Positions 1 through 64,000 of a DNA stretch of 64,000 bases are shown here, piece after piece (within the stretch, counting starts at the first letter, position 1; each line of letters begins with the position of its first letter). The notes below the pieces were generated by a model. That model ran no database searches. It was not told the origin of the DNA and saw only the letters and a list, made by a program, of their open reading frames with translations. A program made the position numbers and the translations under genes. The DNA comes from Strigamia acuminata (Eukaryota; Arthropoda; Chilopoda; Geophilomorpha; Linotaeniidae), in assembly GCA_949358305.1 (NCBI GenBank), contig OX442322.1:3410001-3474000 (forward strand). The letters are read 5' to 3'.

Positions 1-66
1 CAAAAAAAAATGTTCAAAGTTCGTGTTGATTTTACACTTATTCACTTAAAGAAGTTAAAGTTCACT

Positions 67-1440
67 TCACTCTCCTCCTTCCACTTGATCTTTCTTATCC
101 TCTTCCTTGATCAACTCGAATGGGAGAATTTCACGGTTTGCAATCTCATACACAAATCGTAAGCGTAACTCACATGGCTCCCCAAACTGCATTAAGTCAC
201 GGTCTTCAACGTATCTTCTAGTGAAGTAGAGTATGGTTGGGCCACAGCTGTCATTATCCAATTGGTGCATACGTGGCGGGTCCCAACGTATGAATTTGTT
301 TGGAAACTTTACTCCTGCATCCATCAACGAGTACCTTAAAGATTCCCACTTTGGATATGTGCGCTCTATTGGTCCGCTTGGGTCGTAAAGCACGTATTGG
401 GTTGGCTTTTTCCGCCAATCCACTATGAAAAGCTGCCAATGCTCTTCAATAGGAACTGGAAACACCCAAATCTTCTTTTGAGCACTTGGAAGTCTCTTCA
501 TTAGCCAATAGATCGCTTCCTTTCGTTTAGCTGGGTCCACCATTTTGTAGACCCACTCAGATTGAAATGGTGCCAATATGGGATATCGCTCTTCTAACAG
601 TTGGAGATAGTGATCAACGACGCTGTCATACGTCCAGCTCTGTCGTCCCGGCGTTAGATCGCCTAATGCTGCCATCTGATAGTTCATGACTTTAATCGGC
701 GGACAACCTACGGCGTCGAATGCTAAGTCGTATTTTGGCGCATTACTATAATCTAATGCAAGTCCGAGAGCCTGGACCTGTCGTGCAGCGTCCAACTCCA
801 CACGGTATACCCGTATAGGAGTAGGAAATACTACACTAGGGTCCTGGAAGGACTCTCTTCTCGCTAGGGCGATGGCTTTTAAAATGTTTTTTCTTATCTT
901 CGCCTCCTGGATCAGCAAAGCATTCGCCCCTGTTCTCCACAACTGATAGTCGGGCAATCCCATCACTCCTTTTAATTTCCTGGCTCTAATGGCGTTGACC
1001 ATATTCCGGTGCTCCATTCGCAAATCATTTAATCGGCGTTTGTTTCGATCAACGGTGTGACGCATTTCTTCTTCCCGGATTCTTTTCGATTGCTCGTCAA
1101 ACACTTTCTTCTTTTGTGCTTTCTTATCTCGTTTCAATTGTCGATTCTTACGACGACGACGCAATAAGCCTTCTTCACCCTTTGTTAATGGTCCTGCATA
1201 TTTCTTTTTGTCTTCCTCCGCCTTTTGTTTTCCTTCTGTAAACGGGCGTGGGCAGTTAACCAATTCGTCCAAAGTTTTACTTGTGCTCGGCTTATTTGCT
1301 AAATAAATTTCCAAGTCATCGCCTTTCTTAAGTTGACGTTCCAAAAGATCGCCCACTTGCATCGAGCAGACCGAATCCGCATCGCTGTCACTGTCACTAC
1401 GCACATCCATCCGATCAAATTTGCTTGCCATTTCGTCCAT
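67..1440 (-). CDS. Gypsy-A ORF3: predicted Ulp1/C48-type cysteine protease
   Basis: 457 residues starting at ATG 1440. The N-terminal 150 residues are charged and probably coiled coil, with basic runs around residues 95-115. The C-terminal third carries the signature of the C48 (SUMO/ubiquitin-like protease) or adenain-like fold: His in EEHWQLF near residue 333, Asp in LYDPSG 19 residues later, then Gln and Cys in QLDNDSCGP near 393-399. These would form the His-Asp-Cys triad with an oxyanion-hole Gln. It lies in the env position, 415 bases after pol on the same strand. There is no signal peptide or membrane segment, so it is not an envelope protein. A pyrimidine-rich acceptor ends seven bases before the ATG, which suggests a spliced mRNA. 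The substrate is unknown: element polyprotein or host SUMO-like conjugates are both possible. Confidence 0.8.
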   Translation of the reverse strand: MDEMASKFDRMDVRSDSDSDADSVCSMQVGDLLERQLKKGDDLEIYLANKPSTSKTLDELVNCPRPFTEGKQKAEEDKKKYAGPLTKGEEGLLRRRRKNRQLKRDKKAQKKKVFDEQSKRIREEEMRHTVDRNKRRLNDLRMEHRNMVNAIRARKLKGVMGLPDYQLWRTGANALLIQEAKIRKNILKAIALARRESFQDPSVVFPTPIRVYRVELDAARQVQALGLALDYSNAPKYDLAFDAVGCPPIKVMNYQMAALGDLTPGRQSWTYDSVVDHYLQLLEERYPILAPFQSEWVYKMVDPAKRKEAIYWLMKRLPSAQKKIWVFPVPIEEHWQLFIVDWRKKPTQYVLYDPSGPIERTYPKWESLRYSLMDAGVKFPNKFIRWDPPRMHQLDNDSCGPTILYFTRRYVEDRDLMQFGEPCELRLRFVYEIANREILPFELIKEEDKKDQVEGGE

Positions 1441-1855
1441 TCGGATCCTAATATATTGTTTGAAAAGAAAATAAAAAAAATTAATTCATTAATTCAAAAT
1501 TTTCACAAAATTATTCCAATTTCCATTCATTATTTCATTTAACATCTCATGTTGCACTAATTTACACTAAATTTAACAATTCTTCAACTAATTAGTCACT
1601 TGATAATGTATGCACACACTAAAATTTCATTTCGAAGTTTTAACACAATTATTTAAGCCTAATTTTCCATTTCGCGATGTTATTTTCTCACAAAATTCGC
1701 GATAGATTCGTTTCGTTTTTAAGCTATTTGTTCGCCAAATTCGTTCAAAATCCACTCCTTTCACTTACGGAATCACACACAAATCAACTGCTGCTATTAT
1801 TAATGCTTTAGGTTTCTTTGAGTCACACAGTAAACCCGGTTCGTCTCAGAAAACC
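1441..1855 (-). other. Gypsy-A pol-ORF3 spacer with leader exon and short intron
   Basis: No coding frame. On the minus strand a strong donor (C then GTAAGTGAA, GT at 1768-1767) is followed by a long T-rich tract and the acceptor TATTAG (AG at 1449-1448), seven bases before the ORF3 ATG. This predicts an intron of about 320 bases and a noncoding leader upstream of it. Whether the leader comes from an internal promoter or from a longer LTR transcript cannot be told from the sequence. Confidence 0.5.
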
Positions 1856-4800
1856 TTAACACAATCCACTATAGTCACGACGAGCCTGTTTGCGAAGGCG
1901 ACGTGACCGGAAACTCTCGATTTCAGGCGGCGATGCGTCATCGACTGCGTCAGCGACACCTGTCGGCGGTTTTCGCAATTGATTTTCTTTGTTTTTCCGT
2001 TCGTCTTCGTTTTGCCATCTTTCCATAATTTCTTTCGGTCCATAGAGCGCTTTTAATCGCTCTTTTTCGCTTGGAATTGGGAAATTTGACACTTTTGTTG
2101 TATTTTCTTCAGGTTCAAAGAGTGTTTTTAACGAAATTTGGTCGTCATCGCTAATAAATCGTTCTTTAGCGATTGGAATTGGCGAAATTGATGTGTTTTC
2201 TTCAATTTCTTGTTGTTTTTCACTCTGTGTTGCAATTTCATCAGCAAATGTGACTTTTTTAGCTGTCAATTCTTCTAATATCTCCGCTGGAATTTCTTCT
2301 CTGGGTTTATACGGTTTTAATCGTTCAATGTTAACAATATCTGTTTTCTTTCCATTTGAACTTCTAATTTCGTAGTCATTTGGCGCGGTTCTTCTTACTA
2401 TTTCGTATGGGCCTGAGAATTGTGGCAGGAGTTTTTCACTTAACCCAACTTTTCTATTGGGTGTTTTGAGATATACTAATTCTCCTGGGTCAAATTCCAC
2501 ATGAACTCGGCCTTGATCGAATCTTTTTCTGCTTTTTCCTCCTTGCCATTCCAACCTTTCATTTGCTATCTTCCTAGCTTCTCTGATGAATTTTGAGGTT
2601 CGCAAGGTAAATTCTTTTTGAGGTAAGTTGAGGTTTACGTCCACGTTCAAATCAACTTCATATCCTTTCAAAAGATAATAAGGTGTATATCCTGTCGTTT
2701 CATGCACACCGGTATTATATGAGAAAAGCAAAAATGGCAAAAAATCATCCCAGTCCCTCTGGTCCTTATCAACATAAATCTGCAACATTTTTGCAAACGT
2801 CGCATTAAAACGCTCGGTAAGTCCATTGGTCCTTGGATGGTACCCTGAAGTGGTTTTGTGTAGGGCTTTAAACATATTTGATACTTCTTCCACCATTTTG
2901 TTTCTGTATTCTGTGCCTCTATCGCTCAGGATTTCTCTCGGACTGCCTTCCTTCAACATTAACTCATAAAGCAAAGTTCTAGCTGCTTCCAACGCTGTTG
3001 ATGCTGGAGCTGCTCTAGCAATCACTGTCCGCGACAAATAATCTGTCATTACGAAAACATACTTGTTGCCCTTGTCGGAGGTCGGAAAACTTCCCAGTGT
3101 ATCGATTCCAATCCTCTCGAAAGGCTTAGATATCGTAGACCACGGCTGCATTAAACCTTTTGGCGCTGTTGTCATTGATTTCGAGCTCGCGCAATGTGGA
3201 CAAGAAAGTACGTAATTTCTAACGTCTTTATATATCCGGGGCCAGAAGAATCTTGTTCTCATTCTCTTCCACGTTTTGTTTAGGCCCAAGTGAGCACCCG
3301 TCAGTCCGTCATGCATTTCTTCAAGAACTGCAGTTTTCAAATGCTGCGGAACATATAACAGATTTACTTCCGTGTCTAGGGAATTCAAAGAATTTTTCTT
3401 CCTAAACAACACATTGTCGAGAAGAACGAACTGCTTTAGAGGACGTCTTCTCTTCTTCGGAAGTTGCTCTACTTGATTCATTGCGGTGATCAATTCCAGT
3501 AGCTTCTTGTCTTTACGCTGCTCAGCAGGAAGGTCGAGCTGTTCGAGTAAAAGTGAGGGAACTATTTCGTTTTCTTCCTCGCTTAAATCTTCTGGAATTC
3601 TGCTCAAGGCGTCGGCATCTTTGTGCGCTTTTCCGCTCTTGTAGATCACATCGAAATCAAAGTCTACTAGCTGTAGGCTCCATCTAGCTAGTCTGCCATT
3701 GGGGTTTTTGACTGATTTTAGCCATTGGAGTGCCGAATGGTCTGTAATTATCTGGAACTTCTTACCATACAGATAAGGTCGGTACTTTTCAATTCCAAAC
3801 AGAATGGCCAGACATTCCCTTTCTGTGGCTGTGTAATTCTGTTCTGCTTGGCTGAGAAGTCTACTGGCATAAGCTATCACATGTTCTTGTTTGTTTATCT
3901 TCTGTTTCAACACTGCTCCAAGACCATATGCGCTCGCGTCTGTCGATACCATGAAGGGTTCTTCAAAATTAGGGTGCGCAAGCACTGGCACGGTGATAAG
4001 GGCGGTCCTTAATGTTTTAAAGGCCTTGTCATGAGGTGGGCCCCAATCGAATTTCTCGTCCTTCTTCGTCAAATTGACTAAGGGCTTAGATATGTCCGCA
4101 AAACCTGGAATGAACTTCCTGTAATACGAACAGAGCCCTATGAATCCTCGAAGAAGTTTGAGGTTAGTAGGAACTGGAAACTTTGCGACCGATTCCAAGT
4201 TCCTAGGGTCTGGTGATATACCCTCAGAGTCCACGACATGTCCCAAATACTTAATGGTGTTTGTCCCAAATGTGCACTTGCTCAACTTCACCTTTAAGTT
4301 AGATTGTCTAAGCTTGTCGAAAACGTTGTCTAGATCTTTCAAATGCTGATCGAATGTTTTAGAGAAAATGATAAGGTCGTCAATGTACGCTATACAAACT
4401 TTGCCTAGGAGGTTGCCTAAAACTTTATTCATTAACTTTTGAAAAGCTGCTGGACTATTGCATAATCCCATTCCTAGGACGTTAAACTCAAAATGTCCGC
4501 TTGAAGTGGTAAATGCTGTTTTTTCGCGATCTTGTTCATCTATTTCGACTTGATAATATCCTTGAATAAGGTCCATCATAGAGAAGAACTGTGCACCTGC
4601 CAGCTGATCTAAAGTGTCATCTATTCTTGGCAATGGGTACACCATTTTCTTTGTTATCGCATTCAAACGTCTCCAGTCGACACAAAATCTCCACTTACCA
4701 TCTCTTTTCTTTATTAGCAATACAGGCGCGCTCCAGGGACTTTCTGATTCCCTTATCACTCCCATATCAAGCAATTTCTTTGTTTCCTCAGCTTCGACTT

Positions 4801-5800
4801 CTTTTTCCTTCATAGAACGACGATACGGTTGCAGATGTATTGGGTCATGGTCTCCAGTATCGATTTTATGCTTATACACTTGAACTCTTCCCAAATCCTT
4901 GTCAGAAACAGCAAATCTGTCTTGATTCTTTTGAAGAAGTTGTCGCATTTGCTCTTGTTGGTCTTTATTCATTTTGTCTTTTGCTATTGAGGAGTCAAAG
5001 TCAAAACAGTGTACCTGTTTTTCATCAAACACCCCAACATCAACCACATAATAAGCTTTTGCGATTGCTGACTTCTCCTTCAGAAAGACTGTCTTCTTGG
5101 TTGGGTTAGCCACTCGAATAATGCCTTTGCCGTTCTTGAAATCTGTTAAAGTTTTACAACCTATCACAGCAAATCTATCAGTAACATTATGTAATGGTTG
5201 CACAAACATGTCCAATGTTATTGCTTTATTCAAATAGATGGGAACAATGCACTCATGCATTGGTGGAATTGTGATGTTCTTCATTACCCTCGCAACATAA
5301 TTCTGATCAACAAAAGTTTTATTCATTGGAAATGACACTTCCTTTCCACTAGTTCGGCCCACAAAGATTTTTTGTTTGTCGTAGTCTAACACGCACTTCG
5401 CGAACAGCATGAATGGGTCACTTAGCAGTAATTCATAATGAAATCCTTTAACAATCAGGACCTCGATCCTGTATGTTAATTCACCAATTGTAATGTTCAT
5501 CTTGGCTTTTCCTATTGGAGTCACAAGTTCTCCGCTTACCCCTTGTAATCGTATATTTGGGCTTGGCGGGTACTTCAACTGTAAAGCTTCAGCAAGCTCT
5601 TCGCTGATAACATTGCGTTTTCCTCCAGTGTCCATAACTGCCTTGACTTCCATGTTGTTCACTATTACTGGAATTTCCAATAGAGATTCTGAAATGTTCA
5701 TATTGACTACGATTATCTTCTCTTTTCTACTTTTTCTTTTCTTCTTTGGATGACAACATCTTCCTTGTTGATGGTGACATCTTCCTTGTGGCCGACCCAC
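1856..5800 (-). CDS. pol: Gypsy-A Pol polyprotein (protease, RT, RNase H, integrase)
   Basis: About 1314 residues, probably made as a Gag-Pol fusion, since the frame opens at GTG over the gag stop and has no ATG there. Domains in order: aspartic protease with DTGG near residue 57; reverse transcriptase with the YIDD active site near 470; RNase H with STDAS and TDHSALQWL near 617-680; integrase zinc domain (H-H-C-C, about 828-872); integrase core with catalytic Asp, Asp (SDRGTEY) and Glu (GLTERFN) near 897, 957 and 993; and a GPY-type module (SGPYEIV) near 1130. The C-terminus is basic and charged. Nothing essential is missing, so it looks catalytically intact. Confidence 0.93.
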   Translation of the reverse strand: MGRPQGRCHHQQGRCCHPKKKRKSRKEKIIVVNMNISESLLEIPVIVNNMEVKAVMDTGGKRNVISEELAEALQLKYPPSPNIRLQGVSGELVTPIGKAKMNITIGELTYRIEVLIVKGFHYELLLSDPFMLFAKCVLDYDKQKIFVGRTSGKEVSFPMNKTFVDQNYVARVMKNITIPPMHECIVPIYLNKAITLDMFVQPLHNVTDRFAVIGCKTLTDFKNGKGIIRVANPTKKTVFLKEKSAIAKAYYVVDVGVFDEKQVHCFDFDSSIAKDKMNKDQQEQMRQLLQKNQDRFAVSDKDLGRVQVYKHKIDTGDHDPIHLQPYRRSMKEKEVEAEETKKLLDMGVIRESESPWSAPVLLIKKRDGKWRFCVDWRRLNAITKKMVYPLPRIDDTLDQLAGAQFFSMMDLIQGYYQVEIDEQDREKTAFTTSSGHFEFNVLGMGLCNSPAAFQKLMNKVLGNLLGKVCIAYIDDLIIFSKTFDQHLKDLDNVFDKLRQSNLKVKLSKCTFGTNTIKYLGHVVDSEGISPDPRNLESVAKFPVPTNLKLLRGFIGLCSYYRKFIPGFADISKPLVNLTKKDEKFDWGPPHDKAFKTLRTALITVPVLAHPNFEEPFMVSTDASAYGLGAVLKQKINKQEHVIAYASRLLSQAEQNYTATERECLAILFGIEKYRPYLYGKKFQIITDHSALQWLKSVKNPNGRLARWSLQLVDFDFDVIYKSGKAHKDADALSRIPEDLSEEENEIVPSLLLEQLDLPAEQRKDKKLLELITAMNQVEQLPKKRRRPLKQFVLLDNVLFRKKNSLNSLDTEVNLLYVPQHLKTAVLEEMHDGLTGAHLGLNKTWKRMRTRFFWPRIYKDVRNYVLSCPHCASSKSMTTAPKGLMQPWSTISKPFERIGIDTLGSFPTSDKGNKYVFVMTDYLSRTVIARAAPASTALEAARTLLYELMLKEGSPREILSDRGTEYRNKMVEEVSNMFKALHKTTSGYHPRTNGLTERFNATFAKMLQIYVDKDQRDWDDFLPFLLFSYNTGVHETTGYTPYYLLKGYEVDLNVDVNLNLPQKEFTLRTSKFIREARKIANERLEWQGGKSRKRFDQGRVHVEFDPGELVYLKTPNRKVGLSEKLLPQFSGPYEIVRRTAPNDYEIRSSNGKKTDIVNIERLKPYKPREEIPAEILEELTAKKVTFADEIATQSEKQQEIEENTSISPIPIAKERFISDDDQISLKTLFEPEENTTKVSNFPIPSEKERLKALYGPKEIMERWQNEDERKNKENQLRKPPTGVADAVDDASPPEIESFRSRRLRKQARRDYSGLC

Positions 5801-7131
5801 TAGTTTTCCTCTTCTTGTTGACCTTGTTGTGGGTTCTGCTTAGGATTAGGGTTCGTTTTACCACCCCCTTGTGTCCTTTTCTTCTTAAACCACCTTCTAT
5901 TGTTTGGGTTCCCTCTATTTTCTTGAGGTTGTTGCTCCTGTGGCGCTGATGTGTTATGTTCACAACCATAACGATGCCAACATCCACATGAACGCGTTGT
6001 TGTCGGACTACTATTTGACCGCTGTCTACCTCTGTTGTATCTACCTCTAAAGTTCTGTCCGCGCTGCGATGCTGGAATATACCACTCGCCTTGTATGAAT
6101 AATGGAACCGATTGTTGTGGCTCTACTGACTCACTAACGAGCTTTTGCTGTTTTAATTTAATATTTTCAGCTAATAACTCGGCGTAGCTTACTGGGGATC
6201 CCCCTGTTCCAGACAGTATACCTGTTGTCGTAGGGTTCACCTTTTCATCTACAACTTTTTTGAACATTGTGAGCAGTAGATCCGCTGGTTCTTCTGTTTT
6301 GTGACTTTCATACAATTTAAGTCTCTGTTCCATTTCTTCTAACGTCGATGGAAATACTGTTATCATCATCTTCTGCATTGCAGGCTTCAAACCTTGGTAA
6401 ACATAATTTATTTTCTGAGTTTCAGTCATCTCTGGTAGAATAAACGCACATTCGGCCAAGACTTTCTTCATGAAGGCATCTGCTGTACCCTCTTTGTGTT
6501 TCATGAAGTGGAGAGTATTGTAAACATTTTCTTGGCTTCTTCTAAATTTTTTCTCGATCTGTGGTTTCCAATCCGTCCATTTCCATGTCGGATTCTTCTT
6601 AAGTTGTTCCACAAACCATGCCAATCCATCAGTCTTTAAGGCTAATGCTAGATGTTTTACCCTCTCATCATCTGTTCCTATTGTAGCTTCATATGCCACA
6701 AGCCATTGGTCGATGTTGCCCTTTTCTGTATCATAAGTGACAACAGGTCGCTTCTGCACTACCAAACTCTTCAATAAGTCGGTCAATACGTCCGTTGGAG
6801 TCTGTGGTGATGTCATTTTCGGAAAATTTGGTTTAATTGGGGTTGGAACTGGTTTAGTTTTTACTGGTGTAAATGTCTTTATTATTTCTTCTAAACCTTT
6901 TTGTGGAATTAATTTTATTGCTGGAGTAGCAAAATCCAATTTCTGTAATATTGATTGAGGTTGAGATCGGACTTCTTTATCTTCCTTCTGAGGTTCAGTG
7001 TCAGATTCGGATTTAGCGTTTTTACTTCTTCTAGTGGTGATATTTTTCAAATTTGGTTCAGGTGACTGCAAATTTTGTAGATCCTGAAGATTATCCAAGT
7101 TGAATTGTGACAATTTCACCGGCTTATCCAC
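5800..7131 (-). CDS. gag: Gypsy-A Gag polyprotein
   Basis: 443 codons open to a stop just before position 7131. The frame begins at GTG; the first in-frame ATG is at 6816, so either initiation is non-AUG, an upstream exon is spliced on, or about the first 105 residues are untranslated. A capsid-like region (GNIDQWLVAYEATIG through WFVEQLKK and the W..W..Q..KKF pattern) lies around residues 135-290. There is no canonical CX2CX4HX4C knuckle. Instead there is a short cysteine/histidine cluster (CGCWHRYGCEH) among Arg/Gly-rich and basic tracts near residues 360-430, which may replace it in RNA binding. The product forms the particle shell of the element. Confidence 0.85.
   Translation of the reverse strand: MDKPVKLSQFNLDNLQDLQNLQSPEPNLKNITTRRSKNAKSESDTEPQKEDKEVRSQPQSILQKLDFATPAIKLIPQKGLEEIIKTFTPVKTKPVPTPIKPNFPKMTSPQTPTDVLTDLLKSLVVQKRPVVTYDTEKGNIDQWLVAYEATIGTDDERVKHLALALKTDGLAWFVEQLKKNPTWKWTDWKPQIEKKFRRSQENVYNTLHFMKHKEGTADAFMKKVLAECAFILPEMTETQKINYVYQGLKPAMQKMMITVFPSTLEEMEQRLKLYESHKTEEPADLLLTMFKKVVDEKVNPTTTGILSGTGGSPVSYAELLAENIKLKQQKLVSESVEPQQSVPLFIQGEWYIPASQRGQNFRGRYNRGRQRSNSSPTTTRSCGCWHRYGCEHNTSAPQEQQPQENRGNPNNRRWFKKKRTQGGGKTNPNPKQNPQQGQQEEEN
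5803..5809 (-). promoter_or_regulatory. Candidate Gypsy-A -1 frameshift site (G GAA AAC)
   Basis: On the minus strand the last gag codons read GAA AAC TAG, and pol is open in the -1 frame across this point. The A-site half (A AAC) is a classic slippery sequence but the P-site half is not. I found only short stems downstream, unlike the strong hairpins of the other families. Pol must be reached by -1 slippage or reinitiation; the exact site is inferred. Confidence 0.4.
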
Positions 7132-7676
7132 ACTGAAGCCTTATATTGCACTTTTTTATTCACTTCACTAGCACTAATCTCTTTCTAAACACTGAATACA
7201 CTAACACGAATTCATTACCTGAAAACTTAAAGTGTTATTAGCATATAATACATAAATATTACACTCAAAATTACTAAGAAAATAATCCAACAATAACATT
7301 TCAAAACAATTTTTCAATTCCTATAAATTCACAAAATTTCCTGTAAATAAATATCAAAATTAGTATTTATACACTATATATTTTATTTATTCTAAATATA
7401 ACAATTGTAAATCAATTTATTAATCCCTAATAAACAATTAAACTACTAAATTACTAAATATAGGGTTCAATTTCCAAAATGCAAATTATTTCACACAATG
7501 ACATTAAATATTCAAGCTGTGACTTCACTTGTTTTTACCAACTCTGAGTCATTCAAGATAATTGCTATAAAATCAGCAATTTTCAAGTTTTTATTTCTTG
7601 ATTTTTATTAAATTATTTTGGCAATTTTAATCCAATTTTAATGGGATTTTAAAATCTAAACGGGCTACAATCGAGA
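7132..7676 (-). other. Gypsy-A 5' leader
   Basis: AT-rich, with no convincing reading frame. It lies between the primer-binding site and gag. No strong structure was recognised. Confidence 0.5.
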
Positions 7677-7690
7677 CCGCATCTCCACCA
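7677..7690 (-). promoter_or_regulatory. Gypsy-A primer-binding site, tRNA-Ala-like
   Basis: On the minus strand TGGTGGAGATGCGG starts two bases after the 5' LTR end. It is the complement of CCGCATCTCCA plus CCA, the 3' end I recall for eukaryotic tRNA-Ala. The match is 14 bases. Confidence 0.65.
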
Positions 7691-7692
7691 GT

Positions 7693-8149
7693 TGTTACGT
7701 GGCTAAATGGGGATTGATTTAGTCCTACGTGACATGAATTTTATCAAGAATGACACAGGGTTTTATATGTAAAATGCCTATTGGCTTTATTATTCAAAGT
7801 CGGACATTTACTAATGTAAATGTTCGGTCATCAGCTCTTATTACATTTGTTCATTTATTAAACCTAAAACACATAAATGGTTCATTCAAATCAAATAAGT
7901 AACTAAATAAGGATGATGCTGTTGTCAATTCAATTCAGTTTAGGAAACCTAGTCCTGCCTGACCGTCAACCGGCTGGCAGTAGTAGGTGAAGGTAACAGT
8001 TTGAGAATCAAAAGAGATCTGAGCTCTCTGGCTTAATCAACTCACTAAGTAAACTCCTATTCCCCCTATCAACTAAGTTGAACGGTCTGTGCATCTAATT
8101 AGGTGCGCAGCGCCGTCTAGTGAGAATTCATTGTATTAAATGCCTAACA
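7693..8149 (-). repeat. Gypsy-A 5' LTR (457 bp)
   Basis: On the minus strand it runs from TGTTAGGC at 8149 to ACGTAACA at 7693, giving the inverted ends TGTTA/TAACA. It is followed at two bases by the primer-binding site. TTTAATAAATG within it contains a polyadenylation hexamer. The partner LTR is off the window, so the ends rest on TG..CA and on the junction with B1 gag. Confidence 0.75.
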
Positions 8150-10686
8150 AAGCGAGCAGAGCCAGCCGATACACGGTACGGCTCTACCGCGTAACATTAC
8201 AAACATTACAAATCGTACGTGCAGCTTTAAGAGCGCACAGGTTATCCCCAGAAATCACCGTTGTTGAAGGCGCATACGCTCAACAAATGGTAGATTCCGC
8301 TCAATTCGAAGCGGATGCCGAGAATGAGGCCCGGCAAGCCATCCGCGAGAGAAAGCGGAAGCTGGCGGAAAGAGAAGCGCGAGCTCTCGAGTACGGTAAA
8401 TCCCAGCGCGTTCCGACCACTCCAGAAGAGGTCGAAATAGTTGATCGAGCCTTACATGCACATCGTTATGCATTCCATTCTCAGCAAGAAGCTGAACAAG
8501 CTTTCATGGCTAGGCTGCAACGAGACAAACCAAAATCCGTTCGCAAGCCAGAAGTTAGCTCGTCCGAATTGTCCGACGAGAGCGTCGAAGGCGACCCGAA
8601 GCGCACGCCGAAGGTCAGCCCCAAACCCGAGCGAAAAAAGGAAGTGCCAGTCACTCCACGCAAACGGGAAGTATCGACCGAACAACGCGTTCGACCTCGC
8701 ATGATGGCGTTAGACGATAATACTAACAACGCTATCAACCGATTAATAAATGCGAACAACGCGCGTCGTAACGAAGAACAGACTCACACGAGCCGACAAC
8801 GCGACGACCCGCGGGGTAGCGACTGGCCACAGTCGGTGCCCATCCTCAAAGACGACGGACCTTCGAGAAAACATTCCGAAGACCGCACATCGTCACGAGA
8901 GGAACGTCAACGCGAAAGAGGACAGCAACAGTATCACTACGGGAACAGTGATTCGTCATCGGATGAACTGGAGTCGAATGCGCCCAGTCATCACGATTCG
9001 GAGAGAGGTTCCGAAGAGAGACGAAGGGAAAGAGAACGCGATGAACGCAGGGAAAGGGAACGTGACGACCGTCGTAGGGGCCGGAAAGAGTCAAACTCTT
9101 CACGGCGCAACCCGCCACGCCGCTCACCGTCTCCCGACCCTAGCTCCGACCCCTCGTCCAACGACGACAGGCGAAATGATAAATCCAGTAATCGCCGGAA
9201 GAGATCCAACTCTCCGCGCGATAGAGAGAAACGACGTCGATCGGAAAATAGCGACCACCGACGGGAGGAGTTTCAGGACCTTCCCCGACAAAGCGCGTTT
9301 ACCGATTCGACGGGACGGCAGTATACGATGGGAGAGCTTGGAAGAGCCCTGCTTGGCTCGTTAAAAGCCGAGGGAATCGATCTGAGCAAACGAAACGATC
9401 GTAACCGTAGCACTGGCGACCGCGTAAAGAAAAAATACGCTGTCTCCCGGCGTGATACAATGAGTGTCACCGGGAATATTAGGTGGCAATTTTATATTCA
9501 GAACCGTTTCAACGGGTCATGGAAAGCGGGAGATCGCTTCCTTGACGAAGTAATTCGAATTAAGACTGCCACTAAAGCCACCGTAGGAGACATGCTCACC
9601 CACGGTATTGTCGAGCTAATGACAGGCTCGGCACGTGAGTGGTACCAAGGATTGAAAGGCGTCAATTGGGACGACTTTTTAATGAGATTCGACCTGCGCT
9701 ACGGCGAGACACCCGAAGAGGTGAGCCGAAAAATGCGAGGTCTTCGCCAGATGCCTGGTGAAACCATAATGGATTACGACATTCGCGCCAGATTGTTGTT
9801 CGAAAAGGCCCCGATGGAATTTCATGCCACGGGATTCAACCTTTTCTTTCTCGGCGGTTTGTCGGAATACTCGCAAAGGGTGCTACTTGAAGAAAGGGCA
9901 CCGACAGGAGGTAGCTACGAGGAGATGAGCGCCTTCCTGTTCGAGAACACGATAGATATCGAGAAGAGATACTATTCCGCTTTACCAGAAGCGGAGAAAG
10001 CAGCAACCGCTAACCGTCTCAAGTTGAGTGCGGAAAGATATGGGGCGACAGACAAAATCATGCGCCCTACTGAATATCTTAGCGGTATAATGGAGCTGGC
10101 AGAAGCTAGCGTTGGTTTACAAATAAAAAATAAACTGACATCCACGCTGCCTTCCAACCCTTTGGCCGCCCCTAAAAAGGCACCGACAGCGTCAGCCATG
10201 CAAGCGACACTGGAGGAGGTCAAGGAGGGGGAGGAAGCCGAACAAAATGTCAGAAAATCAGACGAAAAAGAAGAAAAAGACGACTATTCGACGGACGAAG
10301 AAATACGAAGTTATCGCGACACTCTATCAACGGGTTGCGATGAAGAAGGACCGCTAGTACATCTCATCCATCGAGATAGAGCGGTAGAAGAATTTCGCGC
10401 CAGGTTAAAACCAAATGCCGGCCGAATTCCGAAGTATTTTCGGAAAAATTACACGCCACCGTCGAAAACAGACCCTGAAAAGAAAAAATCGACTGAAGCC
10501 CCAAGAGACAAATCAAATATTCGCTGTTTCAAGTGTAACCAACCGGGCCACTACTCCAATGAGTGCCCAAGAACAGCGAAAGAAGACGCTAAGTTTGACG
10601 CGATAATGAAGCAGATGGCAGAGATTAAACTCGCCATGGCAAAAAACGAGTCAAAAAACGAGTCAGCGCAGGCGGCGAAGAAATAA
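8150..10686 (+). pseudogene. gag: Gypsy-B1 Gag, interrupted by Gypsy-A (C-terminal ~845 residues)
   Basis: Begins inside gag at the Gypsy-A LTR; the ATG at 8140 belongs to that LTR and is not the native start. It aligns with the intact B2 Gag from about its residue 185. Features in order: an alanine/arginine-rich helix; a long disordered region with RS/RE/RD repeats (about 8990-9260); a capsid region that includes the WYQGLKGVNWDDFLMRF segment (9637-9690) with the conserved second Trp; an acidic linker; and a CCHC zinc knuckle (CFKCNQPGHYSNEC, about 10520-10565). The downstream part is fully open. It ends in TAA at 10684-10686 and probably shifts to pol by -1 slippage at 10641-10659. Confidence 0.9.
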
Positions 10687-10704
10687 CTTCTCGACCGTCT
10701 GCGC
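10641..10704 (+). promoter_or_regulatory. Gypsy-B1 -1 ribosomal frameshift signal (two heptamers and a stem-loop)
   Basis: Two in-frame A AAA AAC heptamers (10641-10647 and 10653-10659), each followed by GAGTC. Six bases after the second begins a 10-bp stem (10666-10675 with 10695-10704, one G-U pair) whose loop holds the gag stop and a possible inner GAAG/CTTC pair. After slippage the -1 frame is open into pol. The layout matches a textbook -1 frameshift site. Confidence 0.85.
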
Positions 10705-10709
10705 CATTC

Positions 10710-13700
10710 ATGAAGAAGAAGGGGTTTAACAAAGGGTTCGATAAGCCGCCACCAGTCAAAGAAATGGGTAGTGACATAGCTAACGCCCAAATTCAAGACA
10801 GGGCCAACAACGCTTTGCAGGTAATTACCGCAAACGCTGAGGCTGAGGCGGAAGAACCGAACCTACTGCTTGAAGAATTACCTCAAGTGGTCGAAGAGAC
10901 AGAAGAATTTCGTGTTTTCATGTGCAACGTGGCGGTCGATTACACCAGCCGCCTATGTATGCTGCCCATGACGATAGAACGCGAAAAAATTATGGGACTA
11001 TTAGACTCGGGAGCAGATCGCTCGTTCGTTTCCGAAGACATAGTAGCATCATTGGGTCTCACCGATAAGATAAAAGGCGTTAATAAAAATGTACGTCTAA
11101 AAACCGCCAACGGAATGGCGCGTCCAAAAGGAGTTATATTATTGACCATGGAGTGGCTCGGAGGGGTAGAACAGCACCCTTTCCTGGTCCTGCCCACATG
11201 CGACAGAATTTTTCTGTTGGGTTTGGACCTCATGGCGTCAATGGAAATACAACCAAATCCAATAACGAAATCTTGGAATTATATCAGAAATGATAGAGAA
11301 AGACCCGCAATTGTCGTGCCACCAGCTCTTATCAAAGAAGCGGCCGACAAGACACAGTGGGAAAAAGGCCTAAAGAAATTCGTTCAAGATTACGATTTTA
11401 AAGCATTCGTAACAGAATTGCAACGGGACAATGTAGTGGAAACGCTTGTCGCCGACGCCGCTTTAGAATTAAGCGAAGCGGCAGCCCTACGAAGAGTCCT
11501 ACTTAAATATGAGGGGATCCTGTCGAAAAAACCGGGCCGAACGAATAGGGCTATTCACGAAATTAAATTGACGGATAATAAACCTATACGAGTTGCGTAT
11601 AAGGGAATGAACCCGCAAAAACGTGAAATAGTGCAAAAAATGTGCCAAGAAATGCTAGACAGTGGCATTGTCTCCGAGGCCCAGGGAGAATACGCGACGC
11701 GAGTTGTGCTCGTGATGCGCCCGCGCTCGGACCCACGCCTATGCATTGATTACCGCCCATTAAACGCGGTGACGGAGATAGATCCCATACAGATGCCGTC
11801 GATCGAATCCATTTTGAGAGAGCTTAGCCCCTTTTCTTGGGTTACGACGATGGATCTGTCGAAGGGATACTGGCAAGTTGAGATGAGGCCAGAGGATAAG
11901 CTAAAAACAGCATTTTACTCGCCAATTGGACGGTTGATGTTCAACGTCATGCCGTTTGGTTTAGTGAACGCTCCCAGTACCTTTCAGAGACTAATCGAAA
12001 GCGTATTGGGTGATATCCTGCATCAGTTTGTGTGGGCATACCTAGATGACATAGTTATTGCCTCTAAAACATTCGAAGAGCACATTGAGCACATCGACCA
12101 AGTGCTCACCCGGCTGGCAAAAGCTGGGTTACACGTTCACCCGGGCAAGAGCAAGTTCTGTCGAAAGGAGCTTGCCTTCCTGGGTTATCGCATTGGAGTT
12201 AATGGTTTAGCTATTGGCCCCGAAAAAATCGATGCGATTAATCGTTTCCCACCACCCGAGGACGTTAAAGGTGTCCAACGGTTTATGGGAATGATAAACT
12301 TTTTCGGCAGGTTGCTACCGGGTCTAGCTGAAGTGGCAGCCCCAGTTACCGACCTCCTGAAGAATGAAAACGAATTTGTATGGTCAAATGAGTGCAACAT
12401 CGCATTTAATGCGATAAAGAGGATGCTGACGGAAGTCGGCGTAATGCCTCTACCCGACTTAAACCAGCCGTTCATATTACACACGGACGCCAGCAGAGTT
12501 GGGTTGGGAGCAGCATTGCTCCAGACACACGTGCGCGACGGAGTCGAACAAGACCTGCCGTGCATGTTTATAAGTCGCAAACTCCAAGGCGCTGAAAAAA
12601 ATTACAACGCCACAGAGTTGGAGTGTTTGGCAGTTGTGTGGGCTATAAGGAAATTCAGAGATTATCTCGAATATACCAAATTTGTAGTCCACACAGATCA
12701 TCAAGCGTTACAGTGGCTGATGAAATTAAAGGAGCCAGCCGGTCGACTAGCCAGATGGCAGTTAGAACTGATGGCATGCGACTTGACCATTCAATACAAG
12801 CCCGGCAAATATAACGTCGTGGCTGACGCTCTATCAAGGGCACCAGTGTCAGATCCTATCGACGCTGACGATGATGGCGAGGATGATTCCCGCATCATTT
12901 ACTGCCCGACGAGTTGTCACCGTTGGGATTTAAGGAAAATGAATGAAATTCCTACCGCGTCTCCAGCAGATGTAAAATTCTGTGGATTCTGGACGCGGTT
13001 ATACCAACCAGCTGCTGACAATTACCCAAATGCAAAGAAGGAATTTAAGCTAGAGCGGAGAATAAATGACCCGCTTCTAAGCGCCTTCCACGCTCATGTC
13101 GGCAAGCAAATGAAAAGCAATCCCCTGACAAGGGAGGAAATAATTGTGCAACAAAAATTAGACAAAAAATGTCAGGACAGAGCTAGATTCGTACTGACAG
13201 GAAAATATCCGCCCAACTTAACCAGAAGGCAGAAGCGTCGTTATGCGCACGAATCCATAGATTACCTATTGGATGACGGCCTGTTGGTGAAACATCACCC
13301 AAATCACCAAGATGACTTGAGTGAATCGGACACCGCAGTAAAGGTAGTAATACCTGCTTCCTTAATCGGTCGCGTGCTGTGGTTGTTACACGGGCACCCG
13401 CTTGCGAGCCATGCGGGAGTAAGCAGAACACTCTATCGTGCTACACAGCTTTTTCACTGGACAGGGATGAAAAAAAATATTGCTCTTTTTGTCCACCAAT
13501 GTCAGCGATGTCAAGCGTGCAAGCCGAGGAGTAAATCACCATTCGAAACTATTTTCTTAGGGCCTTACGCGCCTTTTGATTGTTTAAGTGTCGATGTGAT
13601 GGGCCCAAAACCCGTTACGGGAAATAAAAATGCGTACATTATCGTTATAATGGACGTAGCAACTCGTTGGCCCGAGTTGTACGCCGTCGCTAGACCTTCA

Positions 13701-14780
13701 GCAGAAAAAATCGTTGAATGTATCTACGACGTAGCGTTACGTTACGGATTTCCACGTAAAATAATATCCGATAACGGACCCCAATTTATCTCGAAAATTT
13801 GGGGTAAGTTTTGTAAAAAATTCGGGATTGTGGCGTCACATACTTCGACCTACAATCCTAGAACAAATCCCGTTGAGCGACTCAACAGGGATATCAAATA
13901 TGCATTAAGTATATTCACTGACATCCACAATAGGTGGGATGAATACTTGAGGGAGATCGCGTTCAGCATACGAACAACAGTCTCGAGGACGAGAGATTTT
14001 TCTCCGGCCTACCTCAACTTCGCCCGAGAGCTACGAGTGCCTTGGGACCCACGAGTGGCAGAGTCGGTAAATGTGGTGGACCCAGAGAAACCACATGAGT
14101 ATGTGTATAAATTGGAGCAAACAATTTCGAACACATACAAGCATATGATGGCGCACATTTTTAACATGCGCGACCGCATTTTACAAGATAAAAGCGGTGG
14201 AAAATTCGTGAATTTCGAGATCAATGATTTGGTGTGGAAAGATGCACACACCCTCTCAAATGCAGCGAGAGGAATCACCGCCAGCTTGGCCGACAAAAGA
14301 GACGGTCCGTATGTGATCATCGGCAAGCATGGCGGTAACGCGTATAAATTACGTAAGCTCGAGGACAATACCGAGCATAAATCGATACAAGTACGAGAGT
14401 TAACTCCGTACATTCCGGAATTCCCGCAACAAATGTGGGCCAAGGGCCAAGTCAAGTCCAAAACTGACGGCCAAATCGTCGATATGTTCGCTGGCGAGTC
14501 GGAAAAAGCACCGCCAAGTGACAACGAGGAGCATTTCGACGCCCCTTCACCTCCGGTTAACGAGATAGTTGAATCCGTTCCGGATCCAATTTTGGTCGGG
14601 GGGGAAACAGGAGAAACTCCTGAAACAAACACAAAAAACACGGATAAAAAAAGAAATACACATGAGGAGGTACAGACACAAAAAACAACAAAAAACGTCG
14701 TACCTGTCTCGACTCATCACCTGCGGCCTCGTAGAAGTAATCCGTTTATAAAAGACGGAAAGGTCGTAGGAAAGGAGTAG
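10710..14780 (+). CDS. pol: Gypsy-B1 Pol polyprotein (protease, RT, RNase H, integrase)
   Basis: 1356 residues from the first ATG in frame; real synthesis probably starts by frameshift upstream. Aspartic protease DSGAD at residue 99; reverse transcriptase with YLDD near 444; RNase H (HTDASRVGLG, TELECLAVVWA, TDHQALQWL) near 590-670; integrase zinc domain with two His (HGHPLASHAG) and CQRCQAC, about 894-945; integrase core with catalytic Asp near 961, Asp in DNGPQF near 1021 and Glu in NPVERLNRD near 1055. The tail carries a KRDGPYVI GPY-like motif and ends in a basic RPRRSNPF motif. It is intact and nearly identical to the B2 pol. B1 lacks its own 5' LTR here, so it is probably silent. Confidence 0.95.
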   Translation: MKKKGFNKGFDKPPPVKEMGSDIANAQIQDRANNALQVITANAEAEAEEPNLLLEELPQVVEETEEFRVFMCNVAVDYTSRLCMLPMTIEREKIMGLLDSGADRSFVSEDIVASLGLTDKIKGVNKNVRLKTANGMARPKGVILLTMEWLGGVEQHPFLVLPTCDRIFLLGLDLMASMEIQPNPITKSWNYIRNDRERPAIVVPPALIKEAADKTQWEKGLKKFVQDYDFKAFVTELQRDNVVETLVADAALELSEAAALRRVLLKYEGILSKKPGRTNRAIHEIKLTDNKPIRVAYKGMNPQKREIVQKMCQEMLDSGIVSEAQGEYATRVVLVMRPRSDPRLCIDYRPLNAVTEIDPIQMPSIESILRELSPFSWVTTMDLSKGYWQVEMRPEDKLKTAFYSPIGRLMFNVMPFGLVNAPSTFQRLIESVLGDILHQFVWAYLDDIVIASKTFEEHIEHIDQVLTRLAKAGLHVHPGKSKFCRKELAFLGYRIGVNGLAIGPEKIDAINRFPPPEDVKGVQRFMGMINFFGRLLPGLAEVAAPVTDLLKNENEFVWSNECNIAFNAIKRMLTEVGVMPLPDLNQPFILHTDASRVGLGAALLQTHVRDGVEQDLPCMFISRKLQGAEKNYNATELECLAVVWAIRKFRDYLEYTKFVVHTDHQALQWLMKLKEPAGRLARWQLELMACDLTIQYKPGKYNVVADALSRAPVSDPIDADDDGEDDSRIIYCPTSCHRWDLRKMNEIPTASPADVKFCGFWTRLYQPAADNYPNAKKEFKLERRINDPLLSAFHAHVGKQMKSNPLTREEIIVQQKLDKKCQDRARFVLTGKYPPNLTRRQKRRYAHESIDYLLDDGLLVKHHPNHQDDLSESDTAVKVVIPASLIGRVLWLLHGHPLASHAGVSRTLYRATQLFHWTGMKKNIALFVHQCQRCQACKPRSKSPFETIFLGPYAPFDCLSVDVMGPKPVTGNKNAYIIVIMDVATRWPELYAVARPSAEKIVECIYDVALRYGFPRKIISDNGPQFISKIWGKFCKKFGIVASHTSTYNPRTNPVERLNRDIKYALSIFTDIHNRWDEYLREIAFSIRTTVSRTRDFSPAYLNFARELRVPWDPRVAESVNVVDPEKPHEYVYKLEQTISNTYKHMMAHIFNMRDRILQDKSGGKFVNFEINDLVWKDAHTLSNAARGITASLADKRDGPYVIIGKHGGNAYKLRKLEDNTEHKSIQVRELTPYIPEFPQQMWAKGQVKSKTDGQIVDMFAGESEKAPPSDNEEHFDAPSPPVNEIVESVPDPILVGGETGETPETNTKNTDKKRNTHEEVQTQKTTKNVVPVSTHHLRPRRSNPFIKDGKVVGKE

Positions 14781-15261
14781 AAAACGTTACGAGTCGATGG
14801 CGACGCTGAAAAACAAAAAAGATTGACCGATCGGCAGCGCTAGCCATCAAAATCCGAGACTTGAAAAATTTCGCTAAGTCCAACAAAGCGGATATCGGTC
14901 GAATTCACGTCACGAGATGGCGTGGAAACGCGGGACCCGTAGCAAAATTATCGGCACGGGTCGGATACCGCGTGCAAAAGACCCCGTAGCAGCGATCGCG
15001 CACGGGCGTAGAAACAAAGGAGCCCCGTAGCGTAACATGCGCGCGGGCTATTGCGCACAAGTCATAAACACCTGGTTCTGGAGTAAAATTACCCAGAACC
15101 CACCACGATTGCCTCGTTTTCACCCGGACTTCCGCTAAATCAGCTGATCGTCGTCCGCACGTGAAACACATCGAGTTTATTTTTAACCGAGTTTTTGATC
15201 CATTTTACGAGGAGTTTTAAGTTTTTTTCATCGTGGTCTGACTGAACGCGCAATCCTCACG
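14781..15261 (+). other. Gypsy-B1 pol-ORF3 region with three tandem stem-loops
   Basis: Noncoding. Three tandem hairpins share loops beginning AGC: stem 14934-14940/14956-14962 (GACCCGT with ACGGGTC), stem 14983-14987/15002-15006 (CCCGT with ACGGG), and stem 15021-15025/15045-15049 (AGCCC with GGGCT). The same array is in B2. A candidate splice acceptor (CTAAATCAG, AG 15142-15143) precedes the small ORF3 exon and is also conserved. The tract may act in export, packaging or translation of the RNA; this is inference. Confidence 0.6.
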
Positions 15262-15354
15262 ATGGCTGAGGAAGGAGGGGACGAGGAAATGCTTGAAATC
15301 GAGCATCATGACGAGAATTGGGACCAGGACGTTAACGTAGTTCCACCCGATCAG
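15262..15354 (+). CDS. Gypsy-B1 ORF3 exon 1 (31 codons)
   Basis: ATG at 15262 opens a short acidic reading frame ending in PPDQ. It stops exactly at a splice donor, CAG followed by GTAGTAGT (GT at 15355). Thirty-one whole codons leave a phase-0 junction with exon 2 at 16147. The B2 copy has the same exon with many base changes but the same acidic pattern (EIEH..D..NWD.DVN.VPPDQ) and the same donor, which argues that it is translated and selected. In the unspliced RNA the frame would close at 15399. Confidence 0.75.
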
Positions 15355-16146
15355 GTAGTAGTCGGTGTCGACGCACGAGATTTAGCTCCGTGCGGTTGAA
15401 TTAAAGATACATTTGACTAACACTTGACATGAACGCTCTGCGTTCGAAATAGTGTATAATTATTATACTAATACCCACGATCGCGCAAGCGATTGTATTT
15501 TCTCCTTATTGTTTTGTTTTCAAGGACGCGATCGCAGACTCAATGTCGCCTCGCTCCTTGAAAATGACTCACGACAATTGACACGAACGAGACAAAAGGA
15601 AACGAGCTTTCTTTTTATATTTCCGGGAATGGAAATAATTTATTGGATAGATTTTGGAATAATTTATAGAACGTTGTTTTCTATTTTTATTCGTTATTTT
15701 ATTCGCGAATTTTTCCAATGACACTAATTTATTTTAGATTTGTTTTAAATTCGATTTGTTTCCGAATTTTGGGAATAGTTTTAGACAAATTTATTTCTTT
15801 ACAATTTATTTTGACAAGAACATTTATTTTACATGTTCTAAAATTGTCATTTGGAATTTTCGCGAACGATTTCGCGAGTTTATTTAATTTATTACACATT
15901 AATTTTAAATATTAAATAATCCGAAGAGAATTTCCGGATTAAGATGCCTGATTCCGTCTCGTGGCTATCATTGGACGTGAGCCAGATGTGCCAAGAAGAC
16001 TCTTTCTTCCTGACAAGGACGAATCAATGAACAGGAATAGGACTCGACGAACGGCCGCACGTTTCAGCGACGTTCCTCGAGCCCACCCCCTATTTATCTC
16101 CGTGTTATTGGCGATTTTATTAATTATTTTGTTTCCATCATTGCAG
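15355..16146 (+). other. Gypsy-B1 ORF3 intron (792 bp, predicted)
   Basis: GT at 15355, AG at 16145-16146 after TTTCCATCATTGC. AT-rich, with no long frame except an extension of exon 2 from a GTG at 15961. It contains a hairpin at 15431-15436/15440-15445 (GAACGC with GCGTTC) whose B2 counterpart has a different but equally paired stem. A second hairpin (CGATCGC with GCGATTG) lies just downstream. Confidence 0.7.
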
Positions 16147-19011
16147 ATGGAGCTCCGAAACACGTGGGGAGCGCTCAGCCCCGCATGCATAGTGCGAGCG
16201 GGCATTTATCGAGGCGTACTGCCCGATTTTCTGCGCCGCTGCTTTGGCGAGGATGCAAAGCCATACCGCCTGCGCGTATTATTTTCGCGCGCCCTCGCTA
16301 GGCGTTGGGTTAACGACTGTTCACTCCTGGACGCGTTCCCGGAGTCGGTGCGAAACGTCGTCGCTGCAGAGCTCGCTCGCATCGATGACCCGAAGTCACC
16401 AATCTTCCACCCGGCCCTGTCGAGCCAATACACCGGCAGGCCAGTGGAGGAACATGTGTTGTTCGCGTGGCAAGCGGCCGAGACCGAGGAGGCCCGCGAA
16501 GAAGTGTATCAACACTACCGCCAGCAGCTAATCGACACTGCGCCGGCGGTTGCAGAGCGGATTTTGCAAGACGACGGGATGAGCACCGCCGATATACACC
16601 TGTGGTGCGAACAGATTCGGCAGGGAGAAGTTACGCCACAGTGGCGACCGAGAATGGGGATTCTCACGTCACAAGCTGAAATGTGGCAACTCCACTATTT
16701 GGGAATTCTCGGCCCCAAATATAATTTCCCAAGGAAGCGTAAGCGCTCCAAGGGAACCGGGGGCAGCGAATCGCGCTCCCCGGGACGGTCGAAGAAACAG
16801 TGCGTCGAACAGCACTCGACCGTCAACGATGGAGCGGGAACGTCAGCGCAGCCACCGCGCGACTCCGCGAATTACACCAGACCAAGGGTGTTCGTCAACC
16901 GTCAGATGAAAGACGGTAAAGAGACTCGAGAAGTCTGGATTTCGGGCGACGAAGAGCGAGTCTCTCGTCCCCGTGTCGGCAGACATCCGCTGACTCACCG
17001 GGAGCAGCGGAAACGAGACCGCAAAGAGCGGTATTTCGCTCGCTGCGAGGCGCGGGGAATTCCCCTTCCCGACCACGCTCTCAAAGCAATAGAAGCGAAG
17101 GAGGCGAGAGAAGCACGATCGAAGTCGAGTGGCAGATCTTCCGGGGAGCGTCGCGTCCTAGCGCCAGACACGCGGGACCTTCGCGAGATCATCACTCAGA
17201 TGAAACGCAAGAAATTGTCGCGTTTCGACCCCGCGATGCAGTTCGCCCGCAAGATGGGCATCGTCGAGGATGGTACCGTGATCCCACACGAGGTGGCACG
17301 GTGGTTAAGCGAATATGTCAATTCGCGACCGCGTGTAGAAAACGCACCTACGGCCGTCGTTCCACCGACGAGTTCTGTAAGCCAGCTCCCGGCACTCCAA
17401 GTCACGCCGACTGGAGTGCAAGCGACGCTGCCACCGCCAACGCAACAGTCTTTGACGTTGCTGTTGCCGACGCAGCCATCGACGTCGCAACCACTGCCGG
17501 CACAGCAGTCCCTGACGCTGCCGCCGCCGACACAGCCGCTGCCGCCGCCGACGCAGCCCCCGCCGCCGCCGACGCCGCCGGACTCGAGCGTCACGCCGAA
17601 CCCGACCGTCGACGACTCTGTGATGCTGCCCGTGCACCAGAGTATTGCGCGGGAATGCCATAACGCCCGATTCGGAGAATATTACCCGAGCAAGGCAAGA
17701 CACGACCGCACCGCGATGTGGTATGAACAGCGTGACGAAAACGCACGGCTGGCTCGAGAAGCAGCCAATCCATCGATCGAAGAGCTCTTAGCCTTCGCAT
17801 TTGTGATGGAGGACCCGAGGGCCGCCGCCGCTGCTCTGCAGGGCGCCGACGTCACTCAGCGCCATTTCATCGAGTGGGGGATTTCGATGATGCGGCACCA
17901 CTCGCGTGCGTTCGCTGCAGATCCTGATCGCAGCAACCCTGTAAATCGGCGCAGTCTACAGCTGGCTTTGACAAAAATCATGGTCCAGTTATTGACCCCC
18001 TCGCTCTTTGGGGTCGGACGACAGGCGATGGCCTGTTGGTCCGTGGTAGACAGAGAGGGTGTGCAGATACCTCGCGCACTCGTTGGGGAATGGAGCGCCA
18101 TTCTCCCCAACCCGGCAATGACTCGCTTCGAGCTGACCCGGGACGTGGTGAACCCCGAATGGGAGGGGTATAAGTTGCGGAGCATGGCCTTCCGCCACGC
18201 CGTTACCACGTGGGAACCAACACCGTCAGCGCAGTCACACGCAATGATGGTCACGAGTGAAGAGCCGATGGAGAGCGACGCCGCCTCTTCGACTGCTTCA
18301 CGTGGAGCCCCAACTCCACCACCGCCGCCGCCACCGATGCCTCCAGCGGCGACACCACAGACACCCGTCCTGTCAAATGCGGCGGGTAAGCCCAGACGCT
18401 TGTTATGTCGGACGCCACCAACGATGTCCGCCGCTCGCCAGAGCCTGACGCCTCCCGCAGCCCAACAAGCGCGGGAAGAGACTGTCCAGCAAGCGGTAGT
18501 TCCGAAGAGCGCCAAGCCAGCGAAAGCGGCGAAGCTTCAGACGAACTATTATGAGAAGTTATGTGACGAGTTCTCTCAGCTGTCGATGACGACGGCGACG
18601 CGCAAATTCATCCTCGCGCAGAGAGACAAGGGGAAATCGGTATTCGTTTGGCTACACAACCAGGTGCGCCAGACCACCGATTTGATCCTCCATCAGCGAT
18701 TGCTGAGGGCCCACCGTGCGCCTCGAACGGCCGCGGAGGCGAACGCAATCCGGCACACCAATTCCGGGTTTTCGGCGTTCATTCCGCGGGTGTGGCTGCA
18801 TGAGAGGAGACGTGCCCCATACGAGCCGGCCGGCGGCCACGAATTGTGCTTTATTTCCGAGCACGAGGACCCCCGCGACCAGTCTTCAGCCTTGGTTGGA
18901 GATCTGGTTTTGCCGCCCGGCGTTGTGCCGCCCGGCGCTGAGCCGCCCGTCCCTGGAGTGAGTTTCGCCCAGGCGATGGATCCAGCGTCGGGTCCCAGCA
19001 AGAAGGATTGA
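16147..19011 (+). CDS. Gypsy-B1 ORF3 exon 2: unrecognised element-specific protein
   Basis: 954 residues after an acceptor; with exon 1 the product is about 985. I do not recognise the family. Visible features: a conserved N-terminal globular part of about 220 residues (rich in Trp, Arg and Leu); a basic nuclear-localisation-like run (PRKRKRSK) near residue 197; a very charged HREQRKRDRKERYFARCEARG block; a Pro/Thr-rich spacer (about residues 430-490); a second conserved region (about 500-690); another Pro-rich spacer; and a conserved C-terminal 150 residues beginning YYEKLCDEFSQLSMTTATRKF. There is no signal peptide, transmembrane segment or furin-like site, so it is not an envelope. B2 encodes a homologue that is much more diverged than its gag-pol, yet both stay open. 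A nuclear or RNA-binding role is possible but unproven. Confidence 0.8.
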   Translation: MELRNTWGALSPACIVRAGIYRGVLPDFLRRCFGEDAKPYRLRVLFSRALARRWVNDCSLLDAFPESVRNVVAAELARIDDPKSPIFHPALSSQYTGRPVEEHVLFAWQAAETEEAREEVYQHYRQQLIDTAPAVAERILQDDGMSTADIHLWCEQIRQGEVTPQWRPRMGILTSQAEMWQLHYLGILGPKYNFPRKRKRSKGTGGSESRSPGRSKKQCVEQHSTVNDGAGTSAQPPRDSANYTRPRVFVNRQMKDGKETREVWISGDEERVSRPRVGRHPLTHREQRKRDRKERYFARCEARGIPLPDHALKAIEAKEAREARSKSSGRSSGERRVLAPDTRDLREIITQMKRKKLSRFDPAMQFARKMGIVEDGTVIPHEVARWLSEYVNSRPRVENAPTAVVPPTSSVSQLPALQVTPTGVQATLPPPTQQSLTLLLPTQPSTSQPLPAQQSLTLPPPTQPLPPPTQPPPPPTPPDSSVTPNPTVDDSVMLPVHQSIARECHNARFGEYYPSKARHDRTAMWYEQRDENARLAREAANPSIEELLAFAFVMEDPRAAAAALQGADVTQRHFIEWGISMMRHHSRAFAADPDRSNPVNRRSLQLALTKIMVQLLTPSLFGVGRQAMACWSVVDREGVQIPRALVGEWSAILPNPAMTRFELTRDVVNPEWEGYKLRSMAFRHAVTTWEPTPSAQSHAMMVTSEEPMESDAASSTASRGAPTPPPPPPPMPPAATPQTPVLSNAAGKPRRLLCRTPPTMSAARQSLTPPAAQQAREETVQQAVVPKSAKPAKAAKLQTNYYEKLCDEFSQLSMTTATRKFILAQRDKGKSVFVWLHNQVRQTTDLILHQRLLRAHRAPRTAAEANAIRHTNSGFSAFIPRVWLHERRRAPYEPAGGHELCFISEHEDPRDQSSALVGDLVLPPGVVPPGAEPPVPGVSFAQAMDPASGPSKKD

Positions 19012-19037
19012 TCGCTCCGAACACGCGCGGTCAGAGC

Positions 19038-19050
19038 TGGGAGGGGGACG
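19038..19050 (+). other. Gypsy-B1 polypurine tract
   Basis: TGGGAGGGGGACG directly before the 3' LTR; the expected plus-strand primer. Confidence 0.75.
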
Positions 19051-20049
19051 TGTGGTGACCCGACTGGGGTGGGGCACGAAGAGTTTCTCTCGTGGCCTAC
19101 ATACGGGTAAAGAAGGGGAGTCGCACGCGCGCCTCCCTTCCCTCAGAGCATTGACATCCAGTCAATGGACGGGCGTCTGCCCTGGGGGAGTGGGGGAGAT
19201 TCGTCTTCTCCACCATTGGGTGGCTTTAGTCACCTGTCACCCCCCGCTTTGTGCAAAGGAATTCGCCTTGCACTGAGCGAGCAGAACCAACACAAAAATC
19301 AACCAAGATACACGTAAAAGCCAAACGTCCTAAAACGATCAAGCCTAAGTACAAAGACTTCAGGAGTGACCTAGGACAAGGGACTTTCAACGTGAGTACG
19401 ATTGATTTGTGTTAACCTCCGCAGAGTAACCTGCGAAACAAGATTACCACACTATTTTAGCAAGCCAGCTAGAAATAGTAAACCTACTCCAATTTAGCGA
19501 GTTGTGCAGACAAACGGTCGCACAAGCCTAAATTGTAGTAACCACGACGAGCGTTCCCGCCGCTGTGTGTATCGCCGGGAACCACCAAGCGTCCGCCGCT
19601 GTGTGATCGCCGGACACCTACACAAAACCCTAAACCTAGACAACAGACCAGAAGTAAGCCCTTTAACTAGGCATTCACTCGCGCCCGACCAGCGTGAGCC
19701 CGAAGGACCGAACGAGAAACGTGAGACGAGGACGCCACTCATTGCCACGCCGGCCCAAGACGACACCACGTTGCCACGCGGACGCCATCTTGGATCCAGA
19801 GCGCCAACAAAGGACGACCTCGACCAGTTTCCCGCCAACTTCATACACCTTACCTTTTACCTTTATTCCTTTATACATTTTATCCTTTTACCTGTACATT
19901 CCCATATAATAAATACATTTATTATATTTACCATTTTACATTGTTTGCCGTTTCACATTATTTGGGTAACCGCTTGAGTAAAGCGGTGTTACGAGATTAG
20001 TAAGTGACTCATACCACGAGTTAGCGACAGACAGACTGTGAGCGCGACA
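19051..20049 (+). repeat. Gypsy-B1 3' LTR (999 bp)
   Basis: Starts TGTGGTGACCCGAC and ends GCGCGACA, the same ends as the B2 LTRs. It aligns with them throughout but with many substitutions and indels. AATAAA lies in the CATATAATAAATAC stretch near 19910. The base after 20049 belongs to the Copia-E LTR. Confidence 0.88.
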
Positions 20050-20473
20050 GAGTGTCACAGCACTCTGGTGACAGTTATTAACATTAAGTTTTAAATTAAA
20101 GAACAAATCATCTAAGTAAAACATAAGCAAAGTATGGAATTACATACTGGACAGCAGAAATTAAATCCAAATAAATGATCAAATATCAATACAATGTGTT
20201 TGAACACAAAACATATACTATATAAACATTTGATATCGACAACAAATTTGGTCTTAGGACCAACAAATCCCCCCTTCGATCTTAAATGTTCGGGGAAAGA
20301 TACAATCGGGTACTAGAATTATAGTGTAAACATTAATCAAAAGGGAAATAATAAAGTCGAATCATCGAGCCGGGTACTATAATTGAAAAACTCTACGAAA
20401 GCCCGAATATTCCCTCTGAAACTCGATGATCCTCGCAATCGGGAAAAACTAAATTAGGAATGTCACGATAAAG
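20050..20473 (-). repeat. Copia-E 3' LTR fragment (20050-20265) and 3' untranslated region
   Basis: On the minus strand a purine tract GGGGGGATTT (20275-20266) is followed by an LTR start TGTTGGTCCTAAGACC at 20265, with a TATA-like TTTATATAG inside. The LTR is cut at 20050 by Gypsy-B1, and the rest is off-window. The 208 bases between the pol stop and the purine tract hold no gene. Confidence 0.65.
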
Positions 20474-20670
20474 TTACAATCGGAAAATTCGAGAAATCAA
20501 CGATTGTAAACGTTCCGATCCGAGCCACTTCGTGAAGATGTCGGCGACGTTGAGATCGCCGGGCACTTTGCGGAGTTCGAAACGTCCCGCCGTATACCAC
20601 TCCCTGAGCCAGTGATAACGTACACGAATATGTCGAGTTTTCGAAGTTTCGACATCGTTGGAAGTAAACT
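20474..20670 (-). pseudogene. pol: Copia-E Pol C-terminus (RNase H end), fragment
   Basis: The minus-strand frame ends in a stop at 20474. It carries the typical Ty1/Copia RNase H ending: SKTRHIRVRYHWLRE, then VPGDLNVADIFTKWL. It is cut at 20670 by Gypsy-B2; the preceding codons lie at 34165-34266. The bases AACT at 20667-20670 are the left copy of the B2 target duplication. Confidence 0.85.
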
Positions 20671-21686
20671 TGTGGTGACCCGACTGGACCGGGGTCAACG
20701 AAGAGTTTCTCTCGTGACCTCGTTTCGGGTGTAAGGGGAGCCGCAAGCGCGTCTCCCTTCCCTCAGTGCATTGACATCTAGTCAATGGACAGGCGTCTGC
20801 CCTGAGGGAGTGGGGATGGCTCGTCCACCCCACCATTGGGTGATTCCGGTCACCTGTCAACCCCGCTTTGTGCAAAGGAATGTGCCTTGCACTGAGCGGG
20901 CAGAACCAACACAACCATCAAACGAGAAGCACACGTAAAACCCGTCGTCCTACAAGATCAGGCCCAAGTAAATATACTGGGATTGACCAAGGACAAAGGA
21001 CAATTTACCGTGAGTACGTTTGGTCAGTGTCAAACTCCGCAGAGTAACCTGCGAGATAAGATTACCACACTATTTTAGCACACCAGCTAGAAATAGTAAA
21101 AACCACTCCAGTTTAGCGAGTTGTGCCGACAAACGGTCGCACAAGCCTAAACTGCAGTAAAACCACGACGAGCGTTCCCGCCGCTGTGTGACCGCCGGGA
21201 GCCAGAAGAGTCCGCCGCTGTGTGATCGCCGGACACCACACAAAAACCTAGACAACAGACCGAAGTAAGCCTTTTAACTAAGCATTCACTCGCGCCTGAC
21301 CAGCGTGAGCCCAAAGGACCAGCCAGAGACGAGCCGAGGACGCCATATTGCCACGCCGGCCCAAGACGACCTCACGTTGCCACAACGAGGACGCCATCTT
21401 GGACACGAACGAGACAACAGACGACCTCGCCGATTCCAGCCAGCTTTCATCTTACCTTTACCTTTCCATTCCCCATCACCCATTCCGATTTACCTTTTAC
21501 TTACCTTTCATATATATATATAAGATATATCTGTACATTGTCCCACAGAATAAATCTATATTGTATTTTACCTTTTATATCTGTGTAATCATTTCTTTGG
21601 GTAAACCGCTCGAACAAAGCGGTAGTGAGTTAGTCGAATTAAGTAATCAACCCACGAGTCAGCGAGAGCGAAGTAGGGGCGCGACA
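20671..21686 (+). repeat. Gypsy-B2 5' LTR (1016 bp)
   Basis: TGTGGTGACCC to GCGCGACA. It has a TATA-like alternating TA run ending TATATAAG (about 21517-21524) and AATAAA at 21549-21554. It is followed at two bases by the primer-binding site and matches the 3' LTR except for a handful of substitutions. Confidence 0.95.
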
Positions 21687-21688
21687 CG

Positions 21689-21706
21689 TGGGGGCCTGTC
21701 CGGGAT
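21689..21706 (+). promoter_or_regulatory. Gypsy-B2 primer-binding site, tRNA-Pro-like
   Basis: TGGGGGCCTGTCCGGGAT. The tRNA-Pro primer site known from murine retroviruses has CTC where this has CCT, so 16 of 18 bases agree. Confidence 0.8.
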
Positions 21707-21758
21707 CAAGTTGAATAACTGATTCTAACCTGTGATTACACCATACCCAAAGCAAGAA

Positions 21759-24700
21759 ATGGCAGATAATACTCGAGTAACAGACTCCGACTCAGACGTT
21801 AACAAACGAGCCGGTAGTCGCAAAGGAACCGACTATCATTTGAGGTCGGGAGGTCCTTTGCCCAAAGCCTCAGCGCACGAGTCTAGGCAAAAACGCCGCA
21901 AGGCCAAGCCAGACCGACGAAGCGCTTCGGAGGCATCGCACCCGTCTCACGCCGAGACGAGGCAGCGATTAGACGAGACGGAGCGGAGTGAGGATCCGTC
22001 CCACCCCAAACCGCCGCGTCCCAATCGTGACGGCGAGACGAGCGGAAACGAGGTTTTATCCCGTAACCAATCGCCTCGTCTAACGCACGATACCGAGGTG
22101 AGCGATCCGAGAGCGACGTCTTCGATACAAAGGACGGCGTCCGACACGACAGCGAATTCAGCGCTAAACACGCCAATTACGCACAGTCGACCAGCCTCGG
22201 TAATGTCTGAAGGGCACAAGTCCAACTCGTCCTCTGTCAAGCGTGTTTCGAGCCAGCCTTACAGCGTCTCGGGCACCTTGATTGATGCGATGCAATTGGC
22301 ACAAGCGGAGGGAGTGAGATACACCCTTCCGCCGGGGAAGATTACAGTGTACGAAACGTTACAAATCGTACGTGCAGCTTTAAAAGCGCACAGTGTATCC
22401 CCACAAATCACCATTGTTGAAGGTGCACACGCTCAACAATTGGTTGATTCCGCTCAATTTGAAGCGGATGCAGAGAATGAGGCTCGACAAGCCATTCGCG
22501 AGAGACGGAGGAAGCTGGCGGAAAGAGAAGCGCAAGCTCTTGAGTACGGCAGAACCCAGCCCAATCCGACTACTCCCGAGGAGGTAGAAATAGTTGACCG
22601 AGCCCTGAGAGCACATCGATATGCTTTCCACTCGCAACAAGAAGCAGAGCGAGCATTTATGGCCAGATTGCGACGAGATGACCCGAAATCCGTTCGCAAA
22701 CCAGAGGTCAGTTCATCCGAGCTGTCCGACGAGAGCCTAGAGGGAGACCCAAAGCGCACGCCGAAGGCCAAACCCAAACCCCAGCCGGAGAGGGCAACAC
22801 CAGCTACTCCGCGCAAGAGAGATGCGTCGGCCAGAGAACAACAAACTCGGCCCCGCATGCAAGCTCTCGATTCAGCCACAAATAATGCGATAACGCGGTT
22901 AATCAACGCTAATAATGCTAGGCGAAATGAAGAGCAAGCTCTCACAAGCCAACAGCATGATAATCCGCAAGGGACTGAGTGGCAGCAACCAGTGCCCATC
23001 CTTAAAGACGACGAGTCGTCAAGGAGACAATCGCATGATCGCACCTCTTCGCGAGAAGAAGGCAAACGCGATGAAAGACCGAAATATTATCGCTACGGAA
23101 ATAGTGATTCGTCGTCAGATGGACTGGAGTCAAATGCACCCAGTCATCACGATTCGGAGAGAGGTTTCGGAGAAAGACGAAGGGAAAGAGAACGCGATGA
23201 ACGCAGGGAAAGGGAACGTGACGACCGTCGTAGGGGCCGGAAAGAGTCAAACTCTTCACGGCGCAACCCGCCACGCCGCTCACCGTCTCCCGACCCCAGC
23301 TCCGACCCCTCATCCAACGACGACAGACGAAAGGATAAATCAAGTAATCGCCGGAAGAGATCCAACTCTCCGCGCGATAGAGAGAAACGACGTCGATCGG
23401 AAAATAGCGACCACCGACGGGAGGAGTTTCAGGACCTTCCCCGACAAAGCGCGTTTACCGATTCGACGGGTCGGCAGTATACGATGGGAGAGCTTGGAAG
23501 AGCCCTACTCGGCTCGTTAAAAGCCGAGGGAATCGATCTGAGCAAACGAAACGATCGTAATCGTAGCACGGGTGACCGCGTAAAGAAAAAATACGCTGTC
23601 TCCCGACGTGACACCATGAGTGTTACCGGGAATATTAGGTGGCAATTTTATATTCAGAACCGTTTCGACGGGTCATGGAAAGCGGGAGATCGCTTCCTTG
23701 ACGAAGTAATTCGAATTAAGACTGCCACTAAAGCCACCGTAGGAGACATGCTCACCCACGGTATTGTCGAGCTAATGACAGGCTCGGCACGTGAGTGGTA
23801 CCAAGGATTGAAAGGCGACTTTTTAATGAGATTCGACCTGCGCTACGGCGAGACACCCGAAGAGGTGAGCCGAAAGATGCGAGGTCTTCGCCAGATGCCT
23901 GGTGAAACCATAATGGATTACGACATTCGCGCCAGATTGTTGTTCGAAAAGGCCCCGATGGAATTTCATGCCACGGGATTCAACCTTTTCTTTCTCGGCG
24001 GTTTGTCGGAGTACTCGCAACGGGTGCTACTGGAAGAAAGGGCACCAACAGGAGGCAGCTACGAAGAAATGAGCGCCTTCCTGTTTGAGAACACGATAGA
24101 TATCGAGAAGAGGTATTATTCCGCTTTACCAGAAGCGGAGAAAGCAGCGACCGCAAACCGTCTCAAGTTGAGTGCGGAAAGATATGGGGCGACAGATAAG
24201 ATTATGCGCCCTACTGAATATCTTAGCGGTATAATGGAGCTGGCAGAAGCTAGCGTTGGTTTACAAATAAAAAATAAACTGACATCCACGCTGCCTTCCA
24301 ACCCTTTGGCCGCCCCTAAAAAGGCACCGACAGCGTCAGCCATGCAAGCGACACTGGAGGAGGTCAAGGAGGGGGAGGAAGCCGGACAAAATACCGGAAA
24401 ATCAGACAAAAAAGAAGAAAAAGACGATTATTCGACGGACGAAGAAATACGAAGTTATCGCGATACCTTATCAACGGGTTGCGATGAGGAAGGACCGCTA
24501 GTACATCTCATCCATCGAGATAGAGCGGTAGAAGAATTTCGCGCCAGGTTAAAACCAAATGCCGGCCGAATTCCGAAGTATTTTCGGAAAAATTACACGC
24601 CACCGTCGAAAGCAGACCCTGAAAAGAAAAAATCGACTGAAGCCCCAAGAGACAAATCAAATATTCGCTGTTTCAAGTGTAACCAACCGGGCCACTACTC

Positions 24701-24830
24701 CAACGAGTGCCCAAGAACAGCGAAAGAAGGCGCTAAGTTTGACGCGATAATGAAGCAGATGGCAGAGATTAAACTCGCCATGGCAAAAAACGAGTCAAAA
24801 AACGAGTCAGCGCAGGCGGCGAAGAAATAA
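21759..24830 (+). CDS. gag: Gypsy-B2 Gag polyprotein
   Basis: 1023 residues. I chose the ATG at 21759 because the frame upstream opens only at GTG 21732; the leader after the LTR is just 72 bases. The N-terminal 180 residues are disordered and Ser/Arg-rich. A helical, Arg-rich region follows, then an RS/RE/RD repeat block (about 23150-23400) resembling splicing-factor RS domains. The capsid-like region (about 23600-24170) is followed by an acidic linker and a CCHC knuckle (CFKCNQPGHYSNEC). Compared with B1, 12 bases are missing at about 23817, so that VNWD is absent and KGDFLMRF remains. This removes the second Trp of a conserved W..W..F pattern and may weaken assembly. The Gag-Pol fusion is probably made by -1 slippage near the 3' end. 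Confidence 0.93.
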   Translation: MADNTRVTDSDSDVNKRAGSRKGTDYHLRSGGPLPKASAHESRQKRRKAKPDRRSASEASHPSHAETRQRLDETERSEDPSHPKPPRPNRDGETSGNEVLSRNQSPRLTHDTEVSDPRATSSIQRTASDTTANSALNTPITHSRPASVMSEGHKSNSSSVKRVSSQPYSVSGTLIDAMQLAQAEGVRYTLPPGKITVYETLQIVRAALKAHSVSPQITIVEGAHAQQLVDSAQFEADAENEARQAIRERRRKLAEREAQALEYGRTQPNPTTPEEVEIVDRALRAHRYAFHSQQEAERAFMARLRRDDPKSVRKPEVSSSELSDESLEGDPKRTPKAKPKPQPERATPATPRKRDASAREQQTRPRMQALDSATNNAITRLINANNARRNEEQALTSQQHDNPQGTEWQQPVPILKDDESSRRQSHDRTSSREEGKRDERPKYYRYGNSDSSSDGLESNAPSHHDSERGFGERRRERERDERRERERDDRRRGRKESNSSRRNPPRRSPSPDPSSDPSSNDDRRKDKSSNRRKRSNSPRDREKRRRSENSDHRREEFQDLPRQSAFTDSTGRQYTMGELGRALLGSLKAEGIDLSKRNDRNRSTGDRVKKKYAVSRRDTMSVTGNIRWQFYIQNRFDGSWKAGDRFLDEVIRIKTATKATVGDMLTHGIVELMTGSAREWYQGLKGDFLMRFDLRYGETPEEVSRKMRGLRQMPGETIMDYDIRARLLFEKAPMEFHATGFNLFFLGGLSEYSQRVLLEERAPTGGSYEEMSAFLFENTIDIEKRYYSALPEAEKAATANRLKLSAERYGATDKIMRPTEYLSGIMELAEASVGLQIKNKLTSTLPSNPLAAPKKAPTASAMQATLEEVKEGEEAGQNTGKSDKKEEKDDYSTDEEIRSYRDTLSTGCDEEGPLVHLIHRDRAVEEFRARLKPNAGRIPKYFRKNYTPPSKADPEKKKSTEAPRDKSNIRCFKCNQPGHYSNECPRTAKEGAKFDAIMKQMAEIKLAMAKNESKNESAQAAKK

Positions 24831-24848
24831 CTTCTCGACCGTCTGCGC
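24785..24848 (+). promoter_or_regulatory. Gypsy-B2 -1 ribosomal frameshift signal
   Basis: Same design as in B1: A AAA AAC heptamers at 24785-24791 and 24797-24803, a six-base spacer, then the 10-bp stem 24810-24819 with 24839-24848 spanning the gag stop. The pol frame is -1 and open through the site. Confidence 0.85.
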
Positions 24849-24853
24849 CATTC

Positions 24854-27800
24854 ATGAAGAAGAAGGGGTTTAACAAAGGGTTCGATAAGCCGCCACCAGT
24901 CAAAGAAATGGGTAGTAACATAGCTAACGCCCAAATTCAAGACAGGGCCAACAACGCTTTGCAGGTAATTACCGCAAACGCTGAGGCTGAGGCGGAAGAA
25001 CCGAACCTACTGCTTGAAGAATTACCTCAAGTAGTCGAAGAGACAGAAGAATTTCGTGTTTTCATGTGCAACGTGGCGGTCGAATACACCAGCCGCCTAT
25101 GTATGCTGCCCATGACAATAGAACGCGAAAAAATTATGGGACTATTAGACTCGGGAGCAGATCGCTCGTTCGTTTCCGAAGACATAGTAGCATCATTGGG
25201 TCTCACCGATAAGATAAAAGGCGTTAATAAAAATATACGTCTAAAAACCGCCAACGGAATGGCGCGTCCAAAAGGAGTTATATTATTGACCATGGAGTGG
25301 CTCGGAGGGGTAAAACAGCACCCTTTCCTGGTCCTGCCCACGTGCGACAGAATTTTTCTGTTGGGCTTAGACCTCATGGCGTCAATGGAAATACAACCAA
25401 ATCCAATAACGAAATCTTGGAATTATATCAGAAATGATAAGGAAAGACCCGCAATTGTCGTGCCACCAGCTCTTGTAAAAGAAGCGGCCGACAAGACACA
25501 GTGGGAGAAAGGCCTAAAGAAATTCGTTCAAGACTACGATTTTAAAGCATTCGTAACAGAATTGCAACGGGACAATGTAGTGGAAACGCTTGTCGCCGAC
25601 GCCGCTTTAGAATTAAACGAAGCGGCAGCCCTCCGAAGGGTCCTACTTAAATATGAGGGGATCCTGTCGAAAAAACCGGGCCGAACGAATAGGGCTATTC
25701 ACGAAATTAAATTGACGGATAATAAACCTATACGAGTTGCGTATAAGGGAATGAACCCGCAAAAACGTGAAATAGTGCAAAAAATGTGCCAAGAAATGCT
25801 AGACAGTGGCATTGTCTCCGAGGCCCAGGGAGAATACGCGACGCGAGTTGTGCTCGTGATGCGCCCGGGCTCGGATCCGCGTCTATGCATTGATTACCGT
25901 CCATTAAACGCGGTGACAGAGATAGATCCCATACAGATGCCGTCGATCGAATCCATTTTGAGAGAGCTTAGCCCCTTTTCTTGGGTTACGACGATGGATC
26001 TGTCGAAGGGATACTGGCAAGTAGAAATGAGGCCAGAGGATAAACTAAAGACAGCATTTTACTCGCCAATTGGACGATTGATGTTCAACGTCATGCCATT
26101 TGGTTTAGTAAACGCTCCCAGTACCTTTCAGAGACTAATCGAGAGCGTGTTGGGTGATATATTGCACCAGTTTGTGTGGGCATACTTAGATGACATTGTC
26201 ATCGCCTCAAAAACATTTGAAGAGCACATTGAGCACATCGACCAAGTGCTCACCCGGCTGGCAAAAGCTGGGTTACACGTTCACCCGGGCAAGAGCAAGT
26301 TCTGTCGAAAGGAGCTTGCCTTCCTGGGTTATCGCATTGGAGTCAATGGTTTAGCTATTGGCCCCGAAAAAATCGATGCGATTAATCGTTTCCCACCACC
26401 CGAGGACGTTAAAGGTGTCCAACGGTTTATGGGAATGATAAACTTCTTCGGCAGGTTGCTACCGGGTCTAGCTGAAGTGGCAGCCCCAGTTACCGACCTC
26501 CTGAAGAATGAAAACGAATTTGTATGGTCAAATGAGTGCAACATCGCCTTTAATGCGATAAAGAGGATGCTGACGGAAGTCGGCGTAATGCCTCTACCCG
26601 ACCTAAACCGGCCGTTCATATTACATACGGACGCCAGCAGAGTTGGGTTAGGAGCGGCGTTGCTCCAAACACACGTGCGCGACGGAGTCGAACAAGACCT
26701 GCCGTGCATGTTTATAAGTCGCAAACTCCAAGGCGCTGAAAAAAATTACAATGCCACCGAGTTGGAGTGTTTGGCCGTTGTGTGGGCCATAAGGAAATTC
26801 AGAGATTATCTCGAATATACCAAATTTGTGGTCCACACAGATCATCAAGCGTTACAATGGCTGATGAAATTAAAAGAGCCAGCCGGTCGACTAGCCAGAT
26901 GGCAGTTAGAACTGATGGCATGCGACTTGACCATTCAATACAAGCCCGGCAAATATAACGTCGTAGCTGACGCTCTGTCACGGGCACCAGTGTCAGATCC
27001 AATCGACGCTGACGATGATGGCGAGGATGACTCCCGCATCATTTATTGCCCTACAAGTTGTCACCGTTGGGATTTAAGGAAGATGAATGAAATTCCCACC
27101 GCGTCTCCAGCAGACGTAAAATTCTGTGGATTCTGGACGCGATTATACCAACCAGCTGCTGACAATTACCCAAATGCAAAGAAGGAATTTAAGCTAGAGC
27201 GGAGAATAAATGACCCGCTTCTAAGCGCCTTCCACGCTCGTGTCAGCAAGCAAATGCAAAGCAATCCCCCGACAAGGGAGGAAATAATTGTGCAACAAAA
27301 ATTAGACAAAAAATGTCAGGATAGAGCTAGATTCGTACTGACAGGAAAGTATCCGCCCAACTTAACCAGAAGGCAGAAGCGTCGTTATGCACACGAATCC
27401 ATAGATTACCTATTGGATGACGGCCTGTTGGTGAAACATCACCCAAATCACCAAGATGACTTGAGTGAATCGGACACCGCAGTAAAGGTAGTAATACCTG
27501 CTTCCTTAATCGGTCGCGTGCTGTGGTTGTTACACGGGCACCCGCTTGCGAGCCATGCGGGAGTAAGCAGAACACTCTATCGTGCTACACAGCTTTTTCA
27601 CTGGACAGGGATGAAAAAAGATATTGCTCTTTTTGTCCGCCAATGTCAGCGATGTCAAGCGTGCAAGCCGAGGAGTAAATCACCATTCGAAACTATTTTC
27701 TTAGGGCCTTACGCGCCTTTTGATTGTTTAAGTGTCGATGTGATGGGCCCAAAACCCGTTACGGGAAATAAAAATGCGTACATTATCGTTATAATGGACG

Positions 27801-28921
27801 TGGCGACTCGTTGGCCCGAGTTGTACGCCGTCGCTAGACCTTCAGCAGAAAAAATCATTGAATGTATCTACGACGTGGCGTTACGTTACGGATTTCCACG
27901 TAAAATTATATCCGATAACGGACCCCAATTTATCTCGAAAATTTGGGGTAAGTTTTGTAAAAAATTCGGGATTGTGGCGTCACATACTTCGACCTACAAT
28001 CCTAGAACAAATCCCGTTGAGCGACTAAACAGGGATATCAAATATGCATTAAGTATATTCACTGACATCCACAATAGGTGGGATGAATACTTGAGAGAGA
28101 TCGCGTTCAGCATACGAACAACAGTCTCGAGGACGAGAGATTTTTCTCCGGCCTACCTCAACTTCGCCCGAGAGCTACGAGTGCCTTGGGACCCACGAGT
28201 GGCAGAGTCAGTAAATGTGGTGGACCCAGAGAAACCACATGAGTATGTGTATAAATTGGAGCAGACAATTTCGAGCACATACAAGCATATGATGGCGCAC
28301 ATTTTTAACATGCGCGACCGCATTTTACAAGATAAAAGCGGTAGGAAATTCGTGAATTTCGAGATCAATGATTTGGTGTGGAAAGATGCACACACCCTCT
28401 CAAATGCAGCGAGAGGGATCACCGCCAGCTTGGCCGACAAGAGAGATGGTCCGTATGTGATCATCGGCAAGCATGGCGGTAACGCGTATAAATTACGTAA
28501 GCTCGAGGACAATACCGAGCATAAATCGATACAAGTACGAGAGTTAACTCCGTACATTCCGGAATTCCCGCAAGAAATGTGGGCCAAAGGCCAAATCAAG
28601 TCGAAAACTGACGGCCAAATCGTCGATATGTTCGCTGGCGAGTCGGAAAAAGCACCGCCAAGTGACAACGAGGAGTATGTCGACGCCCCTCCACCTCCGG
28701 TAAACGAGATAGTTGAATCCGTTCCGGATCCAATTTTGGTCGGGGGGGAAACAGAAGAAACTCCTGAAACAAACATAAAAAACACGGATAAAAAAGAAAA
28801 CAATAATGAGGAGGTACAGACACTAAAAACAAAAAACGTCGTACCTGTCTCGACTCATCACCTGCGGCCCCGTAGAAGTAATCCGTTTATAAAAGACGGA
28901 AAGGTCGTAGGAAAGGAGTAG
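24854..28921 (+). CDS. pol: Gypsy-B2 Pol polyprotein (protease, RT, RNase H, integrase)
   Basis: 1355 residues from the first in-frame ATG. It has protease DSGAD (residue 99), reverse transcriptase YLDD (444), RNase H (from about 590), integrase zinc finger (894-945) and the D-D-E core (about 961, 1021, 1055), ending in the basic RPRRSNPF tail. It differs from B1 by scattered single residues, with changes and small indels clustered in the last 60 residues. With matched LTRs around it, this copy could be expressed. Confidence 0.96.
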   Translation: MKKKGFNKGFDKPPPVKEMGSNIANAQIQDRANNALQVITANAEAEAEEPNLLLEELPQVVEETEEFRVFMCNVAVEYTSRLCMLPMTIEREKIMGLLDSGADRSFVSEDIVASLGLTDKIKGVNKNIRLKTANGMARPKGVILLTMEWLGGVKQHPFLVLPTCDRIFLLGLDLMASMEIQPNPITKSWNYIRNDKERPAIVVPPALVKEAADKTQWEKGLKKFVQDYDFKAFVTELQRDNVVETLVADAALELNEAAALRRVLLKYEGILSKKPGRTNRAIHEIKLTDNKPIRVAYKGMNPQKREIVQKMCQEMLDSGIVSEAQGEYATRVVLVMRPGSDPRLCIDYRPLNAVTEIDPIQMPSIESILRELSPFSWVTTMDLSKGYWQVEMRPEDKLKTAFYSPIGRLMFNVMPFGLVNAPSTFQRLIESVLGDILHQFVWAYLDDIVIASKTFEEHIEHIDQVLTRLAKAGLHVHPGKSKFCRKELAFLGYRIGVNGLAIGPEKIDAINRFPPPEDVKGVQRFMGMINFFGRLLPGLAEVAAPVTDLLKNENEFVWSNECNIAFNAIKRMLTEVGVMPLPDLNRPFILHTDASRVGLGAALLQTHVRDGVEQDLPCMFISRKLQGAEKNYNATELECLAVVWAIRKFRDYLEYTKFVVHTDHQALQWLMKLKEPAGRLARWQLELMACDLTIQYKPGKYNVVADALSRAPVSDPIDADDDGEDDSRIIYCPTSCHRWDLRKMNEIPTASPADVKFCGFWTRLYQPAADNYPNAKKEFKLERRINDPLLSAFHARVSKQMQSNPPTREEIIVQQKLDKKCQDRARFVLTGKYPPNLTRRQKRRYAHESIDYLLDDGLLVKHHPNHQDDLSESDTAVKVVIPASLIGRVLWLLHGHPLASHAGVSRTLYRATQLFHWTGMKKDIALFVRQCQRCQACKPRSKSPFETIFLGPYAPFDCLSVDVMGPKPVTGNKNAYIIVIMDVATRWPELYAVARPSAEKIIECIYDVALRYGFPRKIISDNGPQFISKIWGKFCKKFGIVASHTSTYNPRTNPVERLNRDIKYALSIFTDIHNRWDEYLREIAFSIRTTVSRTRDFSPAYLNFARELRVPWDPRVAESVNVVDPEKPHEYVYKLEQTISSTYKHMMAHIFNMRDRILQDKSGRKFVNFEINDLVWKDAHTLSNAARGITASLADKRDGPYVIIGKHGGNAYKLRKLEDNTEHKSIQVRELTPYIPEFPQEMWAKGQIKSKTDGQIVDMFAGESEKAPPSDNEEYVDAPPPPVNEIVESVPDPILVGGETEETPETNIKNTDKKENNNEEVQTLKTKNVVPVSTHHLRPRRSNPFIKDGKVVGKE

Positions 28922-29407
28922 AAAACGTTACGAGTCGATGGCGACGCTGAAAAACAAAAAAAATGATCGATCGACAGCGCTAGCCATCAAAATCCGAGAC
29001 TCTGAAAAATTTCGCTAAGTCCAACAAGCGATGTCGGTCGAATTCACGTCACAAGATGGCGTGGAAACGCGGGACCCGTAGCAAAATTATCGGCACGGGT
29101 CGGATACCGCGTGCAAAAGACCCCGTAGCAGCAATCGCGCACGGGAGTGAAAACAAAGGAGACCCGTAGCGTAACATGCGCACGGGTAGGTGCGCACTAA
29201 TCTCAAACACCCGGGTTCTGGAGTATATTACCCAGAATCCATCGCGATTACCTCGTGTTCAAACGGACTTCCGCTTTTCACAGCTGATCGCTGCGTCCGT
29301 GCGTGATCCTCGTTTTTAACATTTTTACCGAGTTTTTACCGAGTTTTTGAGATAGTTTTATCATCCTTTTTCAATCGTGATTGAGCTTTTTGTGCGCGCT
29401 CCTCGCC
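28922..29407 (+). other. Gypsy-B2 pol-ORF3 region with three tandem stem-loops
   Basis: Same array as in B1: stems 29074-29079/29095-29100 (ACCCGT with ACGGGT), 29122-29126/29141-29145 (CCCGT with ACGGG), and 29162-29167/29182-29187 (ACCCGT with ACGGGT), with 14-15 base loops starting AGC. The third stem differs in sequence from B1 but is still paired. A conserved acceptor-like CTTTTCACAG ends at 29283. No coding frame. Confidence 0.6.
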
Positions 29408-29497
29408 ATGGACGAGGAAGAGAACGACGTGCTTGCCATCGAGCACGAGGACGAGGCAAACTGGGACCACGATGTAAACCAAGTCCCACCCGATCAG
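29408..29497 (+). CDS. Gypsy-B2 ORF3 exon 1 (30 codons)
   Basis: Acidic 30-codon exon from ATG 29408, ending PPDQ at the donor CAG with GTAGAAGT (GT 29498). It is one codon shorter than in B1 and diverged in sequence, but keeps the same acidic character, phase and donor. Without splicing the frame closes at 29521. Confidence 0.75.
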
Positions 29498-30342
29498 GTA
29501 GAAGTCGGCATCGGCACATGAGAATTAGTTCCGTGCTGCTGAAGAAGAAATTTTGTTTGACTAATACCTGACATGAGTGCTTTGCACTCACAATAGCGTA
29601 TAATTAATTATTAACCGCGATCGCTCACACGATCGTATTTTTTCCTTGTTAATTTGTTTTCGGGGTGCGATCGCAGACTTCACGTCGCCTCGCGTCTCGA
29701 AAATTCCTCATGACATGAGTCACAAGCGAGACAATGGGCTCGAGCCATAAATAATTTTATGACAAGAGGAGAATATTCTGTAAAAGAATATTTTTCTCCA
29801 CAAGTAATTTGACGCATCAAATTGATGCAACTTAACATTCGTACGATGAATTTTTCAATGTGTTAGATAAATTTAATTTGACTTTAACTTCTTTTAAAAA
29901 ATTAGACAAAGTCCGACTTCGGAATAATTCTTTATTAGGTTTATTTATTTAATAAAATTTCGACAAGCACATTTATTGTGCAATTTTAGTAATAATTTAC
30001 ACCCGACGAATTCTTTTTACGAATGACTGATAATTATTAATTTAATTATTAGTAATGTCCTAATTAACGTTAGAATTAATTTGAAGTAAAATCTGATGAT
30101 AAGAATCCAGATTAAAGGCTCGATTCCGTCTCGCTGTGCGTTTTGGACATGAGACAGATTTTTACGTGATGACTTCTCTTTTTCTATCCGACGAGGGACA
30201 ATTCGTCCTACGTTTGCACCGATAGACAGGAATCGGTCTCGACGGACGGCTGCACGTATCGGCAACGTCCCTCGAAACCAACCATTTATCTACGTATTTA
30301 ATATTAACTTTTTATTAATTGTTTATTTCTCCACCCTTCCAG
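29498..30342 (+). other. Gypsy-B2 ORF3 intron (845 bp, predicted)
   Basis: GT at 29498; AG at 30341-30342 after TTTCTCCACCCTTCC, a good pyrimidine tract. It has a hairpin at 29575-29580/29584-29589 (GAGTGC with GCACTC), the covarying equivalent of the B1 hairpin, followed by a CGATCG...CGATCG pair. Otherwise AT-rich and noncoding. Confidence 0.7.
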
Positions 30343-33108
30343 ATGGCATTACGTAGAACATGGGGACTACTAGACCCCGCTTGCATCGCTCGTGGCGGGA
30401 TATTTCGAGGCGCGCTGCCCGAATTTTACCGACGATGTTTCGGCGAGGACGCCGACCCGTGGCGCCTGCGAATACTACATTCCCGATGCATCGCCCGACG
30501 TTGGGTACGAGACTGCACGCTCCTGGACACGTTCCCGGAAGGGATGCGCGAAGGCATCGCCACAGAGTTAGCTCGTGACGATGACCCGAAATCGCCAATT
30601 TTCCACCCCGGATTGTCAAGTCAGTACACTGGCAACCCGGCGGAGGAACACGTGCTGCATGCGTGGCGAGCAGCCGAGACAGAAGAGGCCCGTGAGGCCA
30701 TCTATCAGCAGTATAGGCAACAGCTGGTGGATACCGCTACGGCAGTGGCCGAGCGCATCCTCCAAAACGAGGGGATGACCGCGGATGATATTCATCTGTG
30801 GTTTGAGAGACTGCGATTGGGGGAGAGTACGCCCCAGTGGAGACCTCGGATGGGAATTTTAACGTCCCAAGCCGAGATGTGGCAGCTCCACCACCTGGGG
30901 ATTTTGGGGCCCAAGAGCAGCTACCCGCGGAAGCGCAAGCGCTCCAAAGGCGCCGGGAACAGCCAGTCGTGTTCCCCGGTGACAACCAAGAAGCAGCGTG
31001 TCACTCAAAACACGACTGAAGGCAACGAAGCTGGGCCATCCACTAGTACGGTGCGTGACCCTTCGCAGTATTCCCGACCGCGAATTTTCGTAAACCGTCA
31101 GATTAAAGACGGTAAGGAGTGCAAGGAGGTTTGGATGTCTGGTGACGAAGAGCGAGTCTCTCGTCCCAGCACTTCTAGACGTCCGCTGACTCATCGCGAG
31201 CAGCGGAAAAGAGATCGCAAGGAGCGATACTTCGCGAGGTGCGAAGCTCGGGGCCGTCCCATCCCCGAACCCGCCTACATCTCCAAGAGAGCGGGTCGAC
31301 GAAGTGGTAGCCAGTCAGGTGAGCGAAACGTCCCAGCGGCAGATACGCGGGACCTTCGCAAGATTCTGACTCAGATGAAGCGGACGAAACTGACACGTTT
31401 CGATCCCGCAATGAAACACGCCAGGAAGATGGGTGTTGTCACCGACGGAATGGTGACCCCACACGAGGTGGCAAGGTGGCTCGCAGACTACATAAATTCG
31501 CGACTGCGACCCGATGGCATGCCAACCGCCATCGTGCAGCCCTCGAGCTCCGAACAACATCTCCCGGCGCCCCAAGTCGCAATGACTGGGGTGCAGACGA
31601 CGGAGACGCCACCACCGCCGACGCAGCCACCACCACCGCTGCCGACGCCAACGCTGTCGACCAAGACGCAGCCGCCTCCGGACCTGCCGCCACCGTCGTT
31701 GTTGAATTCGAGCGATCCGCCGGATTTACCCACCGACCGCTCAGTCCTTCTCCCCGTTGGACAGAGCATTATGCAGGAATGTCGAGCCAATTTGACCGAC
31801 ATTTACAGGCCGAGCCGACCCCGACCCGGTTCCTCGGCCCTGTTCTTCGAGAGGCGAGACGAAGAAGCGCGACTCGCGAGAGAAGCCGCCAACCCGACTA
31901 TCTCCGAGCTCTCAGCGTTTCGCTTCGTGATGGAAGACCCAAGAGTCTCCGCGCCCGCCTTGCGAGGTGTGGATCAAACACAGCGATATTTTATCGAATG
32001 GGCAATCGCGATGATGAGTAAGCTCTCGCGTGCCTTCACTGCGGATTCAGAGCGATCGAATCCAGTGAATCGTCGCAGCCTACAGTTATCATTGACCAAG
32101 GTCATGATGCAGCTGCTAACCCCAGCACTCTTCGGAGAAGGGCGTCAGTCGATGGCCGCATGGTCTGTCGTGGACAGAGAGGGTGTACAGGTTCCCCGTG
32201 CACTCCTCGCAGAGTGGAGCTCCATTCTGCTCGACCCTGTGTTGACTCGCTACGAGCTAACCAGGGATGTGGTAAACCCAGAATTTGAAGGGTACAAGTT
32301 GCGAAGCACGGCGTTTCGTTACACCTCCGCCACCTGGACAGCGGCGCCTACCCAACAACTGCGCGCCTTGACCATCCAGACGGAAGAATCGGCAGAGGAT
32401 GTAGACATGGTGATCTCGCCGACGAGCGAAGTTCCGATTCCGCCACCGATGCCTGCGGAGATATCCCCGCAAGGACCCGCCCTGTTCGAAGTGGCGGGTA
32501 AACCAAAGCGCTTGCTGTGCCGAACGCCACCCGTCAGGTCCGTCGAGCAAACGAAGCCGACACCGCCCGGGACCCCACCGGCCCGAGCGGCGACAACAAC
32601 GCAAGCAGTGATTCCCGCGGCCACCCAGAAGCCGAAGCCGGCACCGCCTCCACCAGACTATTATGGGCGAATCATCGACGAGTTTCCCCATCTTTCGATG
32701 ACGACGGCGACCAGGAGGTTTATCCTCGCGCAGCGGGACAAAGGCAAATCGGTCTTCATCTGGCTTCACAACCAGATCCGGAAGACTAAAGACCTCATCT
32801 TCCACCAGAGGTTGCTGAGAGCCCACCGTGCGCCAGTGACGCCAGCGGAAGCCAATGCCATCCGGCATACGAACACCGGCTTCTCCGCCTACATCCCGAG
32901 CGTTTGGTTACACGAGAGGACGCGTGCCCCGCATGAGCCAGTTGACGGCCATGCATTATGTTTCATTACGGAGCATGAGGACCCCCGTGATCGGTCCTCG
33001 GCGTTAGTAGGCGATCTACCCGCGCCACCCGGCACTCAACCGCCGGTCCCTGGAGTGAGTTACGCCCAGGTGACGGACTCAGTGTCGGGTCCCCCAGAAA
33101 AGAAGTGA
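30343..33108 (+). CDS. Gypsy-B2 ORF3 exon 2: unrecognised element-specific protein
   Basis: 921 residues, or about 951 with exon 1. Homologous to B1 ORF3 over its whole length, with the same order: conserved N-terminal part starting ALRRTWGLLDPAC, basic run PRKRKRSK, charged HREQRKRDRKERYFARC block, proline/threonine spacer (shorter than in B1), conserved middle part, second proline-rich spacer, and conserved C-terminal part from PHLSMTTATRRF to GVSYAQV. The spacers differ most and the globular parts least, the pattern expected of a selected protein. No membrane segment or catalytic motif that I recognise. Confidence 0.8.
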   Translation: MALRRTWGLLDPACIARGGIFRGALPEFYRRCFGEDADPWRLRILHSRCIARRWVRDCTLLDTFPEGMREGIATELARDDDPKSPIFHPGLSSQYTGNPAEEHVLHAWRAAETEEAREAIYQQYRQQLVDTATAVAERILQNEGMTADDIHLWFERLRLGESTPQWRPRMGILTSQAEMWQLHHLGILGPKSSYPRKRKRSKGAGNSQSCSPVTTKKQRVTQNTTEGNEAGPSTSTVRDPSQYSRPRIFVNRQIKDGKECKEVWMSGDEERVSRPSTSRRPLTHREQRKRDRKERYFARCEARGRPIPEPAYISKRAGRRSGSQSGERNVPAADTRDLRKILTQMKRTKLTRFDPAMKHARKMGVVTDGMVTPHEVARWLADYINSRLRPDGMPTAIVQPSSSEQHLPAPQVAMTGVQTTETPPPPTQPPPPLPTPTLSTKTQPPPDLPPPSLLNSSDPPDLPTDRSVLLPVGQSIMQECRANLTDIYRPSRPRPGSSALFFERRDEEARLAREAANPTISELSAFRFVMEDPRVSAPALRGVDQTQRYFIEWAIAMMSKLSRAFTADSERSNPVNRRSLQLSLTKVMMQLLTPALFGEGRQSMAAWSVVDREGVQVPRALLAEWSSILLDPVLTRYELTRDVVNPEFEGYKLRSTAFRYTSATWTAAPTQQLRALTIQTEESAEDVDMVISPTSEVPIPPPMPAEISPQGPALFEVAGKPKRLLCRTPPVRSVEQTKPTPPGTPPARAATTTQAVIPAATQKPKPAPPPPDYYGRIIDEFPHLSMTTATRRFILAQRDKGKSVFIWLHNQIRKTKDLIFHQRLLRAHRAPVTPAEANAIRHTNTGFSAYIPSVWLHERTRAPHEPVDGHALCFITEHEDPRDRSSALVGDLPAPPGTQPPVPGVSYAQVTDSVSGPPEKK

Positions 33109-33131
33109 TCGCTCAGCCCCACGGTCTGAGC

Positions 33132-33144
33132 TCGGAGGGGGAAG
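33132..33144 (+). other. Gypsy-B2 polypurine tract
   Basis: TCGGAGGGGGAAG directly before the 3' LTR. Confidence 0.75.
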
Positions 33145-34160
33145 TGTGGTGACCCGACTGGACCGGGGTCAACAAAGAGTTTCTCTCGTGACCTCGTTTC
33201 GGGTGTAAGGGGAGCCGCAAGCGCGTCTCCCTTCCCTCAGTGCATTGACATCTAGTCAATGGACAGGCGTCTGCCCTGAGGGAGTGGGGATGGCTCGTCC
33301 ACCCCACCATTGGGTGATTCCGGTCACCTGTCAACCCCGCTTTGTGCAAAGGAATGTGCCTTGCACTGAGCGGGCAGAACCAACACAACCATCAAACGAG
33401 AAGCACACGTAAAACCCGTCGTCCTACAAGATCAGGCCCAAGTAAATATACTGGGATTGACCAAGGACAAAGGACAATTTACCGTGAGTACGTTTGGTCA
33501 GTGTCAAACTCCGCAGAGTAACCTGCGAGATAAGATTACCACACTATTTTAGCACACCAGCTAGAAATAGTAAAAACCACTCCAGTTTAGCGAGTTGTGC
33601 AGACAAACGGTCGCACAAGCCTAAACTGCAGTAAAACCACGACGAGCGTTCCCGCCGCTGTGTGACCGCCGGGAGCCAGAAGAGTCTGCCGCTGTGTGAT
33701 CGCCGGACACCACACAAAAACCTAGACAACAGACCGAAGTAAGCCTTTTAACTAAGCATTCACTCGCGCCTGACCAGCGTGAGCCCGAAGGACCAGCCAG
33801 AGACGAGCCGAGGACGCCATATTGCCACGCCGGCCCAAGACGACCTCACGTTGCCACAACGAGGACGCCATCTTGGACACGAACGAGACAACAGACGACC
33901 TCGCTGATTCCAGCCAGCTTTCATCTTACCTTTACCTTTCCATTCCCCATCACCCATTCCGATTTACCTTTTACTTACCTTTCATATATATATATAAGAT
34001 ATATCTGTACATTGTCCCACAGAATAAATCTATATTATATTTTACCTTTTATATCTGTGTAATCATTTCTTTGGGTAAACCGCTCGAACAAAGCGGTAGT
34101 GAGTTAGTCGAATTAAGTAATCAACCCACGAGTCAGCGAGAGCGAAGTAGGGGCGCGACA
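33145..34160 (+). repeat. Gypsy-B2 3' LTR (1016 bp)
   Basis: Same length and ends as the 5' copy, with about six single-base differences seen by eye. Followed by AACT, the second target-site copy. Confidence 0.95.
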
Positions 34161-34164
34161 AACT

Positions 34165-34266
34165 GTATGGCCGAGAGAGCGTCGGAATAAATGACGGGTC
34201 GCGATAATCGGTTGAGGATCGGAAACTGAAGATAAACGTGATCCAACCAGTAAAGCTCCTTGACAC
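34165..34266 (-). pseudogene. pol: Copia-E RNase H middle fragment with a frameshift
   Basis: On the minus strand KELYWLDHV through PVIYSD is open, then the frame must change at about 34178 to continue as LSAIQ into the fragment ending at 20670. Two bases lost or one gained near that point would explain it. The frameshift shows that E was, or became, inactive. The fragment lies between B2 and C; ACAC at 34263-34266 is the left copy of the Gypsy-C target duplication. Confidence 0.75.
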
Positions 34267-35825
34267 TGTGACGGTTATAAAACCGTATTATCCAATGTTC
34301 ACACTAGATGGCGCTGTTTGTCTAACGCGCGCAGTTTAAACTCGATAAAGTTGCGAGTTATATTAAAGAATTAATATAACGTTGCGAATAAAATATACAG
34401 TATTTTATTGGACTAAGCTAAGTATTATTTACTTGAGATATTGATTCTATCGAATCAATATCCGGTTTTACTTACCTGTTGAAGATGACCAATCGGACTC
34501 TTCGGGACCCAGTTCAATATTAGGTCCGGACTAGTGATCCACGAATCCATCGATTCAGACACCTGATTGGCTGTCGCCAATCTGATTGTTCTCTAGAACC
34601 ATATAAGCTCTGGTTCTCACGAGCTCCCCCCCTGGCTTGAATGAATATTGTTGTATTGCATTGTTGTTATCGTATGATCTCACTTTCTCTCACGACACAT
34701 CGGGCCTCCTCAGCTCTCAATGGATATGTATTATTACTATCGTGTTATTGCTTGTTGTAGGGCCCATCTGGGAAGGCTAACCTTGTAGACATGTTTCACA
34801 CATGAAATGGCCCCGTAGTGTTAGCCGGCTGTTCTAAGGGACAGTAGGATTTCATACGGTGGCGTAGTATATCGCTCATGCACGGGATTGATTAACCTGT
34901 TAAACAAATATCAAATTATATGATCGGTGATAGTCGCATCTATCTGCGCGATTCTCCGATCATAGGTCAGATGCTCTGCCAGAGCACATATACGGGAAGT
35001 CAAACCCGTCAAACAAATACGGGCAAACTGTTTTCCCAGGGTTCCGATGCAGTGCATTGGCCCTTCCGTTAAGTGGGCAAGACTTGTCCGAGGTCGGTAA
35101 AAGCCTTATTCACAGGCGACGCACCGGGTTGGTGGCCCGTGAGCAATTGCATTCATACCTTGCGCTAAACAAACACTCGGGTATTGGTAATGCCGATCTG
35201 GTAGTCCCCCAGGAACTGTTTACCCAGTGGTTGGTACCACTGAAAGCGACTCGTCGCAGAAAACAAATACCCGGCGCCTGATCACGAGATCTTGTCGTCG
35301 TAAGGCATGCTGGCGGATGGAGCTTCAACAACTCCCGCGATGGTTCCCTCGACTGTCGTGACTGTCCCCGCCCATAGAATAACAATATAACAATTCATTT
35401 GTTATATTACACTAATAATGTTTTGATGATTTGAATACGGAATATTCTAATGAATATTCCCGACCAAATACGAAGGATTCTTCGTATTAATAGATATCCG
35501 AGCTGCGGGACCGAATACGTCTCCGTAGCGCTAACTGTGACGATGCCGCAAAGTCAGCCGCACCACTCGAACAGCATCGCCCGGAACCTCAACCAGTGTA
35601 GCCGCCGTTACACTTATCCAGAACCCCAACTCCAGTTGTAATGTTAATAAACATGTAAATTATATCACACAAAATCGTAAGTTGTTATATTTGATCACAT
35701 ATTCACGTTGTACAGACTTCCGTAGCTTATCTCGGTTAGGTTATTTCTAGTTGTAGAAATGTCTTGTCTAAACCGATTTATCTCTTGTAATGGCTAATTA
35801 TTCAGCCAAAAGTAGAATCGTCACA
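34267..35825 (+). repeat. Gypsy-C 5' LTR (1559 bp)
   Basis: TGTGACGG to TCGTCACA. TATAAG (34602-34607) lies in the loop of a perfect 7-bp inverted repeat (AGAACCA 34595-34601, TGGTTCT 34611-34617). Further downstream are stems GATCGG/CCGATC (34922/34956), TGCTCT/AGAGCA (34972/34981) and ACGGG/CCCGT (34992/35005). Short ORFs inside are repeated in the 3' LTR and are not taken as genes. Confidence 0.95.
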
Positions 35826-35827
35826 AG

Positions 35828-35845
35828 TGGAGGTTCTACCGAGAT
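35828..35845 (+). promoter_or_regulatory. Gypsy-C primer-binding site, tRNA-Gln-like
   Basis: TGGAGGTTCTACCGAGAT, two bases after the LTR. It is the complement of a tRNA-Gln 3' end with two differences from the Gypsy-D site. Confidence 0.75.
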
Positions 35846-36947
35846 AGGCTGTCCAAATTTTAAATAAAATATTTGAAGTTTTGTGTGTCTATCGTGAATT
35901 CGAATAAGTGTAACTTTTACGGTGATTTTTGTGTGTAAAATAAGTTTCGAACGAAATTTATATTTGTGTCTAATTTATTTATTCCGTTTTAAAGTGCTTT
36001 GCAAGATAATAAATGTAATTCATTTGCATTTCCGATTTTCCGCCGAAGAAATTGTATGTTTTAAACAAACTAATAATTTCCCACCGCGTGGTCAGGCCTA
36101 ATGATCCGACCACGAGAATTGGAAAATCTTGCCCGAACTTGTCGTTGTTACGTCCGCCCGTGATACGTCGATTCACCGTCGTCGATTCGAGAAACCACGT
36201 GGTTGGGCCTAATGCGAAAAGTTCCACAAGTTTTATCGGGAATTCTAACTGAATTCCGACAAGTATTTGTAGTTTGTTTATTTTTATAACTGTATAAATA
36301 CTTGAGATTTCAAGTTAAACCTAACTTTATTCGCGTGAATAAAATACAAGGAAATTGACATTTTCGAAGGAATTAAAATGTATATTTTATTTCAAATAGC
36401 TATTTTATTTACATACTGGATTTTACATTAAAATGTTCGGTCAAAATTAGGATTTCAAAACTTTGAAATCAAATATCTACGAGTGAAAAATTCATTCCAA
36501 TGTTGGCGAAGAAATTCTCGTTTGTTGTGTTGCCTAGCAACCAATACTTTGCAGCAAAGCCGTAGTAGTCGATAGATTTCACGCGCTCTTGTTATACGAA
36601 ATTTCAGCGAAATTCAAATTGGTTATAAATAAGATTTTACTATGGAAATAAGTAATACTTTTTCGGTGAATTTGGATGATCGTCCATTTTTATTTTTGTG
36701 ACTACGTCATAATTCAGAAATCTGACTAGATCATGGGTCCGCGAAAAAGGTGAAATCCATCAATCACAGATAAGATTAAAATCTCGTGAGACTAACGTTT
36801 GAAGTTCGACCAATCAGAAAGGTTTACAGAGGTACTTGAAACCCAGAACGACCCAGTGAAACCATTGCTTCGTTTGCAACCTTCCAGATCGCTTGTAACT
36901 TCTTCGTTTATTTGTGAATTTTTTGGAATCTTGATTTCGATTAAAAG
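35846..36947 (+). other. Gypsy-C 5' leader (1.1 kb)
   Basis: AT-rich and noncoding. It contains two copies of a CACG-TGGT-type motif, CCGCGTGGTCAGGCCTAATG near 36083 and CCACGTGGTTGGGCCTAATG near 36193, suggesting an internal duplication. Nothing else recognised. Confidence 0.5.
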
Positions 36948-39260
36948 ATGACTAGTAAACAGCATTCGATGAATACCCGTGGTAAGGAGAGAACGTGTTT
37001 GACCGGTGGAATTAATTTAGCCGGATTTGTACCCGTTCCAGATGAAATGGAAACAGTGAATATCGTGGAAAACCACGTGGACGATAATAATGTTTCAATT
37101 GAACTGACTGACCCAGTCGCCATTATCGATCCAGTTGTGGAAGTAACTGATCCTACCCCCGTGGAAGAAATGAATCGTCCACAAAGTGGATCACATTTAG
37201 GTCCAGCTGGACTTTTTATTTGTCGGGATTATTGTTTGAATCCAATTCAATTTGGAACAATGGCCGAAGTTTTAGATTTTGTTAACACACATCGAGATCC
37301 GTCGGAGCATTCTAGTTCTAGATCACAGACTCCACGTAATCAAGGACCGACAGATCCTGGTTTGAATACGACAACACCGATCACTCGGTATCGTCAGAAG
37401 ACGACAGGACCTCCGACGACCAACCGGAAATCTCGTTGGGATCAACAGGATCCTACACCCGGCAGTTTTGAACAAGCGTTTTATCGGCGAATGAATAATC
37501 AATTTGTTGCTTCTCATAAAAGAAGATTTATGGGTCTTAATAATAATAGAAACCCGAATCCTGGTTTTCCGAATGGAGCCAACAGTTGTCCGAATCTTGC
37601 TGCTGAACCCACGCATGGATTAAATAATGATTTAAGCGCGCAGCTAAGAGGAATAATCGATCCAAACAATCGTTTGAATCCTTTTTCTGGAAATAATAAT
37701 ATTCCAAACCAATTGCCTGTATCGCAGGGAAGTTATCCAGTTCAGCCGAACTTAAATAATTTAAATAATCCGAATAACTGTTCAAGTTCCGGTAATCAAG
37801 GCCAGTGGAATAATTATTCACAACCTGGCAAGCAGAACCAGTCGAATAATTTTTCGAATCAAGGTTATCAGGGAAATTCGAATAATCATTCGAACTTTGG
37901 AAATCAAGGTGGAGCGAATAATCATTCCAACTTTGGTAACCAAAGAAGGCAAAATCCCAGTGGATCGAATAATCATTCGAATTTTGGCAACCAAGGTGGA
38001 CCGAATAATCATTCGAATTTTGGCCATCAAGGTAGACAAAATCAAGGAGGGTCAAATAATTTCAACCCCAATAATTTTAACGGCTCTAGTCAAAATAACT
38101 CGAGTCATTTTAATAATGGTTCGACGAATGATAATTCGCGACCAACAAGTAGTTTTGGGATGTCAGCAGACGACTTAGCTACTATTGCATTAAATATGCA
38201 TAAACTAGCCCAAGTAGGAAAGAATTCCACCCCTGCAACACCCCAAACTATAAGTTTGAAACCTCCCGATATACCTGTATTTTCGGGTAAAACTGAAGAA
38301 AGCGAGCGCTTCCTCAGTATAATTCGAAACGTTGCGTTTCTACGAAATATTTCACTCGATGAAATGTTAGTAAAAGGCGTGGCTGGTTACTTAACCGACC
38401 TCGCATATAGTTGGTTTCAAGAGAGACGAAACGACTTTCATAATTGGGACACGTTTGAAAAAGCGTTTAGAGGAAGGTTTGTTGCCACATGCTTGGAACG
38501 AACAACCCAATTAACAAAGTTGAGACAGCTCGAATCAGAAAACTTGTATGATTATACACATAAGTTTTACCAACTTTGGTTATTACAAGATAACCTTAAC
38601 TCTCAGGGAGCTGCGAGTATATTCTTGGGAAGCATTACTCCCGCCAACGATCTTCTCTTGCACACGCAAGGTTTAGATGAACTTCCCTTCATAGACATTT
38701 ATAATGCTATTACAAAGAAGAAAGGACTGTACAGCCGTACAGCCAATGGGGTGAGAGTAAACGATCCAGTCGTTTTCCCACCTAGGAAACCGGACACTCG
38801 TTCGCAACCTAAAAATAACGCCAAGTCCCTGACTTTGGAATCAGATGAACAGATTAATTTCTGTACAGATGAGTTACCCGAAGAATGTGAACTAATTTAC
38901 GCAGTAAATGGTGTAGTAGACCCCAACAGGAGGGGACAAATGGTTTGCTTTAATTGTAAGAAACCCGGACATTTCCGACGAGAGTGTCCAGATTTAAAAC
39001 CCCGTTCGAATTTTAAGTCTGAAGACATTCAGAAGCGAAATACCCCAGATAATCCAACTTTGGATCCCTCTGCTAAGCGTAAACCTAATTGGGTAACCCA
39101 AGAAGTGTTGGATGCGACACTAGATGTGAAACTTGATTCCAAATTTAATAATTTTGAGAATAAACTGCAGTCGACGCTCACTAATCAATTAGCTGAGATA
39201 GTCAAACAATTGGCTAAACCTGAATCTAACGATTCGACTGATTCTAGTGCAAAAAACTAG
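36948..39260 (+). CDS. gag: Gypsy-C Gag polyprotein with Asn-rich repeats
   Basis: 770 residues from ATG 36948. The N-terminal 110 residues are acidic. Residues 200-400 are Asn/Gln/Gly/Ser-rich and include at least four near-copies of NNHSNFGNQGG (about 37879-38030), a low-complexity, prion-like tract. The capsid-like domain (about 435-590) has the pattern LAYSWFQERRNDFHNWDTF with both Trp kept. A CCHC knuckle (CFNCKKPGHFRREC) sits near 667-680, followed by a C-terminal helix. The stop follows A AAA AAC directly. Confidence 0.93.
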   Translation: MTSKQHSMNTRGKERTCLTGGINLAGFVPVPDEMETVNIVENHVDDNNVSIELTDPVAIIDPVVEVTDPTPVEEMNRPQSGSHLGPAGLFICRDYCLNPIQFGTMAEVLDFVNTHRDPSEHSSSRSQTPRNQGPTDPGLNTTTPITRYRQKTTGPPTTNRKSRWDQQDPTPGSFEQAFYRRMNNQFVASHKRRFMGLNNNRNPNPGFPNGANSCPNLAAEPTHGLNNDLSAQLRGIIDPNNRLNPFSGNNNIPNQLPVSQGSYPVQPNLNNLNNPNNCSSSGNQGQWNNYSQPGKQNQSNNFSNQGYQGNSNNHSNFGNQGGANNHSNFGNQRRQNPSGSNNHSNFGNQGGPNNHSNFGHQGRQNQGGSNNFNPNNFNGSSQNNSSHFNNGSTNDNSRPTSSFGMSADDLATIALNMHKLAQVGKNSTPATPQTISLKPPDIPVFSGKTEESERFLSIIRNVAFLRNISLDEMLVKGVAGYLTDLAYSWFQERRNDFHNWDTFEKAFRGRFVATCLERTTQLTKLRQLESENLYDYTHKFYQLWLLQDNLNSQGAASIFLGSITPANDLLLHTQGLDELPFIDIYNAITKKKGLYSRTANGVRVNDPVVFPPRKPDTRSQPKNNAKSLTLESDEQINFCTDELPEECELIYAVNGVVDPNRRGQMVCFNCKKPGHFRRECPDLKPRSNFKSEDIQKRNTPDNPTLDPSAKRKPNWVTQEVLDATLDVKLDSKFNNFENKLQSTLTNQLAEIVKQLAKPESNDSTDSSAKN

Positions 39261-39291
39261 ATCCGGGGGATGAAGGATTCATTCAGCCCCC
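39251..39291 (+). promoter_or_regulatory. Gypsy-C -1 ribosomal frameshift signal
   Basis: A AAA AAC (39251-39257) in gag phase, then the TAG stop, then a stem 39265-39274 with 39282-39291 (GGGGG, one mismatch, TGAA). The -1 frame stays open through to the pol ATG at 39308. Confidence 0.88.
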
Positions 39292-39307
39292 AGAAATAGC
39301 TGATGCT

Positions 39308-42300
39308 ATGTCGGACTCGTTGTTCATGGACGTGGAAACTACGTTTCTAGAAGAAGCCACTAGTCATAGCGGTGGAGTAGATGAAAATCTACAAAAGATG
39401 ACGGAGCAATTCAAGAGCTTGACATTGTTTCCACATAAATGTTACACGAAGAAATTTTGTAGACCTAGACGACTCAACAGAGTCATCGGGAGCAATAATT
39501 TGCACAATATTACTTTGGGTAATAATAAAGACGATCCTCGAATGAAAGTCACAATTGGTGGGCTCACCTACAATGCGCTCATGGACACAGGAGCTTCTCA
39601 ATGTTATATTGGGGAACAGCTTTTGTCAGAAACTCAAGCTCTGCCTGATTTTTTACAAGAAGCACCCAGAAACATGTTGGTTAATGCTGTAGGTGTAGCG
39701 CACAAACCAGTCGGACAAATAACTTTGTGCGTACAGTGGGCTGATGAATGCACGCCGATGAATTTCATCGTTTTAGCCAAACGAGTCTGTGGATTAATAC
39801 TTGGACACAATTTCATGCGTCGACAAAAGATTAGTACACATCCACATCTCCAAGAGTTCTCTTGTGCTGATAAACCTACTTGGTCCGCCCCTTATGTGTC
39901 AGAAGAGGATAACTTTGCAATGGCACCGCTAAATCGAATTACTTTCGAATATTTAGAAGAACTTGCGTCAGTTGCTGATTCAACTGAATTATCTGATGCA
40001 CCCGTTTTAGAATGGGATGAGAAGTTAGTCGAAGGTAGTGATTGCACTCCTGAACAGCGCCTAGCGCTTCGAGAAGTGGTCAATGCAGTATCTAATGTAT
40101 TTCGTGACCAAGTTGGATGTACGAATGTTACTCAACATCGTATTAAATTCAAAGAAGGGCATTTATTGCCCAGAATGCAGTACCGCATGTACAATCCGGC
40201 CAAGAGAGCCATTATGTCCAAATTAGTTGCTGAACTAGAACAAGATGGACTAATTGAAAAGGCCACTGGGCCATTCATTAGCCATCCTGTAATTGTTGCG
40301 AAACCTGATGGTACGTACAGAATGTGTATCGACTATAGGTGGTTGAATGCAATCACCGAATTAGATGTGATTCAGATGCCTAGTATAGATCTGCTTTTGC
40401 ATAATACTGGACCAGGAAGGTATTTCACATCCATTGACCTGGTCAAAGGATATTACCAAGTCGAGATGTGTAAAGAAGATCGTCCAAAGACGGCCTTTTA
40501 CACACCGAATGGTCCTTACCAATTTGTGCGAATGCCATTTGGACTTTGTAATGCTCCTTGCACTTTCCAACGATTGATGGAAGGCGTTTTAGGCTCAGCA
40601 TTGCAAAACTACGCGTTAGTTTATTTAGACGACGTAATTGTCTATTCGAATACTTGGGATGAACATCTCATTCATGTCCGAGACGTGTTGGAAAAGCTTA
40701 ATAAAGCTAATATGACAATCAATAAAGCGAAGTCTCGTTTTGGAAGAACAGAACTTAAGTTCTTAGGACATTGGATTAAACCTGACGGTTTATATGGAGA
40801 TCCCGATAAAATTTCTGCAATTATGAAATTTCCGACTCCAACATGTGCTAAAGACATTCAACGGTTTCATGGAATGACAAACTTCTTCAGGAAGTTCGTT
40901 CCTAATCACGGAGCCATTGCTGCGCCATACACATGTATGATGAATGAGAAAACTCCATTTGAATGGGGAGATGCTCAAACTGAAGCTTTTAATAAAATTA
41001 AAGCGCTGCTTTGTAACGACAATTGTCTGCACAAACCAGACATGTCCAAACCTTTCGTAGTCATGACTGACGCATCCCACGAAGGCTTAGGAGCTGTCAT
41101 CTGCCAAGATGTTGATCTTTTAGATAAAGACAAAAAGAAAACGGGCACGGCACCCAGACCTGTAGCTTACGCAAGCAGAGTACTGAGAGGAGCGGAGAAG
41201 CGTTACACAACGCCAGAACTCGAATGCCTCGCAGTCGTGTGGGCTATTGATCGTTTTAAACCATATTTAGAATATGGTACTTTTACACTCGAGTCAGATG
41301 CTGAAGCATTAAAATGGCTTATGCGAACGCCTGAGCCATCTGGAAAATTTGGTCGATGGGCCTTAAGAATCCAATGTGGTGCTTTCAAGATTGTATTTCG
41401 AAGGGGTGCTTATAACCAAGTTGCAGACGCACTTTCAAGAGCTCCATTAGGAGAGGAAGACATTCCTCTTCGTGATCATGTGGAACCCATCGAAATAAAT
41501 CAGTATTGGCCAGAATGGGACGGCAATCCTTCGATTTCTTTGAATCGTGCTCCAGGAAGGTCAGAATATTTAGCAAATGTTCGTGTCCATTTTTCAGAAA
41601 ATTCTAAAGAATATTCTGAAGAAAGGGAGGGGGAGGAGATACAAGAAACTTTGTATAGTGCTCTCACTGATGTGATAAAAGAAGTCCCACCTACAAGAAG
41701 GGAAATAATTGATGCGCAGTTAGTCGACACTGAATGTAAACGCATTCGAGAGTATCTTTTATTCGACAGAATTGTCGGAATTCCGAAATCGGAAATAAAA
41801 GAATGGAAAAACAAAGTTAGAAACTATTGTTTGGACAAAAAGGAAGATGATGGCGATCAAATGATCATTTTCTTTAATCCTTCATTTGAAGAAGAGCTCA
41901 ACGACTCTGGTAATGGCTTCAAAGCGGTTGTTCCCAGTTCACTCATAAAGCGAGTGCTTTTCGCCTGTCATGGCCACCCCTTGAGCGGCCACGCAGGCAT
42001 GAGTAAAACTCTCGAGAAAACTCGATTGATTTACTACTGGCCAGGAATGAGCCGAAGCGTAAGAAATTACGTTAAAAGCTGCCCCCATTGTAGTCAATAC
42101 AAACCGGATCAGCAGAAAAAGCGTGCAGGTCCTTACGTACCTCATAACATGACCAACCCTTGGGAACATATTAATATGGACTTAATGGGGCCAAAACCAG
42201 CTGGGAGATCCCAAAACCAGTACGTCTTCGTCATAATTGACAACTGTACTAAATTTGTAGAGATTAAAGCTTTAACCAAAGCCACGAGCGCTAATTGCGT

Positions 42301-43432
42301 TCAAGAATTAAGATCTGTTGCAAATCGTTGGGGTCACCCAAAAAAGATTGTTAGTGATAATGGGAAACAATTCGTTTCAGATATTTATAATGAATATTGC
42401 GAAACTTATCATATCCGACCGGCTCATACGAGCACTTATCATGCTCAGGCTAACCCGACAGAGAGAGCCAACAGGGACATTAAGATTTTATTGGCAATTT
42501 ACACGGATGTGCACACCCAATGGCCGCGATATTTAGACGAATTTGCGTTTGTAATTCGTAATAATAAATCGGATGCAACAAATTCGACACCGATGTTGCT
42601 TAATACGGGGAGAATTGTTACCTTACCTTTCGATCCGAGAATTCTCAGGCATGCCAACCCATTTGACAAGCATAACCCTGAGAAGTATGTTCAAGAATTA
42701 CTTGACATATTACGTAGAGCGCATCAAGAGATGCACAGAAGAATTCAATTGAATTACGAAAGACATCGTAAGATTCACGAACAAAAGTTCACAATTATTG
42801 AATTCGAAGTTGGAGATTTAGTTTGGAAACAAACTCACATTCTCTCGTGCGCAGACAAAAAGATCTCCGCAGGTCTTGCTGAGAAGCGGGACGGTCCTTG
42901 GGAGATTGTCGAAATCCTTCCAGGTAGCGCGTATAAATTACGCAAACTTGCTGATGGTTCAATAGAAAAATCAGTGAACATTAAGGCTTTATATCCTTAT
43001 ACGCCGTTATATCCAATTGAAACTTGGAAAATAGGGCAGAAAACTGCTTCAAATACAGATCAGGAAAATCCTAAATGGATGGACGAAAGTAATGAACTTC
43101 CGTCACCACCTGTTCAAAAGGAAATAATTCCTGAAACTCCTACGGAAGTTCCGATGGAATTATCCGAATCGCCCCAAATACAGACTAAAAAATCTGTACA
43201 AGAAAAGTCTAAACATAGACATCGACAGCGATTAATTGCTGTGGATAAGAAAGCAGCAGTGGAACGAGGAGAACCTCTAAAGAAACCTCCTCGCAAACCA
43301 CGTAAACCCCAGAAACTAGTTGAACGAACTAGCACGCGTCCTCGAAGAGAACGAGTTCCAAATCCGAAATATTCAGATGAAAATTTCGTGCGAAATATTA
43401 CGGCAGTATTTAAGAAGCCTTACCAACAATGA
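39308..43432 (+). CDS. pol: Gypsy-C Pol polyprotein (protease, RT, RNase H, integrase)
   Basis: 1374 residues from the first ATG in frame; the frameshift product is slightly longer. Protease DTGAS near residue 94; reverse transcriptase YLDD near 438; RNase H (MTDASHEGLG, TPELECLAVVWA) from about 580; integrase zinc finger (HGHPLSGHAG with CPHC) about 886-931; integrase core with Asp (MDLMGPKP, 957), Asp (DNGKQF, 1017) and Glu (PTERANRD, 1051); GPW variant of the GPY module (KRDGPWEIV). The basic tail ends in RPRRERVPNPKY. It is similar to the Gypsy-D pol throughout, so C and D are sister families. Confidence 0.96.
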   Translation: MSDSLFMDVETTFLEEATSHSGGVDENLQKMTEQFKSLTLFPHKCYTKKFCRPRRLNRVIGSNNLHNITLGNNKDDPRMKVTIGGLTYNALMDTGASQCYIGEQLLSETQALPDFLQEAPRNMLVNAVGVAHKPVGQITLCVQWADECTPMNFIVLAKRVCGLILGHNFMRRQKISTHPHLQEFSCADKPTWSAPYVSEEDNFAMAPLNRITFEYLEELASVADSTELSDAPVLEWDEKLVEGSDCTPEQRLALREVVNAVSNVFRDQVGCTNVTQHRIKFKEGHLLPRMQYRMYNPAKRAIMSKLVAELEQDGLIEKATGPFISHPVIVAKPDGTYRMCIDYRWLNAITELDVIQMPSIDLLLHNTGPGRYFTSIDLVKGYYQVEMCKEDRPKTAFYTPNGPYQFVRMPFGLCNAPCTFQRLMEGVLGSALQNYALVYLDDVIVYSNTWDEHLIHVRDVLEKLNKANMTINKAKSRFGRTELKFLGHWIKPDGLYGDPDKISAIMKFPTPTCAKDIQRFHGMTNFFRKFVPNHGAIAAPYTCMMNEKTPFEWGDAQTEAFNKIKALLCNDNCLHKPDMSKPFVVMTDASHEGLGAVICQDVDLLDKDKKKTGTAPRPVAYASRVLRGAEKRYTTPELECLAVVWAIDRFKPYLEYGTFTLESDAEALKWLMRTPEPSGKFGRWALRIQCGAFKIVFRRGAYNQVADALSRAPLGEEDIPLRDHVEPIEINQYWPEWDGNPSISLNRAPGRSEYLANVRVHFSENSKEYSEEREGEEIQETLYSALTDVIKEVPPTRREIIDAQLVDTECKRIREYLLFDRIVGIPKSEIKEWKNKVRNYCLDKKEDDGDQMIIFFNPSFEEELNDSGNGFKAVVPSSLIKRVLFACHGHPLSGHAGMSKTLEKTRLIYYWPGMSRSVRNYVKSCPHCSQYKPDQQKKRAGPYVPHNMTNPWEHINMDLMGPKPAGRSQNQYVFVIIDNCTKFVEIKALTKATSANCVQELRSVANRWGHPKKIVSDNGKQFVSDIYNEYCETYHIRPAHTSTYHAQANPTERANRDIKILLAIYTDVHTQWPRYLDEFAFVIRNNKSDATNSTPMLLNTGRIVTLPFDPRILRHANPFDKHNPEKYVQELLDILRRAHQEMHRRIQLNYERHRKIHEQKFTIIEFEVGDLVWKQTHILSCADKKISAGLAEKRDGPWEIVEILPGSAYKLRKLADGSIEKSVNIKALYPYTPLYPIETWKIGQKTASNTDQENPKWMDESNELPSPPVQKEIIPETPTEVPMELSESPQIQTKKSVQEKSKHRHRQRLIAVDKKAAVERGEPLKKPPRKPRKPQKLVERTSTRPRRERVPNPKYSDENFVRNITAVFKKPYQQ

Positions 43433-44530
43433 GATAAAAATCTCAAAGTTTACCTAGGATTTAATAAAGTTTTATTTAAAACTTGATGTGTGCTTATTTA
43501 CATGTCTAAATTCGTGTAGAGATTTATAATCTCAACACCGGGGGACATAATAAATACACATTTTCGTCAGATTTATATTAAAATATAAATTTGTATCGGA
43601 ATTGATTAGTTTCGATAGATTATCTCTTTGATTGACTTTATTTGAGATATGCAGGTATTTTTTATTATTAAAAAATACGAAGATTTACTTGAAACAAGTG
43701 ATCTCGTCTTCTCACGAAGACACGTGATTATCGAAGTGCGATTAAACCTCGAACCCGATTAAAAGGGGATAAAAATCCCAGGGTTCATTGCACACACACA
43801 CTTCAACACGTGGACACCGGTCTACTCGTCTCTACCTTTTCTTCGCACGTCGAGAAAGATTTAAACGAACGGACTTATCCATTAAGTGAGAGTTACAGAA
43901 ATTTAGGAGTTCCTAAAGCGATAGTTACGTAAGTAAATTTTGAATTCTTTGTCAAAAGTTGTGAAAATATTCGTAACACTTGTATACGGCGTCCCGATAA
44001 AGTTTGATTAAAACTTGGAAAGATTCACGTGTAGTTATAAACGTGACTTAGCTAATTTAGCGGGGAAATTAATTATTCTATCGAATGAATTAGATGGCTT
44101 GAATTTAAACAAGTATTTGTTAACTTAAGCGTAGTAGCACTAATTAAATTAAGTCGCGGTCGAGGCTTGGGTAATTTTTATTCGTAATAAATTCTCAACC
44201 GAAGTTTATTCGGTATTTTATTTTTTTTTCACTCACACGTGGAATGGAATAATTAATTATTCAGAACTAGAATTTCTATTGAAAAGATAGCTAAAAAGAA
44301 TTTTCGAGAGAAAACTCAACAAGTTGCGATTTTGAAAAAATCCTTCGGGCGAGTCTATTCTCTTGTCGGAAACACAAGGGGACATGAGTCATTAAGTGCC
44401 ATGTGATACAAGTTATAAATAACTCGGTTTACACGAAGTTGTTACGAACGTAGTTTACAATTTTTTTGAATACAAAGAATTTTGGGAGTTTGAAGTGAAA
44501 ATTATTTTAATAAATGATTTATTTGTTTAG
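43433..44530 (+). other. Gypsy-C pol-ORF3 spacer with leader and intron
   Basis: Noncoding. A strong donor TTAC/GTAAGT (GT 43929-43930) and the acceptor ATTTGTTTAG (AG 44529-44530, two bases before the ORF3 ATG) predict an intron of about 600 bases. CCGGGGGA at 43538-43545 copies the core of the element's own polypurine tract. ACACACAC occurs near 43793. Confidence 0.55.
43538..43545 (+). other. Internal polypurine-tract copy in Gypsy-C (possible central PPT)
   Basis: CCGGGGGA, in the context CACCGGGGGAC, matches the tract just before the 3' LTR (CACCGGGGGATG, 46721-46732). It might prime plus-strand DNA internally; there is no direct evidence. Confidence 0.35.
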
Positions 44531-44531
44531 A

Positions 44532-46013
44532 ATGGGTTCGAATAAACATCATTCTAAACGCAGTCATCGTCGGCATCGACGAAGTTCCAGCTCCAGCTCG
44601 TCCACCTCAACGGAGGGAGAACAGCGTCGTTCCGCCGAACGGAATTTGATGAGGTTGCAACAAATTGCACCTGTGCCGACGTTCAACCTGACGCCGCTTC
44701 AATTGGCCGCGCTGAATTGGATTGGCTCGCACCCGGAATGTCTTCCGCCCGACATGCAAGCAAATGCTCCATTGCCAACGGAAGTCTTTCCTGGAATAGG
44801 TGCGCAGCTGACAGTTCCAGTGGCCCAGTTGGCCCCGCTCGCGCAAGTGGTACACCCACCGACTAACGTCATCAGTGTCCCGTTGGCTCCACACACGCCA
44901 GTGTTCCAGCCACCCGTAGCAAGTGTTCCGCCAATCGTCGCGAATACTTCCGTTGTTAGTGCCCCAGTTACCACTGTAGCTGCGAATCCAGGATGGATTC
45001 CCGCCGGAGCAGAGTCGTCTGCCTCTTCGTCTGGATGGACGGAACCTCCGCCAGGAGCTTTTCGGCTACCCGCGTCGACGACCCGTCCCAACGCGCAGCG
45101 CATGGCTTATAAAGCCAAGAAGAAGGACGAGGCGGCCCAAAAGCGCCGTGAGCAGTGTGCGCGGGATATTGCGCAGGGAATTCCCCACGACAATATTGTC
45201 ACCGACCAAGCGACGGAGACCATCTGTCCATTTTGTGTTGGTTGTGGTTGGTGTTGCGGTGCTTCCGCCGGCTCTTCTCTTATGAGATGCCCCAACTGCC
45301 GAGGCACGAAGGTGCGACCGCGCTCAGAGCCCTGGCGCAAGGAGGTGGAACCCCATGTCGTGAAGGGGATGAAGCCCAACGAGAAGAGATGTTGGGCTCA
45401 CTGCCCAATTTGTCGCGTGTTTCTCAACGCTCGAGGAGAAGCCGTTTACATCGACCCCAGGTTCCTCACGAAGGAAAGAGCCGCTGCCAATGCAGGACTG
45501 ACGGTCGAAGCCTTTCGACACCCACCTTCGTCGAATGTATCCGAAGTTTCGGACGAAACGGTGCAAGAGGTTGAGAGCGTCGAGGAAGAAGTGGTAACTC
45601 GTCCGAGAACCATGTCTCGTGGGCGAGGATGCCTTACACTGGACAGAGCTAAAGCAATTGCCCAGGAGCAGCGACAAAACATCGTCGCTCGAGGACGAGC
45701 CCGTCGGCTCCAGAAGATTGTGTCGGAGCAAGGTAAAAAACCGGAGGTTCCTCCAGTGGCCAAGTCGGATGTTTCCGACGAGTCGAAGTACGAGGATGCC
45801 GAGGAGAATCCGATTTCTATCGTCGACTTCGTGGCTGATCTTTTTGAAGATTTGCCGTTCCCTCCGCCGAGTCCGGCGGAAGTGGAAAAACCCGAGGAAG
45901 CAGTATTTTCCGCCGCCTCCACTGAGGCAACTGAAGAATCTTCAGATTTCCTAACCTCGACTGAAGTCGAGAAACCTGTTGAGAAGTCGACCAACGTCGA
46001 GAAGAAAGAATAG
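44532..46013 (+). CDS. Gypsy-C ORF3: unrecognised protein with DnaJ-like zinc motifs
   Basis: 493 residues from ATG 44532; an upstream ATG at 44514 would lie in the predicted intron. The N-terminus is basic and Ser-rich (histidine/arginine then a Ser run), followed by a Pro/Val/Ala-rich spacer. Near residues 232-260 are CPFCVGCG and CPNCRGTK, CxxCxGxG-type pairs as in the DnaJ central zinc domain, with a further CPIC near 290. The tail is acidic. Gypsy-D ORF3 has the same order and spacing, so the two are homologous. There is no signal peptide or membrane segment, and thus no envelope. An RNA- or protein-binding role is a guess. Confidence 0.8.
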   Translation: MGSNKHHSKRSHRRHRRSSSSSSSTSTEGEQRRSAERNLMRLQQIAPVPTFNLTPLQLAALNWIGSHPECLPPDMQANAPLPTEVFPGIGAQLTVPVAQLAPLAQVVHPPTNVISVPLAPHTPVFQPPVASVPPIVANTSVVSAPVTTVAANPGWIPAGAESSASSSGWTEPPPGAFRLPASTTRPNAQRMAYKAKKKDEAAQKRREQCARDIAQGIPHDNIVTDQATETICPFCVGCGWCCGASAGSSLMRCPNCRGTKVRPRSEPWRKEVEPHVVKGMKPNEKRCWAHCPICRVFLNARGEAVYIDPRFLTKERAAANAGLTVEAFRHPPSSNVSEVSDETVQEVESVEEEVVTRPRTMSRGRGCLTLDRAKAIAQEQRQNIVARGRARRLQKIVSEQGKKPEVPPVAKSDVSDESKYEDAEENPISIVDFVADLFEDLPFPPPSPAEVEKPEEAVFSAASTEATEESSDFLTSTEVEKPVEKSTNVEKKE

Positions 46014-46722
46014 AAGTAAAACATTTTTTTTTCCGAGTGGATATTTTAAATTTAAAATATGCCAAGTGTTGTTTGTTGTGTTTTCAAGTGTGATTTCGTT
46101 TATTTCCGAATTAAGAATAATTTGTTTAAATGTTTGAAGATTTTTGAGCTAATTATTGATATTCCTAAGAATAAGTTAATTTTGAAAATTGGATTCAAGT
46201 TTGAATTCAATTTATGTTGTTGATCTTGATTATTTTCATAATTAGATGTGGTTGAATTACATAAAGATTTGTGTGTTTTGTTTTCACTTTGATCAAAGTT
46301 TTAAAAGACTTCGAGTTGAAGTCAGTTTTCATTTTTATAACAACCGTAATAAAGAATGATTCGTAGTTTAGATTTGATAAATAAAATTTGCATAAATTTA
46401 TTTAATGTCTCATCTGAATTATATAAACTACGGAGAAATTTATTTTGATCAGAGAAGTTAAGATTTCCTTTGAAATCCGCGCTGTCGAACATGAGAACGA
46501 GTTCGGACGAGTTCATTTCGTTGCTTGGCAACCGGGAGATGTGCTGTGCGGGAAAGCCGATTAGTCTAATCGTCTACGCTGTTCCTGAAAGAAAGTAGTT
46601 GATTAATTTTAAATAAATTAAAAAAGAGTACGAGTTGAGTCTAACAATTCAATAGAATTTGGTGAACATTTCTTAAGATATTAAGAATGACAATTAAAGA
46701 GTTGGAAACTCTATGCTTGTCA
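46014..46722 (+). other. Gypsy-C 3' untranslated region
   Basis: AT-rich, no reading frame or repeat recognised. It ends at the polypurine tract. Confidence 0.6.
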
Positions 46723-46732
46723 CCGGGGGATG
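46723..46732 (+). other. Gypsy-C polypurine tract
   Basis: CCGGGGGATG immediately before the 3' LTR. The same ten bases occur at 39263-39272 inside the frameshift stem-loop. Confidence 0.75.
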
Positions 46733-48291
46733 TGTGACGGTTATAAAACCGTATTATCCAATGTTCACACTAGATGGCGCTGTTTGTCTAACGCGCGCAG
46801 TTTAAACTCGATAAAGTTGCGAGTTATATTAAAGAATTAATATAACGTTGCGAATAAAATATACAGTATTTTATTGGACTAAGCTAAGTATTATTTACTT
46901 GAGATATTGATTCTATCGAATCAATATCCGGTTTTACTTACCTGTTGAAGATGACCAATCGGACTCTTCGGGACCCAGTTCAATATTAGGTCCGGACTAG
47001 TGATCCACGAATCCATCGATTCAGACACCTGATTGGCTGTCGCCAATCTGATTGTTCTCTAGAACCATATAAGCTCTGGTTCTCACGAGCTCCCCCCCTG
47101 GCTTGAATGAATATTGTTGTATTGCATTGTTGTTATCGTATGATCTCACTTTCTCTCACGACACATCGGGCCTCCTCAGCTCTCAATGGATATGTATTAT
47201 TACTATCGTGTTATTGCTTGTTGTAGGGCCCATCTGGGAAGGCTAACCTTGTAGACATGTTTCACACATGAAATGGCCCCGTAGTGTTAGCCGGCTGTTC
47301 TAAGGGACAGTAGGATTTCATACGGTGGCGTAGTATATCGCTCATGCACGGGATTGATTAACCTGTTAAACAAATATCAAATTATATGATCGGTGATAGT
47401 CGCATCTATCTGCGCGATTCTCCGATCATAGGTCAGATGCTCTGCCAGAGCACATATACGGGAAGTCAAACCCGTCAAACAAATACGGGCAAACTGTTTT
47501 CCCAGGGTTCCGATGCAGTGCATTGGCCCTTCCGTTAAGTGGGCAAGACTTGTCCGAGGTCGGTAAAAGCCTTATTCACAGGCGACGCACCGGGTTGGTG
47601 GCCCGTGAGCAATTGCATTCATACCTTGCGCTAAACAAACACTCGGGTATTGGTAATGCCGATCTGGTAGTCCCCCAGGAACTGTTTACCCAGTGGTTGG
47701 TACCACTGAAAGCGACTCGTCGCAGAAAACAAATACCCGGCGCCTGATCACGAGATCTTGTCGTCGTAAGGCATGCTGGCGGATGGAGCTTCAACAACTC
47801 CCGCGATGGTTCCCTCGACTGTCGTGACTGTCCCCGCCCATAGAATAACAATATAACAATTCATTTGTTATATTACACTAATAATGTTTTGATGATTTGA
47901 ATACGGAATATTCTAATGAATATTCCCGACCAAATACGAAGGATTCTTCGTATTAATAGATATCCGAGCTGCGGGACCGAATACGTCTCCGTAGCGCTAA
48001 CTGTGACGATGCCGCAAAGTCAGCCGCACCACTCGAACAGCATCGCCCGGAACCTCAACCAGTGTAGCCGCCGTTACACTTATCCAGAACCCCAACTCCA
48101 GTTGTAATGTTAATAAACATGTAAATTATATCACACAAAATCGTAAGTTGTTATATTTGATCACATATTCACGTTGTACAGACTTCCGTAGCTTATCTCG
48201 GTTAGGTTATTTCTAGTTGTAGAAATGTCTTGTCTAAACCGATTTATCTCTTGTAATGGCTAATTATTCAGCCAAAAGTAGAATCGTCACA
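46733..48291 (+). repeat. Gypsy-C 3' LTR (1559 bp)
   Basis: Same length and ends as the 5' copy, no differences seen where compared, followed by ACAC. Confidence 0.96.
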
Positions 48292-48295
48292 ACAC

Positions 48296-48626
48296 ACTCA
48301 ACAAGGGCGATAAATTCTGCTTCCATTGTTGAGCATGCCACGGTCGACTGTTTACGACAGGACCAGCCGATTGGAATGTTGCCGATGAAAGTAATATAAC
48401 CGCCGAAACTTAATGATGTCTCCGGATCGCATGCCCACGAAGCGTCGGTGTAAGCCCACAATTGTGAAGATGTACAGCCGGATAATTCGATGCAAAAGTG
48501 CGCGGTGTTAGCGACGTACTGTAGAACTTGAAGTAATGCTCGAATGTGGGTCTTATTATAGCAGGTGTTGTATTGCGATAAATGGATAACGGAGTAAAGT
48601 ATATCGGGGCGTGTCCTCGAAGCTAA
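48296..48626 (-). pseudogene. pol: Copia-E Pol fragment: end of RT and start of RNase H
   Basis: On the minus strand YLASRTRPDILYSV (end of the Copia RT domain) leads without stops through a helical linker to TDASWACDPETSLSFGG and STMEAEFIAL, typical RNase H motifs with catalytic Asp and Glu. The right end is cut by the solo LTR at 48632 and the left end by Gypsy-C. Confidence 0.85.
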
Positions 48627-48631
48627 GTATA

Positions 48632-48915
48632 TGTTGGTCTATAGGACCGCCAGATATATCGATGTGATATAGAATCACATTTTGACTCCTTATTTCCTTT
48701 ATCTCGATGTATTTCACCATATTTGTTTATATTCCATATTGTTTATTCTTTTCGGATATTTATGTGTATTTATTACACTATAACATGAAGTATCATGCTG
48801 TCTTTAACCTTTTGTTAAGCTTTATGGAATTTCCAATTCCATAACACCATTTCACGACACTAGGTGTCGTTACTGTTTTCTTTTATGCATCCAAGATGGC
48901 CACGACCATGACACT
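48632..48915 (+). repeat. Solo LTR in Copia-E, first part
   Basis: Begins TGTTGGTCTATAGGACC at the break in Copia-E. The other end (ACCTACA, 62345) is separated from it by Gypsy-D, so the original LTR is about 552 bp. Flanks are GTATA (48627-48631) and GAATA (62346-62350), a 5-bp target duplication with one mismatch. Its first bases resemble the start of the Copia-E LTR, so it probably derives from another Copia-type element. The strand is assigned from that resemblance. Confidence 0.6.
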
Positions 48916-50574
48916 TGTGACAAATTAGCAATAGATGGCGCCACTAGTACTAGCGGCAAATTCAACCTCGAGCTTACTATTTCCCATATAAATAGTTCAC
49001 AAACATATTATTATGTTTGATACGACCAAATGTGATTCACATCGATAATATAAAGGTATATTATCAATACTTAAGAAGATAAAATAGGCGTTACTGCTTT
49101 ATCACCGATACATGACGAGGAACACGGTTTTGAATGTATTTCCGTTCTGTGTATCCATTTCCTGTCCCCGGTATCCAGTTCCGGTTTATGCTAAAAGATT
49201 AACATAATCCCAATTTGCATCTCCGTATCCACTTCCTGCGATACGAGATTGGTGGAACCTAATCCCACCGAGTATAAAACTCCCTGACAACAGGAAGTTA
49301 AGTCAGTTCTTGATTTCTGGTTATTTGGTATGTTCCGCATGTCAAATAACTGTTTCTTACTCAGGGCATGGGCCTACCGGTCCATGCATAGCATGGCTCT
49401 GCTGAGCCATGCAACCCCCGTCAACTGAAGGCGAAGTTCGGACTGTTAATGTTTCCGTCAAACGGTCTTGCCGAGGAGAAAGCCTCCCGCATAAGTATCC
49501 TCGTGGTCGGACAATAGAATCACGTGTGATACCAAAGTATTTAGTAACCGTTAGTAGCACTGTTACTGAAAGAGATTGACTCCATCACTTGATGGTGCCA
49601 AAGCAGTCTGCATGCAAAACATGCAGTTACCGCCAGTAGCACTATGTGTTTGGGAAAGTTATATCTCTTCGGTGATGGTGCCAAAGCAGTCTACTTATGA
49701 GTAGTATCTCGGGTGATTAATTCTGTTGTGCAGAACTGCGGGCTATATCCCCCTGAGTACCAGTGCCGTCTCTCACCGCACTGTTATTTAGGGCACGCGC
49801 GATACTGTTCTGCTCGGCAAGGTGAACTTTGACGGCAATTGTGTGTTGCGATGTTTAACCCTAATTTATTTTGTAGTTGGTAATAAACCTTAATTGTTTA
49901 AACTTGGCAACAAGTTAACAACCGAAGTAAGTCACGAGACTTATTTCACTGTATGACGAATCAAATTCGTAACAATAAATTGAATACAATTTATTGAGTT
50001 AATTTATTAAACTCACAACATCGCGAATTAAATATAATTCGCAAGCGGAACCTTGGCGAATAAATGACTTCATTTATTCATTACCAATTTCCAACCCTAG
50101 TTGTGGCGGTGCACATGAGTCAACCGCACCTCTCGGATCGAACCAACAGCATTACACGGACCATTACACCAGATACGAACCAGGAACGCAAGGGAACGCG
50201 AAGGAACCAGTTCCACGATTACGAAGCGCCGACGGAAGCCGCGAGGACACAGCCAGCCCGGCTATCTGATGACATCTATACTCGGTCGAGCGGGCGTTTT
50301 GCCGTTCCCGAACCCCGGATCACCAATAACCGTAATCATATTATTTCAGGGCTGTTTTACAGCCAATTTCATGTATAGTTTAACTTGTACTTAACTTGCC
50401 AAATGTCGGCATTAGAATTTGTATAACTTTTAGATTTGATTCTATTGTTTGACAACAATAAATGTAGTGTTTTGAGAAACTTGTTGTCTTTATTTTATCT
50501 CGTATTATTCACTATTTCACGCGACTTATACCCGGTACTATCATGCGATAGGAGTTGTGGTCGTCACCGTCACA
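48916..50574 (+). repeat. Gypsy-D 5' LTR (1659 bp)
   Basis: TGTGACAAATT to CCGTCACA. Downstream of the promoter it holds a dense run of perfect hairpins, including 49320-49327/49343-49350, 49366-49371/49382-49387 and 49391-49399/49404-49412, and a repeated GTGCCAAAGCAGTCT (about 49591 and 49679). Small ORFs inside recur in the 3' LTR and are not taken as genes. Confidence 0.95.
49273..49308 (+). promoter_or_regulatory. Gypsy-D LTR core promoter (TATA box and initiator)
   Basis: TATAAAA at 49273-49279 and TCAGTT at 49303-49308, the arthropod initiator pattern TCAKTY. The spacing from TATA to the initiator A is 32 bases, which fits a start at about 49305. The same pair is in the 3' LTR at 60772 and 60802. 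Confidence 0.7.
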
Positions 50575-50576
50575 CG

Positions 50577-50594
50577 TGGAGGTCCCACCGAGAT
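50577..50594 (+). promoter_or_regulatory. Gypsy-D primer-binding site, tRNA-Gln
   Basis: TGGAGGTCCCACCGAGAT, two bases after the LTR; complement of ATCTCGGTGGGACCT plus CCA, as I recall the insect tRNA-Gln 3' end. Confidence 0.85.
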
Positions 50595-51380
50595 AGGTTG
50601 CAAAGTTTAAATTTACCGAATTTAAATAAAAGTGAAAATTGAGATAAATAAAGAGTATAACATTTCAAAACATTTTATATGTCTCTGCTTTTGCGAAGTA
50701 GGGAATCCTCTTTAAGAACGTTGGGATTCGTGAGAACTCTAACATTAAAGGGAAAGTTTCGTTGTGTTGAAAAAACACTTAAAATCGAAGTAAAATTAAT
50801 TTTAATTTTCACGAAAAAAGGCTTGGTAAAATTTCAATGTTAGTTGAATATTTTCGTAAGAAATATCCAATCAGTAACGAGATTGACCAGGCCAAAGTGC
50901 GGACGTAGTAGAAAACTACTAAAATAAAGGATTAGTTTCCATTTTATCATTGGATAAAATAACTTTCCACCAATAAAGTATCGAGGGATTAAAGGATTAT
51001 CGATCCTCGATGCCACGCGGATCCAGACTGCAGAGGACCATTCGTATCCAGACCAGACCCGCGTACACGTGTTCCAGTAGCCATCTTGACCACGCCGTCC
51101 CGTTCAGTCCCGATTCGAATTTTTCACGCCGTAAACCAGCTAAAGTTAAGTGTATTTCATCTATTATTTTAACAAATAGTTTAAAGCGCATTCTCACCCG
51201 ACGCTAGTTTACTTGTAGTAGGATTCATTTGATTGTTTAAAATTTATCGATAGTTTAACACGTTTACCCAGCACGTGGAGTTTAAACTTAACCTTAACGA
51301 AGTGTATTGTTATTTTGAAGTGTATTTTTTTATAAAGTGTGTTATCGTTCTTTAGTAATAAAGAATTTAAAACTTTTATC
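50595..51380 (+). other. Gypsy-D 5' leader
   Basis: AT-rich and noncoding apart from an upstream ATG in gag frame at 51339, which would add 14 residues. Confidence 0.5.
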
Positions 51381-53492
51381 ATGTCTGACGAAAACATTCA
51401 TATGAATGAACGAGAAGTTGATGACGGAAACTTGGAAAATAGTTACGTCCGACTCGAAGACCAAACGGATTTAATTCCGGACGATTTGACAGAGTACTGT
51501 CAACTCTATAATCTGAATCGGGTTGATTTCAAAACAATAACCGAAGCGGTTAATCATGTACGCGTACTTGAGAAAAGAAATCAGAGAATTAGACCCGATG
51601 AAGATGAAGATTCGGAGAACGAAAGTCGGCATTCGCGGACTTCACACCGAACCCCACGAAAAACGATTCCCACGAATCGTAAGCTGGACTTTCCCTCTCC
51701 TAAAAAGAGGTTGGGATATCAAGCCCGGATAGTGTCGACTCCCCAGCTAAACGATAGAATGGTACGCGAACCATCGTTTAGCCGATCCCGTAGTCAACAA
51801 AGTTCTGGACAAAGAACACCCAGCTCTAATAGTCCTTTAAATCTAGCCAAACCAAGGTCTAGATCGACTAGTGTTAATCGAACGATTAACAATAGTAATT
51901 CGGGTTTTATCCCTCAAACTTCGGGGAATAGACAAAATGTCTCCCAAAACTCTGGACACAGACAGTATGGTACTCCAACATCTGGAAATAGACATTATGT
52001 CCCCCCGACACCGGGGAAAGGACAGTTTGTCCCCCCAACGCAGTCAAAAAGAGTGTCAAATCGAACTCCAAGGAGATCCGATCCGATCTCACCCTCCCCA
52101 GTTATTCAAAATTTACCGGCGGGAAAGACTCGTTCAAATCAGACACCCCCAGAACGTGTACAAAATAAAAGTAGTGTTCCACATGGACAACAAGTACCAT
52201 CTGGCAATCATACACAGTATGAGAATTATGTTCCTCCAAGGAAAGAAATCCCCCAGGACAATCAGGTCCCTAAGGGAAATCTGCCCAATTTTGAACATAA
52301 TTCTGGTTCGGCATCCTCCGCTGGTAGTTCATCTCAAGCGAGATTTTCCACCGACGACTTGGGAGCCATCCTTACCCATGTGCGAAATATTCAAACTGAT
52401 TGTGCACAGCAAGTACAACAATTTATGCAGAATAATGCACAGCAAAATAATAATGCAAACAATTCGAGCAAAACCTTTTTCAAAGGTCAGGATATGCCTG
52501 TTTTCGATGGAAAACAGAAGGACGTGGCTAAATTTTTAGCTACAGCCAAAACAGTCGCTGTCGCTAAAGGCTTAACTCTGGATGAGATGGTAAAACGCGG
52601 AGTACCAACTTATTTATCTGGTATAGCCCACGAATGGCATACCGATAACATCGACAAATTTGTTGACTGGAAAACTTTCGAAAAGTTATTTTTGGCGGAG
52701 TTTGACATGATCCCTGTCACTCGAGCCCGAAAGCTTCGAAATTTAATCCAGGGCCCAGAAGAGCCACTCTATACATTTCTTTTGAGATTTAAACAAGCTC
52801 AAGGATCTTATTCAAAAAGAGATGAAGCTCCCACTCTTCTCGAGAATTTGAACTTAGTTAGTTACAATCGAATAATCGATAGAGGTCTCTATGAAGAATC
52901 ATTTAATGACATATTTCAATTTGTCCGGCAGAATAGGGCTCTTTTCGAAGCCCAAAATGCTAGTGTGGACACTATTGCCAATAAAGAAGACGAAACTGCC
53001 CCGTCAAATACTCAAAAAGGTAAAGACGCCAGGAGTTCGCGCCCACTCATACGATCTACTCAGACGTTGAACGCCGAACCAGAAGTTGTACCTATGGAAT
53101 CTGACGAGACAGACAATCTTGAAAACGATGTTGGATTCAACAACATGGTATGTGCCCTATCGGAGAAAGCAACTGGAAAATGTTTCCATTGCAATCAACC
53201 AGGACACTTTAAGAGGGAATGTCCTTTGTTACAAAAAAGAAAATTTGTTCAGGACAAGCCCCAAGGTACTGGTAATAATACCAATACCAATCCCGCCTCT
53301 GATCTTTTTAAACGACAGAGACAAAATTGGGTGACCGCTGAATCTTTGGACCAAAAGCTTGAAGACTTCAAAACTACTATGCAAACTAGTATGACAAAAT
53401 CCATGTCGGACTTATTCACTAAATTTTTGGATCCAAAAAATGCGACCACTCCGCCTTTGGCGATTGAAGGTCCACCGACTCCAAAAAACTAG
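51381..53492 (+). CDS. gag: Gypsy-D Gag polyprotein
   Basis: 703 residues from ATG 51381, chosen over 51339 because it gives an acidic N-terminus like that of Gypsy-C (MSDENIHMNE). Residues 70-330 are disordered and Ser/Pro/Gln/Arg-rich, with GNRQ/GHRQ/GNRH repeats near residues 185-215. The capsid-like domain lies at about 370-520 (SGIAHEWHTDNIDKFVDWKTF). The CCHC knuckle (CFHCNQPGHFKREC) is near 600-613. The C-terminal helix resembles that of Gypsy-C. The final codons before the stop are the slippery A AAA AAC. Confidence 0.93.
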   Translation: MSDENIHMNEREVDDGNLENSYVRLEDQTDLIPDDLTEYCQLYNLNRVDFKTITEAVNHVRVLEKRNQRIRPDEDEDSENESRHSRTSHRTPRKTIPTNRKLDFPSPKKRLGYQARIVSTPQLNDRMVREPSFSRSRSQQSSGQRTPSSNSPLNLAKPRSRSTSVNRTINNSNSGFIPQTSGNRQNVSQNSGHRQYGTPTSGNRHYVPPTPGKGQFVPPTQSKRVSNRTPRRSDPISPSPVIQNLPAGKTRSNQTPPERVQNKSSVPHGQQVPSGNHTQYENYVPPRKEIPQDNQVPKGNLPNFEHNSGSASSAGSSSQARFSTDDLGAILTHVRNIQTDCAQQVQQFMQNNAQQNNNANNSSKTFFKGQDMPVFDGKQKDVAKFLATAKTVAVAKGLTLDEMVKRGVPTYLSGIAHEWHTDNIDKFVDWKTFEKLFLAEFDMIPVTRARKLRNLIQGPEEPLYTFLLRFKQAQGSYSKRDEAPTLLENLNLVSYNRIIDRGLYEESFNDIFQFVRQNRALFEAQNASVDTIANKEDETAPSNTQKGKDARSSRPLIRSTQTLNAEPEVVPMESDETDNLENDVGFNNMVCALSEKATGKCFHCNQPGHFKRECPLLQKRKFVQDKPQGTGNNTNTNPASDLFKRQRQNWVTAESLDQKLEDFKTTMQTSMTKSMSDLFTKFLDPKNATTPPLAIEGPPTPKN

Positions 53493-53517
53493 TAGAGGGG
53501 GTTACCGAAAACCCCCT
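53483..53517 (+). promoter_or_regulatory. Gypsy-D -1 ribosomal frameshift signal
   Basis: A AAA AAC at 53483-53489 in gag phase, TAG TAG as a six-base spacer, then a perfect 8-bp stem 53496-53503 with 53510-53517 (AGGGGGTT, loop ACCGAA, AACCCCCT). The -1 frame is open from here through a basic segment (RPNRKTRKRNPKY) into pol. Confidence 0.92.
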
Positions 53518-53683
53518 AAAAAACCAGAGTAATACATTATCCTCAGAAATAGAAAATGTTCTAAACGAAACTCTGAACAAGTTAGTAATTCAAGATGAGG
53601 AAATTAAACGACCTAATCGTAAAACTAGGAAAAGGAATCCAAAGTATGTATTTAAGGAACCTTATCCCAACACTCCTTTTTCG

Positions 53684-56600
53684 ATGGAAGAGACTGAAAA
53701 TCCATTTACATCATTCGATGACGACCTCTTTCCTGCGGATAAGGGGGACGAATCTTGGCGAGAGTCCTTGAATGCAATAATTGAAAGCGCTGTAAATCCT
53801 CCTGTTCGAGAGGAAACCACTAGTTCTAGTGGAGGAGTATGCGAAAGTTTGGAGGCAATGATGGAAAATTTAGATATCTCCTCGAAATTATCTAGACATC
53901 ATAGACTTCGTAAATATGTCAAAGAACATCAGCTCAAGAGAGCTGAAGTAGTTGAACGCATCAAACGTTTAGGAAACAGTAGCGACGACCCCCGAATGAA
54001 AATAACAATAGGTGGACTCACCTATAATGCTTTAATGGATTCAGGAGCCACCCAATGTTTTATTGGATTACAATTACTTGACAGTACTTGTGCCTCCCCT
54101 GACTTCATTCAAGATTGCCCCCGAAATATGAAAGTGTGTGCCGTCGGCATAACTCATATCCCGCTAGGACAAATAACCCTTTGTGTTCAATGGGCAGATG
54201 GAGTAGAATTCACTCCAATGAATTTCATCATTTTAGACCGAAATGTGTGTGGCCTAATTTTAGGGCACAATTTTATGCGTCGTACAACAATTAATTTAAA
54301 TCCAGCACGAGCTGTATTTGACTGTGACAACAAACCTGGTTGGACTGCGCCTTACGTGGATAACGAATTTAATGACAGTCTAGCGAGGTTACGCACACTA
54401 AGAGACGATGGAACAGTCACTCATACACCCGACAATTGGGAAGAATTGTTGGTGAAAGATTGTGATTGTTCCGACGAGGATAAGACCAAATTACTAGAAG
54501 TAATTTCTGGAATCAAGCACGTCTTTCGGGACAAAGTTGGTTGTACGAACCTTGCTAGGCATAAAATTACGTTTAAAAAGGACGCAAAATGGAAAAAACA
54601 ACCGTTTCGCATGTACAATCCAGCTAAAATTGCTATTATGACCAAGCTAGTTGAAGAACTAGAAGCAGAGAACCTCATTGAGAAAGCTACGGGACCTTAC
54701 ATAAGTCATCCCGTAATAGTTGCCAAACCAAATGGCACATATAGGTTATGTATTGATTACCGATGGCTAAATGCGATCACCGAGGTCAATGCAATCCAAA
54801 TGCCCAGTATTGATTTGCTCATGCACAATACTAATCAGGCAAAATACTTCACCTCACTTGACCTTACAAAAGGATATTATCAAGTAGAGATGGAAGACGA
54901 AGATAAGCAGAAAACTGCTTTCTATACCCCGAAAGGCAACTATCAATTTGTACGTATGCCATTTGGGTTATGTAACGCGCCTTGTACATTTCAAGCCCTA
55001 ATGGAACAAGTTATGGGTGACGCGTTATATAAACATGCATTAGTCTATTTAGACGATGTAATTATCTTTTCTCGGACTTGGGATCAACATCTCGGTCATA
55101 TTAAAGATGTATTAGAACGACTAGACAAAGCAAACTTGTCCGTAAATAAAGAAAAGTCTAAGTTCGGCAGAACTACACTAAAATTTCTGGGACACCTAAT
55201 CACGCCAAATGGATTGGCCCCGGATCCTGATAAAATCGCGTCAGTACGAAAATTTCCCACCCCAAAAACATCGAAAGATGTACAAAGGTTTCACGGGTTG
55301 GCAAATTTCTTTAGGAAGTTTATTCCTAACCACGGTGAAATTGCTACTCCACTGACTAGCATAATGCACGAGAAAGCAACCTTTGTCTGGGGACAAGAGC
55401 AAATAGACGCTTTCGAAAAAATTAAAGACATCTTATGCGACGAAACTCAAGTTTTGTTAATGCCTAATATGCTCGAACCCTTTGTGATTCTAACAGACGC
55501 TTCACATTCAGGATTAGGAGCAGTGTTATGCCAAGATGTGGACTTTCTTGATAAAAACAAGGACAAATGGATTAAAACTCCAAGACCCGTAGCTTACGCT
55601 AGTCGCGTACTTCGAGGAGCCGAGCAACGTTACACTACTCCCGAACTAGAGTGTCTAGCGGTAGTATGGGCTGTAGAACGTTTCCGCCCTTACATAGAAT
55701 ACACGTCTTTCACCCTGGAGTCAGATGCAGAAGCCTTAAAATGGCTAATGGGGACGCCAGAACCTTCTGGTCGTTTTGGCCGATGGGCAATTAAACTGCA
55801 ATGCGGCGCCTTTAAAATTAAGTATCGTCGAGGTACTCAAAATCAAGTCGCAGACGCATTTTCAAGAGCTCCTTTGAGTATTGAAGACATTCCGAAGGAT
55901 GATTATATCGAACCCACAGAAATAACTCAATTCTGGCCCGAGTGGGACGGAAATAAAGAAGTTACTCGTAGAGAAGAACCAAAACCCTGTCAGTTCTTAA
56001 CAAACGTGTCAGTAAAGTTTGATTATTCCAAAAAATTAAATAATTCTTTGGAAAAGGGGGAGAAAGGTCATGTAGAACCAGAAACTTTATTTAGTGCTTT
56101 AACCGAAGTACTAAGTATAGTTCCTCCTACCAGAGCAGAAATCATAGAAGCTCAGCTCAAGGATTATGAATGTAGAAAAATAATAACTCATCTAAAATTA
56201 GATGAAGTTGAGCAAAAGAAAAATAAGAAAACTAAGCGATGGATGAAAGACATCAAAGGCTACCAACTAGATTTCAAAGAAAATCATGATAATGAAGATG
56301 AGAATAGTAATGATTCTGAAATGTTAATCTTCTTCAAACCAACATTTGAAGAAGAATTAAATGATTCCGGCAACGGATTTAAAGCGGTGATTCCACCGTC
56401 TTTAGTACGACGAGTGTTGTTCGCATGCCACGGACATCCGTTAAGTGGACACGCAGGGATGAGTAAAACGCTCGAACGAGCGAAACTCATCTATTATTGG
56501 CCTAAAATGAGCAAGGACACGTGTAATTATGTTCGTAGTTGTGTTCATTGCCAACAATACAAACCTAGTCAACACCGAAAACACAGAGCGAGTTATACTC

Positions 56601-57850
56601 CTCACAATATGGCACAGCCATGGGAAGTTCTTTGTTTAGACTTCATGGGTCCCAAACCCGCTGGTCAATACCAACATAAATATATTTTAGTAGGAATTGA
56701 TCAATGTACTAAATGGGTAGAATTAGCCCCATTAAGCAAAGCTTCAAGTGAAGCAATTATAACAAAGTTAGGTGATATCGTACATAGATGGGGATACCCC
56801 AGGAAAATTATCAGTGATAATGGAAAACAGTTCGCATCCACCATCTATGAGGGTTTCTGTAAAAGGCATAACATTAAAATGACGCATATAAGTCCTTATC
56901 ATGCCCAGGCCAACCCCACAGAACGGGCAAACAGGGATATCAAAATAATGCTTGCAATTTATTCTGATGTGCACTCTCACTGGCCACGTTTTCTGAATGA
57001 ATTTGCATTTGCATCCAGAACGGCAAAATCCGAAGCAACCGGATCGACGCCATTTTTATTAAATACGGGAAGAATAGTAACACTACCTTTCGACCCGCGA
57101 ATTATTCAACACGCGAATAAATTCGATAAAAATAACCCTGAGGAATTCGTGTTTAATTTACTCGGGATTTTACGAAGAGCACACCAAGAAATGCACCGTA
57201 GGATCCAACTAAATTACGAGAAACACGACAGAATTCACCGTAATAAATTTCATATTTGCAAATATGAAGTAGGTGATTTAGTCTGGAAAAATACACATAT
57301 TCTTTCCAATCAAGACAAAGGCATTACTAAAGGATTTGCTGAAAAACGAGACGGACCGTGGGAAATCACGGTCGTATTAACAGGAGGTGCATACGCCTTA
57401 CGAAAATTATTAGATGACTCAATTGAACCATCGATAAATTCGGATGATCTCACCCCGTATATCCCTTCATACCCGATTGAGACATGGACTCTGGGTCAGA
57501 AAAAAGGAAAACTGAAAAATCATCCAAACCCTGATTGGATGTCGGCAAATTCCGAATTTAACGACTCTAATTCACAAGAATTAGATAATCAAGATATGGA
57601 AGAAACCTCTCGTGAAAATCTTGAAAAAGATATGGAAGAACTTCCTCAAGAAACTCTTGAACAAGAAGAAAGAATAATTCCTACCTCAAATGAAAATGGA
57701 AACGAGATTATCGATCCGCGAAGTAATAACTCAAATAAACGGAAGCGAACAGCTGACCTTCCGGAGATAATCTCGAGACCGAAAAGAACTTCGAAGCCAA
57801 ATCCGAAATATACTACGGATTTTGTGCAGATGATTCAAGAACGTCGTTAA
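53684..57850 (+). CDS. pol: Gypsy-D Pol polyprotein (protease, RT, RNase H, integrase)
   Basis: 1388 residues from the first ATG; the frameshifted product gains about 65 residues upstream. Protease DSGAT near residue 119; reverse transcriptase YLDD near 455; RNase H (LTDASHSGLG, TPELECLAVVWA) from about 605; integrase zinc finger about 912-960 (HGHPLSGHAG, CVHC); core with Asp (LDFMGPKP, 985), Asp (DNGKQF, 1045) and Glu (PTERANRD, 1079); GPW module; tail with KRTSKPNPKY. The same short basic NPKY motif occurs in the frameshift-encoded N-terminal extension, so the product may carry it at both ends. Intact. Confidence 0.96.
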   Translation: MEETENPFTSFDDDLFPADKGDESWRESLNAIIESAVNPPVREETTSSSGGVCESLEAMMENLDISSKLSRHHRLRKYVKEHQLKRAEVVERIKRLGNSSDDPRMKITIGGLTYNALMDSGATQCFIGLQLLDSTCASPDFIQDCPRNMKVCAVGITHIPLGQITLCVQWADGVEFTPMNFIILDRNVCGLILGHNFMRRTTINLNPARAVFDCDNKPGWTAPYVDNEFNDSLARLRTLRDDGTVTHTPDNWEELLVKDCDCSDEDKTKLLEVISGIKHVFRDKVGCTNLARHKITFKKDAKWKKQPFRMYNPAKIAIMTKLVEELEAENLIEKATGPYISHPVIVAKPNGTYRLCIDYRWLNAITEVNAIQMPSIDLLMHNTNQAKYFTSLDLTKGYYQVEMEDEDKQKTAFYTPKGNYQFVRMPFGLCNAPCTFQALMEQVMGDALYKHALVYLDDVIIFSRTWDQHLGHIKDVLERLDKANLSVNKEKSKFGRTTLKFLGHLITPNGLAPDPDKIASVRKFPTPKTSKDVQRFHGLANFFRKFIPNHGEIATPLTSIMHEKATFVWGQEQIDAFEKIKDILCDETQVLLMPNMLEPFVILTDASHSGLGAVLCQDVDFLDKNKDKWIKTPRPVAYASRVLRGAEQRYTTPELECLAVVWAVERFRPYIEYTSFTLESDAEALKWLMGTPEPSGRFGRWAIKLQCGAFKIKYRRGTQNQVADAFSRAPLSIEDIPKDDYIEPTEITQFWPEWDGNKEVTRREEPKPCQFLTNVSVKFDYSKKLNNSLEKGEKGHVEPETLFSALTEVLSIVPPTRAEIIEAQLKDYECRKIITHLKLDEVEQKKNKKTKRWMKDIKGYQLDFKENHDNEDENSNDSEMLIFFKPTFEEELNDSGNGFKAVIPPSLVRRVLFACHGHPLSGHAGMSKTLERAKLIYYWPKMSKDTCNYVRSCVHCQQYKPSQHRKHRASYTPHNMAQPWEVLCLDFMGPKPAGQYQHKYILVGIDQCTKWVELAPLSKASSEAIITKLGDIVHRWGYPRKIISDNGKQFASTIYEGFCKRHNIKMTHISPYHAQANPTERANRDIKIMLAIYSDVHSHWPRFLNEFAFASRTAKSEATGSTPFLLNTGRIVTLPFDPRIIQHANKFDKNNPEEFVFNLLGILRRAHQEMHRRIQLNYEKHDRIHRNKFHICKYEVGDLVWKNTHILSNQDKGITKGFAEKRDGPWEITVVLTGGAYALRKLLDDSIEPSINSDDLTPYIPSYPIETWTLGQKKGKLKNHPNPDWMSANSEFNDSNSQELDNQDMEETSRENLEKDMEELPQETLEQEERIIPTSNENGNEIIDPRSNNSNKRKRTADLPEIISRPKRTSKPNPKYTTDFVQMIQERR

Positions 57851-58440
57851 AAAAAGATTCTAAATATAAAAAGAATATTCTAAAAAGATATTGATTCAAA
57901 TCAGTTATTGAATATTCAAATCGAAATTCGCGAAGTCACCTGGTAACTTATGACCCCGGGTGGAGAGTAAAAGATTCGTTCTATATTCAGTCTTCTAACA
58001 CACACGTGAGAGAAGAAGAACTTCGTCGAATTCAACAAAAATCACGAACAATTGCGTCGATATTGTTAGCCATTAAACAAAGAATACAGGTATGATGATC
58101 ATACATATGAATTAATATATATATCATGACATCTCTTTATATTTAAAGAAATACAAACCAGCGGAATTCGTTTATTAGCGGCGGAGGATTTGAAAGCCAC
58201 GTGCTCTAAACTCCAAGTTATCGTCGAAGCGACTATACTTAGAATTCTACAAGCTACGCTTCTAAAGGAAGCAGGACATTTTCGTAAGTTCGATAAAATT
58301 ATCAATACACGAAAGTGTAAAGTTGTAACGAATTATAATTATAAAATTCGTAAATTGAGTTACGCGTCTTCTCAATAGAGGGCGCGCGCATACAAAAGTA
58401 TTGCAAATAAAACTAAAACGTTTTCTATATTTGTAGAATT
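57851..58440 (+). other. Gypsy-D pol-ORF3 spacer with leader and intron
   Basis: Noncoding. AGAGTAAAAG then TTCAGTCTTC near 57965-57995 could be a TATA-like/initiator pair. The donor TACAG/GTATGA (GT 58090-58091) and acceptor ATATTTGTAG (AG 58435-58436, four bases before the ORF3 ATG) predict an intron of about 350 bases; a second donor-like TTCGTAAGT is near 58283. Confidence 0.5.
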
Positions 58441-60051
58441 ATGGTCAAGAAGATACCAATTAAAAAGCGGCGAATTGTGATTCAGTCGAGCTCTTCGGAG
58501 GAAGACGATACACCCACGGTCAACCCGACCATCGTAACAATCCCGGGAGCGCCAAATACTCCTATTGTGCTCGACCAAAAAGGATGGGACATATTAACCT
58601 GGGCCCGAAACAACCCAGAGGCTCTCCCAAAGGAAATTCGTCCAAAAACGGCTGTACCCAAAACGGCGATGGAGGTTACCCAAGAAACCTTCATTATACC
58701 AAAAAAGGACAGTTTCTCCAAAAGCCATCCTTTACAGCCGGTCCATAAACCAAGTACGAGTCGAATGAACGATTCATCGACCTCTCATGAGAGAAGTCTG
58801 GACGAGATTGTCCAATTAGAGGCGAATCGAAATCCCGAAGGAAATCGCCATCAAGACAACAAACGTAAACAGCGAGAGTACGTTCATTACGACTCGCCGC
58901 CACCCACGACTTCGCGCGAAGTAGTGTATACTCCTAGACATAATATGGCTAGAGGGAAACGTACGTTTGTGTCTACCAGAGCCCCCAAACTGCAGCCGAT
59001 GACTGTTCAACAAAGAGCAGCTAATAAGCAAGAAAAGGCACTACGTCGAAAAGCCGCCTGCGATCGCGACCTGGAATTGGGAATTCCACACGACAATTTG
59101 GAGCTCGCGAAGGGCGAAATACCGTGCCCCTTTTGTTTCGGGGTCGGCTGGATGTCCGGCTCCGGGACAGGATGCCATTTGGCATCGTGCGGGAATTGTT
59201 TCGGATCGAAAAGACGATTAAAAATCCAACCCTGGAACCCAAAGTTTGTTTCATTCGTGGTTAAAGGTTTGTTCGATCCAATACCCCGAAAATGGGCAAC
59301 CTGCCACCTTTGTAAAGCTTTATTATCTAACGATGGCAAAGCTGTATACGAGGATCCCGAATTTATGAATTCGCGAAGAACGCCCCTTGGCCTTCAAATG
59401 GGTTTGGAAAAAATGCCAAGTGTTGTCTGCGTAGATAACGCGACCCAAACGGAAGAAACCGCATTGGTTCCCATGCCAAATATCGCGGAACACGGGATTT
59501 CGAACGAATTCTTAATCGAACCCTACCAAGTTCCCCCGAACACCAAGATAGGACAGTTATTCGTTTGGGAGGTCGAATACTACTATCCCATCGTAGCTCG
59601 ACTTGCGATAATAATTTCTCGCCAATTGATTACGGGTCTTCCCGATCAAATAACGGTAGGATACGTGACCCGGATCATGCAAATGATCTTGAATCCACGT
59701 CGCGTTGAGGGCTTCAACATTTTGGAGCACCTTTGGAATTTGCTCGTGGGAAAAATCGCAGCTGAGATGAAAAATCAAATATGCGAAGGCTGGATTTTGG
59801 TTTTGCCCCCGGTGATTGACATCTACGAAGATCTCAAGAAAATGATCGATGAAGAAGACGGATCGACTGATCAGCCTGAAGCAGGGGATAAAGCACCCGA
59901 GACTCCCATCGCCACGGAAGTTGTTGCGACCGCTGCATTCTTCATAGATCGGCAACCGGAAGAACCTCTTCCCGCCAAGAAACGTGGCAAAAGCTCCTCT
60001 TCGAAGGATAGGCAAAAGCCCGCCACGGAGACCGAAAAAGGTCAAGAATAA
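58441..60051 (+). CDS. Gypsy-D ORF3: unrecognised protein with DnaJ-like zinc motifs
   Basis: 536 residues from ATG 58441, after a splice acceptor. Basic N-terminus (KKIPIKKRR) followed by a Ser/acid patch, a region with WDILTWARNNPEALPKEI that parallels LNWIGSHPECLPPDM of Gypsy-C, a disordered linker, then CPFCFGVG and CGNCFGSK near 228-256 and a third CHLC near 290. Residues 370-470 form a helical domain without an obvious counterpart in C. Basic, Lys/Ser-rich C-terminus. Homologous to Gypsy-C ORF3 in order and spacing. No signal peptide or clear membrane helix; function unknown. Confidence 0.8.
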   Translation: MVKKIPIKKRRIVIQSSSSEEDDTPTVNPTIVTIPGAPNTPIVLDQKGWDILTWARNNPEALPKEIRPKTAVPKTAMEVTQETFIIPKKDSFSKSHPLQPVHKPSTSRMNDSSTSHERSLDEIVQLEANRNPEGNRHQDNKRKQREYVHYDSPPPTTSREVVYTPRHNMARGKRTFVSTRAPKLQPMTVQQRAANKQEKALRRKAACDRDLELGIPHDNLELAKGEIPCPFCFGVGWMSGSGTGCHLASCGNCFGSKRRLKIQPWNPKFVSFVVKGLFDPIPRKWATCHLCKALLSNDGKAVYEDPEFMNSRRTPLGLQMGLEKMPSVVCVDNATQTEETALVPMPNIAEHGISNEFLIEPYQVPPNTKIGQLFVWEVEYYYPIVARLAIIISRQLITGLPDQITVGYVTRIMQMILNPRRVEGFNILEHLWNLLVGKIAAEMKNQICEGWILVLPPVIDIYEDLKKMIDEEDGSTDQPEAGDKAPETPIATEVVATAAFFIDRQPEEPLPAKKRGKSSSSKDRQKPATETEKGQE

Positions 60052-60414
60052 GCGGTATTTCGAATTTAAACAATTAGCAGTTTGTTTGTGTGTTCTGTGA
60101 TAAAAAGATATAATATGTAACCGGAAAATTCTTTAATTAAGATTTTTGTAAGAAGTGCTTTTCCGTTATACGAAAATGACTTCATGTTTATTGTTTTAAT
60201 AATAACCAAATTATTTTTATAACCGTCTCTAAAAAGAGAAAATAAAAACATTTTTGAGCATCCTAAGGATAAGAACATGTTTATTAAAAACACTCGTGGG
60301 CCTTATAAGTATTGGAAATAAAATATTTATTAATATGGATAAATTTGGCACAAATGATATTCCTAAAGAATAACATAAAATATAAGAGTATATGTTCAGT
60401 TATTAAGGGGGATG
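60052..60414 (+). other. Gypsy-D 3' untranslated region and polypurine tract
   Basis: AT-rich, no gene. AAGGGGGATG at 60405-60414 is the polypurine tract directly before the 3' LTR. Confidence 0.7.
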
Positions 60415-62073
60415 TGTGACAAATTAGCAATAGATGGCGCCACTAGTACTAGCGGCAAATTCAACCTCGAGCTTACTATTTCCCATATAAATAGTTCACA
60501 AACATATTATTATGTTTGATACGACCAAATGTGATTCACATCGATAATATAAAGGTATATTATCAATACTTAAGAAGATAAAATAGGCGTTACTGCTTTA
60601 TCACCGATACATGACGAGGAACACGGTTTTGAATGTATTTCCGTTCTGTGTATCCATTTCCTGTCCCCGGTATCCAGTTCCGGTTTATGCTAAAAGATTA
60701 ACATAATCCCAATTTGCATCTCCGTATCCACTTCCTGCGATACGAGATTGGTGGAACCTAATCCCACCGAGTATAAAACTCCCTGACAACAGGAAGTTAA
60801 GTCAGTTCTTGATTTCTGGTTATTTGGTATGTTCCGCATGTCAAATAACTGTTTCTTACTCAGGGCATGGGCCTACCGGTCCATGCATAGCATGGCTCTG
60901 CTGAGCCATGCAACCCCCGTCAACTGAAGGCGAAGTTCGGACTGTTAATGTTTCCGTCAAACGGTCTTGCCGAGGAGAAAGCCTCCCGCATAAGTATCCT
61001 CGTGGTCGGACAATAGAATCACGTGTGATACCAAAGTATTTAGTAACCGTTAGTAGCACTGTTACTGAAAGAGATTGACTCCATCACTTGATGGTGCCAA
61101 AGCAGTCTGCATGCAAAACATGCAGTTACCGCCAGTAGCACTATGTGTTTGGGAAAGTTATATCTCTTCGGTGATGGTGCCAAAGCAGTCTACTTATGAG
61201 TAGTATCTCGGGTGATTAATTCTGTTGTGCAGAACTGCGGGCTATATCCCCCTGAGTACCAGTGCCGTCTCTCACCGCACTGTTATTTAGGGCACGCGCG
61301 ATACTGTTCTGCTCGGCAAGGTGAACTTTGACGGCAATTGTGTGTTGCGATGTTTAACCCTAATTTATTTTGTAGTTGGTAATAAACCTTAATTGTTTAA
61401 ACTTGGCAACAAGTTAACAACCGAAGTAAGTCACGAGACTTATTTCACTGTATGACGAATCAAATTCGTAACAATAAATTGAATACAATTTATTGAGTTA
61501 ATTTATTAAACTCACAACATCGCGAATTAAATATAATTCGCAAGCGGAACCTTGGCGAATAAATGACTTCATTTATTCATTACCAATTTCCAACCCTAGT
61601 TGTGGCGGTGCACATGAGTCAACCGCACCTCTCGGATCGAACCAACAGCATTACACGGACCATTACACCAGATACGAACCAGGAACGCAAGGGAACGCGA
61701 AGGAACCAGTTCCACGATTACGAAGCGCCGACGGAAGCCGCGAGGACACAGCCAGCCCGGCTATCTGATGACATCTATACTCGGTCGAGCGGGCGTTTTG
61801 CCGTTCCCGAACCCCGGATCACCAATAACCGTAATCATATTATTTCAGGGCTGTTTTACAGCCAATTTCATGTATAGTTTAACTTGTACTTAACTTGCCA
61901 AATGTCGGCATTAGAATTTGTATAACTTTTAGATTTGATTCTATTGTTTGACAACAATAAATGTAGTGTTTTGAGAAACTTGTTGTCTTTATTTTATCTC
62001 GTATTATTCACTATTTCACGCGACTTATACCCGGTACTATCATGCGATAGGAGTTGTGGTCGTCACCGTCACA
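60415..62073 (+). repeat. Gypsy-D 3' LTR (1659 bp)
   Basis: Same length and ends as the 5' copy, no differences seen where compared, followed by CACT. Confidence 0.96.
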
Positions 62074-62077
62074 CACT

Positions 62078-62345
62078 GTGCCCACATCTTGTTTTCTCCA
62101 ACAAATGGATTGCAAATTGCTAAGTATTATAAATATTCCTTTTTATTGTTTTATACAATGTATTTGGTTAATTCTCACGGCATATAAGTGCTTTGGCACG
62201 GCCGTTCGTAGTTTAATATCGTCTATCGTCACGTCGCAAGCGCGTACGTGAAGTGCGCCGCCATTAGCTACCCAAACGTCGTTTTTCAGTCATTTTCTCG
62301 ATATTTTCGAGCAGTTTTGGTTTTTCCTCTGCTACCAAACCTACA
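62078..62345 (+). repeat. Solo LTR in Copia-E, second part
   Basis: Continuation of the LTR that starts at 48632, ending ACCAAACCTACA at 62345, followed by GAATA (imperfect target duplication). No gene. Confidence 0.6.
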
Positions 62346-62350
62346 GAATA

Positions 62351-63803
62351 ACAGCGATCCGATCAGAGATCGGTATGGGAAATCTTCCAAATTCTCGGTC
62401 GATCCTCTGACGAGTGTTGTTCCGGGGGTCACGGGAACTTTCACGAGCTTGTTGGTCGAGGTCCCGAACTTTTTAACGATCTTCGCGATATAAGCACGTT
62501 GGGAAATGAATGTGCGTCCCATGTCACGAATGAACTCGACGCCTAACAATTTCGTAATCGGGCCGAGGTTAACGATTTGGAATTTCGAACTGATAAGTTG
62601 GATCAATTGGTCGAAAACGCTGTCGGATGCGTAGAATAAAATAATATCGTCCACGTAGACTAACATGATAGCGGAATTTCCGAAGACGTACACACAATTA
62701 CACGCGGGCATTCTTCGGAATCCGAGGTCTCGAAGCGTCTCGTCTAACTTTTCGAACCATTGTCTTCCCGACTGGTGGAGGCCGTAAAGTGACTTGATGA
62801 GAAGCCACACATTGTTGGGGTTGGAACATGTGGCACCTGCAGGTATCCGCATGTAGACTTTGTGCTTAAGCTCTCCATACAGGTACGCACATTTCACATC
62901 TAAGTGTGCATCCTTCCAACCACGCAACACGACGAGAAGACAGAAGAATAAACGGATTAAGACGAAATTCACCACCGGACTAAAAACTTCATCGTAATCG
63001 ACTCTGAGAGTTTGACGAAAACCCTGGGCGACTAAACGAGCTCGATTTCTTGTAATCGTTCCTGCTGCATCGGTCTTCAACTTAAAAAGCCATTTGCAGC
63101 CCAAAATTGTGGTATCCGGTGGTTTGGGAACTTCGAGATAAACTTCTCTTTCGGTAAACGTGTCGAGCTCTTCTTTAATGGCTTCGCGCCATTTCGGAGC
63201 GTCGGAGAATTTCGGGATTTCAGCATAGGAAGCTGGTTCCGTTCTGCAAAGATGAGCCGCATGGCGAACACCCGGAACAGTAGGTAATGTATACTCGATG
63301 TTACTCCAAATAAATAAAGTGGGGTCATAATCGATGTTGTTGAGCATACAGTATTCATCAACATCTCTCTGAGATCTAAGTCGAATGCCGGGCATCGGAA
63401 AGTAGTAAACGTCCGTTTTAATCGATCCCGGAACTTGATCCTTCCGAAGGTGTTCCTCGCGTCTCCAATCACTGCACTCGGAATCTCCCCCAATGGGTCG
63501 CCAAATATATGCAGTATGGCGATCCGTAGCAGGCAAGACTTCTGTCCCGACTATGTGCTGAATTGGAGCAGGAGACATTGGAGTATCGTCAAATACCGAC
63601 ACTGTGTGAGATAAGTCTGCTCCACGGGTTTTCCGGCGATATGTGATGTATCTAGCTGGAGAACCCGGCGGTGACTGGCGAGGGGATTGCTCTGCAGACG
63701 TCCCAGTGAATTCAGATGTACCGGGATAAAGTGAAATCTCGTCAATTCGATCATCGTTAATTTGTTCGGCATCATCCTCCGTATCTGTTGGTCTAAAGAC
63801 CAT
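62351..63803 (-). pseudogene. pol: Copia-E Pol fragment: reverse transcriptase (RVT_2 type)
   Basis: About 485 codons on the minus strand. A linker of about 200 residues is followed by APKWREAIKEEL, CKWLFKLK, RARLVAQGF, DVKCAYLYGELKHKVYM, SLYGLHQSGRQWF and the YVDDI active site, the normal order of a Ty1/Copia reverse transcriptase, ending PYRSLIGSLL where the solo LTR interrupts it. The ATG at 63803 is internal, not a true start; integrase and gag should lie upstream, to the right. The element is dead through four insertions and a frameshift in RNase H. Confidence 0.88.
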
Positions 63804-64000
63804 CTTTTGTCGATATAATATATTTAGATTATCATATATCTCGATGTTTAACTTGTTTTCACTATCATTTGGTTATTGATCACATTTATGTTCGATTAGT
63901 ATTATTACGTACGAGATTCCGTACATTGTATTGTTTTTCCCTCATGATTTGTCCTGTGAGACATGATTTATCCTATGTTATTGTCAATTCACGGCACTAG
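63804..64000 (-). other. Upstream edge of Copia-E, unresolved
   Basis: In the pol frame there is a TAA about 70 bases upstream of 63803, with open sequence beyond it. This may be decayed Copia coding sequence or another insertion. No motif recognised. Confidence 0.3.

Follow-up and report, generated by a model that had tools for sequence, protein, structure and literature searches.

Related Gypsy/errantivirus elements carry env as a third ORF. In the 64,000-nucleotide stretch of DNA analysed here (the window), a Gypsy element was predicted to carry a cysteine protease gene at this position instead, and we asked what the gene encodes, whether it is maintained and what it may do for the element. 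The order on the minus strand is 5' LTR, gag, pol, ORF3 and 3' LTR, the last lying just beyond the window (L039:5151-5654), so that the predicted env position was confirmed: ORF3 is a third gene behind pol and 5' of the 3' LTR. The features, in window coordinates, are as follows.

67..1440, minus strand: ORF3, 457 aa, at the env position; predicted cysteine protease of C48/Ulp1-SENP type
124..807, minus strand: predicted catalytic domain of ORF3, residues 212-439 (model aligned to SENP1)
439..441, minus strand: catalytic His334 (role by homology), followed by Trp335, a tunnel tryptophan by alignment
382..384, minus strand: catalytic Asp353 (role by homology)
262..264, minus strand: oxyanion-hole Gln393 (role by homology)
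244..246, minus strand: catalytic Cys399 within DSCGP (role by homology)
841..1284, minus strand: basic, helical part of the N-terminus (residues 53-200) that contains RRRRKNRQLKR, a candidate nuclear signal
1448..1449, minus strand: putative splice-acceptor-like AG behind a T-rich tract, 7 nt 5' of the ORF3 ATG
1441..1855, minus strand: AT-rich pol-ORF3 spacer, free of coding constraint by variant analysis
1856..5800, minus strand: pol, with aspartic protease, RT, RNase H and integrase (Pfam)
5800..7131, minus strand: gag, weak Ty3_capsid match (Pfam)
7213..7221, minus strand: putative splice-donor-like CAG/GTAATG in the 5' leader
7693..8196, minus strand: 5' LTR, identical to the 3' LTR over 504 bp

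With its LTRs and the protease-RT-RNase H-integrase order of its pol, the window element is a complete Ty3/Gypsy (Metaviridae) LTR retrotransposon with a third gene; the capsid match of its Gag (Ty3_capsid, E = 7.4e-4) lies below Pfam's cut-off. Since the LTR pair is identical, the insertion is recent, and since both flanks of the copy resemble gag parts of another Gypsy element, it is nested inside that one. Target-site duplications of 4 bp were read by eye at two further copies (L042 and L045). At the window copy, their place is taken by a 77-bp direct target duplication (L039:5074-5150 and window 8201-8277) with four extra bases on one side. No in-frame ATG precedes the conserved gag N-terminus in the window copy, L042 or L045 (window 7131-7692; L042:903-1680), and in the AT-rich leader there are several sites that resemble acceptors and a single one that resembles a donor; gag may therefore begin further upstream, in an exon joined by splicing, or else use a non-AUG start codon. 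The element had been ascribed to an insect, which the analysis does not support: 54 matches to PF00379, a cuticle family that we take to be typical of arthropods, indicate an arthropod, and with a single odorant-receptor match at the cut-off the host may or may not be an insect. PF01484 and PF01395 gave a match neither here nor in any control, and so do not speak for an absence of these families.

According to the original prediction, ORF3 encodes a C48/Ulp1-like protease behind a basic, coiled-coil-like N-terminus. The structural model agreed on both counts, with a match to the C48 fold, intact catalytic residues and a basic helical region ahead of the domain. The predicted model was closer to SENP than to adenain or ASFV pS273R; its certainty was lowest around the catalytic loop, identity to Ulp1/SENP proteins in the structural matches was 14-20%, and the match list also contained ubiquitin- and NEDD8-specific members. 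At the sequence level, PF02902 matched five of six members (best E = 1.2e-4) and did not match the window protein itself. The His, Asp, Gln and Cys residues occur in this order, with His, Asp and Cys present in 12/12 members and Gln in 11/12, the exception (L053) having a stop codon at that place; they are constant among subfamilies whose identity to the window protein is 32-42%. Two ORF3 tryptophans align with what we take to be residues of the di-glycine tunnel. The residue aligned with SENP2 Asp413, which presumably has a role in SUMO binding, is not conserved in families C, D and E. Compared with Ulp1/SENP proteins (peptidase family C48), ORF3 has DSCGP where SENP1 shows DCG, has an N-terminus of its own and is encoded by a retroelement. 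A Pfam search of ORF3 returned no env family at E ≤ 1, and the predicted C48 fold speaks against an envelope protein of errantivirus type. Taken together, the structural predictions support a C48 fold of the Ulp1/SENP type.

No relatives elsewhere were found among the protein and viral-contig collections searched, which we take to hold little animal sequence. The C48 genes of the same genome were considered as a source. Eight C48 loci (L001-L008, among 29 matches) match the ORF3 family profile only weakly, the best E value being 6e-5 with all filters off and a tiny set, and this points to no particular donor.

Searching the genome with ORF3 gave at least 94 matches (93 scored among 509 candidates). 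Among those listed, 45 were 91-100% identical to the query and the remainder 33-77%, mostly as open frames. The gag-pol-C48 order was found in other copies and, beyond the window subfamily, in five further ones, six in all being read. Complete elements with identical LTRs represent subfamilies A (the window copy and L045) and E (L042); in the 9.7 kb read of F (L043), gag, pol and ORF3 are present but no LTRs were found; in C, D and G (L040, L041 and L044), a whole or partial pol is followed by ORF3, the 5' part being broken, nested or missing. ORF3 lies 98-474 bp downstream of pol in 32 of 35 scored pol matches (35 of 7,036 candidates).

We then compared 29 window-family copies, after exclusion of one (L036) for an indel from the 30 fetched, which included the window copy. 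ORF3 showed 62 synonymous and 22 non-synonymous variants, giving a pN/pS of 0.093; the same analysis gave 0.149 for the last 360 codons of pol and 0.69, 0.77 and 1.19 for the pol-ORF3 spacer in three frames. None of the 22 non-synonymous changes touched W269, H334, W335, D353, Q393 or C399. Pairwise dN/dS values of ORF3 were 0.052 and 0.066 in C, 0.073 in G and 0.083 for a single D pair with near-saturated dS; in eight of the 12 codon pairs, dS was saturated and gave no ratio. These results show that ORF3 evolves under purifying selection, as the proposal of a functional protease had required. They also contradict the idea of ORF3 as a functionless passenger, a piece of a host gene that was once captured. 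Its host-like SENP fold and the many copies without it would suit such an origin, but the contrast with the neighbouring spacer and the constancy of the catalytic residues across distant subfamilies make it extremely improbable.

The absence of the ORF from other copies had been named as a finding that would count against the prediction, and such copies do occur. When the end of an E-family pol was used for a broader search, a listed ORF3 was present within 3.5 kb behind 63 of 127 main matches, leaving at most 64 without one; the ORF3 set used here omitted the 33-38% groups, which by eye adjoin none of the 64. By family, as grouped by identity and frame length with rough edges, ORF3 followed pol in 44/55 matches of A and others, 9/19 of C, 4/31 of D and 6/22 of E, so that matches without it outnumber intact ones in D (27/31) and E (16/22). 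Yet in all nine of the 64 that were read downstream of pol, an internal deletion of approximately 1.24-1.45 kb has removed all four catalytic residues. Absence in these nine is thus a derived deletion and not a primitive state.

The deletions arose more than once. One junction was found in E (common to L055 and L056), two in D and one in C; in A, L046 and L048 share a junction, that of L047 lies a few nucleotides off, perhaps derived from it, and that of L060 is further away. Microhomology at the junctions was 4 nt in L046 and L048 and 2 nt in L047; alignment overlaps were seen at L055/L056, L058 and L060, and none at L057 and L059. A short 3' stump of ORF3 is retained in eight of the nine copies (L046-L048 and L055-L060; families A, C, D and E). 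Splicing was considered as the origin of the ORF3-less copies and rejected, as 0/9 junctions had GT-AG ends by eye. For the E junction, 12 places that span it were counted in the genome, two of them 6.6 kb apart, compared with six E pol matches that have ORF3 (one in two pieces). The deleted forms therefore went on moving, and from their spread we conclude that ORF3 is dispensable in cis.

Expression of ORF3 probably involves splicing of its mRNA. At six loci, an acceptor-like AG lies no more than 50 nt from the ATG; a home-made score applied to AT-rich DNA ranked it first among the AGs of a 1.5-kb stretch at four of them and tied second and fourth at the remaining two. A and E both have a donor-like site, YAG/GTAATG, in their leaders; none was found in that of F. 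The basic N-terminus suggests that the protein is nuclear or RNA-bound.

Our main reading, to which we assign a probability of roughly 45%, is that ORF3 encodes an active isopeptidase for SUMO or a similar modifier, which would be nuclear or nucleic-acid-bound and would act in trans against silencing or on integrase or Gag. Its nearness to SENP and the two tunnel-aligned tryptophans suggest removal of SUMO or a similar modifier, and the basic N-terminus would direct the protein to the nucleus or to nucleic acid. Acting there in trans, it could remove SUMO from silencing factors of the host, or else from integrase and Gag as these arrive, with the outcome that element copies are expressed and integrated. 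Constraint on ORF3 together with the spread of deleted copies argues for action in trans, by which copies without ORF3 could still spread while intact copies supply the protein. Anti-silencing is favoured as the target because SUMO conjugation contributes to piRNA-guided silencing in flies (PMC7272611), and because the Ulp1-bearing KIU accompanies anti-silencing in Vandal Mutator-like elements; it is an analogy, since the KIU review states that the function of the domain there is unknown (PMC13317346). Against the main reading, ORF3-less copies ought not to exceed intact ones in D and E if the gene were vital to each copy, and the splice sites are resemblances in AT-rich DNA ranked by our own scoring. 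The lack of conservation of the Asp413 equivalent in three families also weighs against it, as does the occurrence of the C48 fold in proteases for ubiquitin, NEDD8 and viral polyproteins. A wider version is more doubtful: an arthropod Gypsy clade may keep a nuclear deSUMOylase where env would stand, as a public good that acts in trans to counter SUMO-dependent silencing. Gene-shedding copies would arise repeatedly and in some families out-multiply their suppliers, in a system of suppliers and cheaters.

The same fold and residues, with ubiquitin- and NEDD8-specific members among the matches, would equally fit a deSUMOylase or deubiquitinase that works on the element's own Gag or integrase in the cytoplasm or particle, and not on host silencing. 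We regard this as unlikely: the NLS-like N-terminus fits nuclear or RNA binding and does not discriminate, but particle-restricted action predicts a costlier loss in cis than the count of ORF3-less matches suggests. Alternatively, ORF3 might be needed for transfer between cells or hosts, being long preserved and then lost in bursts within the genome. Its env position agrees with this, as does the combination of high constraint, recurrent deletion and amplified deleted forms, reportedly also seen in env-less endogenous retroviruses by Magiorkinis in 2012; the intracellular-type enzyme fold and the lack of a Pfam env match make such a role distinctly improbable. Cleavage of Gag or Gag-Pol by ORF3, in the manner of adenain or ASFV pS273R, is very unlikely. 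An aspartic protease is already encoded in the element's pol, and the fold is nearer to SENP. Gag processing had been proposed for ORF3, but GG sites common to the Gag of A, E and F were sought and none was found, those of the window Gag (TGGS and GGGK) being absent from E and F. Copies deleted for ORF3 also spread, though helper copies could have provided the protein.

Oomycete Cryptons, to our knowledge, lack LTRs, gag and RT. They are tyrosine-recombinase elements, and resemble the present one in having a C48 peptidase, which in CryptonS is an additional protein (PMC3212892). Ginger1 DNA transposons carry a C-terminal Ulp1 or OTU domain (PMC2836005) and likewise unite a Gypsy-type integrase and an Ulp1 domain within one mobile element. 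They have terminal inverted repeats and an Ulp1 domain fused to the transposase. Neither feature was found in the window element, where ORF3 stands apart as its own frame and LTRs, gag and RT are present. Vandal elements with KIU and VANC also carry an extra, long-kept Ulp1 domain, linked there to anti-silencing, but are plant DNA transposons with another gene context (PMC13317346). Ulp1 domains also occur in Polintons (PMC10175614). ORF3 resembles Gypsy/errantivirus env in being the third ORF, placed behind pol and ahead of the 3' LTR, with possible spliced expression and repeated loss, and differs in being protease-like and not an envelope protein.

Ulp1 domains are thus already known from Mutator, Ginger1 and Crypton elements and from Polintons. 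Among the matches listed in the open-access literature, to which the search was confined (Repbase and subscription papers lying outside its scope), no LTR retrotransposon with a C48 gene was found; the passages on Ulp1 concerned Ginger1, Cryptons, Polintons, a plant gene cassette or a cloning method, and the Troyka and Retand papers held no such passage. Ulp1-type proteases are recurrent in DNA transposons (Mutator, Ginger1, Crypton), where their use is unsettled. ORF3 offers a separate retrotransposon gene with measured constraint and natural deletion copies as built-in controls, which makes testable whether a transposon-encoded SUMO protease counters host silencing, and it would show that the Gypsy env slot is able to hold a non-fusion protein.

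The window holds further elements. A second Gypsy gag-pol lies on the plus strand at 8140-14780 (Pfam), with a near copy at 21729-28918 having the same ORF ends, and two more pairs of large overlapping ORFs lie at 36945-43429 and 51336-57847. Two of the ORF pairs are followed by large ORFs (15952-19008 and 30319-33105), which may represent the third gene of a different family. Elsewhere in the genome, other repeated long ORFs have a Pfam C48 match above the cut-off, one of 1075 aa in six places (G000:C1:47590268 and five equal-scoring places) and one of 1828 aa in two (G000:C1:22252003 and C1:33635212); C48 proteases may occupy other mobile elements of the same genome too.
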